Program-made: the position numbers and the translations under genes
Source: Nocardiopsis sp. JB363
GTDB lineage: Bacteria; Actinomycetota; Actinomycetes; Streptosporangiales; Streptosporangiaceae
Assembly: GCF_900143625.1 (NCBI RefSeq)
Contig: NZ_FRFF01000136.1
Coordinates: 1 to 64,000 of the forward strand
DNA: 64,000 nucleotides
Direction of reading: 5' to 3'
The notes under the pieces: generated by a model
Seen by the model: the letters and a program-made list of their open reading frames with translations, nothing else
Told to the model about the DNA's origin: nothing
The model's database searches: none
Part shown: positions 1-64,000 of the stretch, piece by piece
Layout: each line of letters begins with the position of its first letter
How positions within the stretch are numbered: the stretch's first letter is position 1

Positions 1-273
1 ACCTCGGCCGACCACCGCGTTGCGCCTGCGTTGGTGCTGTCCGGGTGGGTGCGCCAGCACTGGGGGATCGAGAACAAGCTCCATCACGTGCGGGATGTGA
101 CCTATGAGGAGGACCGTTCCCAGGTGCGCACGGGCAGCGCTCCGCAGGTCATGGCGACCCTGCGCAACACCGCGATCGGACTGCTCAGAGCAGCCGGGTT
201 CGACAACATCGCCGAGGCCAACCGTCACATGATCCGCGACGAGGCTCGCCCGCTCAGACTCCTACAGACCTGA
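1..273 (+). CDS. ISAs1-family transposase, C-terminal part
   Basis: The reading frame is open from base 1, so the gene starts outside the window and only about 90 residues are seen. The segment [19 protein letters not shown] is the typical end of the DDE domain of ISAs1 (H-repeat-associated) transposases. It includes the WGIENKLH signature, whose glutamate is the last catalytic acid. The tail [20 protein letters not shown] also fits this family. The element would cut and paste its own DNA. I found no clear terminal inverted repeat in the bases after the stop, so the right end of the insertion sequence is not defined. Whether the copy is functional cannot be judged from this fragment. Confidence 0.85.
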
Positions 274-563
274 CTTTGCCGGAGCCCTGGCCCCGCCGCT
301 GCCTCCGCAACCGGACCCACGCTGTACACCGACGCGTTGTCACCCTTCACTTTCAAGGACCAGTCACAGAATTTCTGGGCCATCCAGTCGCACCTCTTCA
401 GCCCTCGGGCCGATTAGTCTCTAGTCCCCCACGAGGCTCTCAGTCAATGATCGCCTTTCGTGTGCCACGCCCAAGGAGGTTGTTGATGTAGACGGCTGAC
501 TTGTTGCTGTGCAGCTGATGGAGGTAGGCCCTGCGGAGGGAATGTTTCGTGTTGGATCTGGTG

Positions 564-597
564 GAAGCTCTGGCATGTGTTGGGATCGCCTCCCGTC
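564..597 (+). repeat. 34-bp imperfect direct repeat, copy 1
   Basis: This copy matches 1597-1630 in 29 of 34 positions. The last 17 bases, ending in GATCGCCTCCCGTC, are identical. The two copies bracket the tRNA relic and the small gene at 925-1548, which suggests a past duplication or a pair of element scars. Confidence 0.6.
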
Positions 598-798
598 GCT
601 CTTGTGAATCGGGCAGCCGTCGCTCTCGATCCTGGACCAACCGTCGAAGGTGATGTTGGGTCCGGTCGGCATGGTGTTGCCGGAGGCGTCATGGCAGGCA
701 TCATGGGGCGTGAGCGGAAGGCTGGCCCCACCCTGGACCCATCAGTGGGGTGGCTCCTCTGTAGTGAGGCGGAACACCCCGTTTGACCTGAGGTTCTG

Positions 799-843
799 TG
801 GCACACCCGGCAGGATTTGAACCTGCGGCCATGGGATTAGAAG
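799..843 (-). pseudogene. 3' half of tRNA-Arg(UCU), probable attachment-site relic
   Basis: Read on the minus strand, this is the 3' half of a tRNA. It has an anticodon loop CTTCTAA (anticodon TCT), the 3' anticodon-stem strand TCCCA, a variable loop, a perfect T-arm (GCAGG, loop TTCAAAT, CCTGC), the acceptor strand CGGGTGT, a discriminator G and an encoded CCA. The 5' half is missing. Bases above 843 do not form the anticodon-stem partner TGGGA, a D-arm, or an adjacent acceptor partner. A tRNA cut at the anticodon loop is the usual footprint of integration by a tyrosine recombinase. The foreign side should be the higher coordinates. The intact partner tRNA was not found in the window. Confidence 0.75.
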
Positions 844-924
844 AAGTGCCTGCGAGACGGCTTCTGAGCCGAGAGGATAGGCACGCCAGCACGAGAGATG
901 ACGCGTGTAAGAGAGTGATGACGG

Positions 925-1548
925 GTGCAGATAAACCGGTTCAATGGGAAGGCCAGGTCCGTGGTGCAAGCTGGAACCGTTCATGGAGGCATCCATGTGA
1001 ACGCTGGCCGGGAACAACCTGACACGCCGATCGCTGTATCAGCCGAACTCGTTGAGTGGGAGAACGTAACGGTGCAAGGCCCGGACAAGGCATGGAGGTC
1101 TGTTCCGGTTGCTGAGTGCGTACAGGTCGTCGTGCAACGAGTTCATGGAGCCGAGACCGTCATCACGCGTCCACGCCTTAACGTCGTGTCACGGCTTCCA
1201 GCTCGTTCCTGTTACACCCCGCCTCCTGGCCCTGTCCGCTCTCAGATATCGCTGCATGAGATGTGGATTGCTGATTTGAGCTCGGACAGGCCACGTGTGG
1301 AGCCTGATACGGGTTCGGCACGTTTTGAGTTCGATCTGGCAGACGGGAAGGCCGAGTCATTCCTGATCTACCTTGATGGGTTGATCGATCCTGAGGAGGA
1401 TCTCGTGATCGAACAGGAGTGCACGTTCTGGTTTGAGGTGGAGTGGATGTGCGAAGGACGTCGGGGGGTCGTGGACACCGGTGATCCCGATGGGTGGCCG
1501 TTTTTCTGGCATCCACAACGGCCTTCGCTTGGCGTGCAAGGTGGATGA
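925..1548 (+). CDS. Hypothetical protein with actinobacterial 'VQAG..HGGIHVN' N-terminus
   Basis: This is a 207-residue protein of unknown function, starting at GTG 925; a later start is possible. Near its N-terminus it carries VVQAGTVHGGIHVN. That short glycine/histidine motif recurs at the N-termini of many actinobacterial effector-domain and STAND proteins. A related form, MRDVHGGGLHIH, is in the ATPase at 9327-11369. The rest has an acidic, aromatic-rich C-terminal half (DPEEDLVIEQECTFWFEVEW) that looks like a beta-rich fold. No catalytic motif, signal peptide or membrane segment is visible. It stands alone, upstream of the methylase operon, and may be part of the same accessory or defence region. 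Confidence 0.55.
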   Translation: MQINRFNGKARSVVQAGTVHGGIHVNAGREQPDTPIAVSAELVEWENVTVQGPDKAWRSVPVAECVQVVVQRVHGAETVITRPRLNVVSRLPARSCYTPPPGPVRSQISLHEMWIADLSSDRPRVEPDTGSARFEFDLADGKAESFLIYLDGLIDPEEDLVIEQECTFWFEVEWMCEGRRGVVDTGDPDGWPFFWHPQRPSLGVQGG

Positions 1549-1872
1549 ATGCTCAGGCATCTGATCGTGCTGGGGTGTTACTTGCTGGGTGTGTTAGAGG
1601 CTTTGGTGTGTGTCGGGATCGCCTCCCGTCACTCACAAGGAACGGGCCACCGCTGGACCTGAAACAGCAGGTACCCAGCTGGGGTGGTGCCGTGGCTAGA
1701 GGGTTGGTCCGGGTGCTCTTCCGCTGTGATGAGTAGCGGTCGGCCTCCCCACCGAAGGCTTACGTACGCTGTGCCAAAGTCAGAGTCGTCCCAAACCCCT
1801 GCGCCCTGCGTAGAAGCGCCCTCATACGGCAAGATTGGGCTGGCGAACAGAACGAGAGCTAGAGGTGCCTCT
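1549..1872. other. Gene-free leader of the methylase operon
   Basis: Open frames here have no protein-like sequence. It contains repeat copy 2 (1597-1630). The methylase frame is open back to GTG 1684, but the first roughly 63 residues of that extension look non-coding. Promoter elements could not be assigned with confidence. Confidence 0.5.
1597..1630 (+). repeat. 34-bp imperfect direct repeat, copy 2
   Basis: This is the second copy of the repeat at 564-597, in the same orientation, with 29 of 34 bases identical. It lies in the gene-free stretch ahead of the methylase operon. Confidence 0.6.
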
Positions 1873-4800
1873 GTGGACGACTTGCTGGACAACGCGAACG
1901 CGATGGATATCCACTGGGAAGCACCCTCGGATGTCCCGAAAACGCTGCACGTTGACTCCGTGCTGGTCGGAGACCAGCCTGACGCGCTCGAGGTCGTCGT
2001 CGCCCACAGCCAGGCCAAACCCAAGGCCGAAGACATGCGGCGGCTATGGAAAGCACGTTGGGCCATGCGTGCAGCCCCCGTGGCCCTGGTGGTGCAGTAC
2101 GAGTCCACCCACGGAAATCAGGCTGCCGTCTGCGGTCTACGCGAGGACGCCGACGTCGTATTCGACTTCGACATCGGGCAGGTAGAACGGGTGGGTATCG
2201 CAGCCTTCGACTCACCCACCGTATCCGAGGGGGAGCGCCTCTTTCAGAAGCTGCTCTCGGACCTGGTAGAGAATCAGATCCCCGGGCTCACGAACACGGG
2301 CCTGTTCGCCTCCCACGAGCTACGCGCAGGGGTACCTCAGCGCCCCGACTGGCAGACTCAGAAGGCCCTGGCCCGGTCCCTGTTGGCGCACCGTGGAGCA
2401 GGGTTGCTCGACGCCCTTGGCTACGACGTTTCCCCTTACCGATCCGCGGGCTTTCTCCTCAGTACCCAGGACGGACCGCGCCGCGCGGTCGCCGTCTTGG
2501 TCGAGGACAACGAGCACTTCGACCGGCCCTCGTCACGTCTGAATGCCGAATCCCCAGTGCTCTACGGGCTGAGCATGGCCCAGCAGCAGGAACTACCCTG
2601 GCTGCTGCTCCTGCGTGGAACCCAGCTGCGGTTGTACTCAGCCAAACCCCAGGTGGGGGTGGGACGCAAGGGCCAGACCGAAACCTACGTCGAACTGGAC
2701 CTCGCCCTGTTGGACGAGGACTCCGCCACCTACCTCCCGCTCCTCTTTCACGCCGAGGCCCTGGCCCCTGCGGGCAGCGTCGACGAGATCCTGCAGGCCT
2801 CCGCCAACCACGTTGCCGCCCTAGGAGCGCGGCTGCGCGAGCGCATCTACACCGAGGCCGTGCCCGCCCTCGCGGTCGCCGTCGCCTCCCACATGGGGGC
2901 CGAAAGCGAGGAGAAGCTGGAGGAGGCCTACCATCGCACCCTGGTCATCCTATTCAGGCTCCTCTTCGTGGCCTATGCGGAGGACCGTGGCCTCCTGCCC
3001 TACCCAGGCAATCCCCGCTACACACGCAAGGCATTGAAGACCCTGGCACGGGAGTTCGTCGACTCACCTGACGAGGAGTTCGACGCCAACGCCACGGACC
3101 TGTGGAACGACCTGTTGGCGGTATGGCGCGCCATCAACGACGGCAACGAAGAGTGGGACGTGCCCGCCTACAACGGCGGCCTGTTCGCCGATGACGAGCA
3201 TCATCCTTCCGGCCGGGAGATCAGCCGGATGCAGCTCACCAATGTCGAGATCGGCCCGGCACTACGGGCGCTTCTGGTGGACACCTCCGACGACGGGGTA
3301 TTCGGCCCAGTCGATTTCCGTAGCCTGTCGGTACGGGAGTTCGGCACGATTTACGAGGGCCTGCTGGAGTCCTCACTGAGCATCGCCCCCACCGACCTGA
3401 CCCTGACCAAGGACAAATCCTTCGTCCCGGCCAAGACTAGTCAAAAGGTCGAGGTCCCAGCCGGGCGAGTGTACTTCCACAACGCCTCCGGCAAGCGCAA
3501 AGCCACCGGTTCCTACTTCACCAAGTCCTTCGCTGTCGAGCACCTGCTGGACACGTCCCTGGAACCGGCACTCACCCAGCACCTGGACCGGCTCCGCGCG
3601 CTGATCGACCAAGGCGAAGAGGCCAAAGCCGCCGAGGCGTTCTTCGACTTCCGGGTCGCGGACCTGGCGATGGGCTCGGGCCACTTCCTGGTCGCGGCTA
3701 TCGACCGTATCGAGCGCCGGTTGGCCGCCTTCCTCACGGAGCACCGGCTGCCTACGGTGACCGAGGAGCTGGAGCGGCTCGCTCAGGTCGCCCGTGAAGC
3801 CTTGGGGGACCAGGCCGACCAGGTGGAGATCGAGACGTCCATGCTGCTGCGCAGGCAGATCGCCCGGCGCTGCATCTACGGGCTGGACCTGAACGCGATG
3901 GCGGTGGAGCTGGCCCGCCTGGGCATCTGGATCCACACCTTCGTGCCCGGTCTGCCCATGTCGGCACTGGACCACGGCCTTGTTGCCGGCAACAGCCTCA
4001 CCGGAATGGCCACCATCAACCAAGTTTTGGACGTACTGGACGCAAATCGGACTCCGGGTCAGGTCAGCTTCTTCGCTGAACAGATCGAGACCACTCTGGA
4101 GAAAGCACGGGCCCGACTACTGCGCGTCGGCAGGACAGCCGAGGCCACCAAACAAGAAGTGCACGCCGCCCGCGAGGCCCACGCACAGGCCCTGCAGGAA
4201 GCCGAGGACGCCAAAGCACTGCTCGATGCAGCCGTTGCAGTACAGATGGGCGCCATCCCGCTGCCCATGGACCCAGACCAGGCCATCGCCAGGGGTAGAA
4301 GCGAGGAAGCGCGCGAGGCCGTTGCCGCGGTTCGCGCCACGCACCTGCTCTACCAGTTCCCCGAGGTCTTCCTCCGCCCGGCGGGCGGCTTTGACGTGAT
4401 CCTGGGCAACCCGCCGTGGGAGAAGGTGCGGTGGGAGGCCGCCCCGTACTGGGTGGGTGTCTCTCCTGGTCTGATGGCGCTGACCGACCAAGCGCGTGAA
4501 AAGAAGATCAAGAAGCTGCGAGCCGAACGCCCCCTGGAGGCCGAACGAGAGCAGCAGGAGCGGCAGGAGCGGGAGATTCTTCAGGGCCTTTTCAAGAAGG
4601 CTTACACGCTGCGCGGCGGTACCCATCTGGAGTTGGCGCAACTCATGTTGGAGCGGGCCCTGCGGTCGCTGTCCCGTACGGGCCACTTGGGGTTGGTGCT
4701 GCCACGTCAGAGCATGGTACTGGCAGGGTGGAAGAAGCTGCGCGGCCATCTGGTGGGATCCTATGACCTGAGCATCGTCCAGGGACGCAACCACAGCGAG

Positions 4801-5823
4801 TGGATCTTCGAGGAAGTCCATGCCTCTTATGCGGTGGTGCTGTTGTCGGTCGGGCCACGCAGACAGCGCACTATCAAGGTTGGTGTCGCCCGCAGCCCTG
4901 AGGAGGTGCATGCTGTTGCCGCGGACCGCAACACCTATTTCACTCCAAATGAACTGGAAACCCTTTCAGATACGAACGTCATTCCCTGGCTCAATAAGTC
5001 AGAGGACCGCTACATAATCGATATCATGCAATCTTTTCCTCGGATCTCCTCCGGGCAGGGGTGGATCCGCGCCTCGCACGACGCACGCTGGGACTTCCGC
5101 GGAAGTGGCCCCGACAAACGGCTCGTCACGTCCCAAGACGCCTCAGGTGCTTGGAAGGTGCTGATGACCCGGCACGTGGACGCGTTCACCTTCGACGATG
5201 AACCGCACAAACAGTTTGTCACCGACCTACTCCCGCTCTCCGAACTCAAACGCGGTGTGGCCCTCACCGACGGCGCTTTCACTCTGGGGGCGGGGCACCC
5301 GTTGTTGATCTTCCGTCACCCCAGCCGCAGTGACGACAGCCGCACCCTCATCGCCACCGCCCTGCCCGAAACGGGATACCTGCACAACAAGGGTTCCGTG
5401 CACGCCATCATGCACGACATCACCTCGTCCCCCACCTCCCGGCTCGCGTTGGTGGGCCTGTTGAACACGCTGACGATGGATTGGTGGGCGCGGCGCTTCG
5501 TGGACCGGCATGTCACCTCGCCCATCATCAACCAGCTCCGGCTCCCCGCGTGGGACAGCGACGGCATCGCCACCGCCGCCGCGATCACCGGTTCCCTTCT
5601 CAGCCGCGGAGGCAGCACCCGCCTGGCCGGAGGCATCGACGTCACCGACCGGCACCAGGGCACTGACAGCGTGGAACTGCTGGCCGAGCTCGAACGCCTC
5701 ACCCTGCGCGGCTTCGGCCTCCAGCACCACGACCTGGAGGTCATCGCGCAGGACTTCAGCACCACCGGGCTCTCGCCCGAACTTCGCACCGCCTTGAACC
5801 TCGGCAAGGGAACCCCGCAGTGA
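1873..5823 (+). CDS. Eco57I-like N6-adenine DNA methyltransferase (restriction/defence type)
   Basis: This large (about 1316 residues) class I methyltransferase resembles the Eco57I/PglX/DrmMI group, which methylates adenine in DNA in restriction, BREX and DISARM systems. The AdoMet motif DLAMGSGHFLV lies near residue 597 and the catalytic NPPW near residue 846. A long helical region between and after them is probably target recognition. The N-terminal roughly 450 residues include an RNase-H-like or unknown domain with no clear nuclease motif that I can name. GTG 1873 is preferred because AGAGG sits 7 bases upstream and family-like sequence begins there; GTG 1684 is an in-frame alternative. 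The stop overlaps the start of the helicase gene (GTGA), so the two are translationally coupled. No specificity subunit or other BREX/DISARM gene is adjacent. Confidence 0.85.
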   Translation: MDDLLDNANAMDIHWEAPSDVPKTLHVDSVLVGDQPDALEVVVAHSQAKPKAEDMRRLWKARWAMRAAPVALVVQYESTHGNQAAVCGLREDADVVFDFDIGQVERVGIAAFDSPTVSEGERLFQKLLSDLVENQIPGLTNTGLFASHELRAGVPQRPDWQTQKALARSLLAHRGAGLLDALGYDVSPYRSAGFLLSTQDGPRRAVAVLVEDNEHFDRPSSRLNAESPVLYGLSMAQQQELPWLLLLRGTQLRLYSAKPQVGVGRKGQTETYVELDLALLDEDSATYLPLLFHAEALAPAGSVDEILQASANHVAALGARLRERIYTEAVPALAVAVASHMGAESEEKLEEAYHRTLVILFRLLFVAYAEDRGLLPYPGNPRYTRKALKTLAREFVDSPDEEFDANATDLWNDLLAVWRAINDGNEEWDVPAYNGGLFADDEHHPSGREISRMQLTNVEIGPALRALLVDTSDDGVFGPVDFRSLSVREFGTIYEGLLESSLSIAPTDLTLTKDKSFVPAKTSQKVEVPAGRVYFHNASGKRKATGSYFTKSFAVEHLLDTSLEPALTQHLDRLRALIDQGEEAKAAEAFFDFRVADLAMGSGHFLVAAIDRIERRLAAFLTEHRLPTVTEELERLAQVAREALGDQADQVEIETSMLLRRQIARRCIYGLDLNAMAVELARLGIWIHTFVPGLPMSALDHGLVAGNSLTGMATINQVLDVLDANRTPGQVSFFAEQIETTLEKARARLLRVGRTAEATKQEVHAAREAHAQALQEAEDAKALLDAAVAVQMGAIPLPMDPDQAIARGRSEEAREAVAAVRATHLLYQFPEVFLRPAGGFDVILGNPPWEKVRWEAAPYWVGVSPGLMALTDQAREKKIKKLRAERPLEAEREQQERQEREILQGLFKKAYTLRGGTHLELAQLMLERALRSLSRTGHLGLVLPRQSMVLAGWKKLRGHLVGSYDLSIVQGRNHSEWIFEEVHASYAVVLLSVGPRRQRTIKVGVARSPEEVHAVAADRNTYFTPNELETLSDTNVIPWLNKSEDRYIIDIMQSFPRISSGQGWIRASHDARWDFRGSGPDKRLVTSQDASGAWKVLMTRHVDAFTFDDEPHKQFVTDLLPLSELKRGVALTDGAFTLGAGHPLLIFRHPSRSDDSRTLIATALPETGYLHNKGSVHAIMHDITSSPTSRLALVGLLNTLTMDWWARRFVDRHVTSPIINQLRLPAWDSDGIATAAAITGSLLSRGGSTRLAGGIDVTDRHQGTDSVELLAELERLTLRGFGLQHHDLEVIAQDFSTTGLSPELRTALNLGKGTPQ

Positions 5824-8800
5824 CCTCCCACACCTACAGGCCCGAATTCGCCACCAACACCCCGCAGGAGGGGGAGACGGTCGCCAGCGCGATCAACACC
5901 CTCCTGGGAGGGCTACGCACCCGGCTGGTGCAACCGCCGGACCTGGCCATCGCCACGGCCTACTTCAACCCGGGCGGGTTCGCCCTCCTCGCCCAGGAGT
6001 TGGAGCAGGTCGGCCAGGTGCGCCTGCTTCTGGGCGCTGAACCCGCCCAGGAACAGCCCCAGGTACGGCCGCTCAACCGCGGCCCGAAGAAGCGCCGAGG
6101 CCGCAGTTCTGCACCTGCCCCCGAAGTGCGCCGGGCACTGGAAGGCCACCAACGCTCCCTGTACCAGGACCGGGATCTGATGGGTTTCACCCGCGAGACC
6201 GACGCCCGGGAGCGGCGCCTGGTCGCCTGGCTGCGCGAACACCCCAAGGTGCAGGTGCGGCGCTACGAGCAGGGATTCCTACACGGTAAAGCGTTCCTCG
6301 TGGAGACCGACACGACCGGCGTGATCGCCGGGTCCAGCAACTTCACCTACGCCGGTCTGGCCCGCAACAACGAGCTGAACCTGGGCCACTACCAGCCACA
6401 CGTGGTCGGACAGGTCCTGGACTGGTTTGATCAGCAGTGGGAAGCCGCCGCCCCCTACGATCTTGCGGCCCTGTACGAGGCGCGGTGGCAGCCGCACCAG
6501 CCCTGGCACGTGTTCCTGCGCATGCTGCACGAACTCTACGGAGCCGACCTGGAGGAGGACACCCACGGCGACTCGCGTCTGGGCCTGACACGCTTTCAGG
6601 CCGATGGCGTGTGGCGGGCCAAAAGGATCCTGCAAAGGCGCCGCGGTGTCCTGATCGCCGACGAGGTCGGTCTGGGCAAGACCTTCCTGGCCGGGGAACT
6701 GATCCACGAGGCGGTCTTCGAACGCCGCCAGAAGGTGTTGATCATCGCGCCGGCCACTCTGCGGGACGCGACCTGGCGACCGTTCCTGCGCGAACACAAC
6801 CTCGCTGCGGTCGAGTGCGTGTCCTTCGAAGAACTCGTTGCCCATATTGAGGACGCCGGTTCCCACAACTCCGCGCTCCAGGACCCCGACCAGTACGCAA
6901 TGGTCGTGGTCGACGAAGCGCACGCCTTGCGCAACGACAGCACCAAGCGAGCAGCAGCCGTGCGGAGACTGCTGGCGGGGTCGGTGGCTAAGGACCTGGT
7001 GGAGTTGACGGCTACCCCGGTCAACAACAGCCTGGACGACCTCCACAACCTCATCAGCTACTTCGCCACCAACGATGCCGAGTTCGCGGACGTGGGCATT
7101 CCCAGCCTGCGCGCCTACTTCAACCGAGCCTCGGCGCTACATCCCGACGATCTGTCCCCCGAGCACCTCTTCGACGTCTTGGATGAGGTAGCCGTCCGCC
7201 GTACCCGGCGCTTCGTCAAGAACCACTACGTGGGCGACGAGGTGGTCATCAACGGTAGGAAGCGGGAAATCAGCTTTCCCACGTGCCGTGTGCAGCGCAT
7301 CGACTACAACCTGGACTCGCTGCTCCCGGGCATCTTCGAGGAACTGGCTACGGCGCTGGGTGCCGATACCCACCAGGACACTGACACCGTCGACGGCACA
7401 CTCACCGGGGTCATCCTCGAGCGTCTGGGGGCGGTGCTCACCATGGCCCGCTACGTCCCCTCGCGGTTTAAGAAGACGGGGGTGGCGGAGCAGTACGAAG
7501 CTCAGAACGCCGGATTGCTGAGGTCCAACCTCCTCAAGCGCTTCGAGTCCTCTGCGCAGGCTTTCGAGAAGACCGTGGGCAAGATGGTCGATTCCCATGT
7601 TCTGTTCCTGGAAGCGTTGGAATCGGGGATGGTACTGACCGGCAAGGCCCTCAGCGAGTGGGAGGACTTCTCCAGTGAGGACGTCGAGGAGTTCCTGGAC
7701 GCGGTCGATTCCCAGGAAAACGTCTCCAGCACTGATGGCTACGACGTCGAGCGGCTGAAGGAAGCGGTTGATGCCGACCTGGCGGTGCTGCAGGAGTTCC
7801 GCGCGAAGGTCCGGGTGGTCGACTTCCACAACGACCCCAAGGTCGCCGAACTCATCGATCAGCTCGCTGTCATAGCCCAGGAGGCCCAGGAGGAGGGCAT
7901 CGGTGAGGACGACATCCGCAACAAACGCAAAGTCCTCATCTTCACCTACTTCTCCGACACTGCCGACTACCTCGACCGGGCCATCAAACACGCGATCACC
8001 GTCAATGAAGCCCTGGCTGCGTACCGGGACCGGGTCGTCCTGGTGAAGGGCAGCGACAAGGCCAACCGCGGCGATGCCATCACCGGATTCGCCCCCATGA
8101 CCGCAGGCACCGGCACAGAGGAAGACCGCTACGACATCATCGTGGCGACCGACACCCTCGCCGAGGGAGTCAACCTCCAGCAGGCGCGCCACATCATCAA
8201 CTACGACCTGCCGTGGAACCCTATGCGCCTGGTCCAACGCCACGGCCGCATCGACCGCATTGGATCACCTCACACCGAGGTGTTCATGCGATGCTTCTTC
8301 CCCGACCAAGGCCTGGACGCAGTCCTGCGTCTAGAAGAGCGCCTCCAGCGCAAACTCAAGCAGGCCGCCGCGTCCATCGGGCAAGACACGGTTTTGCCCG
8401 ACGTGGCAGCCGTGGAACGTGTCATCACCGACACCCGGGAGCAGATCGAGCGCCTACGCCGCGAAGAGTCAATCCTGTTCTCCGATGAGGGCAACTCCTC
8501 CCTGTCTGGTGAGGAATACCGGCGTCAGCTCACCAAAGAGTTCCAGAGCTCCCAGGACAAGGAGACGGTCCTAGGCTTGCCCTGGGGGTCGGGCTCGGGA
8601 TTCAACCGCCCGGGCGCGGACCCGGGGTTCGTATTCTGTGCCCGCATCGGCGACCACCCCAAGCCGTGGCTGCGCTACGTACCGATGAACAAGAACCTCA
8701 CCGTCCAGGTGAACCCCGGTGAGGAAACGACCGTGGTCATCAACGACGTCCTGTCCTGCTTGGCCCAAGCCACACCGCCGAGCGCGACCACCGAACCGGT

Positions 8801-9203
8801 ACTGGGCGAGCAGACGTATCAAGCCGCCTTCGACGCCTGGGAAGCCGCGCAGGAGGACATCCTTACCCAGTGGAAGCGGCAGACAGACCCGCTGAATCTG
8901 GCTCCACAGGTGCCCAAAGCCATGCGCGACGCATCAGCACTCGTCAGGGCCCACGGATCCTTCTTGGAGAAGCAGGAAGAACTAGACCGGCGTCTCAACG
9001 CCCCCTACGCGCCGCGTATCCAGCGAGAAGTCCGGTGGATTCTGGTCGACCAGCAGATGACCGACAAGGAGAAGGTGCGTGCCCTGTACGAGTTCGCCGA
9101 GTCCAACGGTTTGACGCCCCCTCCGAGGGTGCAACCGCTGCCCCCGGCGGACAAGGAGGACATTCATCTCGTGTGCTGGATCGCTATCACCTCTACTGAG
9201 TAG
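5820..9203 (+). CDS. PLD-nuclease / SNF2-type helicase fusion
   Basis: This 1127-residue protein joins a phospholipase-D-superfamily nuclease domain to a superfamily 2 helicase. The nuclease signature is HGKAFLV near residue 155 followed by GSSNFTYAGL. This is a single HxK half-site, as in nucleases that act as dimers. The helicase shows DEVGLGKTFL (Walker A, near 280), VVVDEAHALRN (near 364), LTATPVNN (motif III) and the C-terminal lobe ending in QRHGRIDRIGS (near 806). The long C-terminal tail is unassigned. Because it overlaps the methylase gene by four bases, it is probably the ATP-driven translocase and cleaving part of one DNA-modification defence system. DrmD of class 1 DISARM and Type ISP enzymes are the nearest known concepts, but drmA, drmB and drmC are absent. 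Confidence 0.85.
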   Translation: MTSHTYRPEFATNTPQEGETVASAINTLLGGLRTRLVQPPDLAIATAYFNPGGFALLAQELEQVGQVRLLLGAEPAQEQPQVRPLNRGPKKRRGRSSAPAPEVRRALEGHQRSLYQDRDLMGFTRETDARERRLVAWLREHPKVQVRRYEQGFLHGKAFLVETDTTGVIAGSSNFTYAGLARNNELNLGHYQPHVVGQVLDWFDQQWEAAAPYDLAALYEARWQPHQPWHVFLRMLHELYGADLEEDTHGDSRLGLTRFQADGVWRAKRILQRRRGVLIADEVGLGKTFLAGELIHEAVFERRQKVLIIAPATLRDATWRPFLREHNLAAVECVSFEELVAHIEDAGSHNSALQDPDQYAMVVVDEAHALRNDSTKRAAAVRRLLAGSVAKDLVELTATPVNNSLDDLHNLISYFATNDAEFADVGIPSLRAYFNRASALHPDDLSPEHLFDVLDEVAVRRTRRFVKNHYVGDEVVINGRKREISFPTCRVQRIDYNLDSLLPGIFEELATALGADTHQDTDTVDGTLTGVILERLGAVLTMARYVPSRFKKTGVAEQYEAQNAGLLRSNLLKRFESSAQAFEKTVGKMVDSHVLFLEALESGMVLTGKALSEWEDFSSEDVEEFLDAVDSQENVSSTDGYDVERLKEAVDADLAVLQEFRAKVRVVDFHNDPKVAELIDQLAVIAQEAQEEGIGEDDIRNKRKVLIFTYFSDTADYLDRAIKHAITVNEALAAYRDRVVLVKGSDKANRGDAITGFAPMTAGTGTEEDRYDIIVATDTLAEGVNLQQARHIINYDLPWNPMRLVQRHGRIDRIGSPHTEVFMRCFFPDQGLDAVLRLEERLQRKLKQAAASIGQDTVLPDVAAVERVITDTREQIERLRREESILFSDEGNSSLSGEEYRRQLTKEFQSSQDKETVLGLPWGSGSGFNRPGADPGFVFCARIGDHPKPWLRYVPMNKNLTVQVNPGEETTVVINDVLSCLAQATPPSATTEPVLGEQTYQAAFDAWEAAQEDILTQWKRQTDPLNLAPQVPKAMRDASALVRAHGSFLEKQEELDRRLNAPYAPRIQREVRWILVDQQMTDKEKVRALYEFAESNGLTPPPRVQPLPPADKEDIHLVCWIAITSTE

Positions 9204-9326
9204 CCCAGCAGCAGAACCGGCTCTGGGTAGCGGGAGCGGGCAGAAACCATATCGGCTTCCGCTGCCCGTTGGTGAAGCCGCAGCATAGAAAGTTTCAACA
9301 CGTTTGACAGCTTCCGGAGGGCCAAG
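9204..9326. terminator. Convergent intergenic gap with weak hairpin
   Basis: The helicase gene (plus) and the STAND gene (minus) converge here. CGGGCAG and CTGCCCG form a short imperfect hairpin near 9236-9271, which may end either transcript. No gene is seen. Confidence 0.35.
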
Positions 9327-11369
9327 TTATGAGATGGGCGCCCCTAACTCCGCCAAACGGGAGGCGGCTTGTTCCACCACGGGATGACCGGGGGAGAGCA
9401 GCGGATGAGTGCGCTGAAGGTAGTCGATCTCTTGGGAGCGGTCTGTGCGGGTGCGGGCGATGGTGGCCAGCTCCATGTACAAGGATGCTCGCTGATGCAG
9501 TGAACCCGACAGCAGGGTGGAGGCCAGGCCCTCCAGCGCCAGCAGTTCGGCCACGGGGAGCAGCGCCGGGTCCTCTTCGTTCAGGAGCAGGGCGATCATG
9601 CCTTGGGTATTGCGGGTGGCCTGGTAGATGTCGGGCGGGTCCAGGTGGAGCAGGGTCCGGTAGGAGGCGGTGAAGGCCGCCATGGCCTCTTGCGTTCGCC
9701 CTTGTCGGACGTGGATCTCGCCCAACCTGCGGGTCTGGAACGCGGCCCCGCGATGCTTACCCAACTCCTGGTGCATGCGCAGGGACATGGTTTGGGCTTC
9801 CTCAGCCTCCTCCAAACGTCCGAGACGTGCCAGCATCGATCCGATCGATTCGTAGGCGGAAGCAACCCCCTGGGCGAACCCGGCCTGTTCATAGGCGTCC
9901 TTGGCCTGCAGGTTGAGGTCGAGAGCGGCCTGCCAATCGGGGTGCAGGCTCGTGCTGAGACGCTGCAGCATCAACCCCACCAAACGCCCATCCCCGGTGG
10001 GCCGCGCCGCCTCGAGCCCCCACTCGTACAGTTCACGGGCGATGGGTGGTTTCCGCAGCGTCACATAGGTACCGATGTGGTCCACGAACATCGCCACCTC
10101 CGCCCGGTCGAGCCGGTGCAGCAGGCGGGCCAAGGCGAGGATGTTGTCCAACTCGGCGTCGACCCACGCCAGCGCCTCATCACGGGTGGAGAACCACACC
10201 TCGTCCTCTTGAGCAACGCGGGCCAGCTGAATACCTTCGGTGTCGGCCCTCCACCGCCACACGTTCAGGACCAGGTCCACCGCAGCCAACCGGACCCGAT
10301 AGAAGTCAGCGAGGGCCTCCACCATGGCCGTGTGCCTCTCCGGGGCGAGCCTGTCCGCCAGAGGTTGGCGTACCCGGTCGTGGACGGTGTACCGACCCCG
10401 GCCGAGGTCGACCAACAACGCCGCCTCCACCAGCGTGGTCAAAGTGCGCTGGGCCTGCTCACATGGGGTTCCCACCAGGGCGGCGGTCACCTCGGCGGTG
10501 ACGAACGAACCGGGGAAGGCAGCGATGAGGACGGCAGCGGTCGCGCTCTGCTCGGCCAGGGCGGTGAGGATCGTGGTGATGCGGTCGGGCACCAGGTTCT
10601 CCTGTTCGGTTTCGGCCAGCGGTGTGTACAGGCCGCGCGCCAGGGCGGCGGCGGTGAGGGCCGCGGCCAACGGCGATCCGCCGGCAGAGGCGACGGCTCC
10701 GTCGAGCACCCGGCTGGGGAGGGGGCGGTCGACCAGGCGGTTGATGAGGTCGCCCACGGTCTGGTCCGGCAGGCCCGCCAGGTGCGCGACGCGTCCGCCG
10801 GTGGCCACGAGTTCGTCCAGTCCGTGGTGGGCGGTGGCGATCCCGGCGCAGCCTGGCCCAGCCGGGAACAGCGCATGAACGGCCTCGGCGGTAGTCTGTT
10901 CGACTACCACGAGCAGACGCTGGTGCGCGGTGGCGGTTCGCCACAGGGCTTTGAGACCGTCGGGGTCCTCGGGGAGGTAGGTGTGGCCCAAGGCGAGCAG
11001 CCATCCCCGCAGGATGGTGTCGGAATCGGTGGTGGACAGGTCCGCGTACAGGGCTCCGTTGGGCCACCGGTGCTGGTGCTCATGGCCCCACGCGGTGACC
11101 AGCGCTGTTTTCCCGACCCCGGAGGGGCCCTGTACGGCGACCCGCATGGGCCCGTGACGGGTTCTCCAGGACCGATCGAGCCAAGCACGCGCCTGGTCGC
11201 GGTCCAAGAACAACCGCGGCGCGGGAAGCTGACGCGGAACCACGAGTTGGGGCATGGGGGTGGTGTGGATATGAAGGCCACCGCCATGCACGTCACGCAT
11301 CTGCACGACCACTCCGGACGGCCCTTGTACGTTGTTGCTCAAGCCGCCCCCTGGAGCGGGTGCCGCCAA
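9327..11369 (-). CDS. STAND NTPase: NB-ARC-like domain with TPR repeats
   Basis: This 680-residue signal-transduction ATPase has an N-terminal leader with VQMRDVHGGGLHIH, an NB-ARC/AAA-like ATPase with P-loop GPSGVGKTAL (residues 81-90), a winged-helix region, and TPR-like helical repeats over roughly residues 450-660. STAND proteins oligomerise when the repeat domain senses a ligand. In bacteria many serve in regulation or antiphage defence. No separate effector domain such as TIR or nuclease is visible, so signalling output is unknown. Translation seems to begin at TTG 11369, which overlaps the end of the upstream HTH gene by 31 bases, suggesting a shared transcript. It may belong to the neighbouring defence genes or be a pathway regulator of the polyketide cluster. 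Confidence 0.75.
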   Translation of the reverse strand: MAAPAPGGGLSNNVQGPSGVVVQMRDVHGGGLHIHTTPMPQLVVPRQLPAPRLFLDRDQARAWLDRSWRTRHGPMRVAVQGPSGVGKTALVTAWGHEHQHRWPNGALYADLSTTDSDTILRGWLLALGHTYLPEDPDGLKALWRTATAHQRLLVVVEQTTAEAVHALFPAGPGCAGIATAHHGLDELVATGGRVAHLAGLPDQTVGDLINRLVDRPLPSRVLDGAVASAGGSPLAAALTAAALARGLYTPLAETEQENLVPDRITTILTALAEQSATAAVLIAAFPGSFVTAEVTAALVGTPCEQAQRTLTTLVEAALLVDLGRGRYTVHDRVRQPLADRLAPERHTAMVEALADFYRVRLAAVDLVLNVWRWRADTEGIQLARVAQEDEVWFSTRDEALAWVDAELDNILALARLLHRLDRAEVAMFVDHIGTYVTLRKPPIARELYEWGLEAARPTGDGRLVGLMLQRLSTSLHPDWQAALDLNLQAKDAYEQAGFAQGVASAYESIGSMLARLGRLEEAEEAQTMSLRMHQELGKHRGAAFQTRRLGEIHVRQGRTQEAMAAFTASYRTLLHLDPPDIYQATRNTQGMIALLLNEEDPALLPVAELLALEGLASTLLSGSLHQRASLYMELATIARTRTDRSQEIDYLQRTHPLLSPGHPVVEQAASRLAELGAPIS

Positions 11370-12154
11370 CGGGCGAAGTCGACCAAGGACAGCGCGTGCC
11401 GGTCACTGGCCCAGGTCAGAAACTCATGCAGAGCACCGGATAGGTCCGGATCCTGGATGCGCAGCGCCCCGGCACGTGACCCCAGATGGGTGTGGCGGCG
11501 CACGTAGACCACGCCCGGCACCACTTCCAAGTCGGGAAGACTGCGCCGCTGTTCCAGGTGGGTGCATTTCCACGCGGGCAACACTCGTACCCACCCGCCG
11601 GCGGCGGCCACGTGCAGGTACCGGGCCAGGCAGTACCGTCCGTACCCACTCAGGGGTTGAGCGGGTATCCACAGGGTGCGCCGGAGCACGCCGCGGGCGC
11701 GTAGCCGGGCGTTCTCTTGCTCCCACCGGGATTGTTGCTTGGCCAGGGCCCGTTCGGCTCGCTCGGTGTCGCCCTGGTACCAGGCCTGCCAGGTCGGCCA
11801 GTCCGGTGGGCGGTGGTCGCGGCGGGCCAGGGTCCACCACGTCCCTGCCGGCGCGTGGTCGAGCTCGTCGGCCAGCTCCTGTTCGGTGATCAGTTTCCCT
11901 TCGGTGTTGGCCAACCGGTCGAAGAGTGTGAGCTCGGGGTGGCGGCGCTGGCAGTAGGCGATGACCGAGTCGGTCCGGTAGGAGAAGGTTCGGTTTCCCA
12001 CACGGTGGGCGACCAACGTGCCCTCTTCGACCCGGAGCTTGAGTGTGTGCCGGGTGTGCCCGGTCAGCGTTTGCGCATCGGTGGGGGAGAGGTAGGTGCG
12101 GGCGTCGGCCATCAAGCGTGTGCGTTGCTGAAGCCGGTGGATTGCAGAAGACAT
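11339..12154 (-). CDS. HTH protein with DUF6879-like C-terminal region
   Basis: The protein has 271 residues. Residues about 18-70 (TYLSPTDAQTLTGHTRHTLK through the DSVIAYC segment) look like an excisionase/MerR-type winged helix that reads a beta-hairpin code. The second half, with RGVLRRTLWIPAQPLSGYGRY and a terminal LVDFARW, resembles DUF6879-type actinobacterial proteins that often accompany HTH regulators. It would bind DNA and probably controls itself and the overlapping STAND gene. Its start lies 120 bases downstream of the polyketide synthase stop on the same strand, so it could share that transcript. The DUF6879 relation is weak and function is unknown. Confidence 0.6.
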   Translation of the reverse strand: MSSAIHRLQQRTRLMADARTYLSPTDAQTLTGHTRHTLKLRVEEGTLVAHRVGNRTFSYRTDSVIAYCQRRHPELTLFDRLANTEGKLITEQELADELDHAPAGTWWTLARRDHRPPDWPTWQAWYQGDTERAERALAKQQSRWEQENARLRARGVLRRTLWIPAQPLSGYGRYCLARYLHVAAAGGWVRVLPAWKCTHLEQRRSLPDLEVVPGVVYVRRHTHLGSRAGALRIQDPDLSGALHEFLTWASDRHALSLVDFARWRHPLQGAA

Positions 12155-12274
12155 CTCTTCAGGGGGTCCTTGTCGCAGGGTCGGTCAGGCGGGCCAGAGC
12201 CAGGCCTTGAACGGTGTACTCGGTGGGAACCCGCCAAGCGGGCGAGACCGCGATGGGGCAGGCTGCCCTCCGGC

Positions 12275-15187
12275 TCAGGGGAGGAAGGACGCAGCCCCGT
12301 TCTGGGAGAGCCTCTGTGGTCTGGGGAGGAACTCGACCAAAGTGGTGGACACTTGCTGCCAGGTACGGTCTGGCAGGAACAGCCGGATATCGACCTGGGC
12401 CCACGGCGGTACTCGGCGCAGACGGGTGAGGAGATGGAGCAGGCTCTGGCTGTCCAACCCGGTCTCGGTCCAGGTGCTGTGCGGGTCGAACCCTTCGAGC
12501 AGCGGGGTCAGGCGGCCGAGTTCCTCGGTCAGGTGTGCCAGAACGTGGTCGGGGGCGGGAGTGGTCACCACGTCGAGTTGTTGCGAAGGGGACGAGTGTT
12601 TGCTGTGGTCCCAACCGGGGCGAACCACCAGGTGCGGATGGGCGCGTCCGGTCGGCCTGGTGGGGGTGAGACCGGCGGTGTAGAGCTCTCCGATGCCTCG
12701 GGCGAACTCGGCCGTATCGCTGGTGATGGCGACGGCGGTGGTAGGGGAGATGGTGTGGTGGATGTGTTCGCTCAGCAGGGCACGGGGGCCGATCTCCACG
12801 AACACCACTGACCGATCCTGATCGAGTGCTGCGGCTGCGGCCAGTGCTTCGGTGAACCTGACCGGGCATCGAGCCTGCTCGGCCCAGTACCCGGCACCCC
12901 ACCGTCCCGGAGCGTCGCTGGGGTGGTCAGGGCGGGCGGTGGAGATGATCGGTATCCGGCCAGCGCCGCTGATGAGCCCGGCCAGGGCTTCACGGAGAGC
13001 AGGCACCATGGGGTCGACGGCGGGGGAGTGCGCCGGGATCACATCCGCGACCGGTCTGCACCACACACCCCGCTCCTCCAACCGGGCGCGAAGGTGGTTC
13101 AGATACCCGGAGGGGCCGGCCACCACCTGGACCGCGGGTGCGCTGTAGGAGGCGACGGTGACCTGCCCGTCGTAAGGGGTCAGGGCCGCTTGAACCTGGT
13201 CGATGTCGGCACGGATGGCCAACATGCCACCGGTCTCGCCCAACTTGCCGAGTAGGTGACTGCGTTCGGCCAACACCCGGGTTGCCGCGTTCAGGTTCAG
13301 GACCCCAGCGGTGTAAGCGGCGGTGATCTCCCCGACCGAATGGCCCAACACCAAGTCGGGGACAATACCGTGCTCGGCCAACACAGCGGTGAGCCCGAGC
13401 TGGATCAGGAAGGTGCAGTGCTGGGCGTCAACGAACCCGTCCAGGTCATCGCCCGGCCACCACACCGGGTACCCGGTGTGGTGGGACAGGGTAGCCCGTG
13501 CCTCCTCCACCGCCGTGGCGAAGGCCGATAGCCGCATCAACTCGGCACCGGCGTGGGGGTGGTGGCCTCCATGCCCGGAGTAGACGAACACCACCCTCGG
13601 GCGCACGGTGGGCACGGTGCGCGGGCCGATGACGTACGGATCGGGTGTGCCATCTTGGAGGTTGCGCAACCCTTGCACCAACGTCCCCAAATCGGCAGCG
13701 GTGACAGCGGCTCGGACACGACCATGAGCACCGCGTGCCAGACAGGTATCGGCCACCACCCCCACCGATCCCACCGCAGGAGCATCAGCCGCCAGATGCC
13801 CCGCAGTCGCGGACAGCGCGGTGGGGGAGTGAGCCGAGACCACGACGGTCTCCGGAAACGGCATCGGATCCTCACCCACTGGTGGCTCCGTCACCGGGGC
13901 CTGAGAGATGAGGGCGTGAGCGTTGGACCCACCGAACCCGAACGAGGACACCCCCGCCACCCGCACCGAACCGTCGCCTTCGGGCCACGGCTCCACCCGG
14001 GCCGGCACCCGGACCTGTTTCTCCAATCCCTTGCGCAGGTTCTGGTGGCCTGCGGTGGGAGGGATCTGCCCGTGATGGACGGCGAGCGCGGCGGCCATCA
14101 CCCCGGTGACCCCGGCCGCCCCCTCCAGATGGCCGAGCGCACTCTTGACCGACCCCACCACCACAGGACCCTGGTGCCCGAACACCTCGGCGATACCGGC
14201 GGCTTCGACGCGGTCCCCAGCCTTGGTCCCGGTCCCATGCGCCTGAACCCACCCCACCTGATCAGGAGCCAGCCCGGCATCGGCCAGAGATCGCCGGAGC
14301 GTCGCGGCTTGACGCCCCCTGCGCGGAGCCAACAGATGCGGCGAAGCACCACCGTGCCCGACCCCGGTGCCAGCCACGTGCGCCCACACCCGGTGACCAC
14401 GCTCGGCGGCGAGTGCGGCTCGTGCCAGCACCAGAACGACCGCGCCCTCGGAGCGCACGTACCCATCCGCCCTCTGGTCGAAGGGCCTGCACCGCCCCTC
14501 AGGGGACAGGACACCGCTCTCGACGAAGGAGGCGGTGATCACCGGGTTGGTCAGCACGTTCGTCCCGGCCACCAGCGCAAGGTCGACCTCGCCCGCGCGC
14601 AGGTCGCGCACCGCGTAGTGCAGGGCACTCAGCGAGGACGAACAGGCGGTGTCCATGGTCAGCGAAGGCCCGTCCAGATCCAGATGGTGGGAGACGCGGT
14701 TGGCCAGGATCGCCATCCCCGCACCCGAAGCGGTGAACACCCCCGCCCGATTCCTCGCCCCGAAGTTTTCCGCGGCTTGATCGATGGAGGCCGCTCCCAC
14801 GTACACACCACTACGGGAACCGGCCAACGATGCGGGCACGAGCGCGGCATCAGCCAACGCCTCATAGGCGACTTCCAGCAACCATCCCTGTTGAGGATCC
14901 ATCTCGGCGGCCTCGTCCGCGCTGATCCCGAAAAAGGCGTGATCGAAGACGTGCTCCACCACCCCTGCGGAGAACGGATGCTCAGGGATCTGGTCGGGGT
15001 GCAGGTGGGCGACCATTCGCTCCCACCGCTCCTGAGGGATGGGGGATACGCAGTCGCGTCCCTCGGTCAGGGTCTTCCACAGCAGGTCGGGGGAGTCGAT
15101 GCCGCCGGGCAGACGGCAGCCCATGCCGATGATCGCCACCGTCCCACCCGGCTTATCCGGTCGAGTTCTCGTGTTCGTGGTGGTCAT
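12275..15187 (-). CDS. Single-module type I polyketide synthase, KS-AT-ACP
   Basis: The protein has about 970 residues. The ketosynthase spans roughly residues 15-430. It has the active cysteine in DTACSSS (Cys182), the histidine of HGTGTK near 317 and KSALGHLEGAAG near 355. The acyltransferase follows, with GHSVGE as active-site motif and an unusual specificity region (VIPAHSP where malonyl enzymes have HAFHSP). The C-terminal carrier domain has TGLDSQSLLHLL, giving the phosphopantetheine serine. No ketoreductase, dehydratase, enoylreductase or thioesterase is present, so one non-reduced extension, or iterative use with partners, is expected. ATG 15187 overlaps the stop of the methyltransferase (ATGA). 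The frame is open further upstream, but that part lies inside the methyltransferase gene. Confidence 0.9.
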   Translation of the reverse strand: MTTTNTRTRPDKPGGTVAIIGMGCRLPGGIDSPDLLWKTLTEGRDCVSPIPQERWERMVAHLHPDQIPEHPFSAGVVEHVFDHAFFGISADEAAEMDPQQGWLLEVAYEALADAALVPASLAGSRSGVYVGAASIDQAAENFGARNRAGVFTASGAGMAILANRVSHHLDLDGPSLTMDTACSSSLSALHYAVRDLRAGEVDLALVAGTNVLTNPVITASFVESGVLSPEGRCRPFDQRADGYVRSEGAVVLVLARAALAAERGHRVWAHVAGTGVGHGGASPHLLAPRRGRQAATLRRSLADAGLAPDQVGWVQAHGTGTKAGDRVEAAGIAEVFGHQGPVVVGSVKSALGHLEGAAGVTGVMAAALAVHHGQIPPTAGHQNLRKGLEKQVRVPARVEPWPEGDGSVRVAGVSSFGFGGSNAHALISQAPVTEPPVGEDPMPFPETVVVSAHSPTALSATAGHLAADAPAVGSVGVVADTCLARGAHGRVRAAVTAADLGTLVQGLRNLQDGTPDPYVIGPRTVPTVRPRVVFVYSGHGGHHPHAGAELMRLSAFATAVEEARATLSHHTGYPVWWPGDDLDGFVDAQHCTFLIQLGLTAVLAEHGIVPDLVLGHSVGEITAAYTAGVLNLNAATRVLAERSHLLGKLGETGGMLAIRADIDQVQAALTPYDGQVTVASYSAPAVQVVAGPSGYLNHLRARLEERGVWCRPVADVIPAHSPAVDPMVPALREALAGLISGAGRIPIISTARPDHPSDAPGRWGAGYWAEQARCPVRFTEALAAAAALDQDRSVVFVEIGPRALLSEHIHHTISPTTAVAITSDTAEFARGIGELYTAGLTPTRPTGRAHPHLVVRPGWDHSKHSSPSQQLDVVTTPAPDHVLAHLTEELGRLTPLLEGFDPHSTWTETGLDSQSLLHLLTRLRRVPPWAQVDIRLFLPDRTWQQVSTTLVEFLPRPQRLSQNGAASFLP

Positions 15188-15915
15188 CGGCGCGGCTCCT
15201 TGGCCACCCACACCCCGGCCGAGCCCATCACGGTCAACTCCACGCTGGCGAAGTGCAGATCCAGCATGGCGCGTAGGTCGACGAGCCGGTCGCCGTTGTT
15301 GTGGAAGATGTTGCGTCCGGGCTGGTTGTAGACGTGTTGGAGGCGGCGGGCGAGGCGGTTGTTGTGGGTATGGGGGTCCTCGACTCCCAGGAGGGTGGAG
15401 CCGATGAACACCCCGCCCTGGCCGAGCACACGGGCGGCCTCGGTGAATGCGGTCTGCTTGTGCCGCAACGAGGCACCGGGTACGCAGTGCAGGACGTGGA
15501 ACATCCCCACCGACCCGACCGACGCATCCCCCAAGGGCCAAGGAGCTGTGAGGACGTCGTGCCGGTGCGGGACGACCAGCCCATGCTCGGCCAACCGGGG
15601 AGTGCAGTAGTCCAGGGGGCCTTCGTTGAGGTCCATCAGGTGGATCTGCCGCAGCGCCGCGGATACCGGTTCCCCAGAAGGTCCGGTCGGGGCGGGTGCG
15701 CGGAGAAGAAAATGTGCGTCGGCCGGTCCCACATCCAGGTGAGTGGGGGCCGTCAGCGCGGCGTACAGGTCCAGGATGTGGTCGTTGTCGACCTTCCACG
15801 CCAGCTTGTGGGACAGGCCCACCACCAGGCGTCGGTAACGGCGCAGGTTCCGAGGGCTGTACAGGCGGGGGTTGGGCACCGAACTCGTTCGGGTGTGGGG
15901 GGTGTTCTCAGGCAT
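15184..15915 (-). CDS. SAM-dependent methyltransferase of the polyketide cluster
   Basis: This protein has about 243 residues and a class I methyltransferase fold. The segment LTAPTHLDVGPADAHFLL stands where motif I is expected, HLMDLNEGPLDY carries the acidic residue of motif II, and GSVGMFHVLHCVP is motif IV. ARVLGQGGVFIGSTLLG is the usual post-motif strand of small-molecule methyltransferases. It probably methylates the polyketide or an intermediate on oxygen or carbon. ATG 15915 is chosen over the longer frame to 16029 because the extra residues look non-coding and a short gap then separates it from the monooxygenase. Its stop overlaps the PKS start, so the two are coupled. Confidence 0.8.
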   Translation of the reverse strand: MPENTPHTRTSSVPNPRLYSPRNLRRYRRLVVGLSHKLAWKVDNDHILDLYAALTAPTHLDVGPADAHFLLRAPAPTGPSGEPVSAALRQIHLMDLNEGPLDYCTPRLAEHGLVVPHRHDVLTAPWPLGDASVGSVGMFHVLHCVPGASLRHKQTAFTEAARVLGQGGVFIGSTLLGVEDPHTHNNRLARRLQHVYNQPGRNIFHNNGDRLVDLRAMLDLHFASVELTVMGSAGVWVAKEPRR

Positions 15916-15974
15916 GGCGAAGCAACGCCTTCCGGCTCGATGAAGGACAAGGAGGAAGTGGGTGCGGGCGGGGG

Positions 15975-17282
15975 TCAGAGGGTGAGCAGGTGGTTCATCC
16001 GCGCGGGATCGTCCAACCCGGCCGACCACGCAGCCGCACCCTCAGGGGTGGACACGGTCTCGGCGAAGCCGGTCAGGACGCGTTCGGGCAGGGCTCCACT
16101 CCAGTAGGCGGTGACGAACCCACCGAAGGCCGAGGTGTACTGGCCGTGCCGGGCCCAGTAGGCCTCCCACGCCCCGGTCAGGACGTCAGCGTGGAACGGC
16201 GGGCCGTGTTGGCGGAGCTGGTCGCGCAGCGTGGTGGCAACCCAGGTCGAGGCCCCGGCACCTTGCCCGGAGGCGTGCTCCACGGTCATCGTGGCGTCCC
16301 CGATCCCCACCACCGGGGCCCCTTGGATGGTGGTGACGGGTCGACGCACCTGCGGATGCACCTCACGCACCAACTCCGACCCCGCGATCACCACCCCCTC
16401 AGAGCACTCCTGAGCCAAGTCCGGGGCCAGTCGGGCGAGCTGGGCGAGCACATGAGCCCAGGCACTCCGGGCGTGAGCGCCATGTCGGCGCGGCAGCCCC
16501 GCTCCTGTCTCGCCCCCCTCTTCTGGGGAAAAGGCAGGGTCCAGCGGGGTTCCAGGGCGTGCCATGACCTGAACACACACCGCTGAATACGGGGTGACGT
16601 GCATCGGCGGTGCGTCGATAGCCGAAAGAGAGCGCACCTGGAAGGGGGAGAGGGCATCGACCGTGAGCACGGGATAGACCATGACCTCACCCCAAGGACA
16701 GGAGAGGACCTCCACACGTTGCGGGAGCCACTCTTCGGGCACGGCCAGATGGGCCTGGACCACCACCCGATCGGTCGCCCCACCCGACCGATCCGGATCC
16801 GGGGCGAACAAGTGCCGCAAGTCGCTGTCGCTACCAGGGGCAACGACCACCAAGTCGTGCAACCGCGTGGAGGCGAACCCGGACACATCCGCAGAAGTAC
16901 AGGCGCGCTCGTGGACCCGCCCGCCGCGCTCTGCCACGTGTTGGAGCCAGTAGGCGCTCTTGAGTCGGTGATCGATGGCCACCGCCGGGCCCGGCAACGG
17001 TGCGGTGAAGTCGAACTCCTCCCCGTGAGGAGGAACCATACGCATCCGCACCTCGTGCGCGGGCGGGGCGGTGTGCTGCCACAACCCCAAACCCAACGCC
17101 AGCTCGGTGGCGTGCACCGAGGGCAAGGTCAGTTGGGTCAGCCCCGCCGGATTGCCGAGAATCTCCGCAGTGGGGTGGCGTGTGAACACGTCCACGCGCC
17201 AACCGTCTTCCAACAAGCCGGTGGCCAGGGTCAGAGCGGAGTGGCCCGACCCGAAGATCACCGCACGGGGTGGCGTGGTCAT
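15975..17282 (-). CDS. Styrene/indole monooxygenase-like flavoprotein
   Basis: This 435-residue flavoprotein begins with the Rossmann motif VIFGSGHSALTLATGLLEDG and continues as VDVFTR, the dinucleotide-binding start of group E (StyA-like) FAD monooxygenases. Further segments such as IDHRLKSAYWLQHVAERGG and VVGIGDATMTVEHASGQGAG fit the FAD-contact region of this family. StyA enzymes take reduced FAD from a separate flavin reductase; none is encoded nearby. It would epoxidise or hydroxylate an aromatic or alkene group, most simply on the product of the adjacent PKS. Its ATG overlaps the stop of the preceding regulatory gene (ATGA). Confidence 0.8.
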   Translation of the reverse strand: MTTPPRAVIFGSGHSALTLATGLLEDGWRVDVFTRHPTAEILGNPAGLTQLTLPSVHATELALGLGLWQHTAPPAHEVRMRMVPPHGEEFDFTAPLPGPAVAIDHRLKSAYWLQHVAERGGRVHERACTSADVSGFASTRLHDLVVVAPGSDSDLRHLFAPDPDRSGGATDRVVVQAHLAVPEEWLPQRVEVLSCPWGEVMVYPVLTVDALSPFQVRSLSAIDAPPMHVTPYSAVCVQVMARPGTPLDPAFSPEEGGETGAGLPRRHGAHARSAWAHVLAQLARLAPDLAQECSEGVVIAGSELVREVHPQVRRPVTTIQGAPVVGIGDATMTVEHASGQGAGASTWVATTLRDQLRQHGPPFHADVLTGAWEAYWARHGQYTSAFGGFVTAYWSGALPERVLTGFAETVSTPEGAAAWSAGLDDPARMNHLLTL

Positions 17283-18085
17283 CGGCGGCCTCCGTTCATC
17301 AGCGTCGAGCACAGATCCATCAACGCTTCGCACACACCACGCCTGTACACGTCACCGATCACCACCGGGGTGTGGTCGGGCAACCCCATGCAGGCGCGCA
17401 CCATGTCGGTGTCGACCTCGCCTTCGGCGTCGTGGTGGATCAACACCACGACGGGCACACCGGCGGCCCGTAGTGTCGACAGACTCTCCCGGGCACTGGT
17501 CAACTCCTCAGGTGAGGGGCCGGTGATGACCACGGCACCGAATGCTTCCCGGCAGGCATCGCTCCACACCGAGCTACCGCCACCCAGGCCGCTGACCCCC
17601 AAAGCCAACATGTCCAGATCCGGAGCGATGCGCCTGGTGGCGACCTCGACACAGGGATCGTTCTGCAAACGCCAAGGACCCTCCTGGGCCAGGGTGGCCA
17701 GCGCGTGGTGGGTCTGCTGGTGTTGGGTGCCGACGATGAGCAACTTGACCACTGCGACCGCGACCGGCACCTGCTGCTCAAGCGCGGCCCAGGTACGCAG
17801 CCGCTCGGCCCGTGCCGGAGCACACACCGACCGCACCAGGTCCAGCTCCGCCAACTCCGAGAGCACCACCCCGGTCACGGCAGCAGAGTGGCCGGTGCGA
17901 GCGGCCACCTCGGCGACCGTTATCGCGCGCTGGGACTCCCGGCACACCCCAAGCGCATGCCAGAACACCTCCGGAAGATCCGGAGAGTAGGAGGCGGACA
18001 CATCCGGATTGGCCTCGAACACCGAATGCATGAGAACCCCGGTCGAGGGACGGATCAACAGTGGTGCGGGTACCAGAGCGTTCAC
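17279..18085 (-). CDS. DUF742 / GTPase-like fusion (conservon CvnC-CvnD type), degenerate P-loop
   Basis: This 268-residue protein looks like two conservon components joined. Residues about 35-90 (VFWHALGVC, then ITVAEVAARTGHSAAVTG) resemble the winged-helix DUF742 protein CvnC. From about residue 110 the sequence follows the Ras-like GTPase CvnD: a first strand VKLLIVG, a region VVITGPSPEELTSAR, then GVPVVVLIHH and TPVVIGDVYRRG in the places of the later strands. The usual GKTT P-loop is replaced by TQHQQTHHA, so nucleotide binding is probably lost. It overlaps the roadblock gene (GTGA) and the monooxygenase gene (ATGA). A membrane histidine kinase (CvnA) is not present here. Function is probably regulatory or scaffolding within the cluster. 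Confidence 0.65.
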   Translation of the reverse strand: MNALVPAPLLIRPSTGVLMHSVFEANPDVSASYSPDLPEVFWHALGVCRESQRAITVAEVAARTGHSAAVTGVVLSELAELDLVRSVCAPARAERLRTWAALEQQVPVAVAVVKLLIVGTQHQQTHHALATLAQEGPWRLQNDPCVEVATRRIAPDLDMLALGVSGLGGGSSVWSDACREAFGAVVITGPSPEELTSARESLSTLRAAGVPVVVLIHHDAEGEVDTDMVRACMGLPDHTPVVIGDVYRRGVCEALMDLCSTLMNGGRR

Positions 18086-18558
18086 CGTGCTCCCTCCGTC
18101 AAAGGCTGTGCAACCGCTGGCACCGAAACCAGGTCCTGGGGGAGCAGGTGAACTGTGCGTGAGCAGAAGCGGGTGACGCCATAGGCGATCTGTTGCAGAT
18201 CTCCGACGTGGTCGGAGAACAGCCCGAGCCCGAAGGCGGGCGACAACGGTGCCAGGACGAGCGCTCCGGAGCGGTAGCGCACCACGATCGTTTTTGCTTC
18301 GCCGCGATCGGTGAGCCGACCCATGCCGCGAGAGAGCAGCAGCACGTTGGTCATCACCGCGGTGACACTCTCGGCACCGACCTGGCCCAGGCCACCAGAG
18401 CGGAGCAGGTGCAGGCCATGGGTACCGAACACCACCCCATAGGAGGCGCCGGTGTCCTGGACCAACTCATCCAACGATCGCTGGAGCTCATCGCAATGTT
18501 CGGGATCAGGCGTGGCGGTATTCAACAGCCGTGGTGGTACGGGGGTTGTGGTCGACAT
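18082..18558 (-). CDS. Roadblock/LC7-domain protein (CvnB-like)
   Basis: This 158-residue protein has one roadblock/LC7 domain: LQRSLDELVQDTGASYGVVF, then a central segment containing AESVTAVMTNVLLLSRGMGR and a final strand KTIVVRYRSGALVLAPL. CvnB proteins form dimers that act with CvnC and CvnD in actinomycete conservons, acting on small GTPases much like MglB. It is the first gene of the minus-strand operon that continues through the DUF742 fusion, monooxygenase, methyltransferase and PKS. It is divergent from the HTH gene at 18783, with the promoter region between them. Confidence 0.8.
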   Translation of the reverse strand: MSTTTPVPPRLLNTATPDPEHCDELQRSLDELVQDTGASYGVVFGTHGLHLLRSGGLGQVGAESVTAVMTNVLLLSRGMGRLTDRGEAKTIVVRYRSGALVLAPLSPAFGLGLFSDHVGDLQQIAYGVTRFCSRTVHLLPQDLVSVPAVAQPLTEGAR

Positions 18559-18782
18559 GGAGAGCAGTCTCGAACCGGATACGCCGGTGAACCTATGCGT
18601 GTGCGCATGGCTTGGCGTTCGAATTCATGCGCGCTGTTCGATTCATCCAGGTTGACGAGCCCAAACACCTCATCAACCGGCTGATGGTTCCACCAAAAGC
18701 CCTCAACGGTCGGCGTTGTGGTAGCTACGGTGGGGGTATCTCGGTTGCGCCCCCTACCCCCAGGTGACGGAGGAAGCCCTCG
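18559..18782. promoter_or_regulatory. Divergent promoter region of the PKS operon and HTH gene
   Basis: This 224-bp gap separates the roadblock gene (minus) from the HTH-TPR gene (plus), so both promoters should lie here. A TTGACG hexamer is visible near 18652, but no convincing paired -10 could be fixed. Confidence 0.45.
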
Positions 18783-20012
18783 ATGCGTTGCGGTAACTGT
18801 GGGCGCGCTCGTGATGGATCACGGAACGCGTGTGCGTGTATCCCGTCGTGGGTGTGGCGGGAGCCGGTGATGGTGGCCGCGGTGCGTGAGCGTGATGCTC
18901 AGAGGGTGATTCAGTTCCTGCGTCGCAGGGTGAAGAACCTGTCTCAGGAGGCGTTGGCGCGGATGTGCGGGGTGGTGCAGAGCACCATCACCCGCGCTGA
19001 AGCGGGTAAGGGGCTCACCGACCGGCGCCGGGCCTACGAAGCCCTTCGTGGGCTCGGAGCACTGAGCACCGAACAGCTCCCAGCACGCAGCGGTGCGCGA
19101 GAAGTACCGCGTTCAACGTTCAGAAAACCGGTGCCGGGCCAGAGCAGCGATGTTGAGGAGTTGGCTCTGGGCCTCCTCCTGCTGGAGCGGGACTACCAAA
19201 CGGTGCCCTCGACGGTGGCTCTGGCGCAGGCCGGAGAGCTACATGGAAGATTGACCCACAACCCAGGGTTGGTCCGTCATTCCACTACACAAAAACTCCG
19301 AGCGCGCTCCTGCTTGCTTATGGGCAAGCTGGTCTGGGACGCGTCGCAACGTCGAGAATCTCGTGTCGCCACCGCCTACCTTGACGAAGCCATCGCCACG
19401 GCACGGGCCGTTAGTGATGAGCACACTCTGGCCCAGGCACTACTGCGCAAGTCCTTCATCCCCCTCTACAATCCCACCGGCGACCATCACCTGGCGATGC
19501 ACACCGCTCACCAAGCCATGAGAGCGGCACCCGAGACCCCCGAGCTCCAGGCGCTCGCGGCACTGCACGTGAGCGAGGCCCACGCTCGTCTCGCCCGCCC
19601 CCGTGAGGCTTCTCGCTACCTCGACATCGCCGATGACTACGCACGCACCGACCAGGCCCTCGACAACACCGCATGGGAAGGGCGCAGACTGCGGATCGCT
19701 GGATCGGTCTACCTTGCTCTGGGCCGACCCACCCACGCGCGCGACCTCCTCGAACAAGCCGCTGACCAGCTGAGCGAACGCCCCAAATCCCGGGGCATCG
19801 TTCTCGCCAACCTGGCTCTGGCCCACGTAGGCCGACGTGAGCCCGATGCTGCCGCCACCGCGCTCAACGGGGCCATGGACGTCGCGCACACCACCCGAGC
19901 CGGCGGGGCCACCTCCCTCATCGCCACCGCGCTGAAAGAACTCAACGCCTGGCGCACCGCGCCCGCCGTCGCAGAAGTCCAAGGTCGGTTCATCGACCTG
20001 CTCACCCGTTAG
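18783..20012 (+). CDS. Cys-rich XRE-type HTH regulator with TPR-like C-terminus, copy A
   Basis: The protein has 409 residues. The N-terminus carries a CxxC-x10-CxC pattern (C3, C6, C17, C19), possibly a small zinc knuckle. A Cro/CI-type helix-turn-helix follows over residues about 40-90 (LSQEALARMCGV, then QSTITRAEAGKG). The remaining roughly 300 residues are helical TPR-like repeats (SEAHARLARPREASRYLDIA, GRREPDAAATALNGAMD) of the kind that bind peptide or small-molecule signals. The first 92 residues are about 92 percent identical to those of the gene at 20897, while the C-terminal parts are unrelated at a glance. It precedes the cyclo-ligase gene by 7 bases and probably shares its transcript. 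Confidence 0.75.
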   Translation: MRCGNCGRARDGSRNACACIPSWVWREPVMVAAVRERDAQRVIQFLRRRVKNLSQEALARMCGVVQSTITRAEAGKGLTDRRRAYEALRGLGALSTEQLPARSGAREVPRSTFRKPVPGQSSDVEELALGLLLLERDYQTVPSTVALAQAGELHGRLTHNPGLVRHSTTQKLRARSCLLMGKLVWDASQRRESRVATAYLDEAIATARAVSDEHTLAQALLRKSFIPLYNPTGDHHLAMHTAHQAMRAAPETPELQALAALHVSEAHARLARPREASRYLDIADDYARTDQALDNTAWEGRRLRIAGSVYLALGRPTHARDLLEQAADQLSERPKSRGIVLANLALAHVGRREPDAAATALNGAMDVAHTTRAGGATSLIATALKELNAWRTAPAVAEVQGRFIDLLTR

Positions 20013-20019
20013 GACCCTC

Positions 20020-20760
20020 ATGAGCTCGAGCAGCCCCGATGCCCAGGCAAAGAACCACCTTAGAGAGAAGATGTGGGCACTTCTGGATGCCGAGAACATT
20101 GGACGCACCGGCCTGGTGCACGGCAAGATCCCGAACTTCCACGGCGCCGACCAGGCCGCCCAACTGCTCTCCCAGCACCCCGGGTGGATCGCCGCTCAGA
20201 TCGTCAAGGCGAATCCGGACAAGGCACAGGCAGAAGTACGCCGAGCCGCAGTGGAGGCGGGCAAGCTGCTGTACATGGCGGTGCCCAAGATCGCGACCGA
20301 GGATCCCTTCTACCTGATCGACCCGCAGAAGCTGTCCACCGCGCCCGAGATCGCGTCCTCCGGAAAGCTCGCCGCGCAGCACGCTCCCCGAACCCATCCT
20401 GAGAGGATGCGGCCCCTGGACGTCATTGTCTGCGGAAGCGTCGCGGTCAACCCCAACGGCGTGCGCATCGGGAAGGGCGCGGGCTACAGCGACATCGAGA
20501 TGGCTCTGCTCGCGCAGGCGGGGTTGGTCACCGACGCCACCCTCGTCGTCACCACCGTGCACTCGTTGCAGGTCACCGATGAGCCGATCCCGGAATCGGA
20601 GCACGACGTGAGCGTGGACCTCATCGTCACTCCCGAGGAAGTCATCCCGTGCCCACCCAGGCGCCGCCCCTCCGGGATCCACTGGGAGTCCCTGACAGAG
20701 GACAAGGTCAGCGCGATCCCCATCCTCCAGGCCCTGCGAGAAGGCGGCAGGAGGACATGA
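20020..20760 (+). CDS. 5-formyltetrahydrofolate cyclo-ligase family protein
   Basis: This 246-residue protein matches the MTHFS family. It has an N-terminal helical part, KANPDKAQAEVRRAAVEAGK, the strand LLYMAVPKI, and the nucleotide/folate signature GVRIGKGAGYSDIE. It ends with VDLIVTPEEVIPC. Family enzymes convert 5-formyl-THF to methenyl-THF using ATP, but many actinobacterial members are of unknown substrate. This copy is placed between two HTH-TPR regulators. It starts 7 bases after the stop of regulator A and probably belongs to its operon. A role in one-carbon supply is possible; the context gives no pathway. Confidence 0.8.
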   Translation: MSSSSPDAQAKNHLREKMWALLDAENIGRTGLVHGKIPNFHGADQAAQLLSQHPGWIAAQIVKANPDKAQAEVRRAAVEAGKLLYMAVPKIATEDPFYLIDPQKLSTAPEIASSGKLAAQHAPRTHPERMRPLDVIVCGSVAVNPNGVRIGKGAGYSDIEMALLAQAGLVTDATLVVTTVHSLQVTDEPIPESEHDVSVDLIVTPEEVIPCPPRRRPSGIHWESLTEDKVSAIPILQALREGGRRT

Positions 20761-20896
20761 CGGTGGCCATCTCCTCCGAACTGCCATCACCTTCCCACCC
20801 ACGGGTCTTCGCTCGGTGGATTCTTTCGACCGTTTCCTCCGGTAAAGCACCTCAAGCACGCAGCGAGAGGTTCCAACGACTTCGAGAGGCTCCAGG

Positions 20897-22162
20897 ATGC
20901 GTTGCGGTAACTGTGGGCGCGTTCGTGATGGATCACGGAACGCGTGTACGTGTATCCCGTCATGGGTGTGGCGGGAACCGGCCATGGTGGCCGCGGTGCG
21001 TGAACGTGATGCTCAGAGGGCGATCCAGTTCCTGCGTCGCAGGGTGAAGAACCTGTCCCAGGAGGCTTTGGCTCGGATGTGCGGGGTGGCGCAGAGCACC
21101 ATCACTCGCGCCGAAGCAGGGAAGGGGTTGACCGACCGGCGTCGAGCCCACGAGGCTCTCCAAGGGCTGGGCGCACCCTTGAGTGATGGACACCCCCGAA
21201 CGTCATCGGACTCGATGGGAGCTCTCCTTCCTTGGGGGAACGGCTCTCTTGACCAAGGGCGGCCCGCCGTCGCCCATCAACTTCAAGAGCGCCTGGAACT
21301 CCAAACGGTCGATCACGCCCTGGTCCTGCTTCTTGAGCAACAGACTCAGAACCTCCGCCTGATCGACCGGAAACTGGGGGCGCACTTCCTCCTTGCACAG
21401 AGCCAGGCCCACGTGCAACAGATGCACGACCTGATGAACTGCACGCTTCCAGGAACAGTGCGTCGTGTACTGGCACGAGTGCTCGCCGAAGCCGCTTCCC
21501 TGACTGCCTGGCAGGCCCTGGACTCAGGGCAGCCCGCCACCTCCTGGCGCTACTACGAAACAGCCAAAGCCGCCGCCAGAGAGAGTGAAGACCCTGCGGT
21601 CTTGGCGTACGTGAGCGCTGAGCAGATCTATGTGCTCATGGACAGCGATCGACGTCGTGAAGCCCTCGCCATCATCACCGCCATCAACCATGGAAAAACC
21701 GGGTCCTTGCCACCACTCCTGCGCTCGTGGTTGTGGGCCGCAGAGGCGGAGGTCCACGCCGCGCTGGGAGAGAAAACGCGGCCTCGGAAAGCCTTGGACC
21801 GAGCCTTTGCGATCCTGCCTTCGGAATCGCATGATCCCGCGCTGCCCTTCCTCATGCTCGACCAGACCCACCTCTTGCGCTGGCGGGGCCACTGCCTGGC
21901 ACGGCTGGGTGACACACAGGCGATCGACGATCTGACGGCTTCACTGAACGAGATCATCCCTCTTGGTCTGGGCCGGACCGAATGCGGACTACGCACGGAC
22001 CTCGCACTGGCCTTCACCACCAGAGGCGAGCACACGTTGGCGCGAGAACAAGCGAAAAGTGCTGCCGTGTTGTCCGAGCGCTCCGGGTCACTCCGCCAAC
22101 AGGCCCGCTTGAAGCGGTATTTCGGGAGCCGTGTCTTGCTAGAAGGACAAAAGGTGAAGTAG
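20897..22162 (+). CDS. Cys-rich XRE-type HTH regulator with helical C-terminus, copy B
   Basis: This is a 421-residue paralogue of the gene at 18783. The first 92 residues, including the CxxC...CxC motif and the helix-turn-helix, differ at only about seven positions, and the DNA is about 90 percent identical from the start codon on. After GLGAPLSDG the two proteins diverge completely. This one has its own helical region (RRVLARVLAEAASLTAWQAL, then LAYVSAEQIYVLMDSD) resembling TPR sensor halves. The 3' end overlaps the convergent NUDIX gene by 24 bases. It probably binds the same DNA operator as copy A but answers a different signal. Confidence 0.75.
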   Translation: MRCGNCGRVRDGSRNACTCIPSWVWREPAMVAAVRERDAQRAIQFLRRRVKNLSQEALARMCGVAQSTITRAEAGKGLTDRRRAHEALQGLGAPLSDGHPRTSSDSMGALLPWGNGSLDQGRPAVAHQLQERLELQTVDHALVLLLEQQTQNLRLIDRKLGAHFLLAQSQAHVQQMHDLMNCTLPGTVRRVLARVLAEAASLTAWQALDSGQPATSWRYYETAKAAARESEDPAVLAYVSAEQIYVLMDSDRRREALAIITAINHGKTGSLPPLLRSWLWAAEAEVHAALGEKTRPRKALDRAFAILPSESHDPALPFLMLDQTHLLRWRGHCLARLGDTQAIDDLTASLNEIIPLGLGRTECGLRTDLALAFTTRGEHTLAREQAKSAAVLSERSGSLRQQARLKRYFGSRVLLEGQKVK

Positions 22163-22684
22163 AGCGATGAGGGTACCTGAGCTCTGGATTTGTCCTTCGC
22201 TGATCAGGGAACGGACCTTGGCCAGAGGAACCCACACGTAGATGCCTTCGTCGAGCTCGGTCGGATCGTCGGTCGAAGAAATACTACGACCGACGAAAAC
22301 GTGATGAGGGCTGCGGACCATCCCGATCATCGGCTCGAACGTGGCTACATGCTCCACTGAAGCGACCTGGTGGCCGGTCTCTTCCAGGGCCTCACGGATC
22401 ACTGTTTGCCCGGGGTCTTCGTCCGGATCGACCAGGCCTCCGGGTAGTTCCCACCCCCATACATCGGGGACGAACCGGTGCCGAAAACTCATCAGCACTT
22501 GTTCCCGGGCTTCGTCCAGGATCGCGATCATGGCTGCGGCAGGGAGGGTGACGGTGTGGTGTTCGAATCTGGTGCCCGAGGGGGTGGTGACATCGGCTTT
22601 TCCCAATCGCACCCACGGATTGTCGTAGAGGGTGCGCTCGTCGTGCACAACCCAACGGTCCTGGTTTCCCTCGGTCGTGTCCAT
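22139..22684 (-). CDS. NUDIX hydrolase (ADP-ribose pyrophosphatase-like)
   Basis: This 181-residue protein contains a complete Nudix box: GG, LVDPDE, seven residues, then REALEETGH, from about residue 80 to 103. All metal-binding glutamates are present. The preceding segment FRHRFVPDVWGWELPGG and the following VEHVATFEPMIGMVRS place it with ADP-ribose/ADP-sugar hydrolases. It would clear nucleoside diphosphate derivatives. Its 3' end overlaps that of the HTH copy B gene on the opposite strand. ATG 22684 is the natural start. Confidence 0.85.
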   Translation of the reverse strand: MDTTEGNQDRWVVHDERTLYDNPWVRLGKADVTTPSGTRFEHHTVTLPAAAMIAILDEAREQVLMSFRHRFVPDVWGWELPGGLVDPDEDPGQTVIREALEETGHQVASVEHVATFEPMIGMVRSPHHVFVGRSISSTDDPTELDEGIYVWVPLAKVRSLISEGQIQSSGTLIALLHLLSF

Positions 22685-22699
22685 GTATCGAAGCTATCG

Positions 22700-23136
22700 C
22701 GGTGGAGTCTGTTGAACATCTTGGAGCAGGTATGTCCCACTTGAGCCTGCCGCGGAGGGAGACCAGGGGTGAAGTCGGCGTGGAAGCGCGCCGATGCTCT
22801 GCGGAGTTCCGGGTTCGATGCCGGGGATGTATCGCCACGCGGTGATGACCCACCCCTGATGCAGCAGTGGAGTGGAAGACCCTTCGCCCACCGTGTCGCG
22901 GGTGGGTCGCCTTCGCACAGCCAACGGGCGAGCGATAGTTTCCGGGCCGCCCGCTGCATTTGGTCGCGCGCGCAGATGCGCACGACCAACCCCTGCTCAG
23001 GGAGGTGGACGGAGGCATTCTCTCCCACAGGCACGAGAATCCGTGCTCCGCGACTCGACCAACCGAACTCGGCCTTGGTCTCGCCCACGATGCGCAGTGC
23101 TGTCTTGGTTGTCAATGATGGCGGTGATTCGACCAC
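22700..23136 (-). pseudogene. Aminoglycoside-phosphotransferase-like gene, frameshifted relic
   Basis: Read on the minus strand from GTG/ATG 23136, the sequence gives an N-terminal lobe typical of actinomycete APH-fold kinases: ARILVPVGENASVHLPEQGL, then VVRICARD and ARKLSLARWL. Near 22880-22900 the homology jumps to another frame, which continues with WVITAWRYIPGIEPG and IGALPRRLHPW, the next conserved part of the same family. The catalytic HGD motif and the C-terminal lobe are absent before the NUDIX start at 22684. One frameshift and a C-terminal loss therefore explain the pattern. An intact relative lies in the lanthipeptide cluster at 30355. Confidence 0.7.
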
Positions 23137-23600
23137 ATGGTCACTGTACGTCCCGAAACCGTCGATCGATGCGAATTAAGAAACTTATTCGCGAGAGTAA
23201 TCCCAGTTCAGGGCGCATAAATCGAACACCGCGCATGAATCGAACGTGAAAATTATGCACATGCGCATAGGAGGACCGGCCCGCTTCTCGGAAGACTGCT
23301 GGTACCGAGCGACCCAGCGGAAAGAGCAACCGTGTCGGAACAGGCATCCGGCACACGATCCATGGGAAAACGCCACGCACCAGGGGAGATCAATTTATGC
23401 CCGGCACGACCACCACCGCCCAGGATGAGGCAGATCAGCCTGGGTGGTGGTGGGCCGGATCGTCCGTGAGGATCACTTCCCCGACACCTCTGGAAACCCT
23501 CGCCTTTTCACCACACACAGTGATGGCATCGCGATGGTCGTGCCGTTGCCACACGTGAGACCGGGCGGCTCCGGGACGCCTGCCGCTGATACCTACCCGT
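23137..23600. other. AT-richer leader of the lanthipeptide operon with large hairpin
   Basis: No gene is seen in these 464 bases. The first half is clearly less GC-rich than the surroundings (23160-23270) and probably contains promoter elements. It is followed by the strong inverted repeat at 23401-23458 and then the start of the FxLD methyltransferase gene. Confidence 0.5.
23401..23458 (+). terminator. Large inverted repeat, terminator or attenuator
   Basis: The arms CCACCACCGCCCAGG and CCTGGGTGGTGGTGG pair over about 15 bases around a 13-base loop, and outer CCGGC/GCCGG bases extend the stem. No plus-strand gene precedes it closely, so it could act as an attenuator in the leader of the lanthipeptide operon rather than as a simple terminator. 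Confidence 0.5.
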
Positions 23601-24878
23601 ATGGAGAAAAGAGACCTCGTGACCGAACCGACCGTTGACACCAGCCGAGCCGCCGAACTCCGCAGGCAGCTCACCGAGGAGCTCAAGGCGGACGGACTGA
23701 TCCGCACGGACCCGGTCGAGAAGGCCTTCCTCACGGTCCCGCGTGAGCGATTCGCCCCGGAGGTGACCTTGGTAGAGGCCTACAAGAAGGGTGTGGTGGT
23801 CACCAAACGCGATGAGCACGGCACCACCATCAGCTCGGTTTCCGCCCCACAGATCCAGGCGACCATGCTCGAACAGGCCCGGCTGGACCAGGGAATGCGG
23901 GTAATGGAGATCGGGTCAGGCGGGTACAACGCCGCCCTGATGAGTGAACTGGTGGGACAAGACGGTGAGGTCACCACGCTCGACATCGACCCCGAGGTCA
24001 CCGACCGTGCTCGCGCCTGCCTGAAGGACGCCGGATACAACGACGTCAACGTCGTCCTGGCCGACGGTGAGGACGGATGCCCCCAGCATGCCCCCTACCA
24101 GCGGGTCATTGTCACGGTCGGAGCCTGGGACATCCCTCCCGCGTGGATCGACCAGCTCACCCCGGACGGAACTCTGACGGTTCCGCTGCGCATGCGGGGT
24201 CTGACTCGCTCGGTCACCTTCGTCCGCCAGGGTGCCCACCTGGTCAGTACCTCCGCGAAGATCTGCGGCTTCGTCAAGATGCAGGGCGCCGGCGCTCACA
24301 CCGAGCGGCTGCTTCTGCTGCGGGGGAAGGAGATCGGGCTGAGGTTCGACGACGGGGAGCCCGCCGATCCTGACCAGCTCGATGGCGTGCTGGACACCGA
24401 GCGCGCCGAGGCGTGGTCGGGGGTGGAGATCACCGCCTCGGAGCAGTTCGACACGCTCCAGTTGTGGCTTGCCACGGCTCTGGACGGGTTCTGCCTCATG
24501 AGTGTGGACCGTGCCCTGGACACCGGGGTGGTCTCTCCGCAGAACAAGCTGGCCTGCCCGGCCGTAGTAGATCGGGACAGCTTCGCTTACCTGGCCGTAC
24601 GCAAGACCGAAGCAGACGGCGTGGCCCGTTTCGAGTTCGGGGTCCACGCCTTCGGCCCCCGCGCCCACGAGCTCGCGGAGTCCATGAACGCGGCGATCAC
24701 CGCCTGGGGGCGTAGCCACCGCAGCGGATCCGTGCCACGCATCAGCTTCCACCCGGCCACTACCGACCCGAAGGACCTTCCTGAAGGACGAGTCCTGCGC
24801 AAGCAGCACGGGTCGGTCGTCATCTCCTGGTCCGACGAGGGCCAGGCCGCATCACACAACCCCGACGAAAAGGAGTAA
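23601..24878 (+). CDS. FxLD-system protein methyltransferase (PIMT-like)
   Basis: This 425-residue protein resembles protein L-isoaspartyl O-methyltransferase, with the AdoMet motif VMEIGSGGYNAALMSEL near residue 100 and SAPQIQATMLEQA ahead of it, which is the classical PIMT substrate-loop region. A C-terminal extension of about 200 residues is typical of the methyltransferases named for FxLD lanthipeptide loci. Such enzymes methylate an aspartate in the modified peptide, leading to a succinimide or isoaspartate. The precursor starts 4 bases after its stop and has an Asp-Gly in the core, a favoured site for that chemistry. GTG 23619 is an alternative start. The enzyme is the first gene of the operon. 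Confidence 0.85.
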   Translation: MEKRDLVTEPTVDTSRAAELRRQLTEELKADGLIRTDPVEKAFLTVPRERFAPEVTLVEAYKKGVVVTKRDEHGTTISSVSAPQIQATMLEQARLDQGMRVMEIGSGGYNAALMSELVGQDGEVTTLDIDPEVTDRARACLKDAGYNDVNVVLADGEDGCPQHAPYQRVIVTVGAWDIPPAWIDQLTPDGTLTVPLRMRGLTRSVTFVRQGAHLVSTSAKICGFVKMQGAGAHTERLLLLRGKEIGLRFDDGEPADPDQLDGVLDTERAEAWSGVEITASEQFDTLQLWLATALDGFCLMSVDRALDTGVVSPQNKLACPAVVDRDSFAYLAVRKTEADGVARFEFGVHAFGPRAHELAESMNAAITAWGRSHRSGSVPRISFHPATTDPKDLPEGRVLRKQHGSVVISWSDEGQAASHNPDEKE

Positions 24879-24882
24879 CCCC

Positions 24883-25050
24883 ATGGTGAACCCCCTGGCC
24901 CCCAACGCCTTCGACGACTTCACGCTCGACATCCAGGTGGTGGAGGAAGCCACCCAGCCGCTGCCCGGACTGCTCCGCAGCACCAGTGACAACTGCGGTT
25001 CCACATGCGATGGGACCGCCTGCGTGTCCTTCGCCAGCGACCCGGCCTAA
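24883..25050 (+). CDS. FxLD-family lanthipeptide precursor peptide
   Basis: This is a 55-residue precursor. The leader carries the family hallmark FTLD (residues 13-16), after an acidic start. The leader-core boundary probably follows the PLPGLLR segment (residues 26-32). The core holds three cysteines (38, 42, 47) and eight Ser/Thr residues (33, 34, 35, 40, 41, 45, 49, 52), enough for up to three lanthionine or methyllanthionine rings. Asp43-Gly44 lies between Cys42 and Cys47. AAGGAG precedes the ATG. It lies 4 bases after the methyltransferase and 92 bases before the dehydratase start chosen here. Ring pattern and cleavage site are inferred only. Confidence 0.9.
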   Translation: MVNPLAPNAFDDFTLDIQVVEEATQPLPGLLRSTSDNCGSTCDGTACVSFASDPA

Positions 25051-25142
25051 CACCGGTATCGCTCCCCGGCGGGTCCGGGCGATGCTCTCGCCCGGACCCG
25101 CCACTATCCCTGTACACAGCGAGACAGGCAGGACCCCTGCTG

Positions 25143-28100
25143 ATGGCACCGAGAGCGGACCGCACCCTGTACCACCGGGCAGGACCACCCCTGATCCGGG
25201 CCACGACCTACCCCCGGGACCTCCGATTGCCCGATGCCCCGGACCTATCAGGTGCGCCTGAGGACGCGGTCGAACAGGGGAACCGTTGGTTGAGGCACGT
25301 GTGGCGCGACGAACGCCTCCGGGGTGCCGTCCAGCACGCCAGCCCCGTTCTGTTCGAGCAGGTTGGACGGGTGGTGGCCGGGCACACCATGGACGCGCGA
25401 CGCATCCGCCGCCTGGTCCGCTCGCTGGGCTCCTACGTGCTGCGCTGGCGGGGAAGGGCCACTCCGTTCGGTCTGTTCGCCGGAGTGGCCGAGGTGAAAG
25501 CGGGCACTCAGACACGGGTGCGCTGGGGCGATGGCCACCGCACGATCGCCCGTGCTGGTGCTGACTGGCTGGAGAGAGCCGTGGACCGGCTGGAACAACA
25601 GCCCCGACTCCTGCACCTGCTGCCGGTGATCGCCAATGCCACCGCGTTCGTCCGAGACGACCGGCTCGTCATCCCCGGTCTGCCCAGCTCCCAGCGACCC
25701 AGGGAGATAGCGCCTCAAGAGGTATCGATCCGCCATACTCCGCCCGTGCGCGCCGCCATGGCAGCGGCTCAGGTTCCGTTGCTCTTCCGGGAACTCCTCG
25801 ATGCCTTGGTCGCTGAGTATCCGAACGTTCCGCGCGAACAGACCCGGTTTCTGTTGGCCGCATTGGTGGCACAGAACTTCCTGATCACCAGCCTGCGCGC
25901 CCCGATGAGTGAGCCCGACGCCCTCGCCTACCTGTGCACCCACCTGGACAAGTACGGAGCCGAGGAGCTTCCCGAGACGGCCGACATCGTCAGCGAACTC
26001 CGCGAGACCCACCGGGGCCTCGAATGCCATCGGCAGTCACCCAGTGAGGTCGGGTCGGTCGTGGACACCGTGCTGGACGCCGGCATCACCCTGCCGGAGA
26101 ACGTGTTTCGGGAAGCCGAAGCAGCCGCAGCCGCGCTGATCCGCCTGAGCCCCTACCCTTACGGCTATCCGCGGTGGAAGGACTTTCACTCCAGGTTCCG
26201 GGAACGCTACGGCCCAGGAGCCGTCATCCCGGTGGTCGAGGTCGTCTCCGATGCCGGTCTGGGTCTGCCCGCCGACTATCTCGGCTCTGCGCATACCAGC
26301 GCTCGGCCGGCCCTGACCGAGCGTGACCGGTACCTGCTCGCCCTCGCTCAAGAGGCTGCCCTCAGCGGCCGAACAGAAGTGGTCCTGACGGACAGCATGG
26401 TCGATGAGATCGCCCTGGGTGAACCACAGGAGGTGCTTGCTCCCTCCCGGGTCGAGCTCGCCTTCCAACTACACGCCCCCTCAGCAGGGGCCGTGGACCG
26501 AGGGGACTTCCGGCTTCTGGTCACCTCGGCTCCGCGACCGGGCAGCAGCATGGCCGGCCGGTTCGCCCACCTGCTGTCCGCCTCCGCGAGGTCGGGCCTC
26601 GCCGAGAGCTATACGTTTCCCGCGGAACCGGGCACGGTCACCGCGCAGCTGTCCTTTCCGCCACGTCAGCGGCGTACAGCGAACGCCGTCCGCACTTCCC
26701 GGCTCCTGCCCGTGATCATCCCCCTGGCAGAACACCACGTGCCCGGCGGTGACGTCATCGGCCTGCACGACCTCGCCCTGACCGCCGACGCGCGCCACCT
26801 CAGGCTCCTCCAGCTCTCCACCGGCCGCTACGTCGAACCACGGGTGACCCACGCGCTCGAGGCCGCCGTGCTCACACCTGCGCTGGCACGGTTCCTCGCC
26901 GAAGCCCCGACTGGTCGCTGCGCTGTCTACCAGGCCTTTGACTGGGGAGCGGCGTCATCCCTGCCCTTCCTGCCCCGCCTTCGACGCGGGCGTACCGTCC
27001 TGGCCGCTGCCCGGTGGAGGCTGAGTACGGACAGCCTCCCCGGCCCAGGTGCGCCGAACTCTGCCTGGGTGAAGGCGTTGAGCACCTGGCGGGAGCGCCT
27101 GGGGGCGCCCACGGAGGTCGTCATGTGCAGCGCGGAAATGCGCCTCCCCCTGAACCTGGATCGCCCGCTGGACCGCGAGGTGCTACGGGCACGGCTGGAG
27201 CGCACCAGCACCGTCGAACTCCGTGAAGGACCCTCCCCGGACTCCAACGGATGGTTAGGACGCGCCCACGAAATCCTCGTCCCCTTCCACCACACGGCCG
27301 CCGACCCTCCACTGAAGACCGAGCGACCGAGCACGCCCGTCACACCGTCAGAACAGGGGAAGCTACCGGGGTTCTCCGACGTGGTCCACGCACAGATCCA
27401 CGGACATCCCGCTCGCCAGGACACCATCCTCCTGCGCCACCTGCCGGACCTGGTCAACGAGTGGCCGGAGCTGCACTACTGGTGGTTCGAACGACACCAC
27501 GACCTCACCCACCCCGACCGAGACCAACACCTCGCCCTGTACTTCCGCCTGCGCTCGGAGCGGGGGTACGGCGACGCCGTCACCCGGATCGGAGCCTGGG
27601 CTGCCACTCTTCGCAGCCATGGCCTCGTCCCGCACTTCCAACTGGCCACCTACCACCCGCAGACCGGACGCTACGGCCACGGAACGGCCATGAGCGCCGC
27701 TGAACGGCTCTTCGCCGCGGACTCCGCAGCAGCCCTGGCCCAAGCGGCGTACACCGCACAGGCGGGTACTCCCGGGGAGGTGGTCACCGTCGCCGGAATG
27801 TACGACCTCGCCACCTCCTACACCCCCAACGCCCGGGAGGCCGTCGAATGGCTCGTCGACCATCTCCCCCACGAAGCACCAAAGCTCGACCGCGTCGTGC
27901 GGGACCAGGCACTGCACCTTGCAGATCCCGACAAGAGCCGAGAAGCACTCCAGGCGCTGCCCACCGGGCAGGAAGTGCTCCGGGCCTGGCAGCACCGACG
28001 CACCGCCTTGAGCGACTACCGTGCCCGCCTGGCCTCCCAGCGTGACCCCGAACCGGTGCTGCGCTCCCTGCTGCACCTGCACCACACCCGCGCACTCGGC

Positions 28101-28184
28101 GCCGACCCGCAGCGCGAACAACTCACCCACCACCTCGTCCGCGCCGCCGCCCAGCGCGACCTCGCCAGGAAGACCACACGATGA
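25143..28184 (+). CDS. LanB-type lantibiotic dehydratase
   Basis: This protein of about 1013 residues dehydrates Ser and Thr of the precursor through tRNA-dependent glutamylation and elimination. The N-terminal part has IRRLVRSLGSYVLRWRGRATPFGLFAG, split here into IRRLVRSLGSYVLRW and RATPFGLFAG, the usual start of the glutamylation domain. The C-terminal part (about residues 740-1010) is a SpaB_C elimination domain with HYWWFERHHD and LALYFRLRSERGYG. The frame is open from 25005 but would overlap the precursor, so ATG 25143 is preferred. The stop overlaps the LanC start (ATGA). Together with LanC this makes a class I lanthipeptide pathway. Confidence 0.9.
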   Translation: MAPRADRTLYHRAGPPLIRATTYPRDLRLPDAPDLSGAPEDAVEQGNRWLRHVWRDERLRGAVQHASPVLFEQVGRVVAGHTMDARRIRRLVRSLGSYVLRWRGRATPFGLFAGVAEVKAGTQTRVRWGDGHRTIARAGADWLERAVDRLEQQPRLLHLLPVIANATAFVRDDRLVIPGLPSSQRPREIAPQEVSIRHTPPVRAAMAAAQVPLLFRELLDALVAEYPNVPREQTRFLLAALVAQNFLITSLRAPMSEPDALAYLCTHLDKYGAEELPETADIVSELRETHRGLECHRQSPSEVGSVVDTVLDAGITLPENVFREAEAAAAALIRLSPYPYGYPRWKDFHSRFRERYGPGAVIPVVEVVSDAGLGLPADYLGSAHTSARPALTERDRYLLALAQEAALSGRTEVVLTDSMVDEIALGEPQEVLAPSRVELAFQLHAPSAGAVDRGDFRLLVTSAPRPGSSMAGRFAHLLSASARSGLAESYTFPAEPGTVTAQLSFPPRQRRTANAVRTSRLLPVIIPLAEHHVPGGDVIGLHDLALTADARHLRLLQLSTGRYVEPRVTHALEAAVLTPALARFLAEAPTGRCAVYQAFDWGAASSLPFLPRLRRGRTVLAAARWRLSTDSLPGPGAPNSAWVKALSTWRERLGAPTEVVMCSAEMRLPLNLDRPLDREVLRARLERTSTVELREGPSPDSNGWLGRAHEILVPFHHTAADPPLKTERPSTPVTPSEQGKLPGFSDVVHAQIHGHPARQDTILLRHLPDLVNEWPELHYWWFERHHDLTHPDRDQHLALYFRLRSERGYGDAVTRIGAWAATLRSHGLVPHFQLATYHPQTGRYGHGTAMSAAERLFAADSAAALAQAAYTAQAGTPGEVVTVAGMYDLATSYTPNAREAVEWLVDHLPHEAPKLDRVVRDQALHLADPDKSREALQALPTGQEVLRAWQHRRTALSDYRARLASQRDPEPVLRSLLHLHHTRALGADPQREQLTHHLVRAAAQRDLARKTTR

Positions 28185-29338
28185 GCGCCCAGACCGCAAC
28201 CCCCACCGCACAATCCCAGTCCCTGGCCACGGGCACCATCGGCACCGCACTGATGCACATCGAGCACGCCCACACCGGCGAAGGAAGCTGGGAGAGGGCC
28301 CACACCCAGGTCCACAAAGCGGCCGCAGACCCGGTCAGCGCGGCAGACGAAGCATGCCTGTACTTCGGAGCCCCCGCACTGGCGTTCGTCCTGCACACGG
28401 CCCAAGCCGACGGAGCGCCCCGCTACGCTGCGGCGACAGAGCGCATCGACACGGCGGTGAGGCGCCTCGCCCACCGCCGACTCGACCTCGCCCACGCCCG
28501 GATCGACAGGGCACAACCCGCGGCCTTCGCCGAATACGACCTCCTGCACGGACTGACCGGGATCGGCGCCCACCTGCTCCACCACGACCCCGCCGATGAC
28601 GTGCTCGGACGCATCCTCACCTACCTGGTCCGCCTCACTCGACCTCTGGTCATCGATGGGCGGAGACTCCCCGGCTGGTGGGTCCACCACGACCCCCAGC
28701 GTGGAACCTCCGCCCACTTCCCCGGCGGCCACGCCAACCTCGGGATCGCCCACGGCATCACCGGCCCGCTCACCCTCCTCGCCCAAGCCCAGCTACGCCA
28801 GATCACCGTCGATGGGCAGAGCGAGGCCATCGAGCTCATCTGCGCGTGGCTGGACTCCTGGCGTAGCGAAAACGACACCGGCACCTGGTGGCCACAGTGG
28901 ATCACCTCCCAAGAGCTGCGCAACAGTCGAACCGACCAGAGCGGACCGCAACGCCCCAGCTGGTGCTACGGCACACCCGGCCTGGCCCGAGCCCAACAGC
29001 TCGCCGCCCTCACCACCGCAGACACCGACCGCCAACGCATGGCCGAACAGGCCTTCGCCGACTGCCTCGCCGACCCCAACCAGCTCGCCCGCGTTCACGA
29101 CCCCGGCCTCTGCCACGGCTGGGCCGGTCTAACGCAGACCGCGAACCGCACCGCCACCGACGCGCTCACCCCGGCAATCGCCCACCACCTGCCGTTCCTG
29201 AACGACCGCCTCGACCAGGAACAAGCAGACACAGAAGGGTTTCTCGACGGACAGGCGGGAGTCACCCTGGCCCAGATGACCGCAACTCAAGGCTTGCCCC
29301 CGGTCACCGGGTGGGATGCCTGCCTGCTGATCAACTGA
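28181..29338 (+). CDS. LanC-type lanthionine cyclase
   Basis: This 385-residue protein has a LanC-like alpha-toroid. The zinc ligands are visible as SWCYGTPG (Cys262) and LCHGW (Cys311, His312), both with the usual surroundings. The fold markers GLTGIGAHLLHH and AHGITGPLTLLAQ follow the expected repeat spacing. It adds cysteine thiols to dehydroalanine or dehydrobutyrine in the LanB product, forming the thioether rings. It overlaps LanB by four bases and is followed by the SpaB_C gene after 33 bases. Confidence 0.9.
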   Translation: MSAQTATPTAQSQSLATGTIGTALMHIEHAHTGEGSWERAHTQVHKAAADPVSAADEACLYFGAPALAFVLHTAQADGAPRYAAATERIDTAVRRLAHRRLDLAHARIDRAQPAAFAEYDLLHGLTGIGAHLLHHDPADDVLGRILTYLVRLTRPLVIDGRRLPGWWVHHDPQRGTSAHFPGGHANLGIAHGITGPLTLLAQAQLRQITVDGQSEAIELICAWLDSWRSENDTGTWWPQWITSQELRNSRTDQSGPQRPSWCYGTPGLARAQQLAALTTADTDRQRMAEQAFADCLADPNQLARVHDPGLCHGWAGLTQTANRTATDALTPAIAHHLPFLNDRLDQEQADTEGFLDGQAGVTLAQMTATQGLPPVTGWDACLLIN

Positions 29339-29371
29339 CCCGCCCCGTACCTAAGGAAGGAGAACAACGCC

Positions 29372-30361
29372 GTGGAAATCTCCGACACCGGGCATCCACT
29401 CGCCCAAGGAGTTCTCGACGTGCTCTCCGGGACCCCACCGGAGAGCGCCGCCTTCCGTGCCGGAGTGGAAACGGACCACCTCGAGGAGGCAGTCCAGGCC
29501 TACACCGAAGCGGGCGCCACCGCCCTCCAGATACAGGCCCAAGAGCACGGCTGGCACCAGGTCCACATCGAGTTCACCGACTGGCGGACGGCCGAAACCA
29601 CGGTGACCGAACGACTCACACCCCGACTCCATCACGCCGAACAGTCAGGACTCGTGGACTCCTGGTGGTTCATCCGCAAAGCGCCTTGCTGGCGACTGCG
29701 CTTGCGGCTCAGTGACACCACCACTCCCGGCGACGACCTGCTCAAACGAATCCTCGACGGCTTCTCCACTCCAGAGGCCGTCATCCGTTGGCGACGAACC
29801 GTCTACGAACCCGAAACCCTCGCCTTCGGCGGACCCGAAGCGATGCACACCGCCCACGACCTCTTCCACACCGACAGCCGCGCGATCCTCGACTACCTCA
29901 ACGCACACGCGACCGTCCTCGGCCGCCGCGAGCTGTCGACGATGCTGTGCGGCGCTCTTTTCCGAGGCGCGGGCCAGGACGAGTTCGAGCAAGGCGACAT
30001 CTGGCACCGCATCGCGCGGATGCGTCCCCTCCCCGAGGACGTTCCGCCTGAGCGCATGCCAGAACTGAGCGTCCCCCTGCGCCGGCTCCTCACCGCCCAC
30101 CACCCCACGCAATCCCCGGACAACCCCTTGGCGTTCACCGTGCCTTGGATACTCGACTTCGCCTCCGCCGGACGAGCACTGTCCCAAGCTGCGCACGCCG
30201 GAACCCTCCAACGCGGCCTACGCGCCGTCCTGGCCCACCACGTGATCTTCCACTGGAACCGAATCGGCCTAACCGCACGCACCCAGAGCATCCTCGCCCA
30301 CGCAGCCCGCACCGCACTGATGGACACCGAACCGGGACCCTCACAAGGGACCAGATGCTGA
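29372..30361 (+). CDS. Stand-alone SpaB_C (thiopeptide-type bacteriocin biosynthesis) protein
   Basis: This 329-residue protein is made of a SpaB_C-like domain: WHQVHIEFTDW at the start, SWWFIRKAPCWRLRLRL near residue 95 and a helical C-terminus containing LRAVLAHHVIFHWNRIGL. In FxLD and thiopeptide loci such proteins accompany a LanB. Some catalyse elimination or cyclisation, others have unclear roles. Because the upstream LanB already has its own C-terminal elimination domain, this is a second copy of the domain and may act at another residue or step. GTG 29372 is chosen because AAGGAAGGAGAAC precedes it. Confidence 0.8.
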   Translation: MEISDTGHPLAQGVLDVLSGTPPESAAFRAGVETDHLEEAVQAYTEAGATALQIQAQEHGWHQVHIEFTDWRTAETTVTERLTPRLHHAEQSGLVDSWWFIRKAPCWRLRLRLSDTTTPGDDLLKRILDGFSTPEAVIRWRRTVYEPETLAFGGPEAMHTAHDLFHTDSRAILDYLNAHATVLGRRELSTMLCGALFRGAGQDEFEQGDIWHRIARMRPLPEDVPPERMPELSVPLRRLLTAHHPTQSPDNPLAFTVPWILDFASAGRALSQAAHAGTLQRGLRAVLAHHVIFHWNRIGLTARTQSILAHAARTALMDTEPGPSQGTRC

Positions 30362-31197
30362 CACACCCCGACCCCAAGACCGCCGCCCGGATGAGAGCGG
30401 CACACACACGCGCACGAGCTGCGCTCCACGCCACGGCCACCTCAGATCCTGATGAGATGTGGGGGTGGCGTGGGCGAACCCTGAGTCGGCCGGTAACCAC
30501 GGCACACGGCCCGGCATGGCTACGCCTGGCCTGCGCCCCAACCGATCGGATCGTCGCCACCTTCTGGAACGGAGTCGTTGACGCCGAACAGGCCATGCCC
30601 ACCACGCTGCCCCGCCCCAAACTGCGCGACCTGCACGACTGGAACCACGGATCATGGTCCTACCGGGCCGAGCTGTACGACAGGGCCTCGTCTCCTGCCG
30701 CTTCAAAGACGGCAGTGCTCACCCACGAGCCCGACCTGCCACCGAGCTGGTGGGACGGACTACGCAGAGCCCTGCACACGATCTCGCGGGTGCGAACACA
30801 CCGGCGCACCGCCTTCCAGCCCTTTCTCGACCACGCCATGCCCCGCTACCTCGGGGCACCCGTCGACACCGTCGCTCCCTCGTGGTCGACCGCCCACGGA
30901 GACCTCCACTTCGCCAACCTCGGCGCCCCGGCCCTCATCCTCTTTGACTGGGAGGGATGGGGAGTGGCTCCGACCGGCTACGACGCGGCCATGCTGCACA
31001 GCTACAGCCTGCTCGTACCCTCCGCGGCCGCACGGATCCGAAAGGAACTGGCACACATCCTCGATACCCCCGCTGGGCGGTTCGCCGAGCTGGTCACCAT
31101 CACCGAACTCCTGCACCTCACTGTCAGGAGTGAGGAAACCGAGCTCCGAACTCCTCTCCTCCGGCGCGCCTCGCACCTTCTTGAACGGGCCCGATGA
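30355..31197 (+). CDS. APH-fold phosphotransferase in the lanthipeptide operon
   Basis: This protein has about 280 residues and an aminoglycoside-phosphotransferase/choline-kinase fold. The catalytic loop STAHGDLHFANL (about residue 180) and the metal-binding LFDWEGWG (DFG-equivalent) are both present. The N-terminal lobe is less typical. It overlaps the SpaB_C stop (ATGCTGA), so it is coupled to the operon. It could phosphorylate the lanthipeptide, the host target for self-resistance, or an unrelated small molecule; nothing in the sequence decides this. It is the last gene of the FxLD operon. Confidence 0.75.
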   Translation: MLTHPDPKTAARMRAAHTRARAALHATATSDPDEMWGWRGRTLSRPVTTAHGPAWLRLACAPTDRIVATFWNGVVDAEQAMPTTLPRPKLRDLHDWNHGSWSYRAELYDRASSPAASKTAVLTHEPDLPPSWWDGLRRALHTISRVRTHRRTAFQPFLDHAMPRYLGAPVDTVAPSWSTAHGDLHFANLGAPALILFDWEGWGVAPTGYDAAMLHSYSLLVPSAAARIRKELAHILDTPAGRFAELVTITELLHLTVRSEETELRTPLLRRASHLLERAR

Positions 31198-31296
31198 GTA
31201 CCCCTGCCGTGGTTGTTCGGCTTCTGTCCATCTTTGCCGCTTCGCACCCCGGGAAGCTGTTTCAGTGTTCCTCAATGGGCCGTTGAGTGCGTGTCG

Positions 31297-31320
31297 AAAG
31301 ATTCTAGAAAGAATTTCTTA
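31297..31320. repeat. TTCTAGAA-centred motif, copy 1
   Basis: The AT-rich motif AAAGATTCTAGAAAGAATTT recurs in altered form at 31456-31481. Each copy is followed some 20-30 bases later by TGAGTC sites, so the region looks like a duplicated control unit. Confidence 0.5.
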
Positions 31321-31347
31321 GAGAGCCTTTTAGTGAATGCTCACGGT

Positions 31348-31570
31348 GACTCATGAGTCCACTGCGCAAGTATCTGAGTCATCCAGTGAATCCAGCATAT
31401 CCGCAGGTAGTAGCTCTGAGTCCGCTCCTGGTTGCATGACTCACCCGTCGCGGGTAAAAGATCCTAGAAGGAAATACTTTACCTTCCCTTGGTGCTGATG
31501 AGTCACTTCTGAGTCTGCTCTGAGTCGAGTTTGAGCGTGCTGTGAGCCCGTTCTGAGTAACCCCTGAGTC
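31348..31570. promoter_or_regulatory. Cluster of nine TGAGTC sites
   Basis: TGAGTC occurs in nine places: plus strand at 31354, 31375, 31417, 31499, 31510, 31521 and 31565, and minus strand at 31348-31353 and 31438-31443. The first two abut to give the palindrome GACTCATGAGTC. Three copies at 31499-31526 are spaced exactly 11 bases, one helical turn. A 6-mer is expected about once per 2 kb counting both strands, so the cluster is not chance. It lies directly upstream of the sigma-like gene and probably binds a repressor, activator or replication/transfer protein of the element. Confidence 0.75.
31456..31481. repeat. CCTAGAAGG-centred motif, copy 2
   Basis: This is a variant of 31297-31320 (AAAGATCCTAGAAGGAAATA). 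It precedes the second cluster of TGAGTC sites and lies about 150 bases ahead of the sigma-like gene. Confidence 0.5.
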
Positions 31571-31626
31571 CCTTGTGTCTTTAAGTGGTCGGTGTCGGAT
31601 CCCGGTGGCACTTCCAGGGGGAACAC

Positions 31627-32454
31627 ATGAACCTTTCTCTGCTTTGTGAAATTGAATCCAGCTTCGTCGCGATCGCGCCCACACACCTGACCCTGCACGG
31701 CACCCACGTGCACCCCTTGTTGGAAGAGCGCACGTATTCGCTCTTTGAGCTCCGTGAGGTCCTGCTGGACCGGGCGACCGTGAACCAGCTCCGGGACGCG
31801 GTGTGGCAGCACACCTTCCGTGCTGCCCGCCACTCCCAGGAGTGGATGGCCGGCGCGCTGGGACTGGCGATGCCGATGCTGCGCTCGGCAGTGCGCCACG
31901 CCGGCCGCGGCCTGGACCAGGCCAGCGAGGCGGACCTCCAAGCCGAGGTGGTCACGGCCGCGATCCGTCAGATCCGCACTGCCAACATCGACCACGCCGG
32001 GCAGGGCTACTTCCTGCTGTGCCGGGTGCGCCGCGCAGCCCTGGGGGAGCGCAAACGGGCCCAGATCGCCGCCCAGCAGGTGCTGCTGGATGAGCGGGAG
32101 GTCAGCACCGAGGCCGAGCTCGCGGCGACCCGCTCATGTGAGCCGGTCCTGGACGCGGCCGTGCGAGCCGGGACCCTGACAGCCACCGAAGCCGAGTTGA
32201 TCGCCCACACCCGCTTGGAAGGGGTCTCCCTGGTGACTCTGGCCACCCAGACGGGGGTGGGCTACAAGACCCTGGCGAAACGCCGCCAGCGTGCCGAGGC
32301 ACGGTTGGCCGCCGCGTTGCGCCCGGCATCCGGACAAGCTCGCGGGGGCGAGCCCGCAGCGGTGGCTACACCGATCTCGTCCGCGTATGCGCGCCCCTTC
32401 AGTGAAGCCGTCGAGACCACGGTGTCGAATCCGGGCTGGCCGCTGGCTTCCTAA
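31627..32454 (+). CDS. Sigma-70-like / HTH regulatory protein
   Basis: This 275-residue protein starts at ATG 31627, with AGGGGG upstream. The C-terminal part contains a sigma region 4-like helix-turn-helix (GVSLVTLATQTGVGYKTLAK, followed by RRQRAEARLAAAL). The middle (VTAAIRQIRTANIDHAGQGY) resembles the helical region 2 of the small sigma-like proteins found in actinobacterial conjugative elements. It opens the transfer region and could activate the T4SS operon 120 bases downstream. The TGAGTC array sits in its own leader, so it may be self-controlled. It could instead be a non-sigma DNA-binding regulator. Confidence 0.65.
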   Translation: MNLSLLCEIESSFVAIAPTHLTLHGTHVHPLLEERTYSLFELREVLLDRATVNQLRDAVWQHTFRAARHSQEWMAGALGLAMPMLRSAVRHAGRGLDQASEADLQAEVVTAAIRQIRTANIDHAGQGYFLLCRVRRAALGERKRAQIAAQQVLLDEREVSTEAELAATRSCEPVLDAAVRAGTLTATEAELIAHTRLEGVSLVTLATQTGVGYKTLAKRRQRAEARLAAALRPASGQARGGEPAAVATPISSAYARPFSEAVETTVSNPGWPLAS

Positions 32455-32574
32455 CCAAGTGAGAAGACCGGTAGGCCCACCCCGGTACGACCAGTGGGCC
32501 TGCCGGTTCCCGAGCAGCGGACACAGAAGAGCCAGGTGGGCGACAAAGAGCCCGGTACTGAAAAAGGGGGATAG

Positions 32575-32967
32575 GTGCGCAGGTTGTTCGTGATCATGGC
32601 CGCCCTGTTGATCGCCACCGTGTGGAGCTTGCTCACAGCTGACGACGCCTCATGGGTGTGGGCCACCACCGAAGGAGACGTCGAGGGGCCGGATGAGTCA
32701 GCCGAAGCCACGGTCGCGCCGCTGGTGGCTGTGGTGAACCGGGTCTACTTGGTGATCATGGTGCTCGCTACCGCGCTCGGGACCCTTTTCCTCACGATCG
32801 CGGGGGTGCGGTGGCTGGTCGCTGGTGGCGAACCGGGCGCGATCGATGGAGCCAAACGGGCGCTGAGCGGTGTGGCCTTCGGTTATGGGATCGCGGTTCT
32901 GGCCACGGTGCTGATGGCCATCTTGGAGTGGATTTTGGCCGCCGGTGAGGCCGGTGGTGGGGAGTGA
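32575..32967 (+). CDS. VirB2/TrbC-like conjugative pilin or membrane protein
   Basis: This 130-residue protein has an N-terminal signal-like segment (residues 4-22, VIMAALLIATVWSLLTA). Two further hydrophobic helices follow: AVVNRVYLVIMVLATALGTL and, after a short basic loop, VAFGYGIAVLATVLMAILEW. Size and topology match VirB2/TrbC pilins and the small membrane proteins that open actinobacterial T4SS operons. GTG 32575 is the start. Its stop overlaps the start of the TrbL gene (GTGA). Confidence 0.7.
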   Translation: MRRLFVIMAALLIATVWSLLTADDASWVWATTEGDVEGPDESAEATVAPLVAVVNRVYLVIMVLATALGTLFLTIAGVRWLVAGGEPGAIDGAKRALSGVAFGYGIAVLATVLMAILEWILAAGEAGGGE

Positions 32968-34964
32968 GTCCGGCGAGCATGCGGGGCCGGGCTCCGGCGG
33001 ACCCAGGCCCGCCTTCGGATGAGCCGTTGCCTCCGCCTTCCGATGATCCGCTGCCACTACCTGAAGCACCCGACCCTGAACCAGAACTCGTGCCTGAGTC
33101 GGAGACGGAGCCTGCTCCAGAGCCGGAACCTGAGATCACCGATGATCCGTTGCCGCCTCCGGAGGACGAACGTGAGGATGAACCGCGAGGTGGCCCACAG
33201 GAGGTTCCTGAGGAATCGGTCGAGCTGGAGACCGATGACAAGATCTTCGACTGCGGGCTGACCGACGGCGGATGCCACGTCAGCAACTGGTTCGCGGACT
33301 TCGTCGTCTCCGGGCTGAACCCGGCCCTGGGCTGGTTGGCGGAGAAGGCGTTCCACACACCGTTGCCCACCGAAGGCATGAAGGCCCTGCACACCGGAAT
33401 CCTGACCACGAGCAACATCCTGTACCTGCTGCTGGTGGTCGCGGGCGGAGTGATCGTCATGGGATACCAAACGGTCCAAACCCGCTACGCGATCGGGGAC
33501 ATCCTGCCCCGGCTCGTGTTCGGGTTCGCCGCATCGAACCTGTCGCTGTGGCTGGCCACCGAGATGGTCGGAGCCTCTAATGACATCGCCCAAGCAGTCG
33601 GAGCGGCGGGCATCGACCCACAAGAAGCAGCGAAGAACTTCCGCGACCGCATCGATGTGCTGCTCATGGAAGCCGTCGTCTTCATCCTGCTGCTGCTCGT
33701 GGTCGTGGTCGTGATGTTGGTGGTGTGGATGATCACCGAAGCGGTCCGTATCTGCATGGTGATCGTCCTGGTCATCGCCGCACCCCTGTTGCTGATGTTT
33801 CACGCGCTACCGCACACCAACCGCCTCGCCGAGCTGTGGTGGAAGTCGATGGTGGGATTGTGCGCGATCCCCATCGCCCAGGCCATCGTCTACATCGCGA
33901 TGGCCCAGCTGTTCTTCGAGGGCCAGATGACGATCTTCGGGAACATGCCGGATGCGGCCGCGGCGCCCGGCCAGGTGCAGCACCTGGATCTGGGAACGGC
34001 GGCCTCGGGCACCGTCACGTTGGCCGGCAGTGTCCTCGCCTCGCCCACCACCGAGGACGTGGGCGAGGACGGGTGGCTGATGAACCTGATGCTGCTCTTG
34101 GTGCTGCTGTATGTGCAGATCCGGATCAGTTCCTGGGTGATGAAGCTGGTCTGGCAACCCAACCCCGGCACGAGCCCGATCGCGGCGTTGCTGAAGAACA
34201 TCGCCTGGATGATGGCGTTCCGCTCTGTGGGCTCCATGCGGATGCCGGGAGTGTTCCGCACCGGCCTGGACCTGGGGCTGCGTAAACCCCAGTTCGGTCG
34301 GCCCCACCGCGCTTCGGGGAAACCGTTGCCCCGGTACAAGCCCCAGCCCGGTAACGGTCTTCAACCGTTGCAATCCCAGGCGTGGTGGTACCGGAACCGC
34401 ACCGACCCACCCGAACCGATCGGGGACTTGACCACCGCAGGTCGGCGCGCTCTCCCCGGGCCCGGGGCTCGCGGTCCCTGGCCTGGACCAAGCCCCGACC
34501 CGGGCACGCCGCCACCTGCTCTGCCGGGGCAGAAAGCGTTGCCGCCGGTACCGCCGCCACGCCCTGGTTCACCCGCACCTGTTCGCCGCGCGTTGGAGGA
34601 GGGCCGTATGCCCGGATCACCCACGACCGGACAGCAGACACTCTTCGCACGCCCCTCACCGTCTGGGGCCAAACCACAGGGTGGTGGTGCTGCTGGGGTG
34701 CCGCAGCGCCGGTGGCGGCAAGGCGTGCTGCCCACCCCGCCACCGGTCCGGATCCCCGGCCGTAAGGGAACCGAACGTCTCGGCCTTCCCGAACCCGCGC
34801 CTCGCCCCGCCTCCGCGCCGAGGCTGCGTCACCTACCCGACATGCCGCCGGTGCAGTGGAGCAAACCCGCTCACGTCAAGGGGCAGAGGCCGCTCTTCCC
34901 GAACCCGAAACGGGGGTGGAAGCAGTACGGGCTCTTCCCCAAACCCCGCCGCGACACCACGTAA
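32964..34964 (+). CDS. TrbL/VirB6-like polytopic T4SS channel protein
   Basis: The 666-residue protein has three parts. The first about 85 residues are a Pro/Glu-rich acidic stretch. A membrane core of at least six helices follows over about residues 145-420 (LYLLLVVAGGVIVMG, VFILLLLVVVVVMLVVWMI and others). The last roughly 250 residues are a basic Pro-rich cytoplasmic tail. The core matches TrbL/VirB6 proteins that form the inner-membrane channel of type IV secretion. Its start overlaps the pilin stop. The tail probably contacts the VirB4 or VirD4 ATPases. Confidence 0.8.
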   Translation: MSPASMRGRAPADPGPPSDEPLPPPSDDPLPLPEAPDPEPELVPESETEPAPEPEPEITDDPLPPPEDEREDEPRGGPQEVPEESVELETDDKIFDCGLTDGGCHVSNWFADFVVSGLNPALGWLAEKAFHTPLPTEGMKALHTGILTTSNILYLLLVVAGGVIVMGYQTVQTRYAIGDILPRLVFGFAASNLSLWLATEMVGASNDIAQAVGAAGIDPQEAAKNFRDRIDVLLMEAVVFILLLLVVVVVMLVVWMITEAVRICMVIVLVIAAPLLLMFHALPHTNRLAELWWKSMVGLCAIPIAQAIVYIAMAQLFFEGQMTIFGNMPDAAAAPGQVQHLDLGTAASGTVTLAGSVLASPTTEDVGEDGWLMNLMLLLVLLYVQIRISSWVMKLVWQPNPGTSPIAALLKNIAWMMAFRSVGSMRMPGVFRTGLDLGLRKPQFGRPHRASGKPLPRYKPQPGNGLQPLQSQAWWYRNRTDPPEPIGDLTTAGRRALPGPGARGPWPGPSPDPGTPPPALPGQKALPPVPPPRPGSPAPVRRALEEGRMPGSPTTGQQTLFARPSPSGAKPQGGGAAGVPQRRWRQGVLPTPPPVRIPGRKGTERLGLPEPAPRPASAPRLRHLPDMPPVQWSKPAHVKGQRPLFPNPKRGWKQYGLFPKPRRDTT

Positions 34965-35003
34965 CCACTACCCGCGTTCGACGAATATCGCGAAAGGGAG
35001 CAT

Positions 35004-35936
35004 GTGCCTGAAGAGCCGTCTGCGTGGCGGGGCCGGATCCCCGCTGACATCGACCGACCCGAACCGATCTTGTTCAACCTCACCACCCGCCAGTGCCTGA
35101 TCATCGCACCCGCCCTGGCCGGAGCCTGGGTCGCTTACCTGCTCCTGCGTGAGGCCATCCCGCTGTGGGTACTCGCGCTGGTATTGGCCCCCCTCTTGGG
35201 GGTGGTCATCGCGATCGCGCTGGCCGAACGCGACGGCCGGGGCCTGGAGAAAGTGCTGGCCAACGCCTGGGCGTGGAAGCGCTCGCCCAAGCACCTGGTA
35301 CCCGTACCTTCCGGTGAACTCCCTACGTTGCCGCGTTGGGCACCCCGGTTCATGCAACCGAAGCTGGCGCCGTTGCGCCTGCCCGCCGCCGCGGTTGCCC
35401 CCAGCGGGGTGATCGACCTGGGAGGGAGGTGCGCGGCGATCGTCGCCTGCACCACGATCCCGTTCCAACTCGCCTCGGGCCGCGAACAGGACCAGGTCGT
35501 GGCGGCGTTCGCCGGGGTCCTCGACTCGCTGACCGAACCCATCCAGATCCTGGTGCAACGCCGCCGAGCTGATCTGTCGGGGCTGGTGGCGATGGTGCGT
35601 GCCAACGCCGACCATCTTCCCCACCCTGCTTTGGCCGGTGCCGCGGCGGCGCACGCCGACTTCCTCGACGAGATCGCCGCCACTCACGAGCTGTCCCATC
35701 AGCAGGTACTGGTCGTGGTCACCGCCACCGGGCCCGCCCGCCGCACCGGTGGGGCATTGCGGCGCCGCACGGAAGACGTGGCGGATCGGCTCGCCGCACT
35801 CGGGGTGCGCACCCAGGTCCTGGACGGAGAGGCGGCCGAACATGCGCTACGGGCGGCGATGAGCGCCCCCGGCACACACCTGACCGACACCGACCCCGAC
35901 GACGCAGACCCCGACACCGACATCACCAACGAATAG
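35004..35936 (+). CDS. PrgI-family (VirB3-like) T4SS protein
   Basis: This 310-residue protein starts at GTG 35004, after GAAAGGGAG. Two membrane helices near residues 30-72 (CLIIAPALAGAWVAYLLL, VLALVLAPLLGVVIAIALA) follow the PrgI/VirB3 pattern. The remaining soluble part (LVPVPSGELPTLPRW, then DRLAALGVRTQVLDGEA near the end) resembles the N-terminal region of VirB4-type proteins. It sits immediately before the VirB4 ATPase, as VirB3-like proteins normally do. It should anchor VirB4 at the membrane. Confidence 0.75.
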   Translation: MPEEPSAWRGRIPADIDRPEPILFNLTTRQCLIIAPALAGAWVAYLLLREAIPLWVLALVLAPLLGVVIAIALAERDGRGLEKVLANAWAWKRSPKHLVPVPSGELPTLPRWAPRFMQPKLAPLRLPAAAVAPSGVIDLGGRCAAIVACTTIPFQLASGREQDQVVAAFAGVLDSLTEPIQILVQRRRADLSGLVAMVRANADHLPHPALAGAAAAHADFLDEIAATHELSHQQVLVVVTATGPARRTGGALRRRTEDVADRLAALGVRTQVLDGEAAEHALRAAMSAPGTHLTDTDPDDADPDTDITNE

Positions 35937-35948
35937 GAGGACTGAGCA

Positions 35949-37817
35949 ATGGCTATCCACAGCCTGTGGAAACACGTTGGTTCGCCCGCCCTGGGTGGTC
36001 CGGCCGTCCATGTCGGGGCCCGCCATTTGGAGGTCGAAGGCGGGGTGTGCCAGACCCTCATCGTCACCGGTTACCCGCGCGAAGTCGCGGTCGGGTGGGC
36101 CGAACCCTTGCTGGCCTACCCCGGACAGCTCGACATCAGCTTCCACCTGGACCCGGTGCCCGCGCCCCGCGCTGCTACCCAGTTGCGCAAACGCCGGGCC
36201 CGGTTGGAATCGGCGCATCGCACCAGCACCGGCCAGGGCCGGGTGGAGGATCCGCACCAGCTGGCGGCAGCGGCCGATGCGGCCGAGATCGCCGACCGTA
36301 TCGCCACCGGTCAGGGCAAGCTGTTTCGGGTGGCGGTCTACATCACCGTGCACGCCACCTGTCTGGAGCATTTGGAGGCCGAGCTCCAGCAGGTCAAAGC
36401 GCTGTGCGACTCACTGCTCGTGGATGCGGTCCCCTCCACGTTCCGTGCGTTGGCGGGGTGGATCTCCACGCTTCCGCTGGGCACCGACTCCCTGGGGATG
36501 GGCCGCTCGATGGACACCGACGCGGTGGCCACGACACTGCCGTTCACCTCACCGGAGTTGGTGGCGGACCTGGGGGAGACCACCGTGGTCTACGGCACCA
36601 ACACCCACTCGTCGGGGTTGGTGGCCTGGGACCGGTTCTGCGGCGACCTGGACAACCACAATTCCGTCATCCTCGCCCGCTCCGGTGCGGGCAAGTCCTA
36701 CCTCGCCAAGCTGGAGATCCTCAGGTCGCTGCTGGTGGGTGTTGAGGTCGCGGTCATCGACCCTGAGGGGGAGTACCTGCGTCTGGCCGAGGCGGTGGGC
36801 GGCACCACCATCAGCCTCGGCACGAACCAGGGGCGGCTGAACCCGTTTGCCCTGCCCACCTCCGGCGAGGGCGAGGACGGCAATTCGTTCACGTCCAGGG
36901 CGCTGTTCCTGCACACCCTGATCAGCGCGATGGTCGGCGAGCTGACCGCGACCGACAAGAGCGTGTTGGACCGGGCGATCGTGACCGCCTACGCGACTGC
37001 GGGGATCACCCGTGATCCCGCCACGTGGGAGAGGCCTGCGCCGGTTCTGGCGGATCTGGCCGAGGCGTTGGAGGAGATCGCCACCGACCCCAGCACAGGA
37101 GCGGCCCCTGCTGCTGGGGCCCAGAGCTTGTCCGAGCGAATCGAGCCCTTCGTCCACGGCTCCCACGCGGCTCTGTTCGAGGGCGCCTCTACCGCGCAGG
37201 TGGGCGGGCACCTCACGGTGGTCTCCCTCAAGGATCTACCCGAACAGGTGCGGCGGGTCGGGGTGCTGCTCGCACTCGACACGATCTGGCGCAACGTCAC
37301 CGCACCGGGACCCGCGCGGCCTCGGATGGTGGTGGTCGATGAGGCGTGGCTTCTGCTCCAGGACCCGGCCGCGGCCCGCTACCTGGCCCGCTGGTCCAAG
37401 GCCGGACGCAAGCACTGGTGCGGGCTCACGTTGATTACTCAAGACGTGGGAGACGTGCTCTCTACGGAGCTGGGCCGGGTGGTGATCGCCAACGCCGCCA
37501 CCCAGGTCCTGCTCAAACAAGCCCCGCAGAACCTCGACGCTGTGGCCGAAGCCTTCCATCTCTCGGCGGGCGAGACCCACCTGGTGGGCACCGCACCCCG
37601 AGGCTCTGCCCTTCTGGTGGCGGGCCATCAACGGGTGGGCTTCCACCCGCTGGCTTCAGCGCATGAGCACGCCCTGATCACCTCCGACCCCGCCGAACTG
37701 GCCGCGATACGCGCCGAAGCGGAAGCAGCGTCCGCTGAGCTCAAACGCCACGACCAGGACGACGAGACCGATCGTGCCTGGGACCAGAACGAGGACATCG
37801 AAGAAGAGGTGGTGTGA
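35949..37817 (+). CDS. VirB4-family T4SS ATPase
   Basis: This 622-residue ATPase has Walker A at ARSGAGKSYL (about residue 244), FITPEGEY-like VIDPEGEYLRLAEAVGG next to it, and Walker B at MVVVDEAWLLL (about 460). The motif LTLITQDVGDVLST after Walker B is typical of VirB4/TraC. It powers assembly of the conjugation channel and pilus. It starts 13 bases after the PrgI stop, preceded by AGGAGG, and its stop overlaps the VirD4 gene (GTGATG). Confidence 0.9.
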   Translation: MAIHSLWKHVGSPALGGPAVHVGARHLEVEGGVCQTLIVTGYPREVAVGWAEPLLAYPGQLDISFHLDPVPAPRAATQLRKRRARLESAHRTSTGQGRVEDPHQLAAAADAAEIADRIATGQGKLFRVAVYITVHATCLEHLEAELQQVKALCDSLLVDAVPSTFRALAGWISTLPLGTDSLGMGRSMDTDAVATTLPFTSPELVADLGETTVVYGTNTHSSGLVAWDRFCGDLDNHNSVILARSGAGKSYLAKLEILRSLLVGVEVAVIDPEGEYLRLAEAVGGTTISLGTNQGRLNPFALPTSGEGEDGNSFTSRALFLHTLISAMVGELTATDKSVLDRAIVTAYATAGITRDPATWERPAPVLADLAEALEEIATDPSTGAAPAAGAQSLSERIEPFVHGSHAALFEGASTAQVGGHLTVVSLKDLPEQVRRVGVLLALDTIWRNVTAPGPARPRMVVVDEAWLLLQDPAAARYLARWSKAGRKHWCGLTLITQDVGDVLSTELGRVVIANAATQVLLKQAPQNLDAVAEAFHLSAGETHLVGTAPRGSALLVAGHQRVGFHPLASAHEHALITSDPAELAAIRAEAEAASAELKRHDQDDETDRAWDQNEDIEEEVV

Positions 37818-40147
37818 TGCTCGGCTTCCTGCTCGGCGGGGGAATCTTCCTCCTGATCGCGGCGATCCCGCTCACCGGTGCCCTGGTGGGCGCGGCCGTA
37901 TTCGGGCTCAGGTGGGCCCGCCACGTCCACCTGTCCAAGGAGGCTCGGGTGGTGGAGATTCTGCCCCCACCCGAGGCCAGCCTGGAGAACGCGAAAGCGT
38001 TCTGGCAGCACACCATGGGGTTGTTGCGCCCGCGTTGGTCGCGCTGGCTGCTCCAACCGCATCTGGCTCTGGAAATCATCGGCTCGGCGGCCGGGGTGCG
38101 CTATCAGGTGTGGGTGCCCGGAATCGTGCCGCCGGGGACGGTGGAGCGGGCGATCTCGGCGGCCTGGCCCGGCGCCACCACCTCCACCCGTCACCTCAAC
38201 CCAGAGGAGTCACTGTTCCCAGCAGGGGCCTACACCACCGGCGGGCACCTGGGCCTGGGCCGCGCGGAGGTGTTCCCGCTGCGCACCAAATTCGATGACG
38301 ACCCCGCCCGCCCCCTGCTCGGTGCGATGGAGGACCTGGTCGAGGGCGAACACGCCCTGGTGCGCATCACCGCCCGCCCGGTCACGGGGTGGCGGGCCGC
38401 CCGCGCCCGGCAGGCAGCAGCCCGTTTGGCGGGGCACGCCGGGATGGGCACGGCCATGGTCGACGCCTTCACCCCAGCAGGTGCCGGGGGCGGGTCACGG
38501 CGTGCGGTGTCGTTGCCGGGGACCGGGGATGACATCCGCGCGATCCTGAACAAAGCCAGCAGTCCGAGGCTGGCGTGCTCGCTGTCCTACATCCTGACCA
38601 CCACCCACGAGGGGGAGGAGTTCCAGGAGCGGTTGCGGGGCCGCGCCCACGGCATCGCCTCGGCGTTCGCCGCGTTCACCTCGGGCACCAACCACCTGCG
38701 TCGCAGCTACATGTTCAAACCCTGCTGGTGGGCGGCGAACCGGTTCCTGGCCTGCGGGGCACTGCTGTCCACCGCCGAGCTGGCCGGGATCGCACACCTG
38801 CCCACCGACACGTCAGTCCCCGGCCTGGCCCGCGCCGGAGCCCGCCCTGCCGCACCGGCACCGGCTGTTCCGCGCGGGGGTGAGAACACCCGGATCGTTG
38901 GGGATGCCGACGCCGGTACCAAGCGGCCCGTCGCGTTGGGGGTGGTGGAGGCCCGCCAGCACACCCACATCCTCGGCAAGACCGGCTCCGGCAAGTCCAC
39001 CCTGCTCGCCAACCTGGTGTTGCAGGACGCCGAAGCGGGGCGGGCAGGGTTGGTGATCGACCCGCGCGGGGACCTGATCACCGACATCCTGGCCCGCCTA
39101 CCCGAGCACGCGGTAGACAAGGTGGTGTTGTTCGACCCCGACGATCAGGCCGCACCACCGAGGTTGAACCTGCTTCAGGGGCCGGACCCGGACTTCACCT
39201 CCGACACCGTGGTGGGGATCTTCCGGCGCATCTACGCCGAGTACTGGGGACCCCGCACCGACGACATCCTGCGCGCCGCCACACTCACCCTGACCCGGGC
39301 TAAGGACCCCGCGCTGACCCTGGGGGACGTGCCGCGCCTGCTCTCCAACGACGACCTGCGCACCGAGGTGATGGCCAAAGTCGTCCAGAACACCGGCAAG
39401 GACGAAGCCCTCGCGGACTTCTGGGGCTGGTACTCGGGCCTGACCGTCTCAGCAAGGTCGTCGGTGACCGGGCCGGTGCTGAACAAATTGAGGACGGCGC
39501 TGCTGCGCAAATGGGTGCGCCAGGTTGTGGCCTCTGGGCCTTCCACCATCGACCTTCCCAAGCTGTTCGACACCGGGCACCTGGTGTTGCTGCGCCTGCC
39601 GAAGGGCCGCCTGGGTGAGGACACCAGCTCACTGATCGGGAGCTTTGCGCTGGCCGCGACCTGGCAGGCGGTCACCGCCCGCATCCACACACCCGAGCAC
39701 CAGCGCAAGGACCTGTGCGCGTTTATCGATGAGGCGCAGAACTTCCTGAACCTGCCCGGGTCCTTGGAGGACATGCTCGCCGAAGCCCGCGGCTACCGCC
39801 TCGGCCTGACCCTGGCCCACCAAGAACTCGGACAACTCCCAGGGGATCTGCGCAAAGCGGTCTCGGCCAACGCCCGCTCCAAGATCTACTTCTCCGCCTC
39901 ACCCGATGACGCGGTGAGTCTGCAGCAGCACACCCAGCCGGTGTTGGGCGCCTACGACCTCACCCACCTGGGCGCTTTCCAGGCCGCGGTGCGCCCGCTG
40001 GTGGGGGCCAAGGAGTTGGGGGCAGTCACGGTGCGCACCCGCCCCCTACCGGAGGGCACCAAGGGCAGGGCCACCCAGGTGCGCCGGGCCGCCCGCGCGC
40101 ATGGGCCCGAGGCCCAAGCGCAACCGGAAGAGCGACGGGGAAGTTAA
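37814..40147 (+). CDS. VirD4/TraG-family coupling protein
   Basis: This 777-residue protein has one or two N-terminal membrane helices (GFLLGGGIFLLIAAIPLTG, then ALVGAAVFGLRW), a middle domain, and a P-loop HILGKTGSGKSTLLANLV near residue 387. Walker B is CAFIDEAQNFL near 636, and LTLAHQELGQL follows in the usual coupling-protein place. Such hexameric ATPases feed the relaxase-DNA complex to the T4SS channel. GTG 37814 or ATG 37817 are both possible starts. It is followed after 9 bases by the replication-relaxation gene. Confidence 0.88.
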   Translation: MMLGFLLGGGIFLLIAAIPLTGALVGAAVFGLRWARHVHLSKEARVVEILPPPEASLENAKAFWQHTMGLLRPRWSRWLLQPHLALEIIGSAAGVRYQVWVPGIVPPGTVERAISAAWPGATTSTRHLNPEESLFPAGAYTTGGHLGLGRAEVFPLRTKFDDDPARPLLGAMEDLVEGEHALVRITARPVTGWRAARARQAAARLAGHAGMGTAMVDAFTPAGAGGGSRRAVSLPGTGDDIRAILNKASSPRLACSLSYILTTTHEGEEFQERLRGRAHGIASAFAAFTSGTNHLRRSYMFKPCWWAANRFLACGALLSTAELAGIAHLPTDTSVPGLARAGARPAAPAPAVPRGGENTRIVGDADAGTKRPVALGVVEARQHTHILGKTGSGKSTLLANLVLQDAEAGRAGLVIDPRGDLITDILARLPEHAVDKVVLFDPDDQAAPPRLNLLQGPDPDFTSDTVVGIFRRIYAEYWGPRTDDILRAATLTLTRAKDPALTLGDVPRLLSNDDLRTEVMAKVVQNTGKDEALADFWGWYSGLTVSARSSVTGPVLNKLRTALLRKWVRQVVASGPSTIDLPKLFDTGHLVLLRLPKGRLGEDTSSLIGSFALAATWQAVTARIHTPEHQRKDLCAFIDEAQNFLNLPGSLEDMLAEARGYRLGLTLAHQELGQLPGDLRKAVSANARSKIYFSASPDDAVSLQQHTQPVLGAYDLTHLGAFQAAVRPLVGAKELGAVTVRTRPLPEGTKGRATQVRRAARAHGPEAQAQPEERRGS

Positions 40148-40156
40148 AGGGGGCCG

Positions 40157-41035
40157 ATGGTGAGCACTGAAATGGATGCGACCGACACCCTGCTGAGTCT
40201 GGTCCCCAAGGTCACCCCTCGGGACCGCCAGATCCTAAACGATCTGTACGACCACCAGGTTCTGACCACCCACCACCTGCACCAGCTGCACTTCGAGGGG
40301 CGGGCCGTGCGGACGATGAACCAGCGGTTGCGCCAGCTGCGCTCCTACGGACTGATCGCTCCGTTCCGCCCGTACGTGCATGCGGGTACGAGCCCCAACC
40401 ACTGGGTGGTAGACCGCCTCGGCGTGCAGTTGTTGGCCGCGCAACGGAACACGGCGCTGGCGGATTTGGACTACCGGGCCGACCACCGGATGCGGGTCGC
40501 CCTGGACTACCAGCTGGGGCACGTGCTCGGGCTGGCCGACACCTTCGTGGACTTCATCCTGGCCGCCCGCCGCACCCGGTCTGCGTCGTTGGAGTGCTGG
40601 TACTCCGAGCGTGAGAGCGCACGCCGGTGGGGGCGACATATCCGCCCCGACGCCTACCTGCAATGGAATCAGGACCAGGAGGAGCTGCACGCTTTCGTGG
40701 AGTACGACACCGGCACCGAACCCTTGACGAAGGTCGTGCGCAAGATGAAGGGGTACACGAACCTGGCCACGGAGAGTGGACTGGACTCCATCGTGTTGTT
40801 CGCGGTCCACTCCGACCAGCGCGCCGAGCACCTTCTGGACAAGCTCGCCAAAGCGCCCTCAGCGCGGTTGCGGATGGTGAGGGCCTACGTGAGCACCCAC
40901 GAACGGCTGCATGGGCGTGGCCCCGAGCGGGCGGTGTGGCGGGTGCCAGGGGAGCCGGGCGGGCAACAGTTGGGGTTGCTTGGCATCGCTCGCCGTCATC
41001 CTCGAAAGGAGCAGGGCCAGGACGACAGCGGGTGA
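40157..41035 (+). CDS. Replication-relaxation family protein
   Basis: This 292-residue protein has an N-terminal winged helix (VTPRDRQILNDLYDHQVLTT, then LRQLRSYGLIAPF) and a C-terminal alpha/beta domain containing RPDAYLQWN and FVEYDTGTEPL, a restriction-nuclease-like acidic pattern. This matches the Replic_Relax family, linked to plasmid replication, DNA relaxation and mobilisation. No classical MobF or MobP relaxase is found in the element, so this protein, next to the coupling protein, is a candidate for the DNA-processing step. Its stop overlaps the muramidase start (TGATG). Confidence 0.8.
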   Translation: MVSTEMDATDTLLSLVPKVTPRDRQILNDLYDHQVLTTHHLHQLHFEGRAVRTMNQRLRQLRSYGLIAPFRPYVHAGTSPNHWVVDRLGVQLLAAQRNTALADLDYRADHRMRVALDYQLGHVLGLADTFVDFILAARRTRSASLECWYSERESARRWGRHIRPDAYLQWNQDQEELHAFVEYDTGTEPLTKVVRKMKGYTNLATESGLDSIVLFAVHSDQRAEHLLDKLAKAPSARLRMVRAYVSTHERLHGRGPERAVWRVPGEPGGQQLGLLGIARRHPRKEQGQDDSG

Positions 41036-42105
41036 TGCGTCAGGTCTTCGCTGGCGCGGGGATCCTCTTCCTGGTGCCGGTGCTGTTCATCGGAGCGGCG
41101 GGCAACCCGGGCCAGAACGCGGTGGGGGTTCCCGGTGAGGTGGAGGGGATCCCCGCCCCGGTGTTGTCGGCCTACGTTCAGGCGGCCTCCCGGTTGGAGA
41201 GCGAGTACGAGCAGTGCCAGGGGCTGGAGTGGCCGGTGCTGGCCGGGGTCGGCAAAGTCGAATCCAACCACGTGAACGGGCGGAAGGTATCGGCGTCGGG
41301 TGACGTGCGGCCCAAAATGATCGGCCCGAGCCTGGACGGGAGCGGGGCTGGGGGCAACACCACCCCCCACCATGACTCGGACGGAGGTGAGTGGGACGGG
41401 GACACCGGATACGACAGGGCGGTGGGGCCGATGCAGTTCATTCCCACCACCTGGACCTCCCACGGCCTGGACGGCAACGACGACGGGATCGCCGACCCGC
41501 ACAACATTCACGACGCGATGTGGAGCGCAGCGGTGTACTTGTGCGTGAGCCACCCCAGAGCCGAACCGGTCGACTTCACCGACCCAGACCACCTCGAAGC
41601 GGCGCTGCTGCGCTACAACCGAGCGGGCTGGTACGTGGACAGAGTGATGGGCCATATCGAGGCCTATACCGAGATCGCTGCCCAGGCCGCTGCTGCGGAG
41701 GTTCCCGTAGTGGGTTCGGGGGCCAGCACCGAGCAGGGGCGGGCAGCAGCTGAGTGGGCGCTGGCCCAGGTCGGCAAACCCTACATCTGGGGCGGGACCG
41801 GCCCGCACGGGTTCGACTGTTCGGGGCTGACCATGCAGGCGTGGAAGGCGGCCGGGGTGGGTTTGCCGCGGGTGACCACTGACCAGGTCAACGCCGGAAC
41901 CCAAGTAGATCTTGCAGATTTGCAGCCGGGAGACCTGCTGTTCTACGACACCGGGGCCCCGGGAGGCAGCCCCTCGCACGTGACCATGTACGTGGGCGAC
42001 GGGCAGATGGTCAACTCACCGCGTACCGGGCAGAACATCCGGGTCGAACCGGTGGCGGGCGAGTACTACCCGACCGTGTTCGTGGCGGCGGTACGGCCGG
42101 GCTGA
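41035..42105 (+). CDS. Bifunctional lytic transglycosylase / NlpC-P60 endopeptidase
   Basis: This 356-residue protein begins with a signal/anchor (FAGAGILFLVPVLFIGAAG). It continues with a lytic transglycosylase domain, with catalytic Glu near residue 75 in VGKVESNH and the marker GPMQFIPTTW, and ends with an NlpC/P60 domain. In the latter the catalytic Cys (about 262) lies in GFDCSGLTMQAW and the His in SPSHVTMYVGDG. It cuts peptidoglycan glycan and stem peptide to let the conjugation channel cross the wall, as VirB1-like proteins do. It is the last gene of the T4SS operon and is followed by a strong terminator. Confidence 0.88.
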   Translation: MRQVFAGAGILFLVPVLFIGAAGNPGQNAVGVPGEVEGIPAPVLSAYVQAASRLESEYEQCQGLEWPVLAGVGKVESNHVNGRKVSASGDVRPKMIGPSLDGSGAGGNTTPHHDSDGGEWDGDTGYDRAVGPMQFIPTTWTSHGLDGNDDGIADPHNIHDAMWSAAVYLCVSHPRAEPVDFTDPDHLEAALLRYNRAGWYVDRVMGHIEAYTEIAAQAAAAEVPVVGSGASTEQGRAAAEWALAQVGKPYIWGGTGPHGFDCSGLTMQAWKAAGVGLPRVTTDQVNAGTQVDLADLQPGDLLFYDTGAPGGSPSHVTMYVGDGQMVNSPRTGQNIRVEPVAGEYYPTVFVAAVRPG

Positions 42106-42129
42106 GCGGCCAACCCGCCCCACACCGGC

Positions 42130-42176
42130 GCAGGGCGGCCCCAGCCCGGGGAACCCCCGGGTCGGGGCCGCCCTGC
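42130..42176 (+). terminator. Terminator of the T4SS operon
   Basis: A perfect 13-bp stem, GCAGGGCGGCCCC with its complement at 42164-42176, with a nested GC-rich loop. It lies 25 bases after the muramidase stop. No T-run follows, which is normal in high-GC actinomycetes. Confidence 0.7.
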
Positions 42177-42641
42177 GGGCCGTGCGGGACGCGATGCCCG
42201 CGCGGCCCCATTTCCCGTGTTTTCGCTGGTCCATGACTTCTACGAAATGCGGGGTTGAAAATACTCGCTTGCATAGGGAAACATCACACCCACGCCGGTC
42301 AGTCCGAATGAACGCGATACCTATTTGTCCGAATTATTTCGCATGCTCAAAAAGAGGGGCTTTGTGATGCTCGCACATAATCTTTGCCGCACCTGGTCAC
42401 CTCGGCCGAGCGGGAACTGAGAACCAGCTGGTAGCGCCTGTCCGCTGACATCGGGCGGGGCGAGGAAGCGCAGTCTAGGTGAGGGCGTACGACCTCACCA
42501 AGACCATTGACACCCGCCCCGCCCCGAACGGCGGAACACGCGCCTCGAGAAAAAGAAAAACACAAGAAAAAGGTGCCTCGGACGGTGCTCCAACACCGAC
42601 CGAGGCGTGATCCCCCACCTGATACAGCCAGGAGGAAGACC
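42177..42641. other. Gene-free leader with AT-rich part and hairpins
   Basis: The middle part (42230-42400) is AT-richer than its surroundings and should hold a promoter. A 7-bp inverted repeat, GGTGAGG/CCTCACC, lies at 42478-42499, and the minus-strand terminator structure is at 42541-42606. No protein-coding sequence is convincing; the open frame before ATG 42642 lacks a ribosome site. Confidence 0.5.
42541..42606 (-). terminator. Intrinsic terminator facing the minus strand
   Basis: GCCTCGGACGGTG at 42575 pairs with CACCGACCGAGGC at 42594-42606 (one A-A mismatch, 6-base loop). Read on the minus strand, the hairpin is followed by a long T-rich tract (the complement of AAAAAGAAAAACACAAGAAA at 42550). 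That is a classical rho-independent terminator, rare in such GC-rich DNA, yet no minus-strand gene precedes it. Confidence 0.55.
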
Positions 42642-43178
42642 ATGGACCATGGTAGGGGCCGCCACCGTAGGCGTCGACGCGGCTGGGCCAGTCGTGTGCG
42701 CTGGACGGTCGGGGCCGTACTCGAAGCCGTCCTCGGCGCGCAGAAACCGCCACCCCCGCTGCGCCCGCGACCAGCGAAGAAGACTCCACCCGTGCGAGCG
42801 GTCACGACAGCACGCCCCCCGGTGTCGCCTGCGGAGCCCGAGTGGGTGCGACGCTACGATCAGGCCCGCCGCGATCACTCAGAGTGGGCCCGACACCTCT
42901 ACGAACCCCAGGTGACGACAAAGCGAAAGCGGTTGCCGAGGTTCGGCTGGTGCGAAGACGATGCGGGTGGTCGGGGTGTGCGCCCCTACCTGGTCGCGCA
43001 CGAGCAACGTCCACGTGGTTACCGCGAACCTGAGAATCCAACGCTGCAGCGGCACCGGCATGGTCCGCTACCTCCGAACGCCCTCTCGCGGGTGAGCCAG
43101 GTCGAGGAACCGGATGAGTGGGGCGAGCTGGCCGGACTGGTACGGCAGTGGCACGCCCAACAGCAGCCCGTGGCCTGA
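42642..43178 (+). CDS. Basic Arg/Pro-rich hypothetical protein
   Basis: This 178-residue protein starts at ATG 42642, chosen because AGGAGGA lies 8 bases upstream; the longer frame from 42507 lacks a site. The N-terminus is very basic (GRGRHRRRRRGWASRVRW), then Pro-rich, then charged with several Trp residues (EWVRRYDQARRDHSEWARHL). No known domain, signal peptide or membrane helix is clear. It might bind nucleic acid. It is bounded by terminators on both sides and so is probably a single-gene unit between the T4SS and Tad regions. Confidence 0.6.
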   Translation: MDHGRGRHRRRRRGWASRVRWTVGAVLEAVLGAQKPPPPLRPRPAKKTPPVRAVTTARPPVSPAEPEWVRRYDQARRDHSEWARHLYEPQVTTKRKRLPRFGWCEDDAGGRGVRPYLVAHEQRPRGYREPENPTLQRHRHGPLPPNALSRVSQVEEPDEWGELAGLVRQWHAQQQPVA

Positions 43179-43191
43179 CGGGAAAGACGAG

Positions 43192-43227
43192 AAACAGGGC
43201 CGCTCCCGCGCCGGGGCGGCCCTGTTT
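43192..43227 (+). terminator. Terminator after the basic protein gene
   Basis: AAACAGGGCCGC pairs perfectly with GCGGCCCTGTTT (12 bp) around a 12-base loop. The last bases of the stem supply a short T-run. Confidence 0.75.
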
Positions 43228-43390
43228 GCGTTGACTCGTTTTGGTGTTTGTGCAGGTAGAGAGTTCGACATCTGAGAGCGGTGGGTCTCTTCACAGTTTC
43301 GGTGACGGAGAGTGTCCGAATTCCTCTTGTGCAGTCACACTGCGTGTGGCTAGTGTCACCCTTCGAAAGCACGGAGTGGGATCACGTTGG

Positions 43391-43918
43391 ATGCGGAATC
43401 GGAGGTGTGCTGTGCGTGCGGTGGCGTGGGTGGCGGTCGTGGTGGCGTTGGCAGGGTGTGCGCCAACGGAGGGCGAGCACGAGCAGGCCGAGGCGGGCAC
43501 GCCGCCTCTGGCCGCCCCTTCCACACCCGAGCACTCTCCGGAGGAGGAGGCTGTGGAGGCCTATCTGGGAATGATGGGCGCTGTGGTCGAGGCGTCGCTG
43601 GAGGGGGACGAGGACCACCCGGACTTGGAGCGTTACGCGCGCGGTCGAGCTCTCGAGCTGACCACGGCCATGCTCGATGGGGCCAAGGCCATGGGAGAGC
43701 CGGTCCTGCGTCCCGAGGCCACCGATGTTGACCTAGAAGCCGACCCCGCGAGCATCGTGGTCGAGGACTGCATGGACAACACCGAATGGGTGTTGGAAGG
43801 CCATGCTCCTCGTGATGAGTCGGAGAAGAACACGAGGCTCTATAGGGCCACTGTGATTGAAGTTGAGCAACAATGGCAGGTTGAGGATTTGTGGGCGGGA
43901 GAGCCCAACGCATGTTGA
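43391..43918 (+). CDS. Secreted lipoprotein, function unknown
   Basis: This 175-residue protein starts at ATG 43391. An N-terminal lipoprotein signal (AVRAVAWVAVVVALAGCAP) has a lipobox LAGC, so it should be anchored outside the membrane through that cysteine. The mature part is acidic and has the pattern AVEAYLGMMGAVVEASLEGD, then a conserved-looking EDCMDNTEWV and a final VEQQWQVEDLW. These suggest an NTF2-like fold of the kind seen in actinobacterial lipoproteins. It overlaps the next gene (ATGTTGA) and is probably the first gene of the Tad operon. Confidence 0.75.
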   Translation: MRNRRCAVRAVAWVAVVVALAGCAPTEGEHEQAEAGTPPLAAPSTPEHSPEEEAVEAYLGMMGAVVEASLEGDEDHPDLERYARGRALELTTAMLDGAKAMGEPVLRPEATDVDLEADPASIVVEDCMDNTEWVLEGHAPRDESEKNTRLYRATVIEVEQQWQVEDLWAGEPNAC

Positions 43919-44772
43919 CCAGGCGACTCTGGAACGGAGCGCTGATCAGCGCGGTAGCCGTCGCATGCAGTGTGGTCCCCGTGTCCGTGGCTTGGGCGGA
44001 TTCGCCCGGATTCGATGAGAGCCTCTCTTGCTCAGGTGCGTCCTGTGAGGTTGTCGTCCGTAGCTCCGGTTCAGGTCCAGCGGTCACAGGGGCCGCCCCT
44101 CCCTCGACACCGCACCAAGGAGGACGCGGTGAAGGCCGTGATACCAGCTCTTCGTGTGTGATGCCGGATACGGAGTTCCTTCGATCTGGCAAGGAAGGCC
44201 CGGCTCAGATGCCTGCGGGGCGTGCACGGTGTTCGGCTACAGCGTTTTCGGCTCCTGAAGGCGAGGACAGCCCTGAGGCGATCGATCCTGTGGTGTTGGC
44301 CGAGCAGGCGCGGGCGTCGATGACCTTGCCGCTCCCGGAGATCGGGACGGCACCGCCGCTCGGTAAGCCCCGGTTCGTGAACATGCCCTCGTGGATGTGG
44401 ATCAACTCGGGTGAGTGGGAGCCGGTTTCGGCGACGGCGTCGGTGGGCGCGGGGTCGGTGACGGTGGTCGCTACCCCGGAGCGGGTGGTGTGGGAGACCG
44501 GGGACGGCCAGCAGGTGGTGTGTGAAAGCGCCGGGACGAAGTTTTCCCCTGCTGTGTTCCGTGAGGAGGGCTCGCCTGACTGCGGCCACACCTACACCTC
44601 TCTTCCTCCTGGGGGCGCGGGGGCCGAGGTGGATCTGGTCGCGGTGTGGGAGTGGTCGGTGTCCTGGTCCACCAGCGCCGGGGAGGGTGGCGAGTTGGAG
44701 GAGTTGTCGACGTCGGCGACGGAAGCGGTCGCGGTGAGTGAGATCCACTCGGTCGTCACCCGCACCGGCTGA
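43912..44772 (+). CDS. Secreted protein of the Tad operon, function unknown
   Basis: This 286-residue protein starts at ATG 43912 with a Sec signal peptide (LISAVAVACSVVPVSVAWAD) and a probable cleavage after AWA. The mature protein shows no catalytic motif. The segment MPSWMWINSGEWEPVSATAS, then VTVVATPERVVWETGDGQQV and a CGHTYTSLPPGG loop are shared with exported proteins of unknown function that sit next to Tad/T4SS genes in actinomycete plasmids and islands. Two cysteine pairs could form disulfides. It is followed by the CpaB-like gene 19 bases later. Possible cell-surface pilus partner. Confidence 0.7.
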   Translation: MLTRRLWNGALISAVAVACSVVPVSVAWADSPGFDESLSCSGASCEVVVRSSGSGPAVTGAAPPSTPHQGGRGEGRDTSSSCVMPDTEFLRSGKEGPAQMPAGRARCSATAFSAPEGEDSPEAIDPVVLAEQARASMTLPLPEIGTAPPLGKPRFVNMPSWMWINSGEWEPVSATASVGAGSVTVVATPERVVWETGDGQQVVCESAGTKFSPAVFREEGSPDCGHTYTSLPPGGAGAEVDLVAVWEWSVSWSTSAGEGGELEELSTSATEAVAVSEIHSVVTRTG

Positions 44773-44791
44773 CCAGGCGGCAGAGGTAGGT

Positions 44792-45553
44792 ATGGAAAGA
44801 GAGGGTGGGATGGTCGCGCTCGCGAAACCCCAGCAAACCAACCAGAAAACTAAGAGTAAGACGGAGGCTCCTGACGGGGGCCGGGAATGGGAGTCGGTGC
44901 GTTTGGCGGCGACTTCGCGTCGCCGGTGGAAGTGGGCCTTGTTGGCCACCGCGTTGATCGCCGGTGGCGGGACGGCCGGGGCCTGGGCTGGATTCGCTGG
45001 AGAAGACACGCTGCCGGTGGCGGTGCTCGCTACTGATTTGCCCGCCGGGCACGTGATTGCTGCTCAGGACCTCGCCTCGGTCGAGGTGGCGCCGAGTGAG
45101 GGGCTGCGGTTGTTGGCGCCGGACACGGTGGAGGGGATGGTGCTGGCTCGCCCGGTGTCGGCGGGGTCCCCTTTGGTGGCGGGCGCGGTGTCGGAGACGG
45201 CTGTGTGGCCGGAGAAGGGGTCGGCTCTGGTCCCAGTCCCAGTCGCAGTGCTTCCTCAAGGGTTGGAGGCGGGCACGACGGTGGACCTGGTCCCGGCCGG
45301 GGGTGTACCGGAGGCGGCCGAGGACGACGGGGACACGGCGCAGGACGGTTCGGGGGTGGTGACCGCTCTGGTGCACCGCGTGGTCGCGGACAGCGGTGAT
45401 GGGTTCGGCCCCGGTGGCCAGGCGGTGGAGGTGGTGGTGCCTCGGGAGCAGACGGGTCAGATCGCGGACGCGGTCGCTGCGGGTGAGGTTCAGGTCGCGG
45501 TGGTCAACCCGCACGAGCAGGCCCAGGACCAGGATGGGGAGGGGAACGAATGA
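44792..45553 (+). CDS. SAF-domain protein, CpaB/RcpC-like
   Basis: This 253-residue protein has one membrane helix (WALLATALIAGGGTAGAWAG), then a SAF domain (VLATDLPAGHVIAAQDLASV, with ARPVSAGSPLVAGAVS). This matches CpaB/RcpC, an assembly factor of Flp/Tad pili. ATG 44792 is chosen over ATG 44810. The stop overlaps the next start (ATGA). Confidence 0.78.
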   Translation: MEREGGMVALAKPQQTNQKTKSKTEAPDGGREWESVRLAATSRRRWKWALLATALIAGGGTAGAWAGFAGEDTLPVAVLATDLPAGHVIAAQDLASVEVAPSEGLRLLAPDTVEGMVLARPVSAGSPLVAGAVSETAVWPEKGSALVPVPVAVLPQGLEAGTTVDLVPAGGVPEAAEDDGDTAQDGSGVVTALVHRVVADSGDGFGPGGQAVEVVVPREQTGQIADAVAAGEVQVAVVNPHEQAQDQDGEGNE

Positions 45554-46425
45554 CGGTGGTGGCGGTGTGCTCGCTGAGTGGGGCTCCGGGGGTGACGAGT
45601 CTGGCCACGGCCATGGCCGCCGCGTGGCCGAGCGGGGTACTGACGGTGCCGGTGCTGGTGGAGGCCGATGCCTCGGGGGGCGATGTGGCGGCCTGGTACG
45701 GCCTTGAGCCTGGTCCGGCCGGGTTGGTGTCGTTGGCTGCGGCCTCGCGCACACCGGTTCCGGGGGGCTCCTGCGCTCCCGCGTCCCATGAAACCGCCTC
45801 AAGCGGTTCCCGTGACCCTGTGCTGCGACACGCACTCGAGTTGCCCGGAGGGCTGCGGGTGGTGGCGGCCCCGAGCGATCCGTTGGAAGCAGGACGTGCG
45901 GTGGAGGCCCTCGCCCGTAATCCTCGGTTGCTGACGTTGGGGAGGGTGAGTGTGGTGGATGTGGGGCGTGCGGTGCCGGGGTCCGCGGGGGCGGCCCTGC
46001 TGCGTCACGCCGACACCGCCGTGGTCCTAGTCGAGGCAGGCCAGATAGAGCAGGCCGAACGCCTTCGGGTGTGCGCTCCGGTCCTGGGCTCGCTACGCCA
46101 GGACGGGGTCCGGGTCGGCCTGGCCATCACCGGGCATTGCCAGCACACGGACAGCGAGGTCTCCCAAGTCACCGGTGGACTGCCGGTATGGGCACGCCTC
46201 CCTCATGACACCACCGGAGCTGGGTTGGTGCGGGGCGAGCACCACCCGCCCCAACGCTTGAGGGATCGGCTGGCGGCGTGGCGTGCCCAACGCCGCGACC
46301 CTGACGGTTTGGAGTGGATGCCGCTGATCAAGGCCGCCAAAGCGCTGGCGGAGCTGTGTGATGACTTCGACGGCCTCGGGCTCGGCGCGGAGAAGCGTCG
46401 GGTGTTGGAGGTGCAAGCGGCATGA
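45550..46425 (+). CDS. TadZ/CpaE-like ParA-family protein
   Basis: The 291-residue protein starts as a ParA/MinD-type P-loop protein (VVAVCSLSGAPGVTSLATAM), but the P-loop lysine and the usual GKT are replaced (APGVTS), so ATP binding is probably weak or lost. LVEADASGGDVAAWYGL stands for the switch region. TadZ/CpaE proteins place the Tad machine at the pole or at the membrane, and several are degenerate in this way. It is located between CpaB-like and TadA, with four-base overlaps on both sides. Confidence 0.78.
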   Translation: MTVVAVCSLSGAPGVTSLATAMAAAWPSGVLTVPVLVEADASGGDVAAWYGLEPGPAGLVSLAAASRTPVPGGSCAPASHETASSGSRDPVLRHALELPGGLRVVAAPSDPLEAGRAVEALARNPRLLTLGRVSVVDVGRAVPGSAGAALLRHADTAVVLVEAGQIEQAERLRVCAPVLGSLRQDGVRVGLAITGHCQHTDSEVSQVTGGLPVWARLPHDTTGAGLVRGEHHPPQRLRDRLAAWRAQRRDPDGLEWMPLIKAAKALAELCDDFDGLGLGAEKRRVLEVQAA

Positions 46426-47735
46426 CCACGATGCACCAGGTCCCCGACCTGACATCCGCCTCCGGGGAGGCGATCGTTGAGGACTCGTTGCGTGCGGCCG
46501 CGGTGGAGCTGGCCGGCCGCGTCACCGAACACCTCGTCACCCATCCTGAAGAGTCAGCGGACCCCGATGCGGTAGGCCAGCTCGTGGACCAGTTGCTGGA
46601 GGAGCGGGCACGCACGGCGCTGGTGCAGGGCACGCGGGGAACGGTAGACGAACCGCGCCTTCGCCGTCTGGTCCTGGACCATGTCCTTGGGCTGGGGCCA
46701 GTGGAGGAGTTGTTGGTCGAGCCGGGCGTGCAGAACATCCACATCACCGGCAACGATCCTGCGGTCGTGGACTTCGGTGGTGGGCGAAGGGAACACCGCG
46801 CACCGGTCGTGGCTACCGACGATGAGCTGGTGGCATTGGTGCAGCGGGCCGCAGCCCGTGCACCGGGCGGGGAGAGGCGTTTCGATGTGTCCGCGCCGAT
46901 CCTGTCCATGGAATTGCCAGGAGGAGAACGCCTCTCGGCGGTGATGCCGGGTGTGGCGGCTCGTCCTACCCTGACCATCCGCCGCCACCCCACCCAGCAC
47001 CTGCGCCTTCGGGATCTGGCCCGCTCCGGGATGGTCGACCAGACCGTGCAGGAGTTGCTCCGTGCAGCCGTGCGGGCCCGGTTGAACCTCCTGATCAGCG
47101 GCGCGACGAACTCCGGGAAAACCACCCTGCTGCGCGCAATGCTGGGCACCCTGGAAGGCGAGCGGCTCATCACCGTCGAGGACGCCTTTGAACTGGGTCT
47201 GCACCGCTCGGCCGACACCGACCTGGACGTCCAGGCCCTGCAGGGGCGCCCTGCCAACGTCGAAGGCATTGGCGAAGTGGCCTTGGCGGAGTTGGTGCGG
47301 GCGGCGTTGCGGATGTGCCCGGACCGGGTGATCGTCGGTGAGACCCGGGGCCCGGAGACGATCGCTCTGCTCAACGCCATGTCGATGGGCTCGGACGGGT
47401 CGATGTCCACCATCCACGCCTCGAGTTCGCAGCAGGTGTTTGCGAAGCTGGCCGCCTACTGCGCCCAAAGCCCCGAACGCCTTACGGCTTCGGCGACAGC
47501 GTCGCTGGTGGGGGCTGCTCTGCACCTGGTGGTGCACATCGACACCACCCCGGAAGGTGAGCGGTACGTGGCCAGCGTGCGCGAAGTCGTGGGCGCCGAA
47601 GGTGAGCAGGTGATCTCCAACGAGATCTACCTCCGCACACCGGATGCTTCCTCGGGTGGGCTGGTGTGTGCCCCGTCCGGGATGGTCGCGGACCGTTTGG
47701 ACCGGGTCGGCTACTCGGGGCGGGGGTGGGCGTGA
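46422..47735 (+). CDS. tadA: TadA/CpaF secretion ATPase
   Basis: This 437-residue ATPase of the VirB11/TadA family has Walker A ISGATNSGKTTLLRAM (about residue 224), the Asp box with LITVEDAFELGL, and Walker B DRVIVGETRGPET followed by the His box segment SMSTIHASSSQQ. It drives polymerisation of the Tad/Flp pilus. Its neighbours TadB and TadC make this its job here, though it could also serve the T4SS upstream, which has no VirB11 of its own. Confidence 0.9.
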   Translation: MTTMHQVPDLTSASGEAIVEDSLRAAAVELAGRVTEHLVTHPEESADPDAVGQLVDQLLEERARTALVQGTRGTVDEPRLRRLVLDHVLGLGPVEELLVEPGVQNIHITGNDPAVVDFGGGRREHRAPVVATDDELVALVQRAAARAPGGERRFDVSAPILSMELPGGERLSAVMPGVAARPTLTIRRHPTQHLRLRDLARSGMVDQTVQELLRAAVRARLNLLISGATNSGKTTLLRAMLGTLEGERLITVEDAFELGLHRSADTDLDVQALQGRPANVEGIGEVALAELVRAALRMCPDRVIVGETRGPETIALLNAMSMGSDGSMSTIHASSSQQVFAKLAAYCAQSPERLTASATASLVGAALHLVVHIDTTPEGERYVASVREVVGAEGEQVISNEIYLRTPDASSGGLVCAPSGMVADRLDRVGYSGRGWA

Positions 47736-48640
47736 TGGGCCCGTGGGACTGGACAGTAGGAGGCTTCGCTGTCGGTGGGGTTCTGCTGGGGGCTGGGGTG
47801 GCGTGCGCTGCCTACGTGGTGAGTCTGCTGCCCCGGCGCACCCCCACCAGCGCGCACCCACCGGCCTGGGTGGGAGCGCTGCGCCAGCGCCACACCTGGA
47901 TCCGTCTGACGGCCTCGGCGGGCGCTGGGGCGCTTGTTGGTGTGGTGACGGGTTGGCCGGTGGGGGTGGTGCTCGCCGCAGTGGCAGGGTGGTGGATGCC
48001 CGCTCTGCTCCGCCCCGACACCACCTCCCAGAAGCAGGCCGACCTGGCCGAAGCCCTGGCATCCTGGGCTGAGCAGCTGCGGGACATGATCACCGGCGCT
48101 TCAGGGCTCCATCAGGCCATCGCCGCGACGGTGCCGGTTGCCCCTGAACCGGTCCGGGCCCCGGTGCAGGGGTTGGAGGCTAGGTTGCGGGCGGGCCAGC
48201 CCATGGAGCAGGCCGCACCGGTGTTCGCGCGGGACGTCGACTCGGACTTGGGCGACCTGGTCGCCCTCACCTTGACTATGGGTGCTTCCCGGCAGAGCGG
48301 GGACGTGGCCGGTGCGCTCTCGCGTCTGGCCGAGGCGGCTCGGGAGCGGGCGAGTAGCATCGCTCGGGTGTCGGCCTCAAGGGCGCGGGTGCGCTCCTCG
48401 GTGCGCATCATTGCCGCTGCCACCACGATCATGCTGGTGGGGATGGTGGCCCTGAACCCGACCTTTCTCGAACCGTTGGGCACGGTGACCGGCCAGCTGA
48501 TCCTCGGCCTGGTTGGCGGTGTGTGGGCCCTCTCCTTCTTCTGGCTTGCCCGCCTGGCCGCCTCGGTCGAGCAGCCTCGCCCCTTCTCCCCGACAACCGT
48601 GAACAGTGCAGCTGTGGCAGGGGTTGGTGGTGTGCGGTGA
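47735..48640 (+). CDS. tadB: TadB-like inner-membrane platform protein
   Basis: This 301-residue protein has paired membrane helices at both ends and the type II secretion F domain between them: LAEALASWAEQLRDMITGAS, then MGASRQSGDVAGALSRLAEA, with two helices at the end (TTIMLVGMVALNPTF, ILGLVGGVWALSFFWLA). It forms the platform for pilus assembly with TadC. ATG 47735 overlaps the TadA stop (TGATG). Confidence 0.85.
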   Translation: MGPWDWTVGGFAVGGVLLGAGVACAAYVVSLLPRRTPTSAHPPAWVGALRQRHTWIRLTASAGAGALVGVVTGWPVGVVLAAVAGWWMPALLRPDTTSQKQADLAEALASWAEQLRDMITGASGLHQAIAATVPVAPEPVRAPVQGLEARLRAGQPMEQAAPVFARDVDSDLGDLVALTLTMGASRQSGDVAGALSRLAEAARERASSIARVSASRARVRSSVRIIAAATTIMLVGMVALNPTFLEPLGTVTGQLILGLVGGVWALSFFWLARLAASVEQPRPFSPTTVNSAAVAGVGGVR

Positions 48641-49509
48641 GCGTCATGATGCTGGGTCTGGCCGGGGGCATGCTCGGGGCCGGGGTGTGCGCTGGTGCCT
48701 ATGCGCTGCGCCGTCCCACCCTGACCGAACGGCTGACCCCACGACCGGAACCCGAACCTCGCCGCTCCGTTCAGGGAGGGTGGTCGCGACGGATCGGGCG
48801 CCGTGTGGGCAGCCTGCTCATCCACACCGGGATACCGGGGCCGAAGATGGCCAGGACCTTGGCGGCGGCGGGTACTTCGGTGGAGGACTATCGGGCGGAG
48901 AAAGCAGCCTCGACCGGCCTCGGCCTCCTGCTCGCCGTTGTGTTGTTCGCGGCGGGCGATGTTCTTCCTGAGAGCCTGCCGGCGGGGCTGTTCGCCCTCC
49001 TGGTCTTGGCCGGGTGTGTGCTGGCTCCCGACCTGTCGGCCCGTGCTGCGGCGGCCCGTCAGCGATCCGAGCTGCGGGCGGCCACGTCGACGTTGGCGGA
49101 CCTGGTCGTGATGGGGCTGGCTGCCGGTGCGGGCAGTACCGGGGCGCTGACTACAGCGCTTCAGCACGGGAGGGGCACGGCCCCTGAGCGGATCCGAGCA
49201 GCGGTGTACTCGGCCACGGTGCGCCACAGGCCCCCGTGGGAAGGCCTTGAAGCTTTGGCGGTGGAGAGCGGGGTGCGTGAGCTCTCCGAGTTGGCGGCCT
49301 CGTTGCGGTTGGGTGGTGCGTCGGGTGCGCGCACCAGAAACTCGTTGACAGCCAAGGCGACGTCGTTGCGGGCCCGACGGTTGGCTGAAGCCGAGGCCGC
49401 TGCGCTCGCGGCGACCGAACGTATGGCCCTGCCGACCATGGGCCTGGTCTCGGGGTTCTTGCTGTTGATCGTCTACGTGGCGCTGGTCCACGTGATGGCT
49501 GGTTTCTGA
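48637..49509 (+). CDS. tadC: TadC-like inner-membrane platform protein
   Basis: This 290-residue protein starts at GTG 48637, overlapping the TadB stop. It has membrane helices at residues about 5-22, around 90-135 and near the C-terminus (MGLVSGFLLLIVYVALVHV). The F-domain core includes ATSTLADLVVMGLAAGAGST and a basic loop of about 100 residues. It is the second platform protein of the Tad machine. The next gene follows after 22 bases. Confidence 0.85.
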   Translation: MSVMMLGLAGGMLGAGVCAGAYALRRPTLTERLTPRPEPEPRRSVQGGWSRRIGRRVGSLLIHTGIPGPKMARTLAAAGTSVEDYRAEKAASTGLGLLLAVVLFAAGDVLPESLPAGLFALLVLAGCVLAPDLSARAAAARQRSELRAATSTLADLVVMGLAAGAGSTGALTTALQHGRGTAPERIRAAVYSATVRHRPPWEGLEALAVESGVRELSELAASLRLGGASGARTRNSLTAKATSLRARRLAEAEAAALAATERMALPTMGLVSGFLLLIVYVALVHVMAGF

Positions 49510-49531
49510 GTCTGGAAAAGGAGTCCCCGGA

Positions 49532-49738
49532 ATGAAGAGCGCTCTTCGCTATGCCTGGAATCGTGCACGCATACGACTCGCCCTCGCACGCAACGTCACC
49601 TCGGATGCTGGGTCCTCGACCACGGAGTGGGTGTTGACGATCATGGTGGCCATCACCATCGCCACCGTGGTCGGCGGAATCCTCATATCCGAGTTCACCT
49701 CGGCGGCCGAGTCCATCGACCTGGGCGTGAACCGGTGA
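49532..49738 (+). CDS. Small Flp-pilin-like protein
   Basis: This 68-residue protein has a basic N-terminus and a single hydrophobic helix, WVLTIMVAITIATVVGGILI, after SSTTE. This glutamate preceding the helix is the mark of type IV pilin-type signal peptides, where the Glu5-like residue follows the cleavage site. Size and place (after TadC, before TadE) suit the major pilin of the Tad pilus. AAAAGGAG precedes the start. The stop overlaps the next gene (GTGA). Confidence 0.78.
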   Translation: MKSALRYAWNRARIRLALARNVTSDAGSSTTEWVLTIMVAITIATVVGGILISEFTSAAESIDLGVNR

Positions 49739-50139
49739 CCAGCCCTGGCCGCGCCCGTACTCGTGGCGGGTGGTGGAGCCGCAGTGACCGGGGCAGCGCC
49801 GAAGCGTTGTTCGTCCTGCCTGTGGTGTTCGTGATGGTGCTGGCCGTGGTGCAGGTGGGGCTGTGGGCACATGCCCAGCACCGCGCCCAAACCGTGGCCT
49901 CCCAGGCTCTGTCCGCCGCGAGGGCGTTCGACGGATCTACCTTTGCTGCTTACGAGCGCGCCGAGCAGGCCCACGACCAGTTGGGTGGGAGTGTGCTGCG
50001 GGCGATGCGGGTGGAGGCCGACCGCAATGCCGACCAGGCCCGGGTGCGGGTCAGCGGCCAGGCCCCGAGTCTGCTGCCCGGGGCGCGGGTGCCGGTCTCC
50101 TCGGAAGTGTCGGGCCCGGTAGAACGCCTGGCCCCATGA
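49735..50139 (+). CDS. TadE-like minor pilin 1
   Basis: This 134-residue protein starts at GTG 49735. A charged start and GSAEALFVLPVVFVMVLAVV, in which the hydrophobic helix follows a Glu, match TadE-like pseudopilins. The rest is a small extracytoplasmic domain. Overlaps on both sides mark it as part of the Tad operon. Confidence 0.78.
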   Translation: MTSPGRARTRGGWWSRSDRGSAEALFVLPVVFVMVLAVVQVGLWAHAQHRAQTVASQALSAARAFDGSTFAAYERAEQAHDQLGGSVLRAMRVEADRNADQARVRVSGQAPSLLPGARVPVSSEVSGPVERLAP

Positions 50140-50576
50140 CCCTTCAGAAAACCCGCGTCCAGGCGCGTAAACGCTGTAGGGGTGATGGGGGGAGCGCGTC
50201 GGTGGAACTGACCCTCCTGGTCCCGGTCATCGTTGTGGTGTTGATGTTGATGGTCGTGGCCGGTCGTCAGGTCTCTGCCGCGCTCATCACCCAGGACGCC
50301 GCAGCGGCAGCGGCGCGGGCCGCTTCATTGCAGCGCGAGGCGGGCACGGCGCGCACTCAGGCCCGGCAGGCTGCGGAACAGGAACTCACCGACCGGGGGC
50401 TGGTGTGTACTCCTTTCACCCTGAGGGTGAACACCGGTCAGTTCGCTCCGGGCGGGGTGGTGGAGGTGGAAATGGAGTGCACAGTGACGGTGGTGGATCT
50501 GGGCGGGCTCGGCGGACAGCGCACGTGGTCCGCGAGCGCGGCCTCCCCGGTGGACCCCTACCGAGCGTTCCCATGA
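50136..50576 (+). CDS. TadE-like minor pilin 2
   Basis: This 146-residue protein has GSASVELTLLVPVIVVVLML, the TadE-type signal with the Glu ahead of the helix. Two Cys (in GLVCTPF and VEMECTV) could form a disulfide in the exposed part. It overlaps its neighbours by four bases. Confidence 0.78.
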   Translation: MTLQKTRVQARKRCRGDGGSASVELTLLVPVIVVVLMLMVVAGRQVSAALITQDAAAAAARAASLQREAGTARTQARQAAEQELTDRGLVCTPFTLRVNTGQFAPGGVVEVEMECTVTVVDLGGLGGQRTWSASAASPVDPYRAFP

Positions 50577-50998
50577 GCGACTTCGCCCCCAGCTCTGAAC
50601 GTAGGTGCCGCCGGAGCCGGGCGGATGGCGGCCATGCGTCGGTGTTCTTGATTCTGCTGATGCCGCTGCTTGGGTTGGTGTTCGCGCTGGTGTGGGAGGG
50701 CGGGCAGATGCTGGTGGCCAAAGCAGAGCTGATGACCGTGGCGCATTCAGCGGCCAGGGCGGGCACCCACCAGGTGGACCAGACGGCCACGTTGGACGTG
50801 GGAGCCCCGGTGCTGGATGAGGAGCACGCGCGCCGAGCAGCGATGGAGTACTTGGACTCGGCCGGGGTGAGGGGGTGGGCCGTGGTCCAAGAGGAGCGAG
50901 TCGTGGTCCTGGCCCAAGCCGTCTACTCACCGGTGTTGCTGCCGATCACCGAGACCGAGATCGAGGCCGAAGCGAGCGCGACCGCCCACCAGCCCTGA
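50573..50998 (+). CDS. TadG-like minor pilin 3
   Basis: This 141-residue protein has GGHASVFLILLMPLLGLVFA, a TadE/TadG-type membrane start lacking the usual Glu, as in Tad proteins of the third kind (helicase/secretion neighbourhood type in actinobacteria). The C-terminal half (ARRAAMEYLDSAGVRGWAVV) resembles the exported part of these proteins. It overlaps the previous stop (ATGA). Confidence 0.75.
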   Translation: MSDFAPSSERRCRRSRADGGHASVFLILLMPLLGLVFALVWEGGQMLVAKAELMTVAHSAARAGTHQVDQTATLDVGAPVLDEEHARRAAMEYLDSAGVRGWAVVQEERVVVLAQAVYSPVLLPITETEIEAEASATAHQP

Positions 50999-51057
50999 CA
51001 CGATCCAGCCTGCGTAGCACGAAGGAACAGCTCACGAACAAGGAAGGCACAAGAGGT

Positions 51058-53640
51058 ATGCCCAAAAGCCCGTGGTCGGTTATCGGAGAAGCGCTGATCT
51101 CGGTGGTCATGCTCATCGGGCTGCCGGGACTGGCGTCCAAACTCGGGTGGCCGCTCAGCGAGGACGTTTCCTGGGTGTGGTTGTGGCAGTACCTGCGTGG
51201 TGGCACCCTGCCCGCAGAGGTGGTCCTCGCGGTGTTCGTGGCGCTGTTGTGGGCAGTGTGGGCCGCTTACCTGGTCATCATCGTCCTGGACATCCTCGCC
51301 CTGTTGCGCGGACTCGTGCCCCGGGTGGGGCTGGTGCGTTTGGTGTGGGTTCTGGCCACGGGAGGAGCGACTGCGGCGAGTACGCACACAGCGGCCGTGG
51401 CAGCCCATACCGACGCGGCCGTTGAAGCCCCGGCTCACTCTGTGCCGGGAGGGCAGGAGGAACCCACATCCGAGGACCGAGGACAGGAAGAGGAAGAAAG
51501 GGTGATCGAGAGGGCCCGCAACCTGTCCGGTTTCAGCTTCGACTCCGCCGATCTCACCTCCGGTATGCGGGACTCCTTGGAGCCGACCCTGGGCATGATC
51601 AACGACTTCAACCTTGCCGACGCTCCGGTCGTGGTGACCGGGCACACCGACCCTGTGGGCGACCCCGGCTACAACCAGGGTCTGTCGGAGCGGCGCGCTC
51701 AGGCGGTCGCGGACTACCTCGCCGAACACTTGGAAGAGCCTGTCGAGTTCGAGGTCGTCGGGGCGGGGTCGGCCCAGCCACCAACCGAGCCGGGTGCGTC
51801 CTACGCCGAGCACCGGCGTGTGGAGATCGCATACACCCTCCAACCCCCAAGCGTCGAGGAGCCGGGCGCCGAAGAGAAAGCCGAAGGCCAGGGCAAGGCG
51901 GCAGAGGAGACATCCGAACCCTTGCCCGAACAGGTGCAGCTGGATGTGAGCACCGCCAGCGACCACGACCGGCCCAGCCCGTTGTTGGTGGGCGCTGCGG
52001 CCGGAGCTGCCGGGGTGGGTGTGGGATATGCGGCCGGGCGCCGCCATGCCCACACACGAGGCACTCGGTCCGGCACGAAGGCCCCCGAGAGCGGGGAGGC
52101 GCCGGGCCAGTGCGAGGACGGTTCTGCCGAGACCGACGACGGCATCGATCCTCCCGGGGATGAGCTGGTGCGTGGTGACCTCGGAGGAGCCGAGAACGGC
52201 ATCATCGACTCTGACGGCTACATGTTGGTGGGCCAGACGGCCCGGGTCGACGCACGACAGGGGGTCGCCTTCATCGGGGCCCACGCTGCTGAGGTGTTGG
52301 CGGCTGTGGTCACCGGCCATGAGGGGCAGGGGCCGGTTGTCGCCACCCGGGCCGCTGTGGAGGCGCTGGGCGACATTGACGCGCTCACCTCGGGTGTGCG
52401 GATCGTGGCTGATCTGCCTGGTGTGCGACTCGCAGTGGAGACGGCTCTGCTGACGCGCCAGCGACAGAGCATGGATGACGAACTCGGGGCGGATGAGGCC
52501 AGCGGACCCGGTGCCCCCTGCAGCCTGGTGGTGTGCACAGCAACAGAGGCGCGCGACGCCCTCGAAGCCGACCAGGTGCTCAGGGACACCCCTGGGGTCG
52601 TGGTGGGGGTACTGGGCGAGCTTCAAGGTCTGGGGGCAATGGTGCACTGTGAGGATCTGGAACAGGCTCGGGTGACCTCCGAAGGCGGCCAGACCTTCGA
52701 AGTGGGCCTGCTGCGGCACCGCGTCCGTCCTGGGGGCCACAGCGCCCAGGACGAGGGGGAGACGTGCGTTTCGGAGCCTGCCGACCCCCAACCCGAACCC
52801 GAATTCGCTCCTGAGCCCGAGCCTGAGACGGAAGCTGTTTCTGCGCCAGAGCCGGTTGCCCAGCCTGCCCCCGCCCCCGAGGAGACAGATAGCAGCACGC
52901 ACCCGCCCTCGGTACGGGTGCGGTTGTTCGCCCCGCAGCCGGTGTGTGAGGCAGGCGGGCGTGATGCGCTGGCCCGGTCCAGCTCACGGCTGCTGCTGGC
53001 GATGCTCGCCCTGAGCCCCCGCGGGCTTTCCGAGAGCCAGATCGACGAAGTCCTCGCCTCTGGAAAAGACGAGAGTAAAGCCCGCAAGGACCGCTACAAC
53101 GCCATCACCAGCCTGCGAGCCCCGCTGCGCGAAGCGCTCAAATCCGAAGACGACATCCTCTTCAAGGAGAACGGACGTTACGTCCTCCAAGAAGGCCTGT
53201 TCGACATCGACGTGTGGCACACGAACGAGCTTAGGCAGCGTGTGAACCTTGCAGAGGAAGACCGGGAAGCGCTCCTGCGTGAGTTGGTGAGTTTCTGGGA
53301 GAAACCGCTTCTGTCCGATTGCGAGGAGGAGTGGTTTGCGCCCTACCGAAAGCACTACTCTGACCAGTTCGTCGAGGTGCTGGTCCTGTTGGCCAAAGAA
53401 GCCGAATCAGCGGAATCACGTGTTTTCTATTTGAAAAAGGCAATGGAGCTTGACCGCTTCAACGAATCCATCTACCAGGATGTGATGTGCGTCTATGGTG
53501 GAATGGGTCGCCCCGACGCGGTCCGGCGCACCTACCGTTCGCTGGAAACAGCCCTCAGTGAGCTGAAAAAGAAACCCAGCCCGGTGAGCGAGCAACTCCT
53601 GGACGGGCTCACCCACCCCGAGGCCCAGTCGCAAGGGTAG
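51058..53640 (+). CDS. Membrane protein with OmpA-like and BTAD domains
   Basis: This 860-residue fusion starts at ATG 51058 after AAGAGG. Two or three membrane helices lie in the first 110 residues (VVMLIGLPGLASKLG, VVLAVFVALLWAVWAAYLVI). An OmpA-like peptidoglycan-binding domain follows (about 150-270), with GHTDPVGDPGYNQGLSERRA as its signature. After a third hydrophobic stretch (LLVGAAAGAAGVGVGYAAG) come a vWFA-like or unknown middle domain and a Pro/Glu linker. A bacterial transcriptional activator (BTAD) domain ends the protein (MELDRFNESIYQDVMCVYGG). BTAD domains usually sit in cytoplasmic SARP regulators, so this may couple the cell wall with a cytoplasmic function of the pilus. It ends the Tad operon. 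Confidence 0.78.
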   Translation: MPKSPWSVIGEALISVVMLIGLPGLASKLGWPLSEDVSWVWLWQYLRGGTLPAEVVLAVFVALLWAVWAAYLVIIVLDILALLRGLVPRVGLVRLVWVLATGGATAASTHTAAVAAHTDAAVEAPAHSVPGGQEEPTSEDRGQEEEERVIERARNLSGFSFDSADLTSGMRDSLEPTLGMINDFNLADAPVVVTGHTDPVGDPGYNQGLSERRAQAVADYLAEHLEEPVEFEVVGAGSAQPPTEPGASYAEHRRVEIAYTLQPPSVEEPGAEEKAEGQGKAAEETSEPLPEQVQLDVSTASDHDRPSPLLVGAAAGAAGVGVGYAAGRRHAHTRGTRSGTKAPESGEAPGQCEDGSAETDDGIDPPGDELVRGDLGGAENGIIDSDGYMLVGQTARVDARQGVAFIGAHAAEVLAAVVTGHEGQGPVVATRAAVEALGDIDALTSGVRIVADLPGVRLAVETALLTRQRQSMDDELGADEASGPGAPCSLVVCTATEARDALEADQVLRDTPGVVVGVLGELQGLGAMVHCEDLEQARVTSEGGQTFEVGLLRHRVRPGGHSAQDEGETCVSEPADPQPEPEFAPEPEPETEAVSAPEPVAQPAPAPEETDSSTHPPSVRVRLFAPQPVCEAGGRDALARSSSRLLLAMLALSPRGLSESQIDEVLASGKDESKARKDRYNAITSLRAPLREALKSEDDILFKENGRYVLQEGLFDIDVWHTNELRQRVNLAEEDREALLRELVSFWEKPLLSDCEEEWFAPYRKHYSDQFVEVLVLLAKEAESAESRVFYLKKAMELDRFNESIYQDVMCVYGGMGRPDAVRRTYRSLETALSELKKKPSPVSEQLLDGLTHPEAQSQG

Positions 53641-53666
53641 GCCAGGGGCGAAAAACAGGGGGCTCC

Positions 53667-53738
53667 TGTGACTACGCCTGTGACTACGCCCGTCCCCCTG
53701 CCTGTGACTACGCCTGTGACTACGCCTGTGACTACGCC
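53667..53738 (+). repeat. Six-unit 12-bp tandem repeat
   Basis: The unit TGTGACTACGCC occurs at 53667, 53679, 53703, 53715 and 53727. The remaining 12 bases, 53691-53702, keep the phase but have changed. It lies just after the OmpA-BTAD stop. If translated it would encode a repetitive peptide, but the stop at 53640 precedes it. Confidence 0.85.
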
Positions 53739-53876
53739 AGCGCCCCCAGTGGCCCTCTAGGGCCGAAAGCTGGCATCCTTGCAGGTCAGGGCGCATCTGA
53801 GCGTGACTCACGCGGCCAGACTTATACCCAGTGGGTAGTCCACTTCACGTAGGGGGCGGCGGCCTCTCCTCCTCGT

Positions 53877-53907
53877 CGGCGGGGCGGCCTATCGGCCGAC
53901 CCGCCCC
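53877..53907 (+). terminator. Probable terminator of the Tad operon
   Basis: The hairpin GGCGGGGCGGCC with GGCCGACCCGCC around TATC is followed by the T-rich stretch TTCTCTTTCC. It is the last strong hairpin after the OmpA-BTAD gene. A second palindrome, GGCCCTCTAGGGCC, lies at 53751-53764. Confidence 0.65.
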
Positions 53908-54428
53908 CTTCTCTTTCCTCACTCCCTTCTCCTTCCCTCTTCTCTCCCCTCCCCAAAAACCAAAAAACCACCCTATAAACAAATCTAATAACATTCCTTT
54001 GGGCTGTGGTGATCGCCCAGATCAGTGTCGCTCATACATTTCATGATCGCCCAAAATCGCGTCGCCCATGCTCGTCGCCGGCCCCTCGCGCGCGTAGGCG
54101 CGTGTGCGCGATTCCTTCTCTGGAAAACGCGCGCCGAAAAAAGTTCTCGAGAAACCCGTGATCCGTGTTGACAAACACGGGTCACGGAAGTTGCTATGGG
54201 GTTGTTCCCGAAACGGCAACACGGTTCCGGGGTGACGGGAAGAATTTCCCGCGACACGAGTTGACAAACACGTGTCACCCAAGATCACCTAGGGTTCGCC
54301 ACCGAAACACATGACGTTTTCGGGGCGGCGGAAAAAGTTTCGCGAAACGAGTTGACAAACACTAGTCAACCAAGCGAAACTCGGGCCGAAAAAGAGAAAC
54401 ACCCGGCCATTATAAGGGGGGTCAAAGA
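53908..54428. promoter_or_regulatory. AT-rich control region with three palindromic boxes
   Basis: The AT-rich stretch at 53930-54010 leads into three boxes. TTGACAAACACGGGTCA lies at 54168-54184, TTGACAAACACGTGTCA at 54261-54277 and TTGACAAACACTAGTCA at 54352-54368, spaced 93 and 91 bases. Each is an inverted repeat TGAC/GTCA around the centre. Sequence between the boxes is also partly repeated, so the whole is a threefold degenerate repeat. TTGACA also fits a -35 box. It may be an operator set, a replication or transfer origin, or a partition site. No protein gene is seen before 54429. Confidence 0.7.
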
Positions 54429-54734
54429 ATGCGCACATTGCGCGCAACCTACATTATCGGGAAATGGGTATTCACCCGCCCGAAGCCGGCCTCGCCGGCG
54501 GTGATCGCCAACCGGGCCCGAGCCCAACGGGCGACCCGGGTCGCAGCCGACCACCGCGAAGCGATCGCCCGCGAGTTGGCCGCACGCGGTAGGGCCATGC
54601 ACCTGTACCGCACCGAAGGACCCAGCGAGGCCGCCCTTCAGGCGCAACGGGAACACGAACGGGCCGAGTTGTACCGGGCCGGACTCGAGATCACCTTGTT
54701 CCGGCTGCGCGCGCACCGGATCGTGCCGGCCTAG
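54429..54734 (+). CDS. Small basic hypothetical protein
   Basis: This 101-residue protein starts at ATG 54429, 60 bases after the last palindromic box. It is basic and mostly alpha-helical by composition (RARAQRATRVAADHREAIAR, then LQAQREHERAELYRAGL). No known domain. It is followed by a strong hairpin and then the first of four related genes, so it is the first gene of the control-region-driven set. It could be an autorepressor, but nothing in the sequence proves DNA binding. Confidence 0.6.
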   Translation: MRTLRATYIIGKWVFTRPKPASPAVIANRARAQRATRVAADHREAIARELAARGRAMHLYRTEGPSEAALQAQREHERAELYRAGLEITLFRLRAHRIVPA

Positions 54735-54737
54735 AGC

Positions 54738-54773
54738 GGGCCGGCACGCAGGCGCCAACCTGCGAGCCGGCCC
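54738..54773 (+). terminator. Strong hairpin after the small basic gene
   Basis: GGGCCGGC pairs with GCCGGCCC, and inside it CGCAGG pairs with CCTGCG around a 6-base loop. This is a nearly continuous 15-bp stem directly after the stop. Confidence 0.7.
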
Positions 54774-54860
54774 ACCGAACCACCCGCACCCACCGAGTTC
54801 TGGTGTGGAAGCCGAACGGCTGGGCGCGGGCCCAACACAACAACCCAGAAGGAGTGTGCT

Positions 54861-55496
54861 GTGAGCACGAGTATGCCTCACAAGCGGCGTCCGATCGAAG
54901 TCACCGCCGACCAGGTGGCCTACCTGCGCCACGCCGAACCCGGCAGCCTGCTGGTCTGGATCGAGGCCAGCAACGAGGTTCAGATCTACGGACCCACCGG
55001 ACGGCTAGGCGAGCACCGGATGATCATCGCTTCCCAGGACGCCCTGGACAGCCTCGCGGAGAACTGTGAAGAGAGTGGCAGGCCCACCCATGACGGGGAA
55101 CTGGCGAAGGACCTGACCGATATCGCCAACGACTGGCTGTGCGAGTGGCCCCAGGTGCGGGCCTTGACCCCGATGCTCACGCCGATCCGCCGGCGCCTGG
55201 ACCGACAAGGCATCTACCCGGCCGACAGTGTCCACACCTTCGGGCCGAACATCGGCCACAGGTTCAACCTGCCGGTCGTCACCGATACCTACGCTCGCCC
55301 CGACGGCAAGGCCCTTGCCAGGGTCACGGTACCGCTCGGCTTCGCCGAACCGGTGCACATCCAGGCCAGCGGCGTGAACGGGCCGCTGAGCGAACACACC
55401 ATGCAGTTCGACTACCTGCACATGCGCGCCGCAGATATCGAGGCCACGATCGCCACCACGGTCGCCGCCCACCTGGCCCTGTACTACCAGGACTGA
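54861..55496 (+). CDS. Paralogue family member A, unknown function
   Basis: This 211-residue protein is the first of four neighbouring genes that seem related: an early PGSLLVWIEASNEVQIYGP segment, a central long helix region (ANDWLCEWPQVRALTPMLTP), then a beta-rich end with TYARPDGKALARVTVPLG. GTG 54861 follows AGGAGTG. No known domain, signal peptide or catalytic motif is visible. It is a cytoplasmic protein by appearance. It is followed by the terminator-palindrome cassette that recurs ahead of B, C and D. Confidence 0.65.
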   Translation: MSTSMPHKRRPIEVTADQVAYLRHAEPGSLLVWIEASNEVQIYGPTGRLGEHRMIIASQDALDSLAENCEESGRPTHDGELAKDLTDIANDWLCEWPQVRALTPMLTPIRRRLDRQGIYPADSVHTFGPNIGHRFNLPVVTDTYARPDGKALARVTVPLGFAEPVHIQASGVNGPLSEHTMQFDYLHMRAADIEATIATTVAAHLALYYQD

Positions 55497-55512
55497 GCCA
55501 CAGCCACCTTCC

Positions 55513-55580
55513 GGGCCGCCCTGTCACGGGGCGGGGCGGCCCCTCACCCAGACCACATGCGCCGAGCGCTGAGTTCGGCC
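55513..55580 (+). promoter_or_regulatory. Terminator-palindrome cassette 1, ahead of gene B
   Basis: GGGCCGCCC (55513) pairs with GGGCGGCCC (55534-55542). After 16 bases an imperfect palindrome, GCGCCGA with TTCGGCC, occupies 55559-55580. It ends 20 bases before the start codon of gene B, leaving room only for the ribosome site. Cassettes 2 and 3 have the same order. Confidence 0.75.
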
Positions 55581-55600
55581 TGCCATGAAAGGACCCGGTT

Positions 55601-56200
55601 GTGACACCGACCTGGCCGCAGCACACCATCACCGTGCCCATGCTCACCGACCTGCACGAAAGCGGACCCGCAACGTTGATCACCGCACACGGGGCCCTAG
55701 CGTCCTACCGGGTGCAGCGCACCCGTGAGGTGGATCTGAACACCCCCGGGCTGGTCATCGCCTACGGACACGACGACCTGCGCTTGGACCTGATCGAGCA
55801 CGACGGCGACTGGGACCGGGTGGCCGCTGCGGCCACCAGCGCTGCCGCCAAGGCCCATCACCGGCTGTTCTTCCAGCCCCCGAGCCGCCTGGCTCGGGCG
55901 GTGCGGCGCGACCTGCACCGGCACGGTCTGCTCCTGGACTGCCGCCCCGAGGCCAGCCGTACCGAAGACGGCGCTTACCGGTGGGACGACTATCTCACCT
56001 GGGAGCACGACCCCCGGTTGAGCTTCACGATGACCTACGTCCAGCGCCATCGCGACAGCTTGCTGATCAGCTTGGCCATGTACGACCGGGACTACTACGT
56101 GACCTGCTGGCCTGAGCGAACCACCGCCACCAGTGGCACCCCGGCCTGCGTACGCGAAGCACCCGCACGCATCCAACGCCACCTGGACCTGCGGCCCTAA
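55601..56200 (+). CDS. Paralogue family member B, unknown function
   Basis: This 199-residue protein begins ITVPMLTDLHESGPATLITA and has the family layout: an early GP-LI-A strand, an acidic YGHDDL segment, a helix with RLARAVRRDLHRHGLLLD, then SRTEDGAYRWDDYL and a beta-rich tail. It matches gene D in the same order of features (TGPGALIIA, YAYGDL). No catalytic or binding motif known to me. Start GTG 55601, 20 bases after cassette 1. Confidence 0.65.
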   Translation: MTPTWPQHTITVPMLTDLHESGPATLITAHGALASYRVQRTREVDLNTPGLVIAYGHDDLRLDLIEHDGDWDRVAAAATSAAAKAHHRLFFQPPSRLARAVRRDLHRHGLLLDCRPEASRTEDGAYRWDDYLTWEHDPRLSFTMTYVQRHRDSLLISLAMYDRDYYVTCWPERTTATSGTPACVREAPARIQRHLDLRP

Positions 56201-56214
56201 ACACCGCATACCCC

Positions 56215-56281
56215 GGGGCCGCCCCGTCGCGGGGCGGCCCCACCACCCACACACCTTCGCGCCGAACGCTGTATTCGGCGC
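56215..56281 (+). promoter_or_regulatory. Terminator-palindrome cassette 2, ahead of gene C
   Basis: A perfect 11-bp hairpin, GGGGCCGCCCC with GGGGCGGCCCC and loop GTCGC (56215-56241), is followed by a perfect 8-bp inverted repeat, GCGCCGAA with TTCGGCGC, loop CGCTGTA (56259-56281). It is the best-preserved copy. Gene C starts 22 bases later. Confidence 0.78.
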
Positions 56282-56302
56282 ACCCTAAGAAAGGCACACA
56301 CC

Positions 56303-56974
56303 GTGACTGAACGCTCACCTCGTCTGCGCAAGGCGATGGCCGACTACTTCGACTACTCCGAGGTCACCTCGCACATGTTGTGCACCTTGGGCTGGGTCGG
56401 GCCGGGCGGGATGATCATCGCTGACTTTCGCCACCGCGAGTTCCGAGTAACCCACGCCCCCGACCACGGTGACGGGCTGATCTTGCCGGTATTCGGTTAC
56501 GGCGACCTCATCAAACACCACGACTGCATCGATGTGCACTACGGCACCTGGGACGAGTTCGTCACAGCGGTCGACTGCACCGCTTATGAGTGCATGGCCG
56601 AGCGCATCGAGGACCGCAACGCCACCCCATACGCACTCATCCGGATGCGCCAGCGCCTGCAGGAGCTCGGGTTCGATATGACCACCGCGCCCTCCTACCA
56701 CCGCCGCTACCTGGACCCGGGTGATTACCGGGGCCCCTCGGTCCTGCAGGTCAGGGAGAGCTACATCGACCGGGCGCACCCGCACCTGGAAGTGACCCTC
56801 AAACACCCCCTCCCTGAAGGGGACGAGAAGCCCGGGTTCTCGGTGATCAAGATCGCCGACCTCGGACGCCATGTCACCGGCTGGCCCAAGAAAATCCCCC
56901 AGCAGTTCGTCGCCGGCATGCAGGTCCACCTGATCCGGGAGCGGGTCGACGCGCACCTGGCCCGCACCAACTGA
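56303..56974 (+). CDS. Paralogue family member C, unknown function
   Basis: The 223-residue protein has the family layout: GWVGPGGMIIADFRHREFRV, VFGYGDLIKHHD, then a helical MRQRLQELGFDM segment and a beta-rich YIDRAHPHLEVTLKHPLPEG end. It is the longest of the four. No known domain or motif. GTG 56303 follows AAGAAAGG. It is flanked by cassettes 2 and 3, which suggests separate or attenuated transcription. Confidence 0.65.
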   Translation: MTERSPRLRKAMADYFDYSEVTSHMLCTLGWVGPGGMIIADFRHREFRVTHAPDHGDGLILPVFGYGDLIKHHDCIDVHYGTWDEFVTAVDCTAYECMAERIEDRNATPYALIRMRQRLQELGFDMTTAPSYHRRYLDPGDYRGPSVLQVRESYIDRAHPHLEVTLKHPLPEGDEKPGFSVIKIADLGRHVTGWPKKIPQQFVAGMQVHLIRERVDAHLARTN

Positions 56975-56991
56975 CCCCACCTCGCTTCACC

Positions 56992-57055
56992 GGGCCGCCC
57001 TGTCACGGGGCGGGGCGGCCCCCACACCCACCTGCGCCGAGACCTGTATTCGGCG
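56992..57055 (+). promoter_or_regulatory. Terminator-palindrome cassette 3, ahead of gene D
   Basis: GGGCCGCCC (56992-57000) pairs with GGGCGGCCC (57013-57021), the same hairpin as cassette 1. The palindrome GCGCCGA...TTCGGCG follows at 57034-57055. Gene D starts at 57076 after AGGAAGGA. Confidence 0.75.
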
Positions 57056-57075
57056 TACCCACAGGAAGGACATGT

Positions 57076-57708
57076 ATGGACATCCACCGTTCGCTCGCCC
57101 AGAGGCTGGCCGATCAGCACATCACCACCGACCTCCTACAACAGCTCGCCTCGACCGGGCCCGGGGCTCTGATCATCGCCAACAGGAAAGCCGGCGAGTA
57201 CCGCCTCACCCACCACCGCTACCTGCGTCCCACCCAAGGGGAGACGGTCGTCTACGCCTACGGCGACCTGACCCACGACTGGGACACCGCCCTGTTGATC
57301 AGCCCGCACGACCCCTGGGACCACATCACCCAGGCAGCCAACACCCTCGCGCACACCTGCCTGGAATGGCAGCCCTGGGAACCCATCACCTCAACACGAC
57401 GCCACTTCCAAGGACAACTCCGCCAAGCGATGTTCGAGCAGGGCTTCCTGCTCCTGCGCCGACCGATGTTCACCGACCGAGGTGGGATGCACCGCCTGGA
57501 CGACACCTACCTGGACACGACCCGGCCAGAGATCACGATCACCATCGCCGTGCCCTACCCCGAACCGGACAGGGGCAGCCCGATCATCACCTGGTGCACC
57601 CGCCGGGGCGTGTTCCAAGGCTGCACCCGATCGAACAGCGGCCAAGGTGCCCGCCCGTTCGCCCAGGACGTACGCACGAACATCACCCGAGTCTTCGACC
57701 AGCGCTGA
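57076..57708 (+). CDS. Paralogue family member D, unknown function
   Basis: This 210-residue protein is the clearest match to B: STGPGALIIANRKAGEYRLT, YAYGDLTHDW, LRQAMFEQGFLLLRRPMF, then DDTYLDTTRPEITITIAVPY and a basic end. Start ATG 57076 with AGGAAGGA 5 bases upstream. Its stop is followed by a strong terminator (57716-57741) and then the wHTH gene. Related genes occur only here in the window, so the set expanded within the element. Confidence 0.65.
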   Translation: MDIHRSLAQRLADQHITTDLLQQLASTGPGALIIANRKAGEYRLTHHRYLRPTQGETVVYAYGDLTHDWDTALLISPHDPWDHITQAANTLAHTCLEWQPWEPITSTRRHFQGQLRQAMFEQGFLLLRRPMFTDRGGMHRLDDTYLDTTRPEITITIAVPYPEPDRGSPIITWCTRRGVFQGCTRSNSGQGARPFAQDVRTNITRVFDQR

Positions 57709-57715
57709 CCCTCAC

Positions 57716-57741
57716 CGCCCCGACCCGGGTGGGTCGGGGCG
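57716..57741 (+). terminator. Terminator after gene D
   Basis: A perfect 11-bp stem, CGCCCCGACCC with GGGTCGGGGCG, with the four-base loop GGGT. It lies 8 bases after the gene D stop. Confidence 0.8.
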
Positions 57742-57767
57742 GGCGAACCCACACAAGGAGAGCCGAC

Positions 57768-58550
57768 ATGACCACTACCCGTGTACCCGCACCCGACCTG
57801 ATCATGGCCGCACTGACCCAAGCCACCACCCCGGTGACCGTAACCGAACTGGCCGAGGAAGCAGGGGTGGGACGGTCCACCGTGTCCAAGTACCTGCCCA
57901 CCCTGGAGAAGAACGGGGCTGCACTGCGCACCCCCGGAGGGCGGGAAGGACGACGTCGCCTGCCCGACCAGTGGCAGGCCGCACCAACGACCTCGCCCGA
58001 ACAGGAGTCGAGCGCTCCCGATGACCTCGAGGACCCCGACACCGTACCTGCCACCACGGTCGAGGTCACTGTCTGCGAGCAGCAGGTGAGCTCGACCTCG
58101 GTTGACATCGGTGAAACGCAAACGCAGGACCCGATCGAAAAACCCGCCCCCGAGACCGAGTGCCCGAACACTGGCCAGGTTCCCGCACCCGCCCCTGGTC
58201 CTCGCTTGGCCGATACCGCTCCGGTGCCGGTACCGACCTCGAGCGCACCTGCGCCCCGGACCAGCACCACACCGGTACGGGACCCTGCCCCCACCGGCAC
58301 GGATGAGCAGGCCCTGAACCCGATCAGCCGGTCGCGTCGGCTCGCGCCGGGAGAGCTCAAGACCATGGTCTGGGCCCTGCTCAAGAACTCCCCGGGTGAG
58401 GAGTTCACCGCCACCGCCCTCAGCCACATTCTCCAGGGGCGTTCCATCGGAGCTATCCAGAACAACCTCGCCAAGCTCGCTGAAGAGAACAAGATCGAGC
58501 TGGCCTGCGCCAAACCGCGCCGGTACCGGTTCGCCACCTCGGCCAACTGA
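57768..58550 (+). CDS. DNA-binding protein with two winged-helix domains
   Basis: This 260-residue protein starts at ATG 57768 after AAGGAGAG. The N-terminal winged helix (TPVTVTELAEEAGVGRSTVSK, split as VTVTELAEEAGV and GRSTVSKYLPTLEKNG) and a second one near the C-terminus (ATALSHILQGRSIGAIQNNL, then YRFATS) are joined by a 130-residue Pro/Thr-rich acidic linker. Such proteins bind two DNA sites at once. Lying directly after the paralogue set, it is a candidate regulator for the palindromes in cassettes 1-3 or the boxes at 54168-54368. Confidence 0.75.
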   Translation: MTTTRVPAPDLIMAALTQATTPVTVTELAEEAGVGRSTVSKYLPTLEKNGAALRTPGGREGRRRLPDQWQAAPTTSPEQESSAPDDLEDPDTVPATTVEVTVCEQQVSSTSVDIGETQTQDPIEKPAPETECPNTGQVPAPAPGPRLADTAPVPVPTSSAPAPRTSTTPVRDPAPTGTDEQALNPISRSRRLAPGELKTMVWALLKNSPGEEFTATALSHILQGRSIGAIQNNLAKLAEENKIELACAKPRRYRFATSAN

Positions 58551-58622
58551 CCCACCACCCCGGGGGTGTGTTCCACATCAGGGCACACCCCCACCTTCCC
58601 AATACCCCTAGGGAGTATTTCC

Positions 58623-59009
58623 GTGCTCGATCTCGTCTACCCATACCTGGCCTCACCTCTTTCCGGTCTGTCCTGCGGGCAGGCTTTGACAGGGGCCTTG
58701 GCCCTGAACGGGGCAAGCGCGCTGATCGTCCTGCTGGGCACCCTCAGCCGAACCCACCGCCTGCTGCAGACCTACTACGTACGCGGGGACTGGCCCGGCA
58801 TGGTGCACCACACCGAGAAGGGGCCCGGCACGGTGTGCGGGGCGTGCGGGCACCACCTGGCCGTGCACGACCGCTTTACCGGCCGATGCTGTTACGGCAC
58901 CCCGATGGAACTACTCGCGGTGTGCATCGCCCTGCCCCTACCCCGCAGGATGCGCGCCCTGGTGCAACAGCCGGGTTGTGCGTGCCGGCTCCGTGCCTGG
59001 AGGTGTTGA
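58623..59009 (+). CDS. Small membrane protein with Cys-rich zinc-like motif
   Basis: This protein has about 128 residues. GTG 58623 is chosen, in the frame that follows TAGGGAG. A membrane helix (ALALNGASALIVLLGTL) is followed by TVCGACGHHLAVHDRFTGRC, a C-x2-C...C-C zinc-ribbon-like motif, and a C-terminal CACRLRAWRC. It is probably a small inner-membrane protein with a cytoplasmic zinc knob. Function unknown. It is followed by an exceptionally strong terminator. Confidence 0.55.
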   Translation: MLDLVYPYLASPLSGLSCGQALTGALALNGASALIVLLGTLSRTHRLLQTYYVRGDWPGMVHHTEKGPGTVCGACGHHLAVHDRFTGRCCYGTPMELLAVCIALPLPRRMRALVQQPGCACRLRAWRC

Positions 59010-59027
59010 CCTGCCTACGATGCACCG

Positions 59028-59083
59028 GGTGAAGGTCCCCGGCCCCGACCCAGACACCTGGGTCGGGGCCGGGGACCTTCACC
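59028..59083 (+). terminator. 25-bp perfect hairpin terminator
   Basis: The arms 59028-59052 and 59059-59083 are perfect complements over 25 bases with a six-base loop (GACACC). ACCTTTTCCC follows, giving a short T-run. It separates the small Cys-rich gene from the methyltransferase unit. Confidence 0.85.
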
Positions 59084-59107
59084 TTTTCCCATGGGTTTGA
59101 GGGGAGG

Positions 59108-59962
59108 GTGTCGAATCTCGGGGGCGGGGTGTGTTTCTCACCAAGTGAAGGGCGAAACACGACCGAGAGGGGACTCGCCTTGGGGAACACCCCACACACT
59201 GCCGCCTCCTACCACGACCGGGGCCGGCCGCCGTTGGCGGTCTGGCCCTGCGCACCCAGTACCCGACACCGGCCACCTCGCGATCACGATGGCGAGGTGG
59301 GCATCCCGGACCGGCTCGCCCACCGTTTGGTGGCCGAGTACACCCGCCCCGGTCACAAAGTCGCGGATCTGACCGGCACCGGTCAGGTGGCCGAACAGGC
59401 CCGGGCCCAGGGCCGTGACCAGGAGAACCTCAGTCCTACGTTGGATGCCCCGGGCGCGACCGCGGCCATCGACTACGAGATGGCGTGGGCGGATCTGACC
59501 GTGGCAACCATGACCACTCCGACCTTTTGTGTGACCTCGGCGGGAAGCCGGCGCCGCCGTGCGCGCGCCAAGGTGGAGTTCGCCGCGCTGATCACCCGCC
59601 CCGGGGGCATCGTCGCGGTCATCACTCCGGTGAGGTGCACCCCGTCCGGGGTGGTGGACCCGGCCCCGGGGGTGGTGCGCGCCGCTACCTGTGCGGGGTT
59701 GGTGTACCTGCAGCACGTGATCGCGTTGACGGTGCCGATCTGCGAGCAGGGTCTGGGCGCCACCATCCCGGTACGCGGCCAGGGCGGGCTCGGTCCCGAT
59801 CAGGACCCCGGAGCAGGGGGAGAGGAGAACGAGGTGGGTTTGCCGACCTCGGTTTCCGATGCGGCGGCCACCATCACCTCACCGGCTCACCTGAACGTGT
59901 CGGTGTTCCGCAAGAAGGGACGCACCGCGCCCGCGGAAACCCAGGGGGAGGTGGACGCGTGA
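59108..59962 (+). CDS. Catalytically degenerate DNA-methyltransferase-like protein
   Basis: The protein has up to 284 residues; GTG 59108 is uncertain because its purine-rich upstream lies too close. The central part has the methyltransferase motif I (PGHKVADLTGTGQVAEQA) and the strand RPGGIVAVITPVRC in the place of the next gene's APGGVVVVTTRPYR. The catalytic TSPPYG is replaced by TMTTPTFC. A final SPAHLNVSVFRKKG also matches the last strand of its neighbour. It therefore looks like an inactive paralogue that could bind and assist the active enzyme. It overlaps that gene's start (GTGA). Confidence 0.65.
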   Translation: MSNLGGGVCFSPSEGRNTTERGLALGNTPHTAASYHDRGRPPLAVWPCAPSTRHRPPRDHDGEVGIPDRLAHRLVAEYTRPGHKVADLTGTGQVAEQARAQGRDQENLSPTLDAPGATAAIDYEMAWADLTVATMTTPTFCVTSAGSRRRRARAKVEFAALITRPGGIVAVITPVRCTPSGVVDPAPGVVRAATCAGLVYLQHVIALTVPICEQGLGATIPVRGQGGLGPDQDPGAGGEENEVGLPTSVSDAAATITSPAHLNVSVFRKKGRTAPAETQGEVDA

Positions 59963-60954
59963 ACCAGGACCAGAACAGCGCTGACCTCGACAATGTGAGG
60001 TTCGACCAGGACGCACCGGGTGGGCAGCGTGAGAGCGGCGAGGGCGCCGACCGTGGCACCGGCACCGGTGCCCATACGGGGTGGTCGGTGTGGTTCACCG
60101 GCCAGCAACAGGCCCAGCGTCAGCGTGGGATCCGGTATTCGCGGTTGTCGGTGGAACATCCGGCCAAGATGCTGCCGGAGATCGCCCGCCATGCCATCAC
60201 CGCCTATACCCGGCCGGGGGATGTGGTGCTGGATCCGATGTGCGGGATCGGTACCAGCCTGGTCGAAGCCGCCCACCTCGATCGTCGCGCGGTGGGGATC
60301 GAGTTGGAGCCCAAGTGGGCTTCCATCGCCCGGCTGAACCTGGAAACCGCCACCGTCCAGGGAGCGCGTGGTGAAGGACGCGTGTATACGGGGGAGGGGG
60401 CCCAGGTCGCCACTGAACTGGCGGCCACCTCATTGGCCGGAGAGGTGCGGCTGGTGGTGACCTCGCCCCCATACGGGGCGATGACCCACGGCCAGGTCCG
60501 CTCCCGCCGGGACGGGGCCCGCGCGGTGGAGAAGTACGCGCACCGCTACTCCCGAGACCGGGACCGCCGGGCGGCCAACCTCGCCTACCAGCGCCCCGAG
60601 AAGCTCGCGGACTCCTTCACACAGATAATGGCGGCCTGCCGCACCCTGCTCGCCCCGGGCGGGGTGGTCGTGGTGACCACCCGCCCCTACCGCAAGAACG
60701 GGGAACTCTTCGACTTCCCCGGGCAGGTCGCCGAAGCCGGACGGCGGGCGGGGCTGGTGCAGGTGGATCGGTGCGCCGCTCTGTTGTGCGCGGTGCGCGA
60801 CGGTCAGGTGGTCTCGCGCACCTCGTTCTTCCAACTCATCGAAACCCGCCGATTGCGCAAGGCCGATTGGCCGGTGCACATCATCCAGCACGAGGACGTA
60901 CTGATCTTCACCAACCCCGACCAGCACACCTTGGATGGAAGGGCGGCGGCGTGA
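59959..60954 (+). CDS. DNA methyltransferase with SPPY motif (N4-cytosine or N6-adenine)
   Basis: This 331-residue enzyme has a clear AdoMet motif VVLDPMCGIGTSLVEAA (residue 92 region), the next strand GIELEPKW, and the catalytic TSPPYGAM (about residue 167). The strand APGGVVVVTTRPY completes the fold. The order is that of beta-class (N4-cytosine or N6-adenine) DNA methyltransferases. No restriction endonuclease is adjacent, so it may protect the element from host restriction or mark it for control. GTG 59959 overlaps the previous stop. Confidence 0.85.
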   Translation: MNQDQNSADLDNVRFDQDAPGGQRESGEGADRGTGTGAHTGWSVWFTGQQQAQRQRGIRYSRLSVEHPAKMLPEIARHAITAYTRPGDVVLDPMCGIGTSLVEAAHLDRRAVGIELEPKWASIARLNLETATVQGARGEGRVYTGEGAQVATELAATSLAGEVRLVVTSPPYGAMTHGQVRSRRDGARAVEKYAHRYSRDRDRRAANLAYQRPEKLADSFTQIMAACRTLLAPGGVVVVTTRPYRKNGELFDFPGQVAEAGRRAGLVQVDRCAALLCAVRDGQVVSRTSFFQLIETRRLRKADWPVHIIQHEDVLIFTNPDQHTLDGRAAA

Positions 60955-61358
60955 GCAACACCGAACCCGAAGAGGACAAGCGTCGTACCGTGCCGGGGGT
61001 GTTCCTGCCCGAGCGGGAGTTCTTCACCGACGCAGCCGGCCCTGAGTTGCGCGAGCGCATCATCACCGACATGCGCACCCTGGCCAATTTTCTGGAAGAA
61101 CACCCGCAGTTGCCGATCAGCCCGCACACCAGTGTGGAGGTGACCTACTTCCCCCGTACCGAAAGTGACCAGGCCGCGATCGCTGAGGTGGTCGAGGCCG
61201 GATCCCACTTGGGGCGGATCCCGGCCTGGGAGGGCGACCACTACCTGGTCGAACACCACCACGGTGCGGGCCGCTATCGGGTGGTGGCCATTCCGGCACG
61301 GGTGCGGGCCCGGTACCGGTCCTGGTTGACCTACAGCGGACACGTGCGCCAGGACTGA
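60951..61358 (+). CDS. Hypothetical protein of the methyltransferase operon
   Basis: This 135-residue protein starts at GTG 60951, overlapping the methyltransferase stop (GTGA). It has an N-terminal helix region (LRERIITDMRTLANFLEEHP) and a beta-rich second half (YLVEHHHGAGRYRVVAIPAR). The type occurs in actinobacterial mobile elements next to DNA methylases and has no known function to me. It closes the three-gene unit, followed by a hairpin. Confidence 0.65.
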   Translation: MSNTEPEEDKRRTVPGVFLPEREFFTDAAGPELRERIITDMRTLANFLEEHPQLPISPHTSVEVTYFPRTESDQAAIAEVVEAGSHLGRIPAWEGDHYLVEHHHGAGRYRVVAIPARVRARYRSWLTYSGHVRQD

Positions 61359-61702
61359 CCCGTCGGCCCCGGTGGGGGACAGGCCAGCCGGGGTTGCCGG
61401 GTGTGACATCCGGGTGGGGGCGGTGTGGGGCCACCAGCGGCCCCACACCGCCCTGAACTACCCGGCCCCGCCCAAGGGAGCGGAACCCGGGGGAGCGGGC
61501 CTACACGGGGCCGGTGGTGGCCCCGACCAGCGAAAACGGCAAACCGCCCGTATCGGATGGCGGGCGGGTGGCGGAGGGAAAATCCGGTGGGCTTGTTGAC
61601 GAATCCGCTTGCACTTCTCGGCGAGGTCGAGCGTGGATGCGTGGTGCCCCGCACCGTGCGGGGCCGCGCACCGCAAACGTGCAGATCAGAGGTGGTGGGG
61701 AG
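61359..61702. terminator. Intergenic region with a 15-bp perfect hairpin (61418-61453)
   Basis: GGGCGGTGTGGGGCC at 61418-61432 pairs perfectly with its complement at 61439-61453 around ACCAGC. This is a strong terminator for the methyltransferase unit. The rest of the gap carries no evident gene. It should hold the promoter of the excisionase-integrase pair. Confidence 0.75.
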
Positions 61703-61990
61703 GTGGGGCAGGTGAGGTCGGATGTTCCGGTTCGGTTGGACGAGGTGGGGTCGTTGCCGGTGGTGTTGGACCCGGTTGCGGCTGGGCGGATGCTCGGTTT
61801 GGGTCGCACCACCACCTACCGGCTCCTGCGCCAGGGGGCCTTCCCCGTGCCGGTTCACCGGACCGGCAGGTCCTGGAAGATCCCCACCGCGGGGGTTCTG
61901 GCCCACCTGGGCCTGACCACACCTTCCACCTCGGGTGGCTGTGCACGGTGTGGTGTGCGCGGTGACCACCGCAAGGAGGGGGAGTCGTAG
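61703..61990 (+). CDS. Excisionase-like helix-turn-helix protein
   Basis: This protein has about 95 residues, starting at GTG 61703 (GTG 61712 also possible). LDPVAAGRMLGLGRTTTYRL followed by GAFPVPVHRTGRSWKIPT is the MerR/excisionase-type winged helix. Its stop is immediately followed by the integrase ATG, so the two genes are strictly coupled. Such proteins direct excision by bending the attachment site. A C-terminal GCARCGVRGDH motif might bind metal. Confidence 0.8.
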   Translation: MGQVRSDVPVRLDEVGSLPVVLDPVAAGRMLGLGRTTTYRLLRQGAFPVPVHRTGRSWKIPTAGVLAHLGLTTPSTSGGCARCGVRGDHRKEGES

Positions 61991-63484
61991 ATGGCTTCTC
62001 ACCAGGGACGAGTGTTCAAACGCTGCGGATGTCGGGATGAGAACTCCGGTCGGGCGTTGGGGGTGCGGTGTCCGAAGCTGCGCCGCCAGGGCGGGGCGTT
62101 CAACCCCCGCCACGGTGACTGGGGTTACCAACTCGAACTACCCCGAGCCAGTGGGGGAAAGCGTCGTCAGGCCCGCCGCACCGGACTGGACAGCCAGGAA
62201 CAGGCGTGGGAGGTGCTGGACCATCTCAAGGCTCTGCTGGAGTTGGCCGAAGGGGAAGGAGAGGTGGAGGTGCAGATCGCCGACCTGATCCAGAACGCGC
62301 TCAAAGACCGAACCCGCTTCCCCTCGGTCGAGGAGGTGCGCAAGCGTCTGGGGACAGGGGCGGATGTGCGCAAGGAAGCCCCCACCGTGGGGGCCTACCT
62401 GAAGGCGTGGATCCAGGCGAAGCCGGATCTGGCCGAGGGCACCCGCGCCTCCTACCAGGGGCACATCCGTAAATACCTGATCCCGCACTTGGGCAAGGTG
62501 CGGTTGGACCGGCTCACCTCACGCCAGGTCGAGGCGATGTTCGACTCCATCGAGGCCGACAACGTCCACATCCTGGAATGCCGAGAGTCCGAGGATGCGA
62601 AGGTGCGGGCCTCGGTCCGCAATCAGCGGGTGGTCTCGCTGTCCACTAAGCACCGAATCCGCGCCACCTTGCGCAGCGCGCTCTCGGACGCGGTACGCAA
62701 CCCCGAGGAGCCGGTGAACATCAACGCGGCCTCCCACGCGAGGTTGCCGTCATGTCCGAGGAAGAAGCCGTTGGTGTGGACCCCGGGCCGGGTCCGTCAG
62801 TGGGAGAAGGACGGCACCATCCCGGGGGAGGTGATGGTGTGGACTCCTGAGCAGACCCGCACCTTCCTCACCCATGCGCGGAAGTACGTGTGGTTGCACC
62901 CGCTGTTCCACCTCATCGCCGTCAAAGGATTGCGTCGAGGTGAAGCGGTGGGCCTGCCCTGGTCGAACACCCGCCTCACCGATGGAGAGGCTGATATCCG
63001 TACCCAGGTGGTGCAGCTGTCCTGGCAGACCTTCACCTCTACTCCGAAGAGCGAGGCGGGCCAGCGCACCATCACCCTGGACACCGACACGGTGAAAGTG
63101 CTGCGGGGGTGGAAGAAGTTCCAGAACCAGGCCCGGCTCCAGGCGGGGCCGGAGTGGTCGGGTTCGGGGTTGGTGTTCACCCGCCAGGACGGGCAGGGGT
63201 GGCACCCCTCGCATGTGAGTGACTGGTTCGCCCGCATCGCGCGAGCGGCCGGACTCCCGCCGATCACGTTGCACGGGCTCCGCCACGGGGCGGCCTCGAT
63301 GGCCCTGGCGGCGGGAACGGACGTGAAGGTGGTCTCGGCCGAGTTGGGCCACTCCACGACCCATTTCACGCAGGACACCTACCAGACGGTGTTTCCCGAG
63401 GTGGCCAAAGCAGCGGCGGAGGCGACCGCCGCGTTGCTGCGAGGAACTTCGTCCCAGGTGAGCAATCTGGCCCCGGTGCGGTAG
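61991..63484 (+). CDS. Tyrosine recombinase (integrase)
   Basis: The 497-residue protein has an N-terminal zinc-like CGCRDENSG region, an arm-binding domain (LIPHLGKVRLDRLTSRQVEA) and a catalytic domain with Arg in KGLRRGEAVGLPWS, HGLRHGAASMAL and the last Tyr in DTYQTVFPEV. All catalytic residues are present, so it should be active. It is the last gene of the element. It is preceded directly by the excisionase-like gene, the arrangement typical of actinomycete integrative elements. The attachment site could not be seen downstream. Confidence 0.9.
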   Translation: MASHQGRVFKRCGCRDENSGRALGVRCPKLRRQGGAFNPRHGDWGYQLELPRASGGKRRQARRTGLDSQEQAWEVLDHLKALLELAEGEGEVEVQIADLIQNALKDRTRFPSVEEVRKRLGTGADVRKEAPTVGAYLKAWIQAKPDLAEGTRASYQGHIRKYLIPHLGKVRLDRLTSRQVEAMFDSIEADNVHILECRESEDAKVRASVRNQRVVSLSTKHRIRATLRSALSDAVRNPEEPVNINAASHARLPSCPRKKPLVWTPGRVRQWEKDGTIPGEVMVWTPEQTRTFLTHARKYVWLHPLFHLIAVKGLRRGEAVGLPWSNTRLTDGEADIRTQVVQLSWQTFTSTPKSEAGQRTITLDTDTVKVLRGWKKFQNQARLQAGPEWSGSGLVFTRQDGQGWHPSHVSDWFARIARAAGLPPITLHGLRHGAASMALAAGTDVKVVSAELGHSTTHFTQDTYQTVFPEVAKAAAEATAALLRGTSSQVSNLAPVR

Positions 63485-63780
63485 CCGGTACCGCCGAGCA
63501 CACCAGGAGCCCTACAGGGGCTCCGGCCCCAGGTGAGGATACGGGTTCACCCGCCCTGGCCTGGGGTTTCCTCGTGGTCAGGGTGCGTTAACCATCGGAT
63601 CAAAGGTCCGGTGCCGCAGTGCACACTCAGTGGTTTGCCTTGATTTCATATAGCTTTGCTCGAAAAATGTTGCTCACTCCAATTTATCGATCATCATTGT
63701 CAACATGAGGGTCTTCTCTGTTGGGAAACTGCCCGCCTTGGAGGAGTTCATGTCTTAGTAGCGATTGCCTGGTTGGGTGA
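63485..63780. other. Right edge of the element, GC drop and hairpins
   Basis: A hairpin, GGAGCCC/GGGCTCC (63505-63523), and a second, CCCCAGG/CCTGGGG, close the integrase transcript. From about 63600 the sequence becomes AT-rich compared with everything to the left. The attachment core is expected here but no direct repeat partner was found. No tRNA is seen. Confidence 0.6.
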
Positions 63781-64000
63781 GTGGGTGTCGTGGTGGATCT
63801 TGCAGATGCGTTCTTTCGAGGACGAAGCATTAATGCTAAATGGGGAATTAAAAACGAGGATGATTTGTGGAAGTGGATCCTGGAAGAGGGGTACTGCAAA
63901 GTGGCGAACTGGCACCTTGAGGGCGGGGAAAACTTGTTCTTTCGGGGCCAGGCAAATTCTGGCTTCGGTCTAACTTCTTCTCTTTATCGTAAATGTCGAT
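63781..64000 (+). CDS. FRG-domain protein, N-terminal part
   Basis: This gene runs off the window; about 73 residues are seen from GTG 63781 (GTG 63790 and 63793 are other starts). The sequence includes ENLFFRGQANSGFGLTSSLY, the FRG-domain signature (FRGQ...L..SL.R). An aromatic-rich front with DLWKWILEEGYCKVANWHLE leads into it. FRG-domain proteins are common in defence islands and are thought to be toxins or effectors. GC content is clearly lower than in the preceding element, so it is probably a separate acquisition. Confidence 0.75.
   Translation, partial: MGVVVDLADAFFRGRSINAKWGIKNEDDLWKWILEEGYCKVANWHLEGGENLFFRGQANSGFGLTSSLYRKCR

Follow-up and report, generated by a model that had tools for sequence, protein, structure and literature searches.

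A gene array with structured gaps, probably an exchangeable part of one operon, in conjugative elements of Nocardiopsis

The 64-kb stretch of Nocardiopsis sp. JB363 DNA analyzed here (hereafter, the window) contains several ICE hallmarks (Phage_integrase, Replic_Relax, TrwB_AAD_bind/TraG-D_C and P-loop_TraG matches), and its predicted gene content identifies the element as a conjugative ICE of Nocardiopsis. The element is ordered as T4SS and Tad genes, a gene designated A, one to four genes of types B, C and D, a winged-helix regulator, methylase, excisionase and integrase. Genes on the T4SS side encode VirB4-like, TrbL-like (weak match) and coupling proteins and a Replic_Relax protein; between the latter and the gene array lie a Tad-type ATPase gene, TadF- and TadE-like genes and a gene encoding an OmpA-BTAD protein. 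A T4SS-like set (TrbL, VirB4, coupling protein) is found combined with Tad-pilus genes and an OmpA-BTAD protein at 32964-53640 of the window. Further upstream of the T4SS, at 23601-30361, the window also contains lanthipeptide-type genes, encoding a PCMT methyltransferase, two lantibiotic dehydratase-type proteins and a LanC-like protein. The array and its downstream neighborhood comprise the following features.

54157..54385, +: control region, direct repeat AGTTGACAAACnC..CCAAG present three times at intervals of about 92 bp (repeat search)
54429..54734, +: conserved small ORF of 101 aa that opens the probable operon (tblastn, 50-63% in 12 related loci)
54861..55496, +: gene A, 211 aa, acidic; single copy in every Nocardiopsis array, without h2 in front
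55513..55542, +: h1 after A, a GC hairpin without T-run
55559..55579, +: h2 before B, a leader hairpin (GCCGA..TTCGGC; covariance model)
55601..56200, +: gene B, 199 aa
56215..56241, +: h1 after B
56259..56281, +: h2 before C (covariance model)
56303..56974, +: gene C, 223 aa; no other B/C/D lineage is as widespread
56992..57021, +: h1 after C
57033..57057, +: h2 before D (covariance model)
57076..57708, +: gene D, 210 aa, in some elements only
57716..57741, +: h1-type hairpin after D, without h2 ahead of the regulator
57768..58550, +: winged-helix regulator with linker and conserved C-terminal domain, preceding the TM gene (Pfam HTH_11/HTH_IclR; kept in all loci)
58623..59009, +: small protein that has Cys pairs and is hydrophobic at its N-terminus, with an inferred start codon (sub-threshold NCBIfam RGCVC hint; 16 loci)
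59029..59082, +: perfect stem of 25 bp with a T-rich tail behind it, probably the operon terminator (sequence; median 24-bp stem in 16 loci)
59108..60954, +: pair of neighboring methylase-like ORFs (N6_N4_Mtase match, weak in the first and with E 5e-17 in the second)
61514..63484, +: excisionase-like HTH ORF and tyrosine integrase, with which the element ends

Gene and gap positions, from the start of A at 54861 to the end of D at 57708, agree with the initial annotation of this DNA. The arrangement points to an operon, probably composed of the small ORF, A, one to four B/C/D genes, the winged-helix regulator and the small membrane protein, whose probable limits are the triple-repeat control region (54157-54385) on one side and the stem at 59029-59082 on the other. 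The AGTTGACAAACnC..CCAAG copies are 45-nt direct repeats, present three times in the window at distances of 91-93 bp, and each contains a TTGACA hexamer; in every Nocardiopsis element examined, one to three such copies, spaced 91-94 bp apart, precede A. Despite the TTGACA hexamers, a sigma-70 consensus scan recognized no promoter in this region. At the opposite end, the stem following the small membrane gene is 25 bp long in the window and typically 24 bp in 16 loci, with a T-rich tail. Since the upstream repeats are shared and one strong terminator follows the gene after the regulator, common control of the array, as originally proposed, appears likely. Binding of the winged-helix regulator to the AGTTGACAAACnC..CCAAG repeats is at this point a guess.

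The products of the four array genes had been described as diverged paralogues of no known family, and both parts of this description hold. B, C and D are paralogues with pairwise protein identities of 25-30% (blastp E 1e-3 to 4e-14; shuffle z 8-19). Gene A has no detectable pairwise relationship to B-D (shuffle z < 1.5) and is joined to their family at the profile level, through an hhalign match over 188 columns (E 3e-6) and HMM cross-hits. AlphaFold models were made of A (pLDDT 86.9) and C (pLDDT 91.4), with B and D placed by sequence homology to C. Rather than being unrelated, the two models agree, displaying a common order of helix, three strands, helices, antiparallel sheet and long C-terminal helix. 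A-D can thus be assigned to a single undescribed protein family, by sequence for B-D and by profile and predicted structure for A, in which sequence comparison delineates B, C and D as stable orthologous lineages across elements. Searches with A-D yielded no meaningful match in Pfam, NCBIfam, PADLOC or PDB sequences, nor in PHROGs for B-D; Foldseek searches of PDB and BFVD with the models of A and C returned no match with E<=0.001; and literature searches retrieved no description of arrays of this kind.

The family was detected in 15 of 40 Nocardiopsis genomes, some with two elements each. Including the window, there are 19 distinct Nocardiopsis arrays (18 further loci, with L044 treated as a duplicate of L043) that share the same layout and vary in gene number. 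Every one of them has one A, always in first position, followed by one to four B/C/D genes, bearing out the anticipated variation in copy number among related elements. Arrays related to these are also present in other genera of the bacterial family; none was found outside that family in a class-wide sample, and no relatives were found in plasmid, phage and viral-contig searches. The array gaps of L043 and L044, which come from two different Nocardiopsis (genomes G208 and G215), are identical, suggesting recent transfer of the element. One further locus, L061 (NYMS01000041.1), is titled Glycomyces fuscus TRM 49117, yet its contig (G209) is placed in Nocardiopsis, possibly reflecting a misnamed or contaminated assembly.

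The A-B, B-C and C-D gaps measure 104, 102 and 101 nt, and B, C and D are each preceded by h1, then h2 and then a ribosome site; h1, but not h2, also follows D. As initially reported, the gaps are more alike than the genes, with 68-75% likeness in the window (52% for shuffled gaps) versus the 25-30% of the B-D proteins. They are similar rather than identical, as had been stated, since the identical sequence is limited to the 30-nt h1 of gaps A-B and C-D. In all sister elements examined the gaps are likewise conserved and structured, and not random. Perfect h1 stems have a median length of 7.5-12 bp after A-D and of 12 bp after the regulator; the corresponding values are 4-6 bp behind the btad, tad, methylase, xis and int genes of the element and 5 bp at random places. 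The first reading of h1 as a canonical terminator is not borne out: the 10 nt downstream of the h1 stem contain 0.2-1.2 T and a terminator scan of the region listed none of the h1 hairpins, leaving the terminator label unproven. In actinobacteria, termination at such a hairpin without a T-run may occur.

The second hairpin, h2, has the consensus GCGCCGAGCGCTGTGTTCGGCGC and is sited before B, C and D; it is absent before A and usually absent before the regulator, with L055 and L057 as exceptions. Searching the 64-kb window with a covariance model of h2 identified exactly three sites (E 1e-7 to 2e-11), the next match having an E-value of 0.5. Across the 40 Nocardiopsis genomes, all 46 model matches with E<1e-3 fall in array gaps, as do 16 of 16 pattern matches at <=1 mismatch, all on the gene strand. 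Within this genus sample, h2 is exclusive to array gaps. In 39 aligned gaps, 89.5% of stem cells are paired (25-49% in sliding controls), five of the nine pairs have changed on both sides, and there are 11 double-change cells as opposed to 3.3 in shuffles (0/500); this covariation shows the predicted stem to be maintained by compensatory change. No gap matched an Rfam family at the curated threshold, the best being nhaA-I on the minus strand (E 0.3), below the gathering score. Arrays of other genera keep the form of h1 with a different sequence and are missing h2, which points to h1 as the older and general part and to h2 as a Nocardiopsis addition that is not required for the arrangement as such.

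Comparison of individual elements revealed conspicuous disparities in amino-acid identity along the array. The window and L043 share a backbone at 80-90%, but A and B at 41 and 54%; L042 and L043 share C at 94%, but A and B at 35 and 56%; and L013 and L042 share A and B at 88 and 92%, but C at 66%. For L051 and L050 the values are 66 (A), 92 (B), 68 (C) and 89% (D), and for L046 and L047 they are 95 (A), 94 (C) and 66% (integrase). Judged by these identities, modules are shown to re-assort both against the backbone and against each other. The clearest instance of gene-content change is provided by L052 and L054, two elements of one genome, of which L054 is without B. The A-C gap of L054 equals the A-B gap of L052 through h1, with an identical left part, and thereafter the B-C gap of L052, which demonstrates that B was lost by a crossover in the linker between h1 and h2. 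Taken together, gene-content changes in gaps and re-assortment identify h2-RBS-ORF-h1 as the module formed by each B/C/D gene and as the unit of exchange. Ends of in-array alignments lie within gaps or <=30 nt from them in 58 of 64 cases (39 of 44 distinct), versus 23% expected by length, although this count is inflated because the gaps are repeats, which alignments naturally tend to traverse. Of the five breakpoints that fall inside genes, three are located mid-B. In gene B of L042, L043 and L013, similarity begins mid-gene, near base 290, so exchange can occur inside ORFs too.

The reading that we consider best overall, with a probability of about 0.6, is that the array constitutes the variable part of one ICE operon, made up of swappable cytosolic-protein modules with their own hairpins. 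Both hairpins would function at the mRNA level: h1 would protect the 3' end of each cistron or cause partial termination there, and h2 would form the 5' leader of the cistron that follows, such that each module would carry its own expression signals and work wherever it is inserted. Modules would be exchanged through homologous recombination in the repeated gaps, and on the sequence comparisons above it is by the swap of whole modules that diversity arises.

The main competing explanation invokes ordinary, old tandem duplications of genes together with their spacers, with spacer likeness resulting from selection on mRNA-stability hairpins, gene number from chance loss, and no diversity selection or role in transfer. 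Gap likeness is 0.723 at orthologous positions between elements versus 0.693 within a locus, indicating that gaps descend with their genes and are not homogenized; this agrees with tandem duplication, as does the stability of the B, C and D lineages, and led us to reject concerted evolution of the gaps within a locus. Likewise, dN/dS values for A-D are mostly 0.2-0.5, like those of the regulator, membrane gene, methylase and small ORF of the same elements (L049/L050 values of 1.36 for A and 0.79 for D are single, unreliable outliers). The fast protein change suggested by the initial annotation is contradicted by these values and by the stable lineages, and faster-than-background evolution was accordingly rejected. 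However, the re-assortment of modules and the deletion joining two gaps at the linker amount to more exchange than simple descent would produce, and we regard tandem duplication as a rather unlikely explanation.

A different role for h2 would be that of a DNA operator bound by the winged-helix regulator, each gene having its own promoter behind a terminator. The hairpin is indeed palindromic and array-specific, and the regulator gene adjoins the array, but the spacer between half-sites varies from 3 to 11 nt and G-U pairs are frequent, both of which fit an RNA structure better than a double-stranded DNA operator. Moreover, the loop side is asymmetric and always in gene direction, and the approximately 20 nt between h1 and h2 offer scant room for a promoter, none being recognized there, making the operator explanation improbable.

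More speculatively, the h1-linker-h2 gap could be a dedicated recombination site, folded while the element is single-stranded during transfer, with integron-like shuffling of a new host-takeover family as cargo. In integron gene-cassette arrays, ORFs stand in tandem with a structured, strand-asymmetric repeat behind each, and whole modules are exchanged. The arrays described here resemble them in their units of ORF plus structured repeat and in whole-module exchange; no integron integrase was seen, and the one recombinase noticed in the vicinity is the tyrosine integrase of the element itself. The seam of the one clear event is the linker between the hairpins, which fits homologous recombination, and we deem the dedicated-site explanation highly improbable.

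The earlier suggestion that A-D are entry-exclusion or variable surface proteins, for which variable genes within a conjugative element would be natural candidates, is scarcely credible given the lack of any membrane-length hydrophobic segment in A-D (maximum 19-residue hydropathy 0.57-1.15) and the soluble character of the predicted folds.

Within the swappable-module reading, the models suggest instead that the A-D products are soluble, cytosolic proteins and possibly dimers. Products of gene A are acidic (pI 4.8-5.8), and those of B-D average a pI near 7. The best structural matches in VIA-align were 3aae for A (Z 8.5, 3.0 A over 94) and 4l9h for C (Z 9.0, 2.7 A over 100). Both proteins best match the arrangement of actin capping protein CapZ and the FP domain of Fbxo7/PI31, at <10% identity and with no function transferable, and the Z-scores of 8-9 are barely above the level reached by unrelated models, so this likeness hints at dimerization at most. 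On that topology, A might perhaps be paired with a B/C/D partner. Weak, sub-threshold Foldseek matches included PsiB, T7 Gp1.2 and immunity proteins, and no database match pointed to an anti-defense or other function for A-D. The position of a variable gene set beside a terminal regulator and methylases would be in keeping with establishment or anti-defense factors matched to the host; this is the weakest step of the explanation and we put it forward tentatively, as somewhat doubtful.

The closest known arrangement, in terms of layout, is the EGeRS1 regulon of pLS20-family plasmids, in which mosaic establishment genes, arranged in several units, lie behind repeated, GC-rich and highly structured non-coding sequences (PMC8708921). 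Both systems place a conserved structured sequence ahead of several variable genes in a conjugative element, and no strong promoter was found in the EGeRS1 tested, upstream of ardC (PMC8708921). EGeRS1 sequences are 400-600 bp long and precede separate operons of unrelated genes, including the known ardC, whereas the gaps analyzed here span about 100 nt and lie between genes of a single protein family within one probable operon. Furthermore, no known anti-restriction or establishment factor was found among A-D, and the methylases adjoin the array instead of lying within it; filing the arrays as an EGeRS regulon would be wrong, because no known establishment factor is among their genes. Leading-region anti-defense islands, where variable small genes and methylases cluster together on conjugative elements (PMC11541004), also resemble the arrays in combining such genes, but no A-D member matches a defense-related family.

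Conjugative elements often carry variable gene sets of unknown function and mode of exchange. Here, for an undescribed family conserved throughout a group of ICEs, one can see the exchangeable unit with its boundaries, a leader hairpin specific to the arrays, and exchange events that took place in nature; related elements gain, lose and exchange modules, probably to fit different hosts. If the array genes do act in establishment or anti-defense, a defined family and natural module swaps would become available for testing what determines the host range of actinobacterial ICEs.

A deviation from the usual layout was observed in L056, where C and the regulator lie in one open frame (2688-4283), the C stop being lost and h1 and the regulator RBS and ATG being kept. 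A fusion of C to the regulator was considered and set aside, as the frame appears to reflect a lost stop codon, with the regulator retaining its own RBS and ATG.
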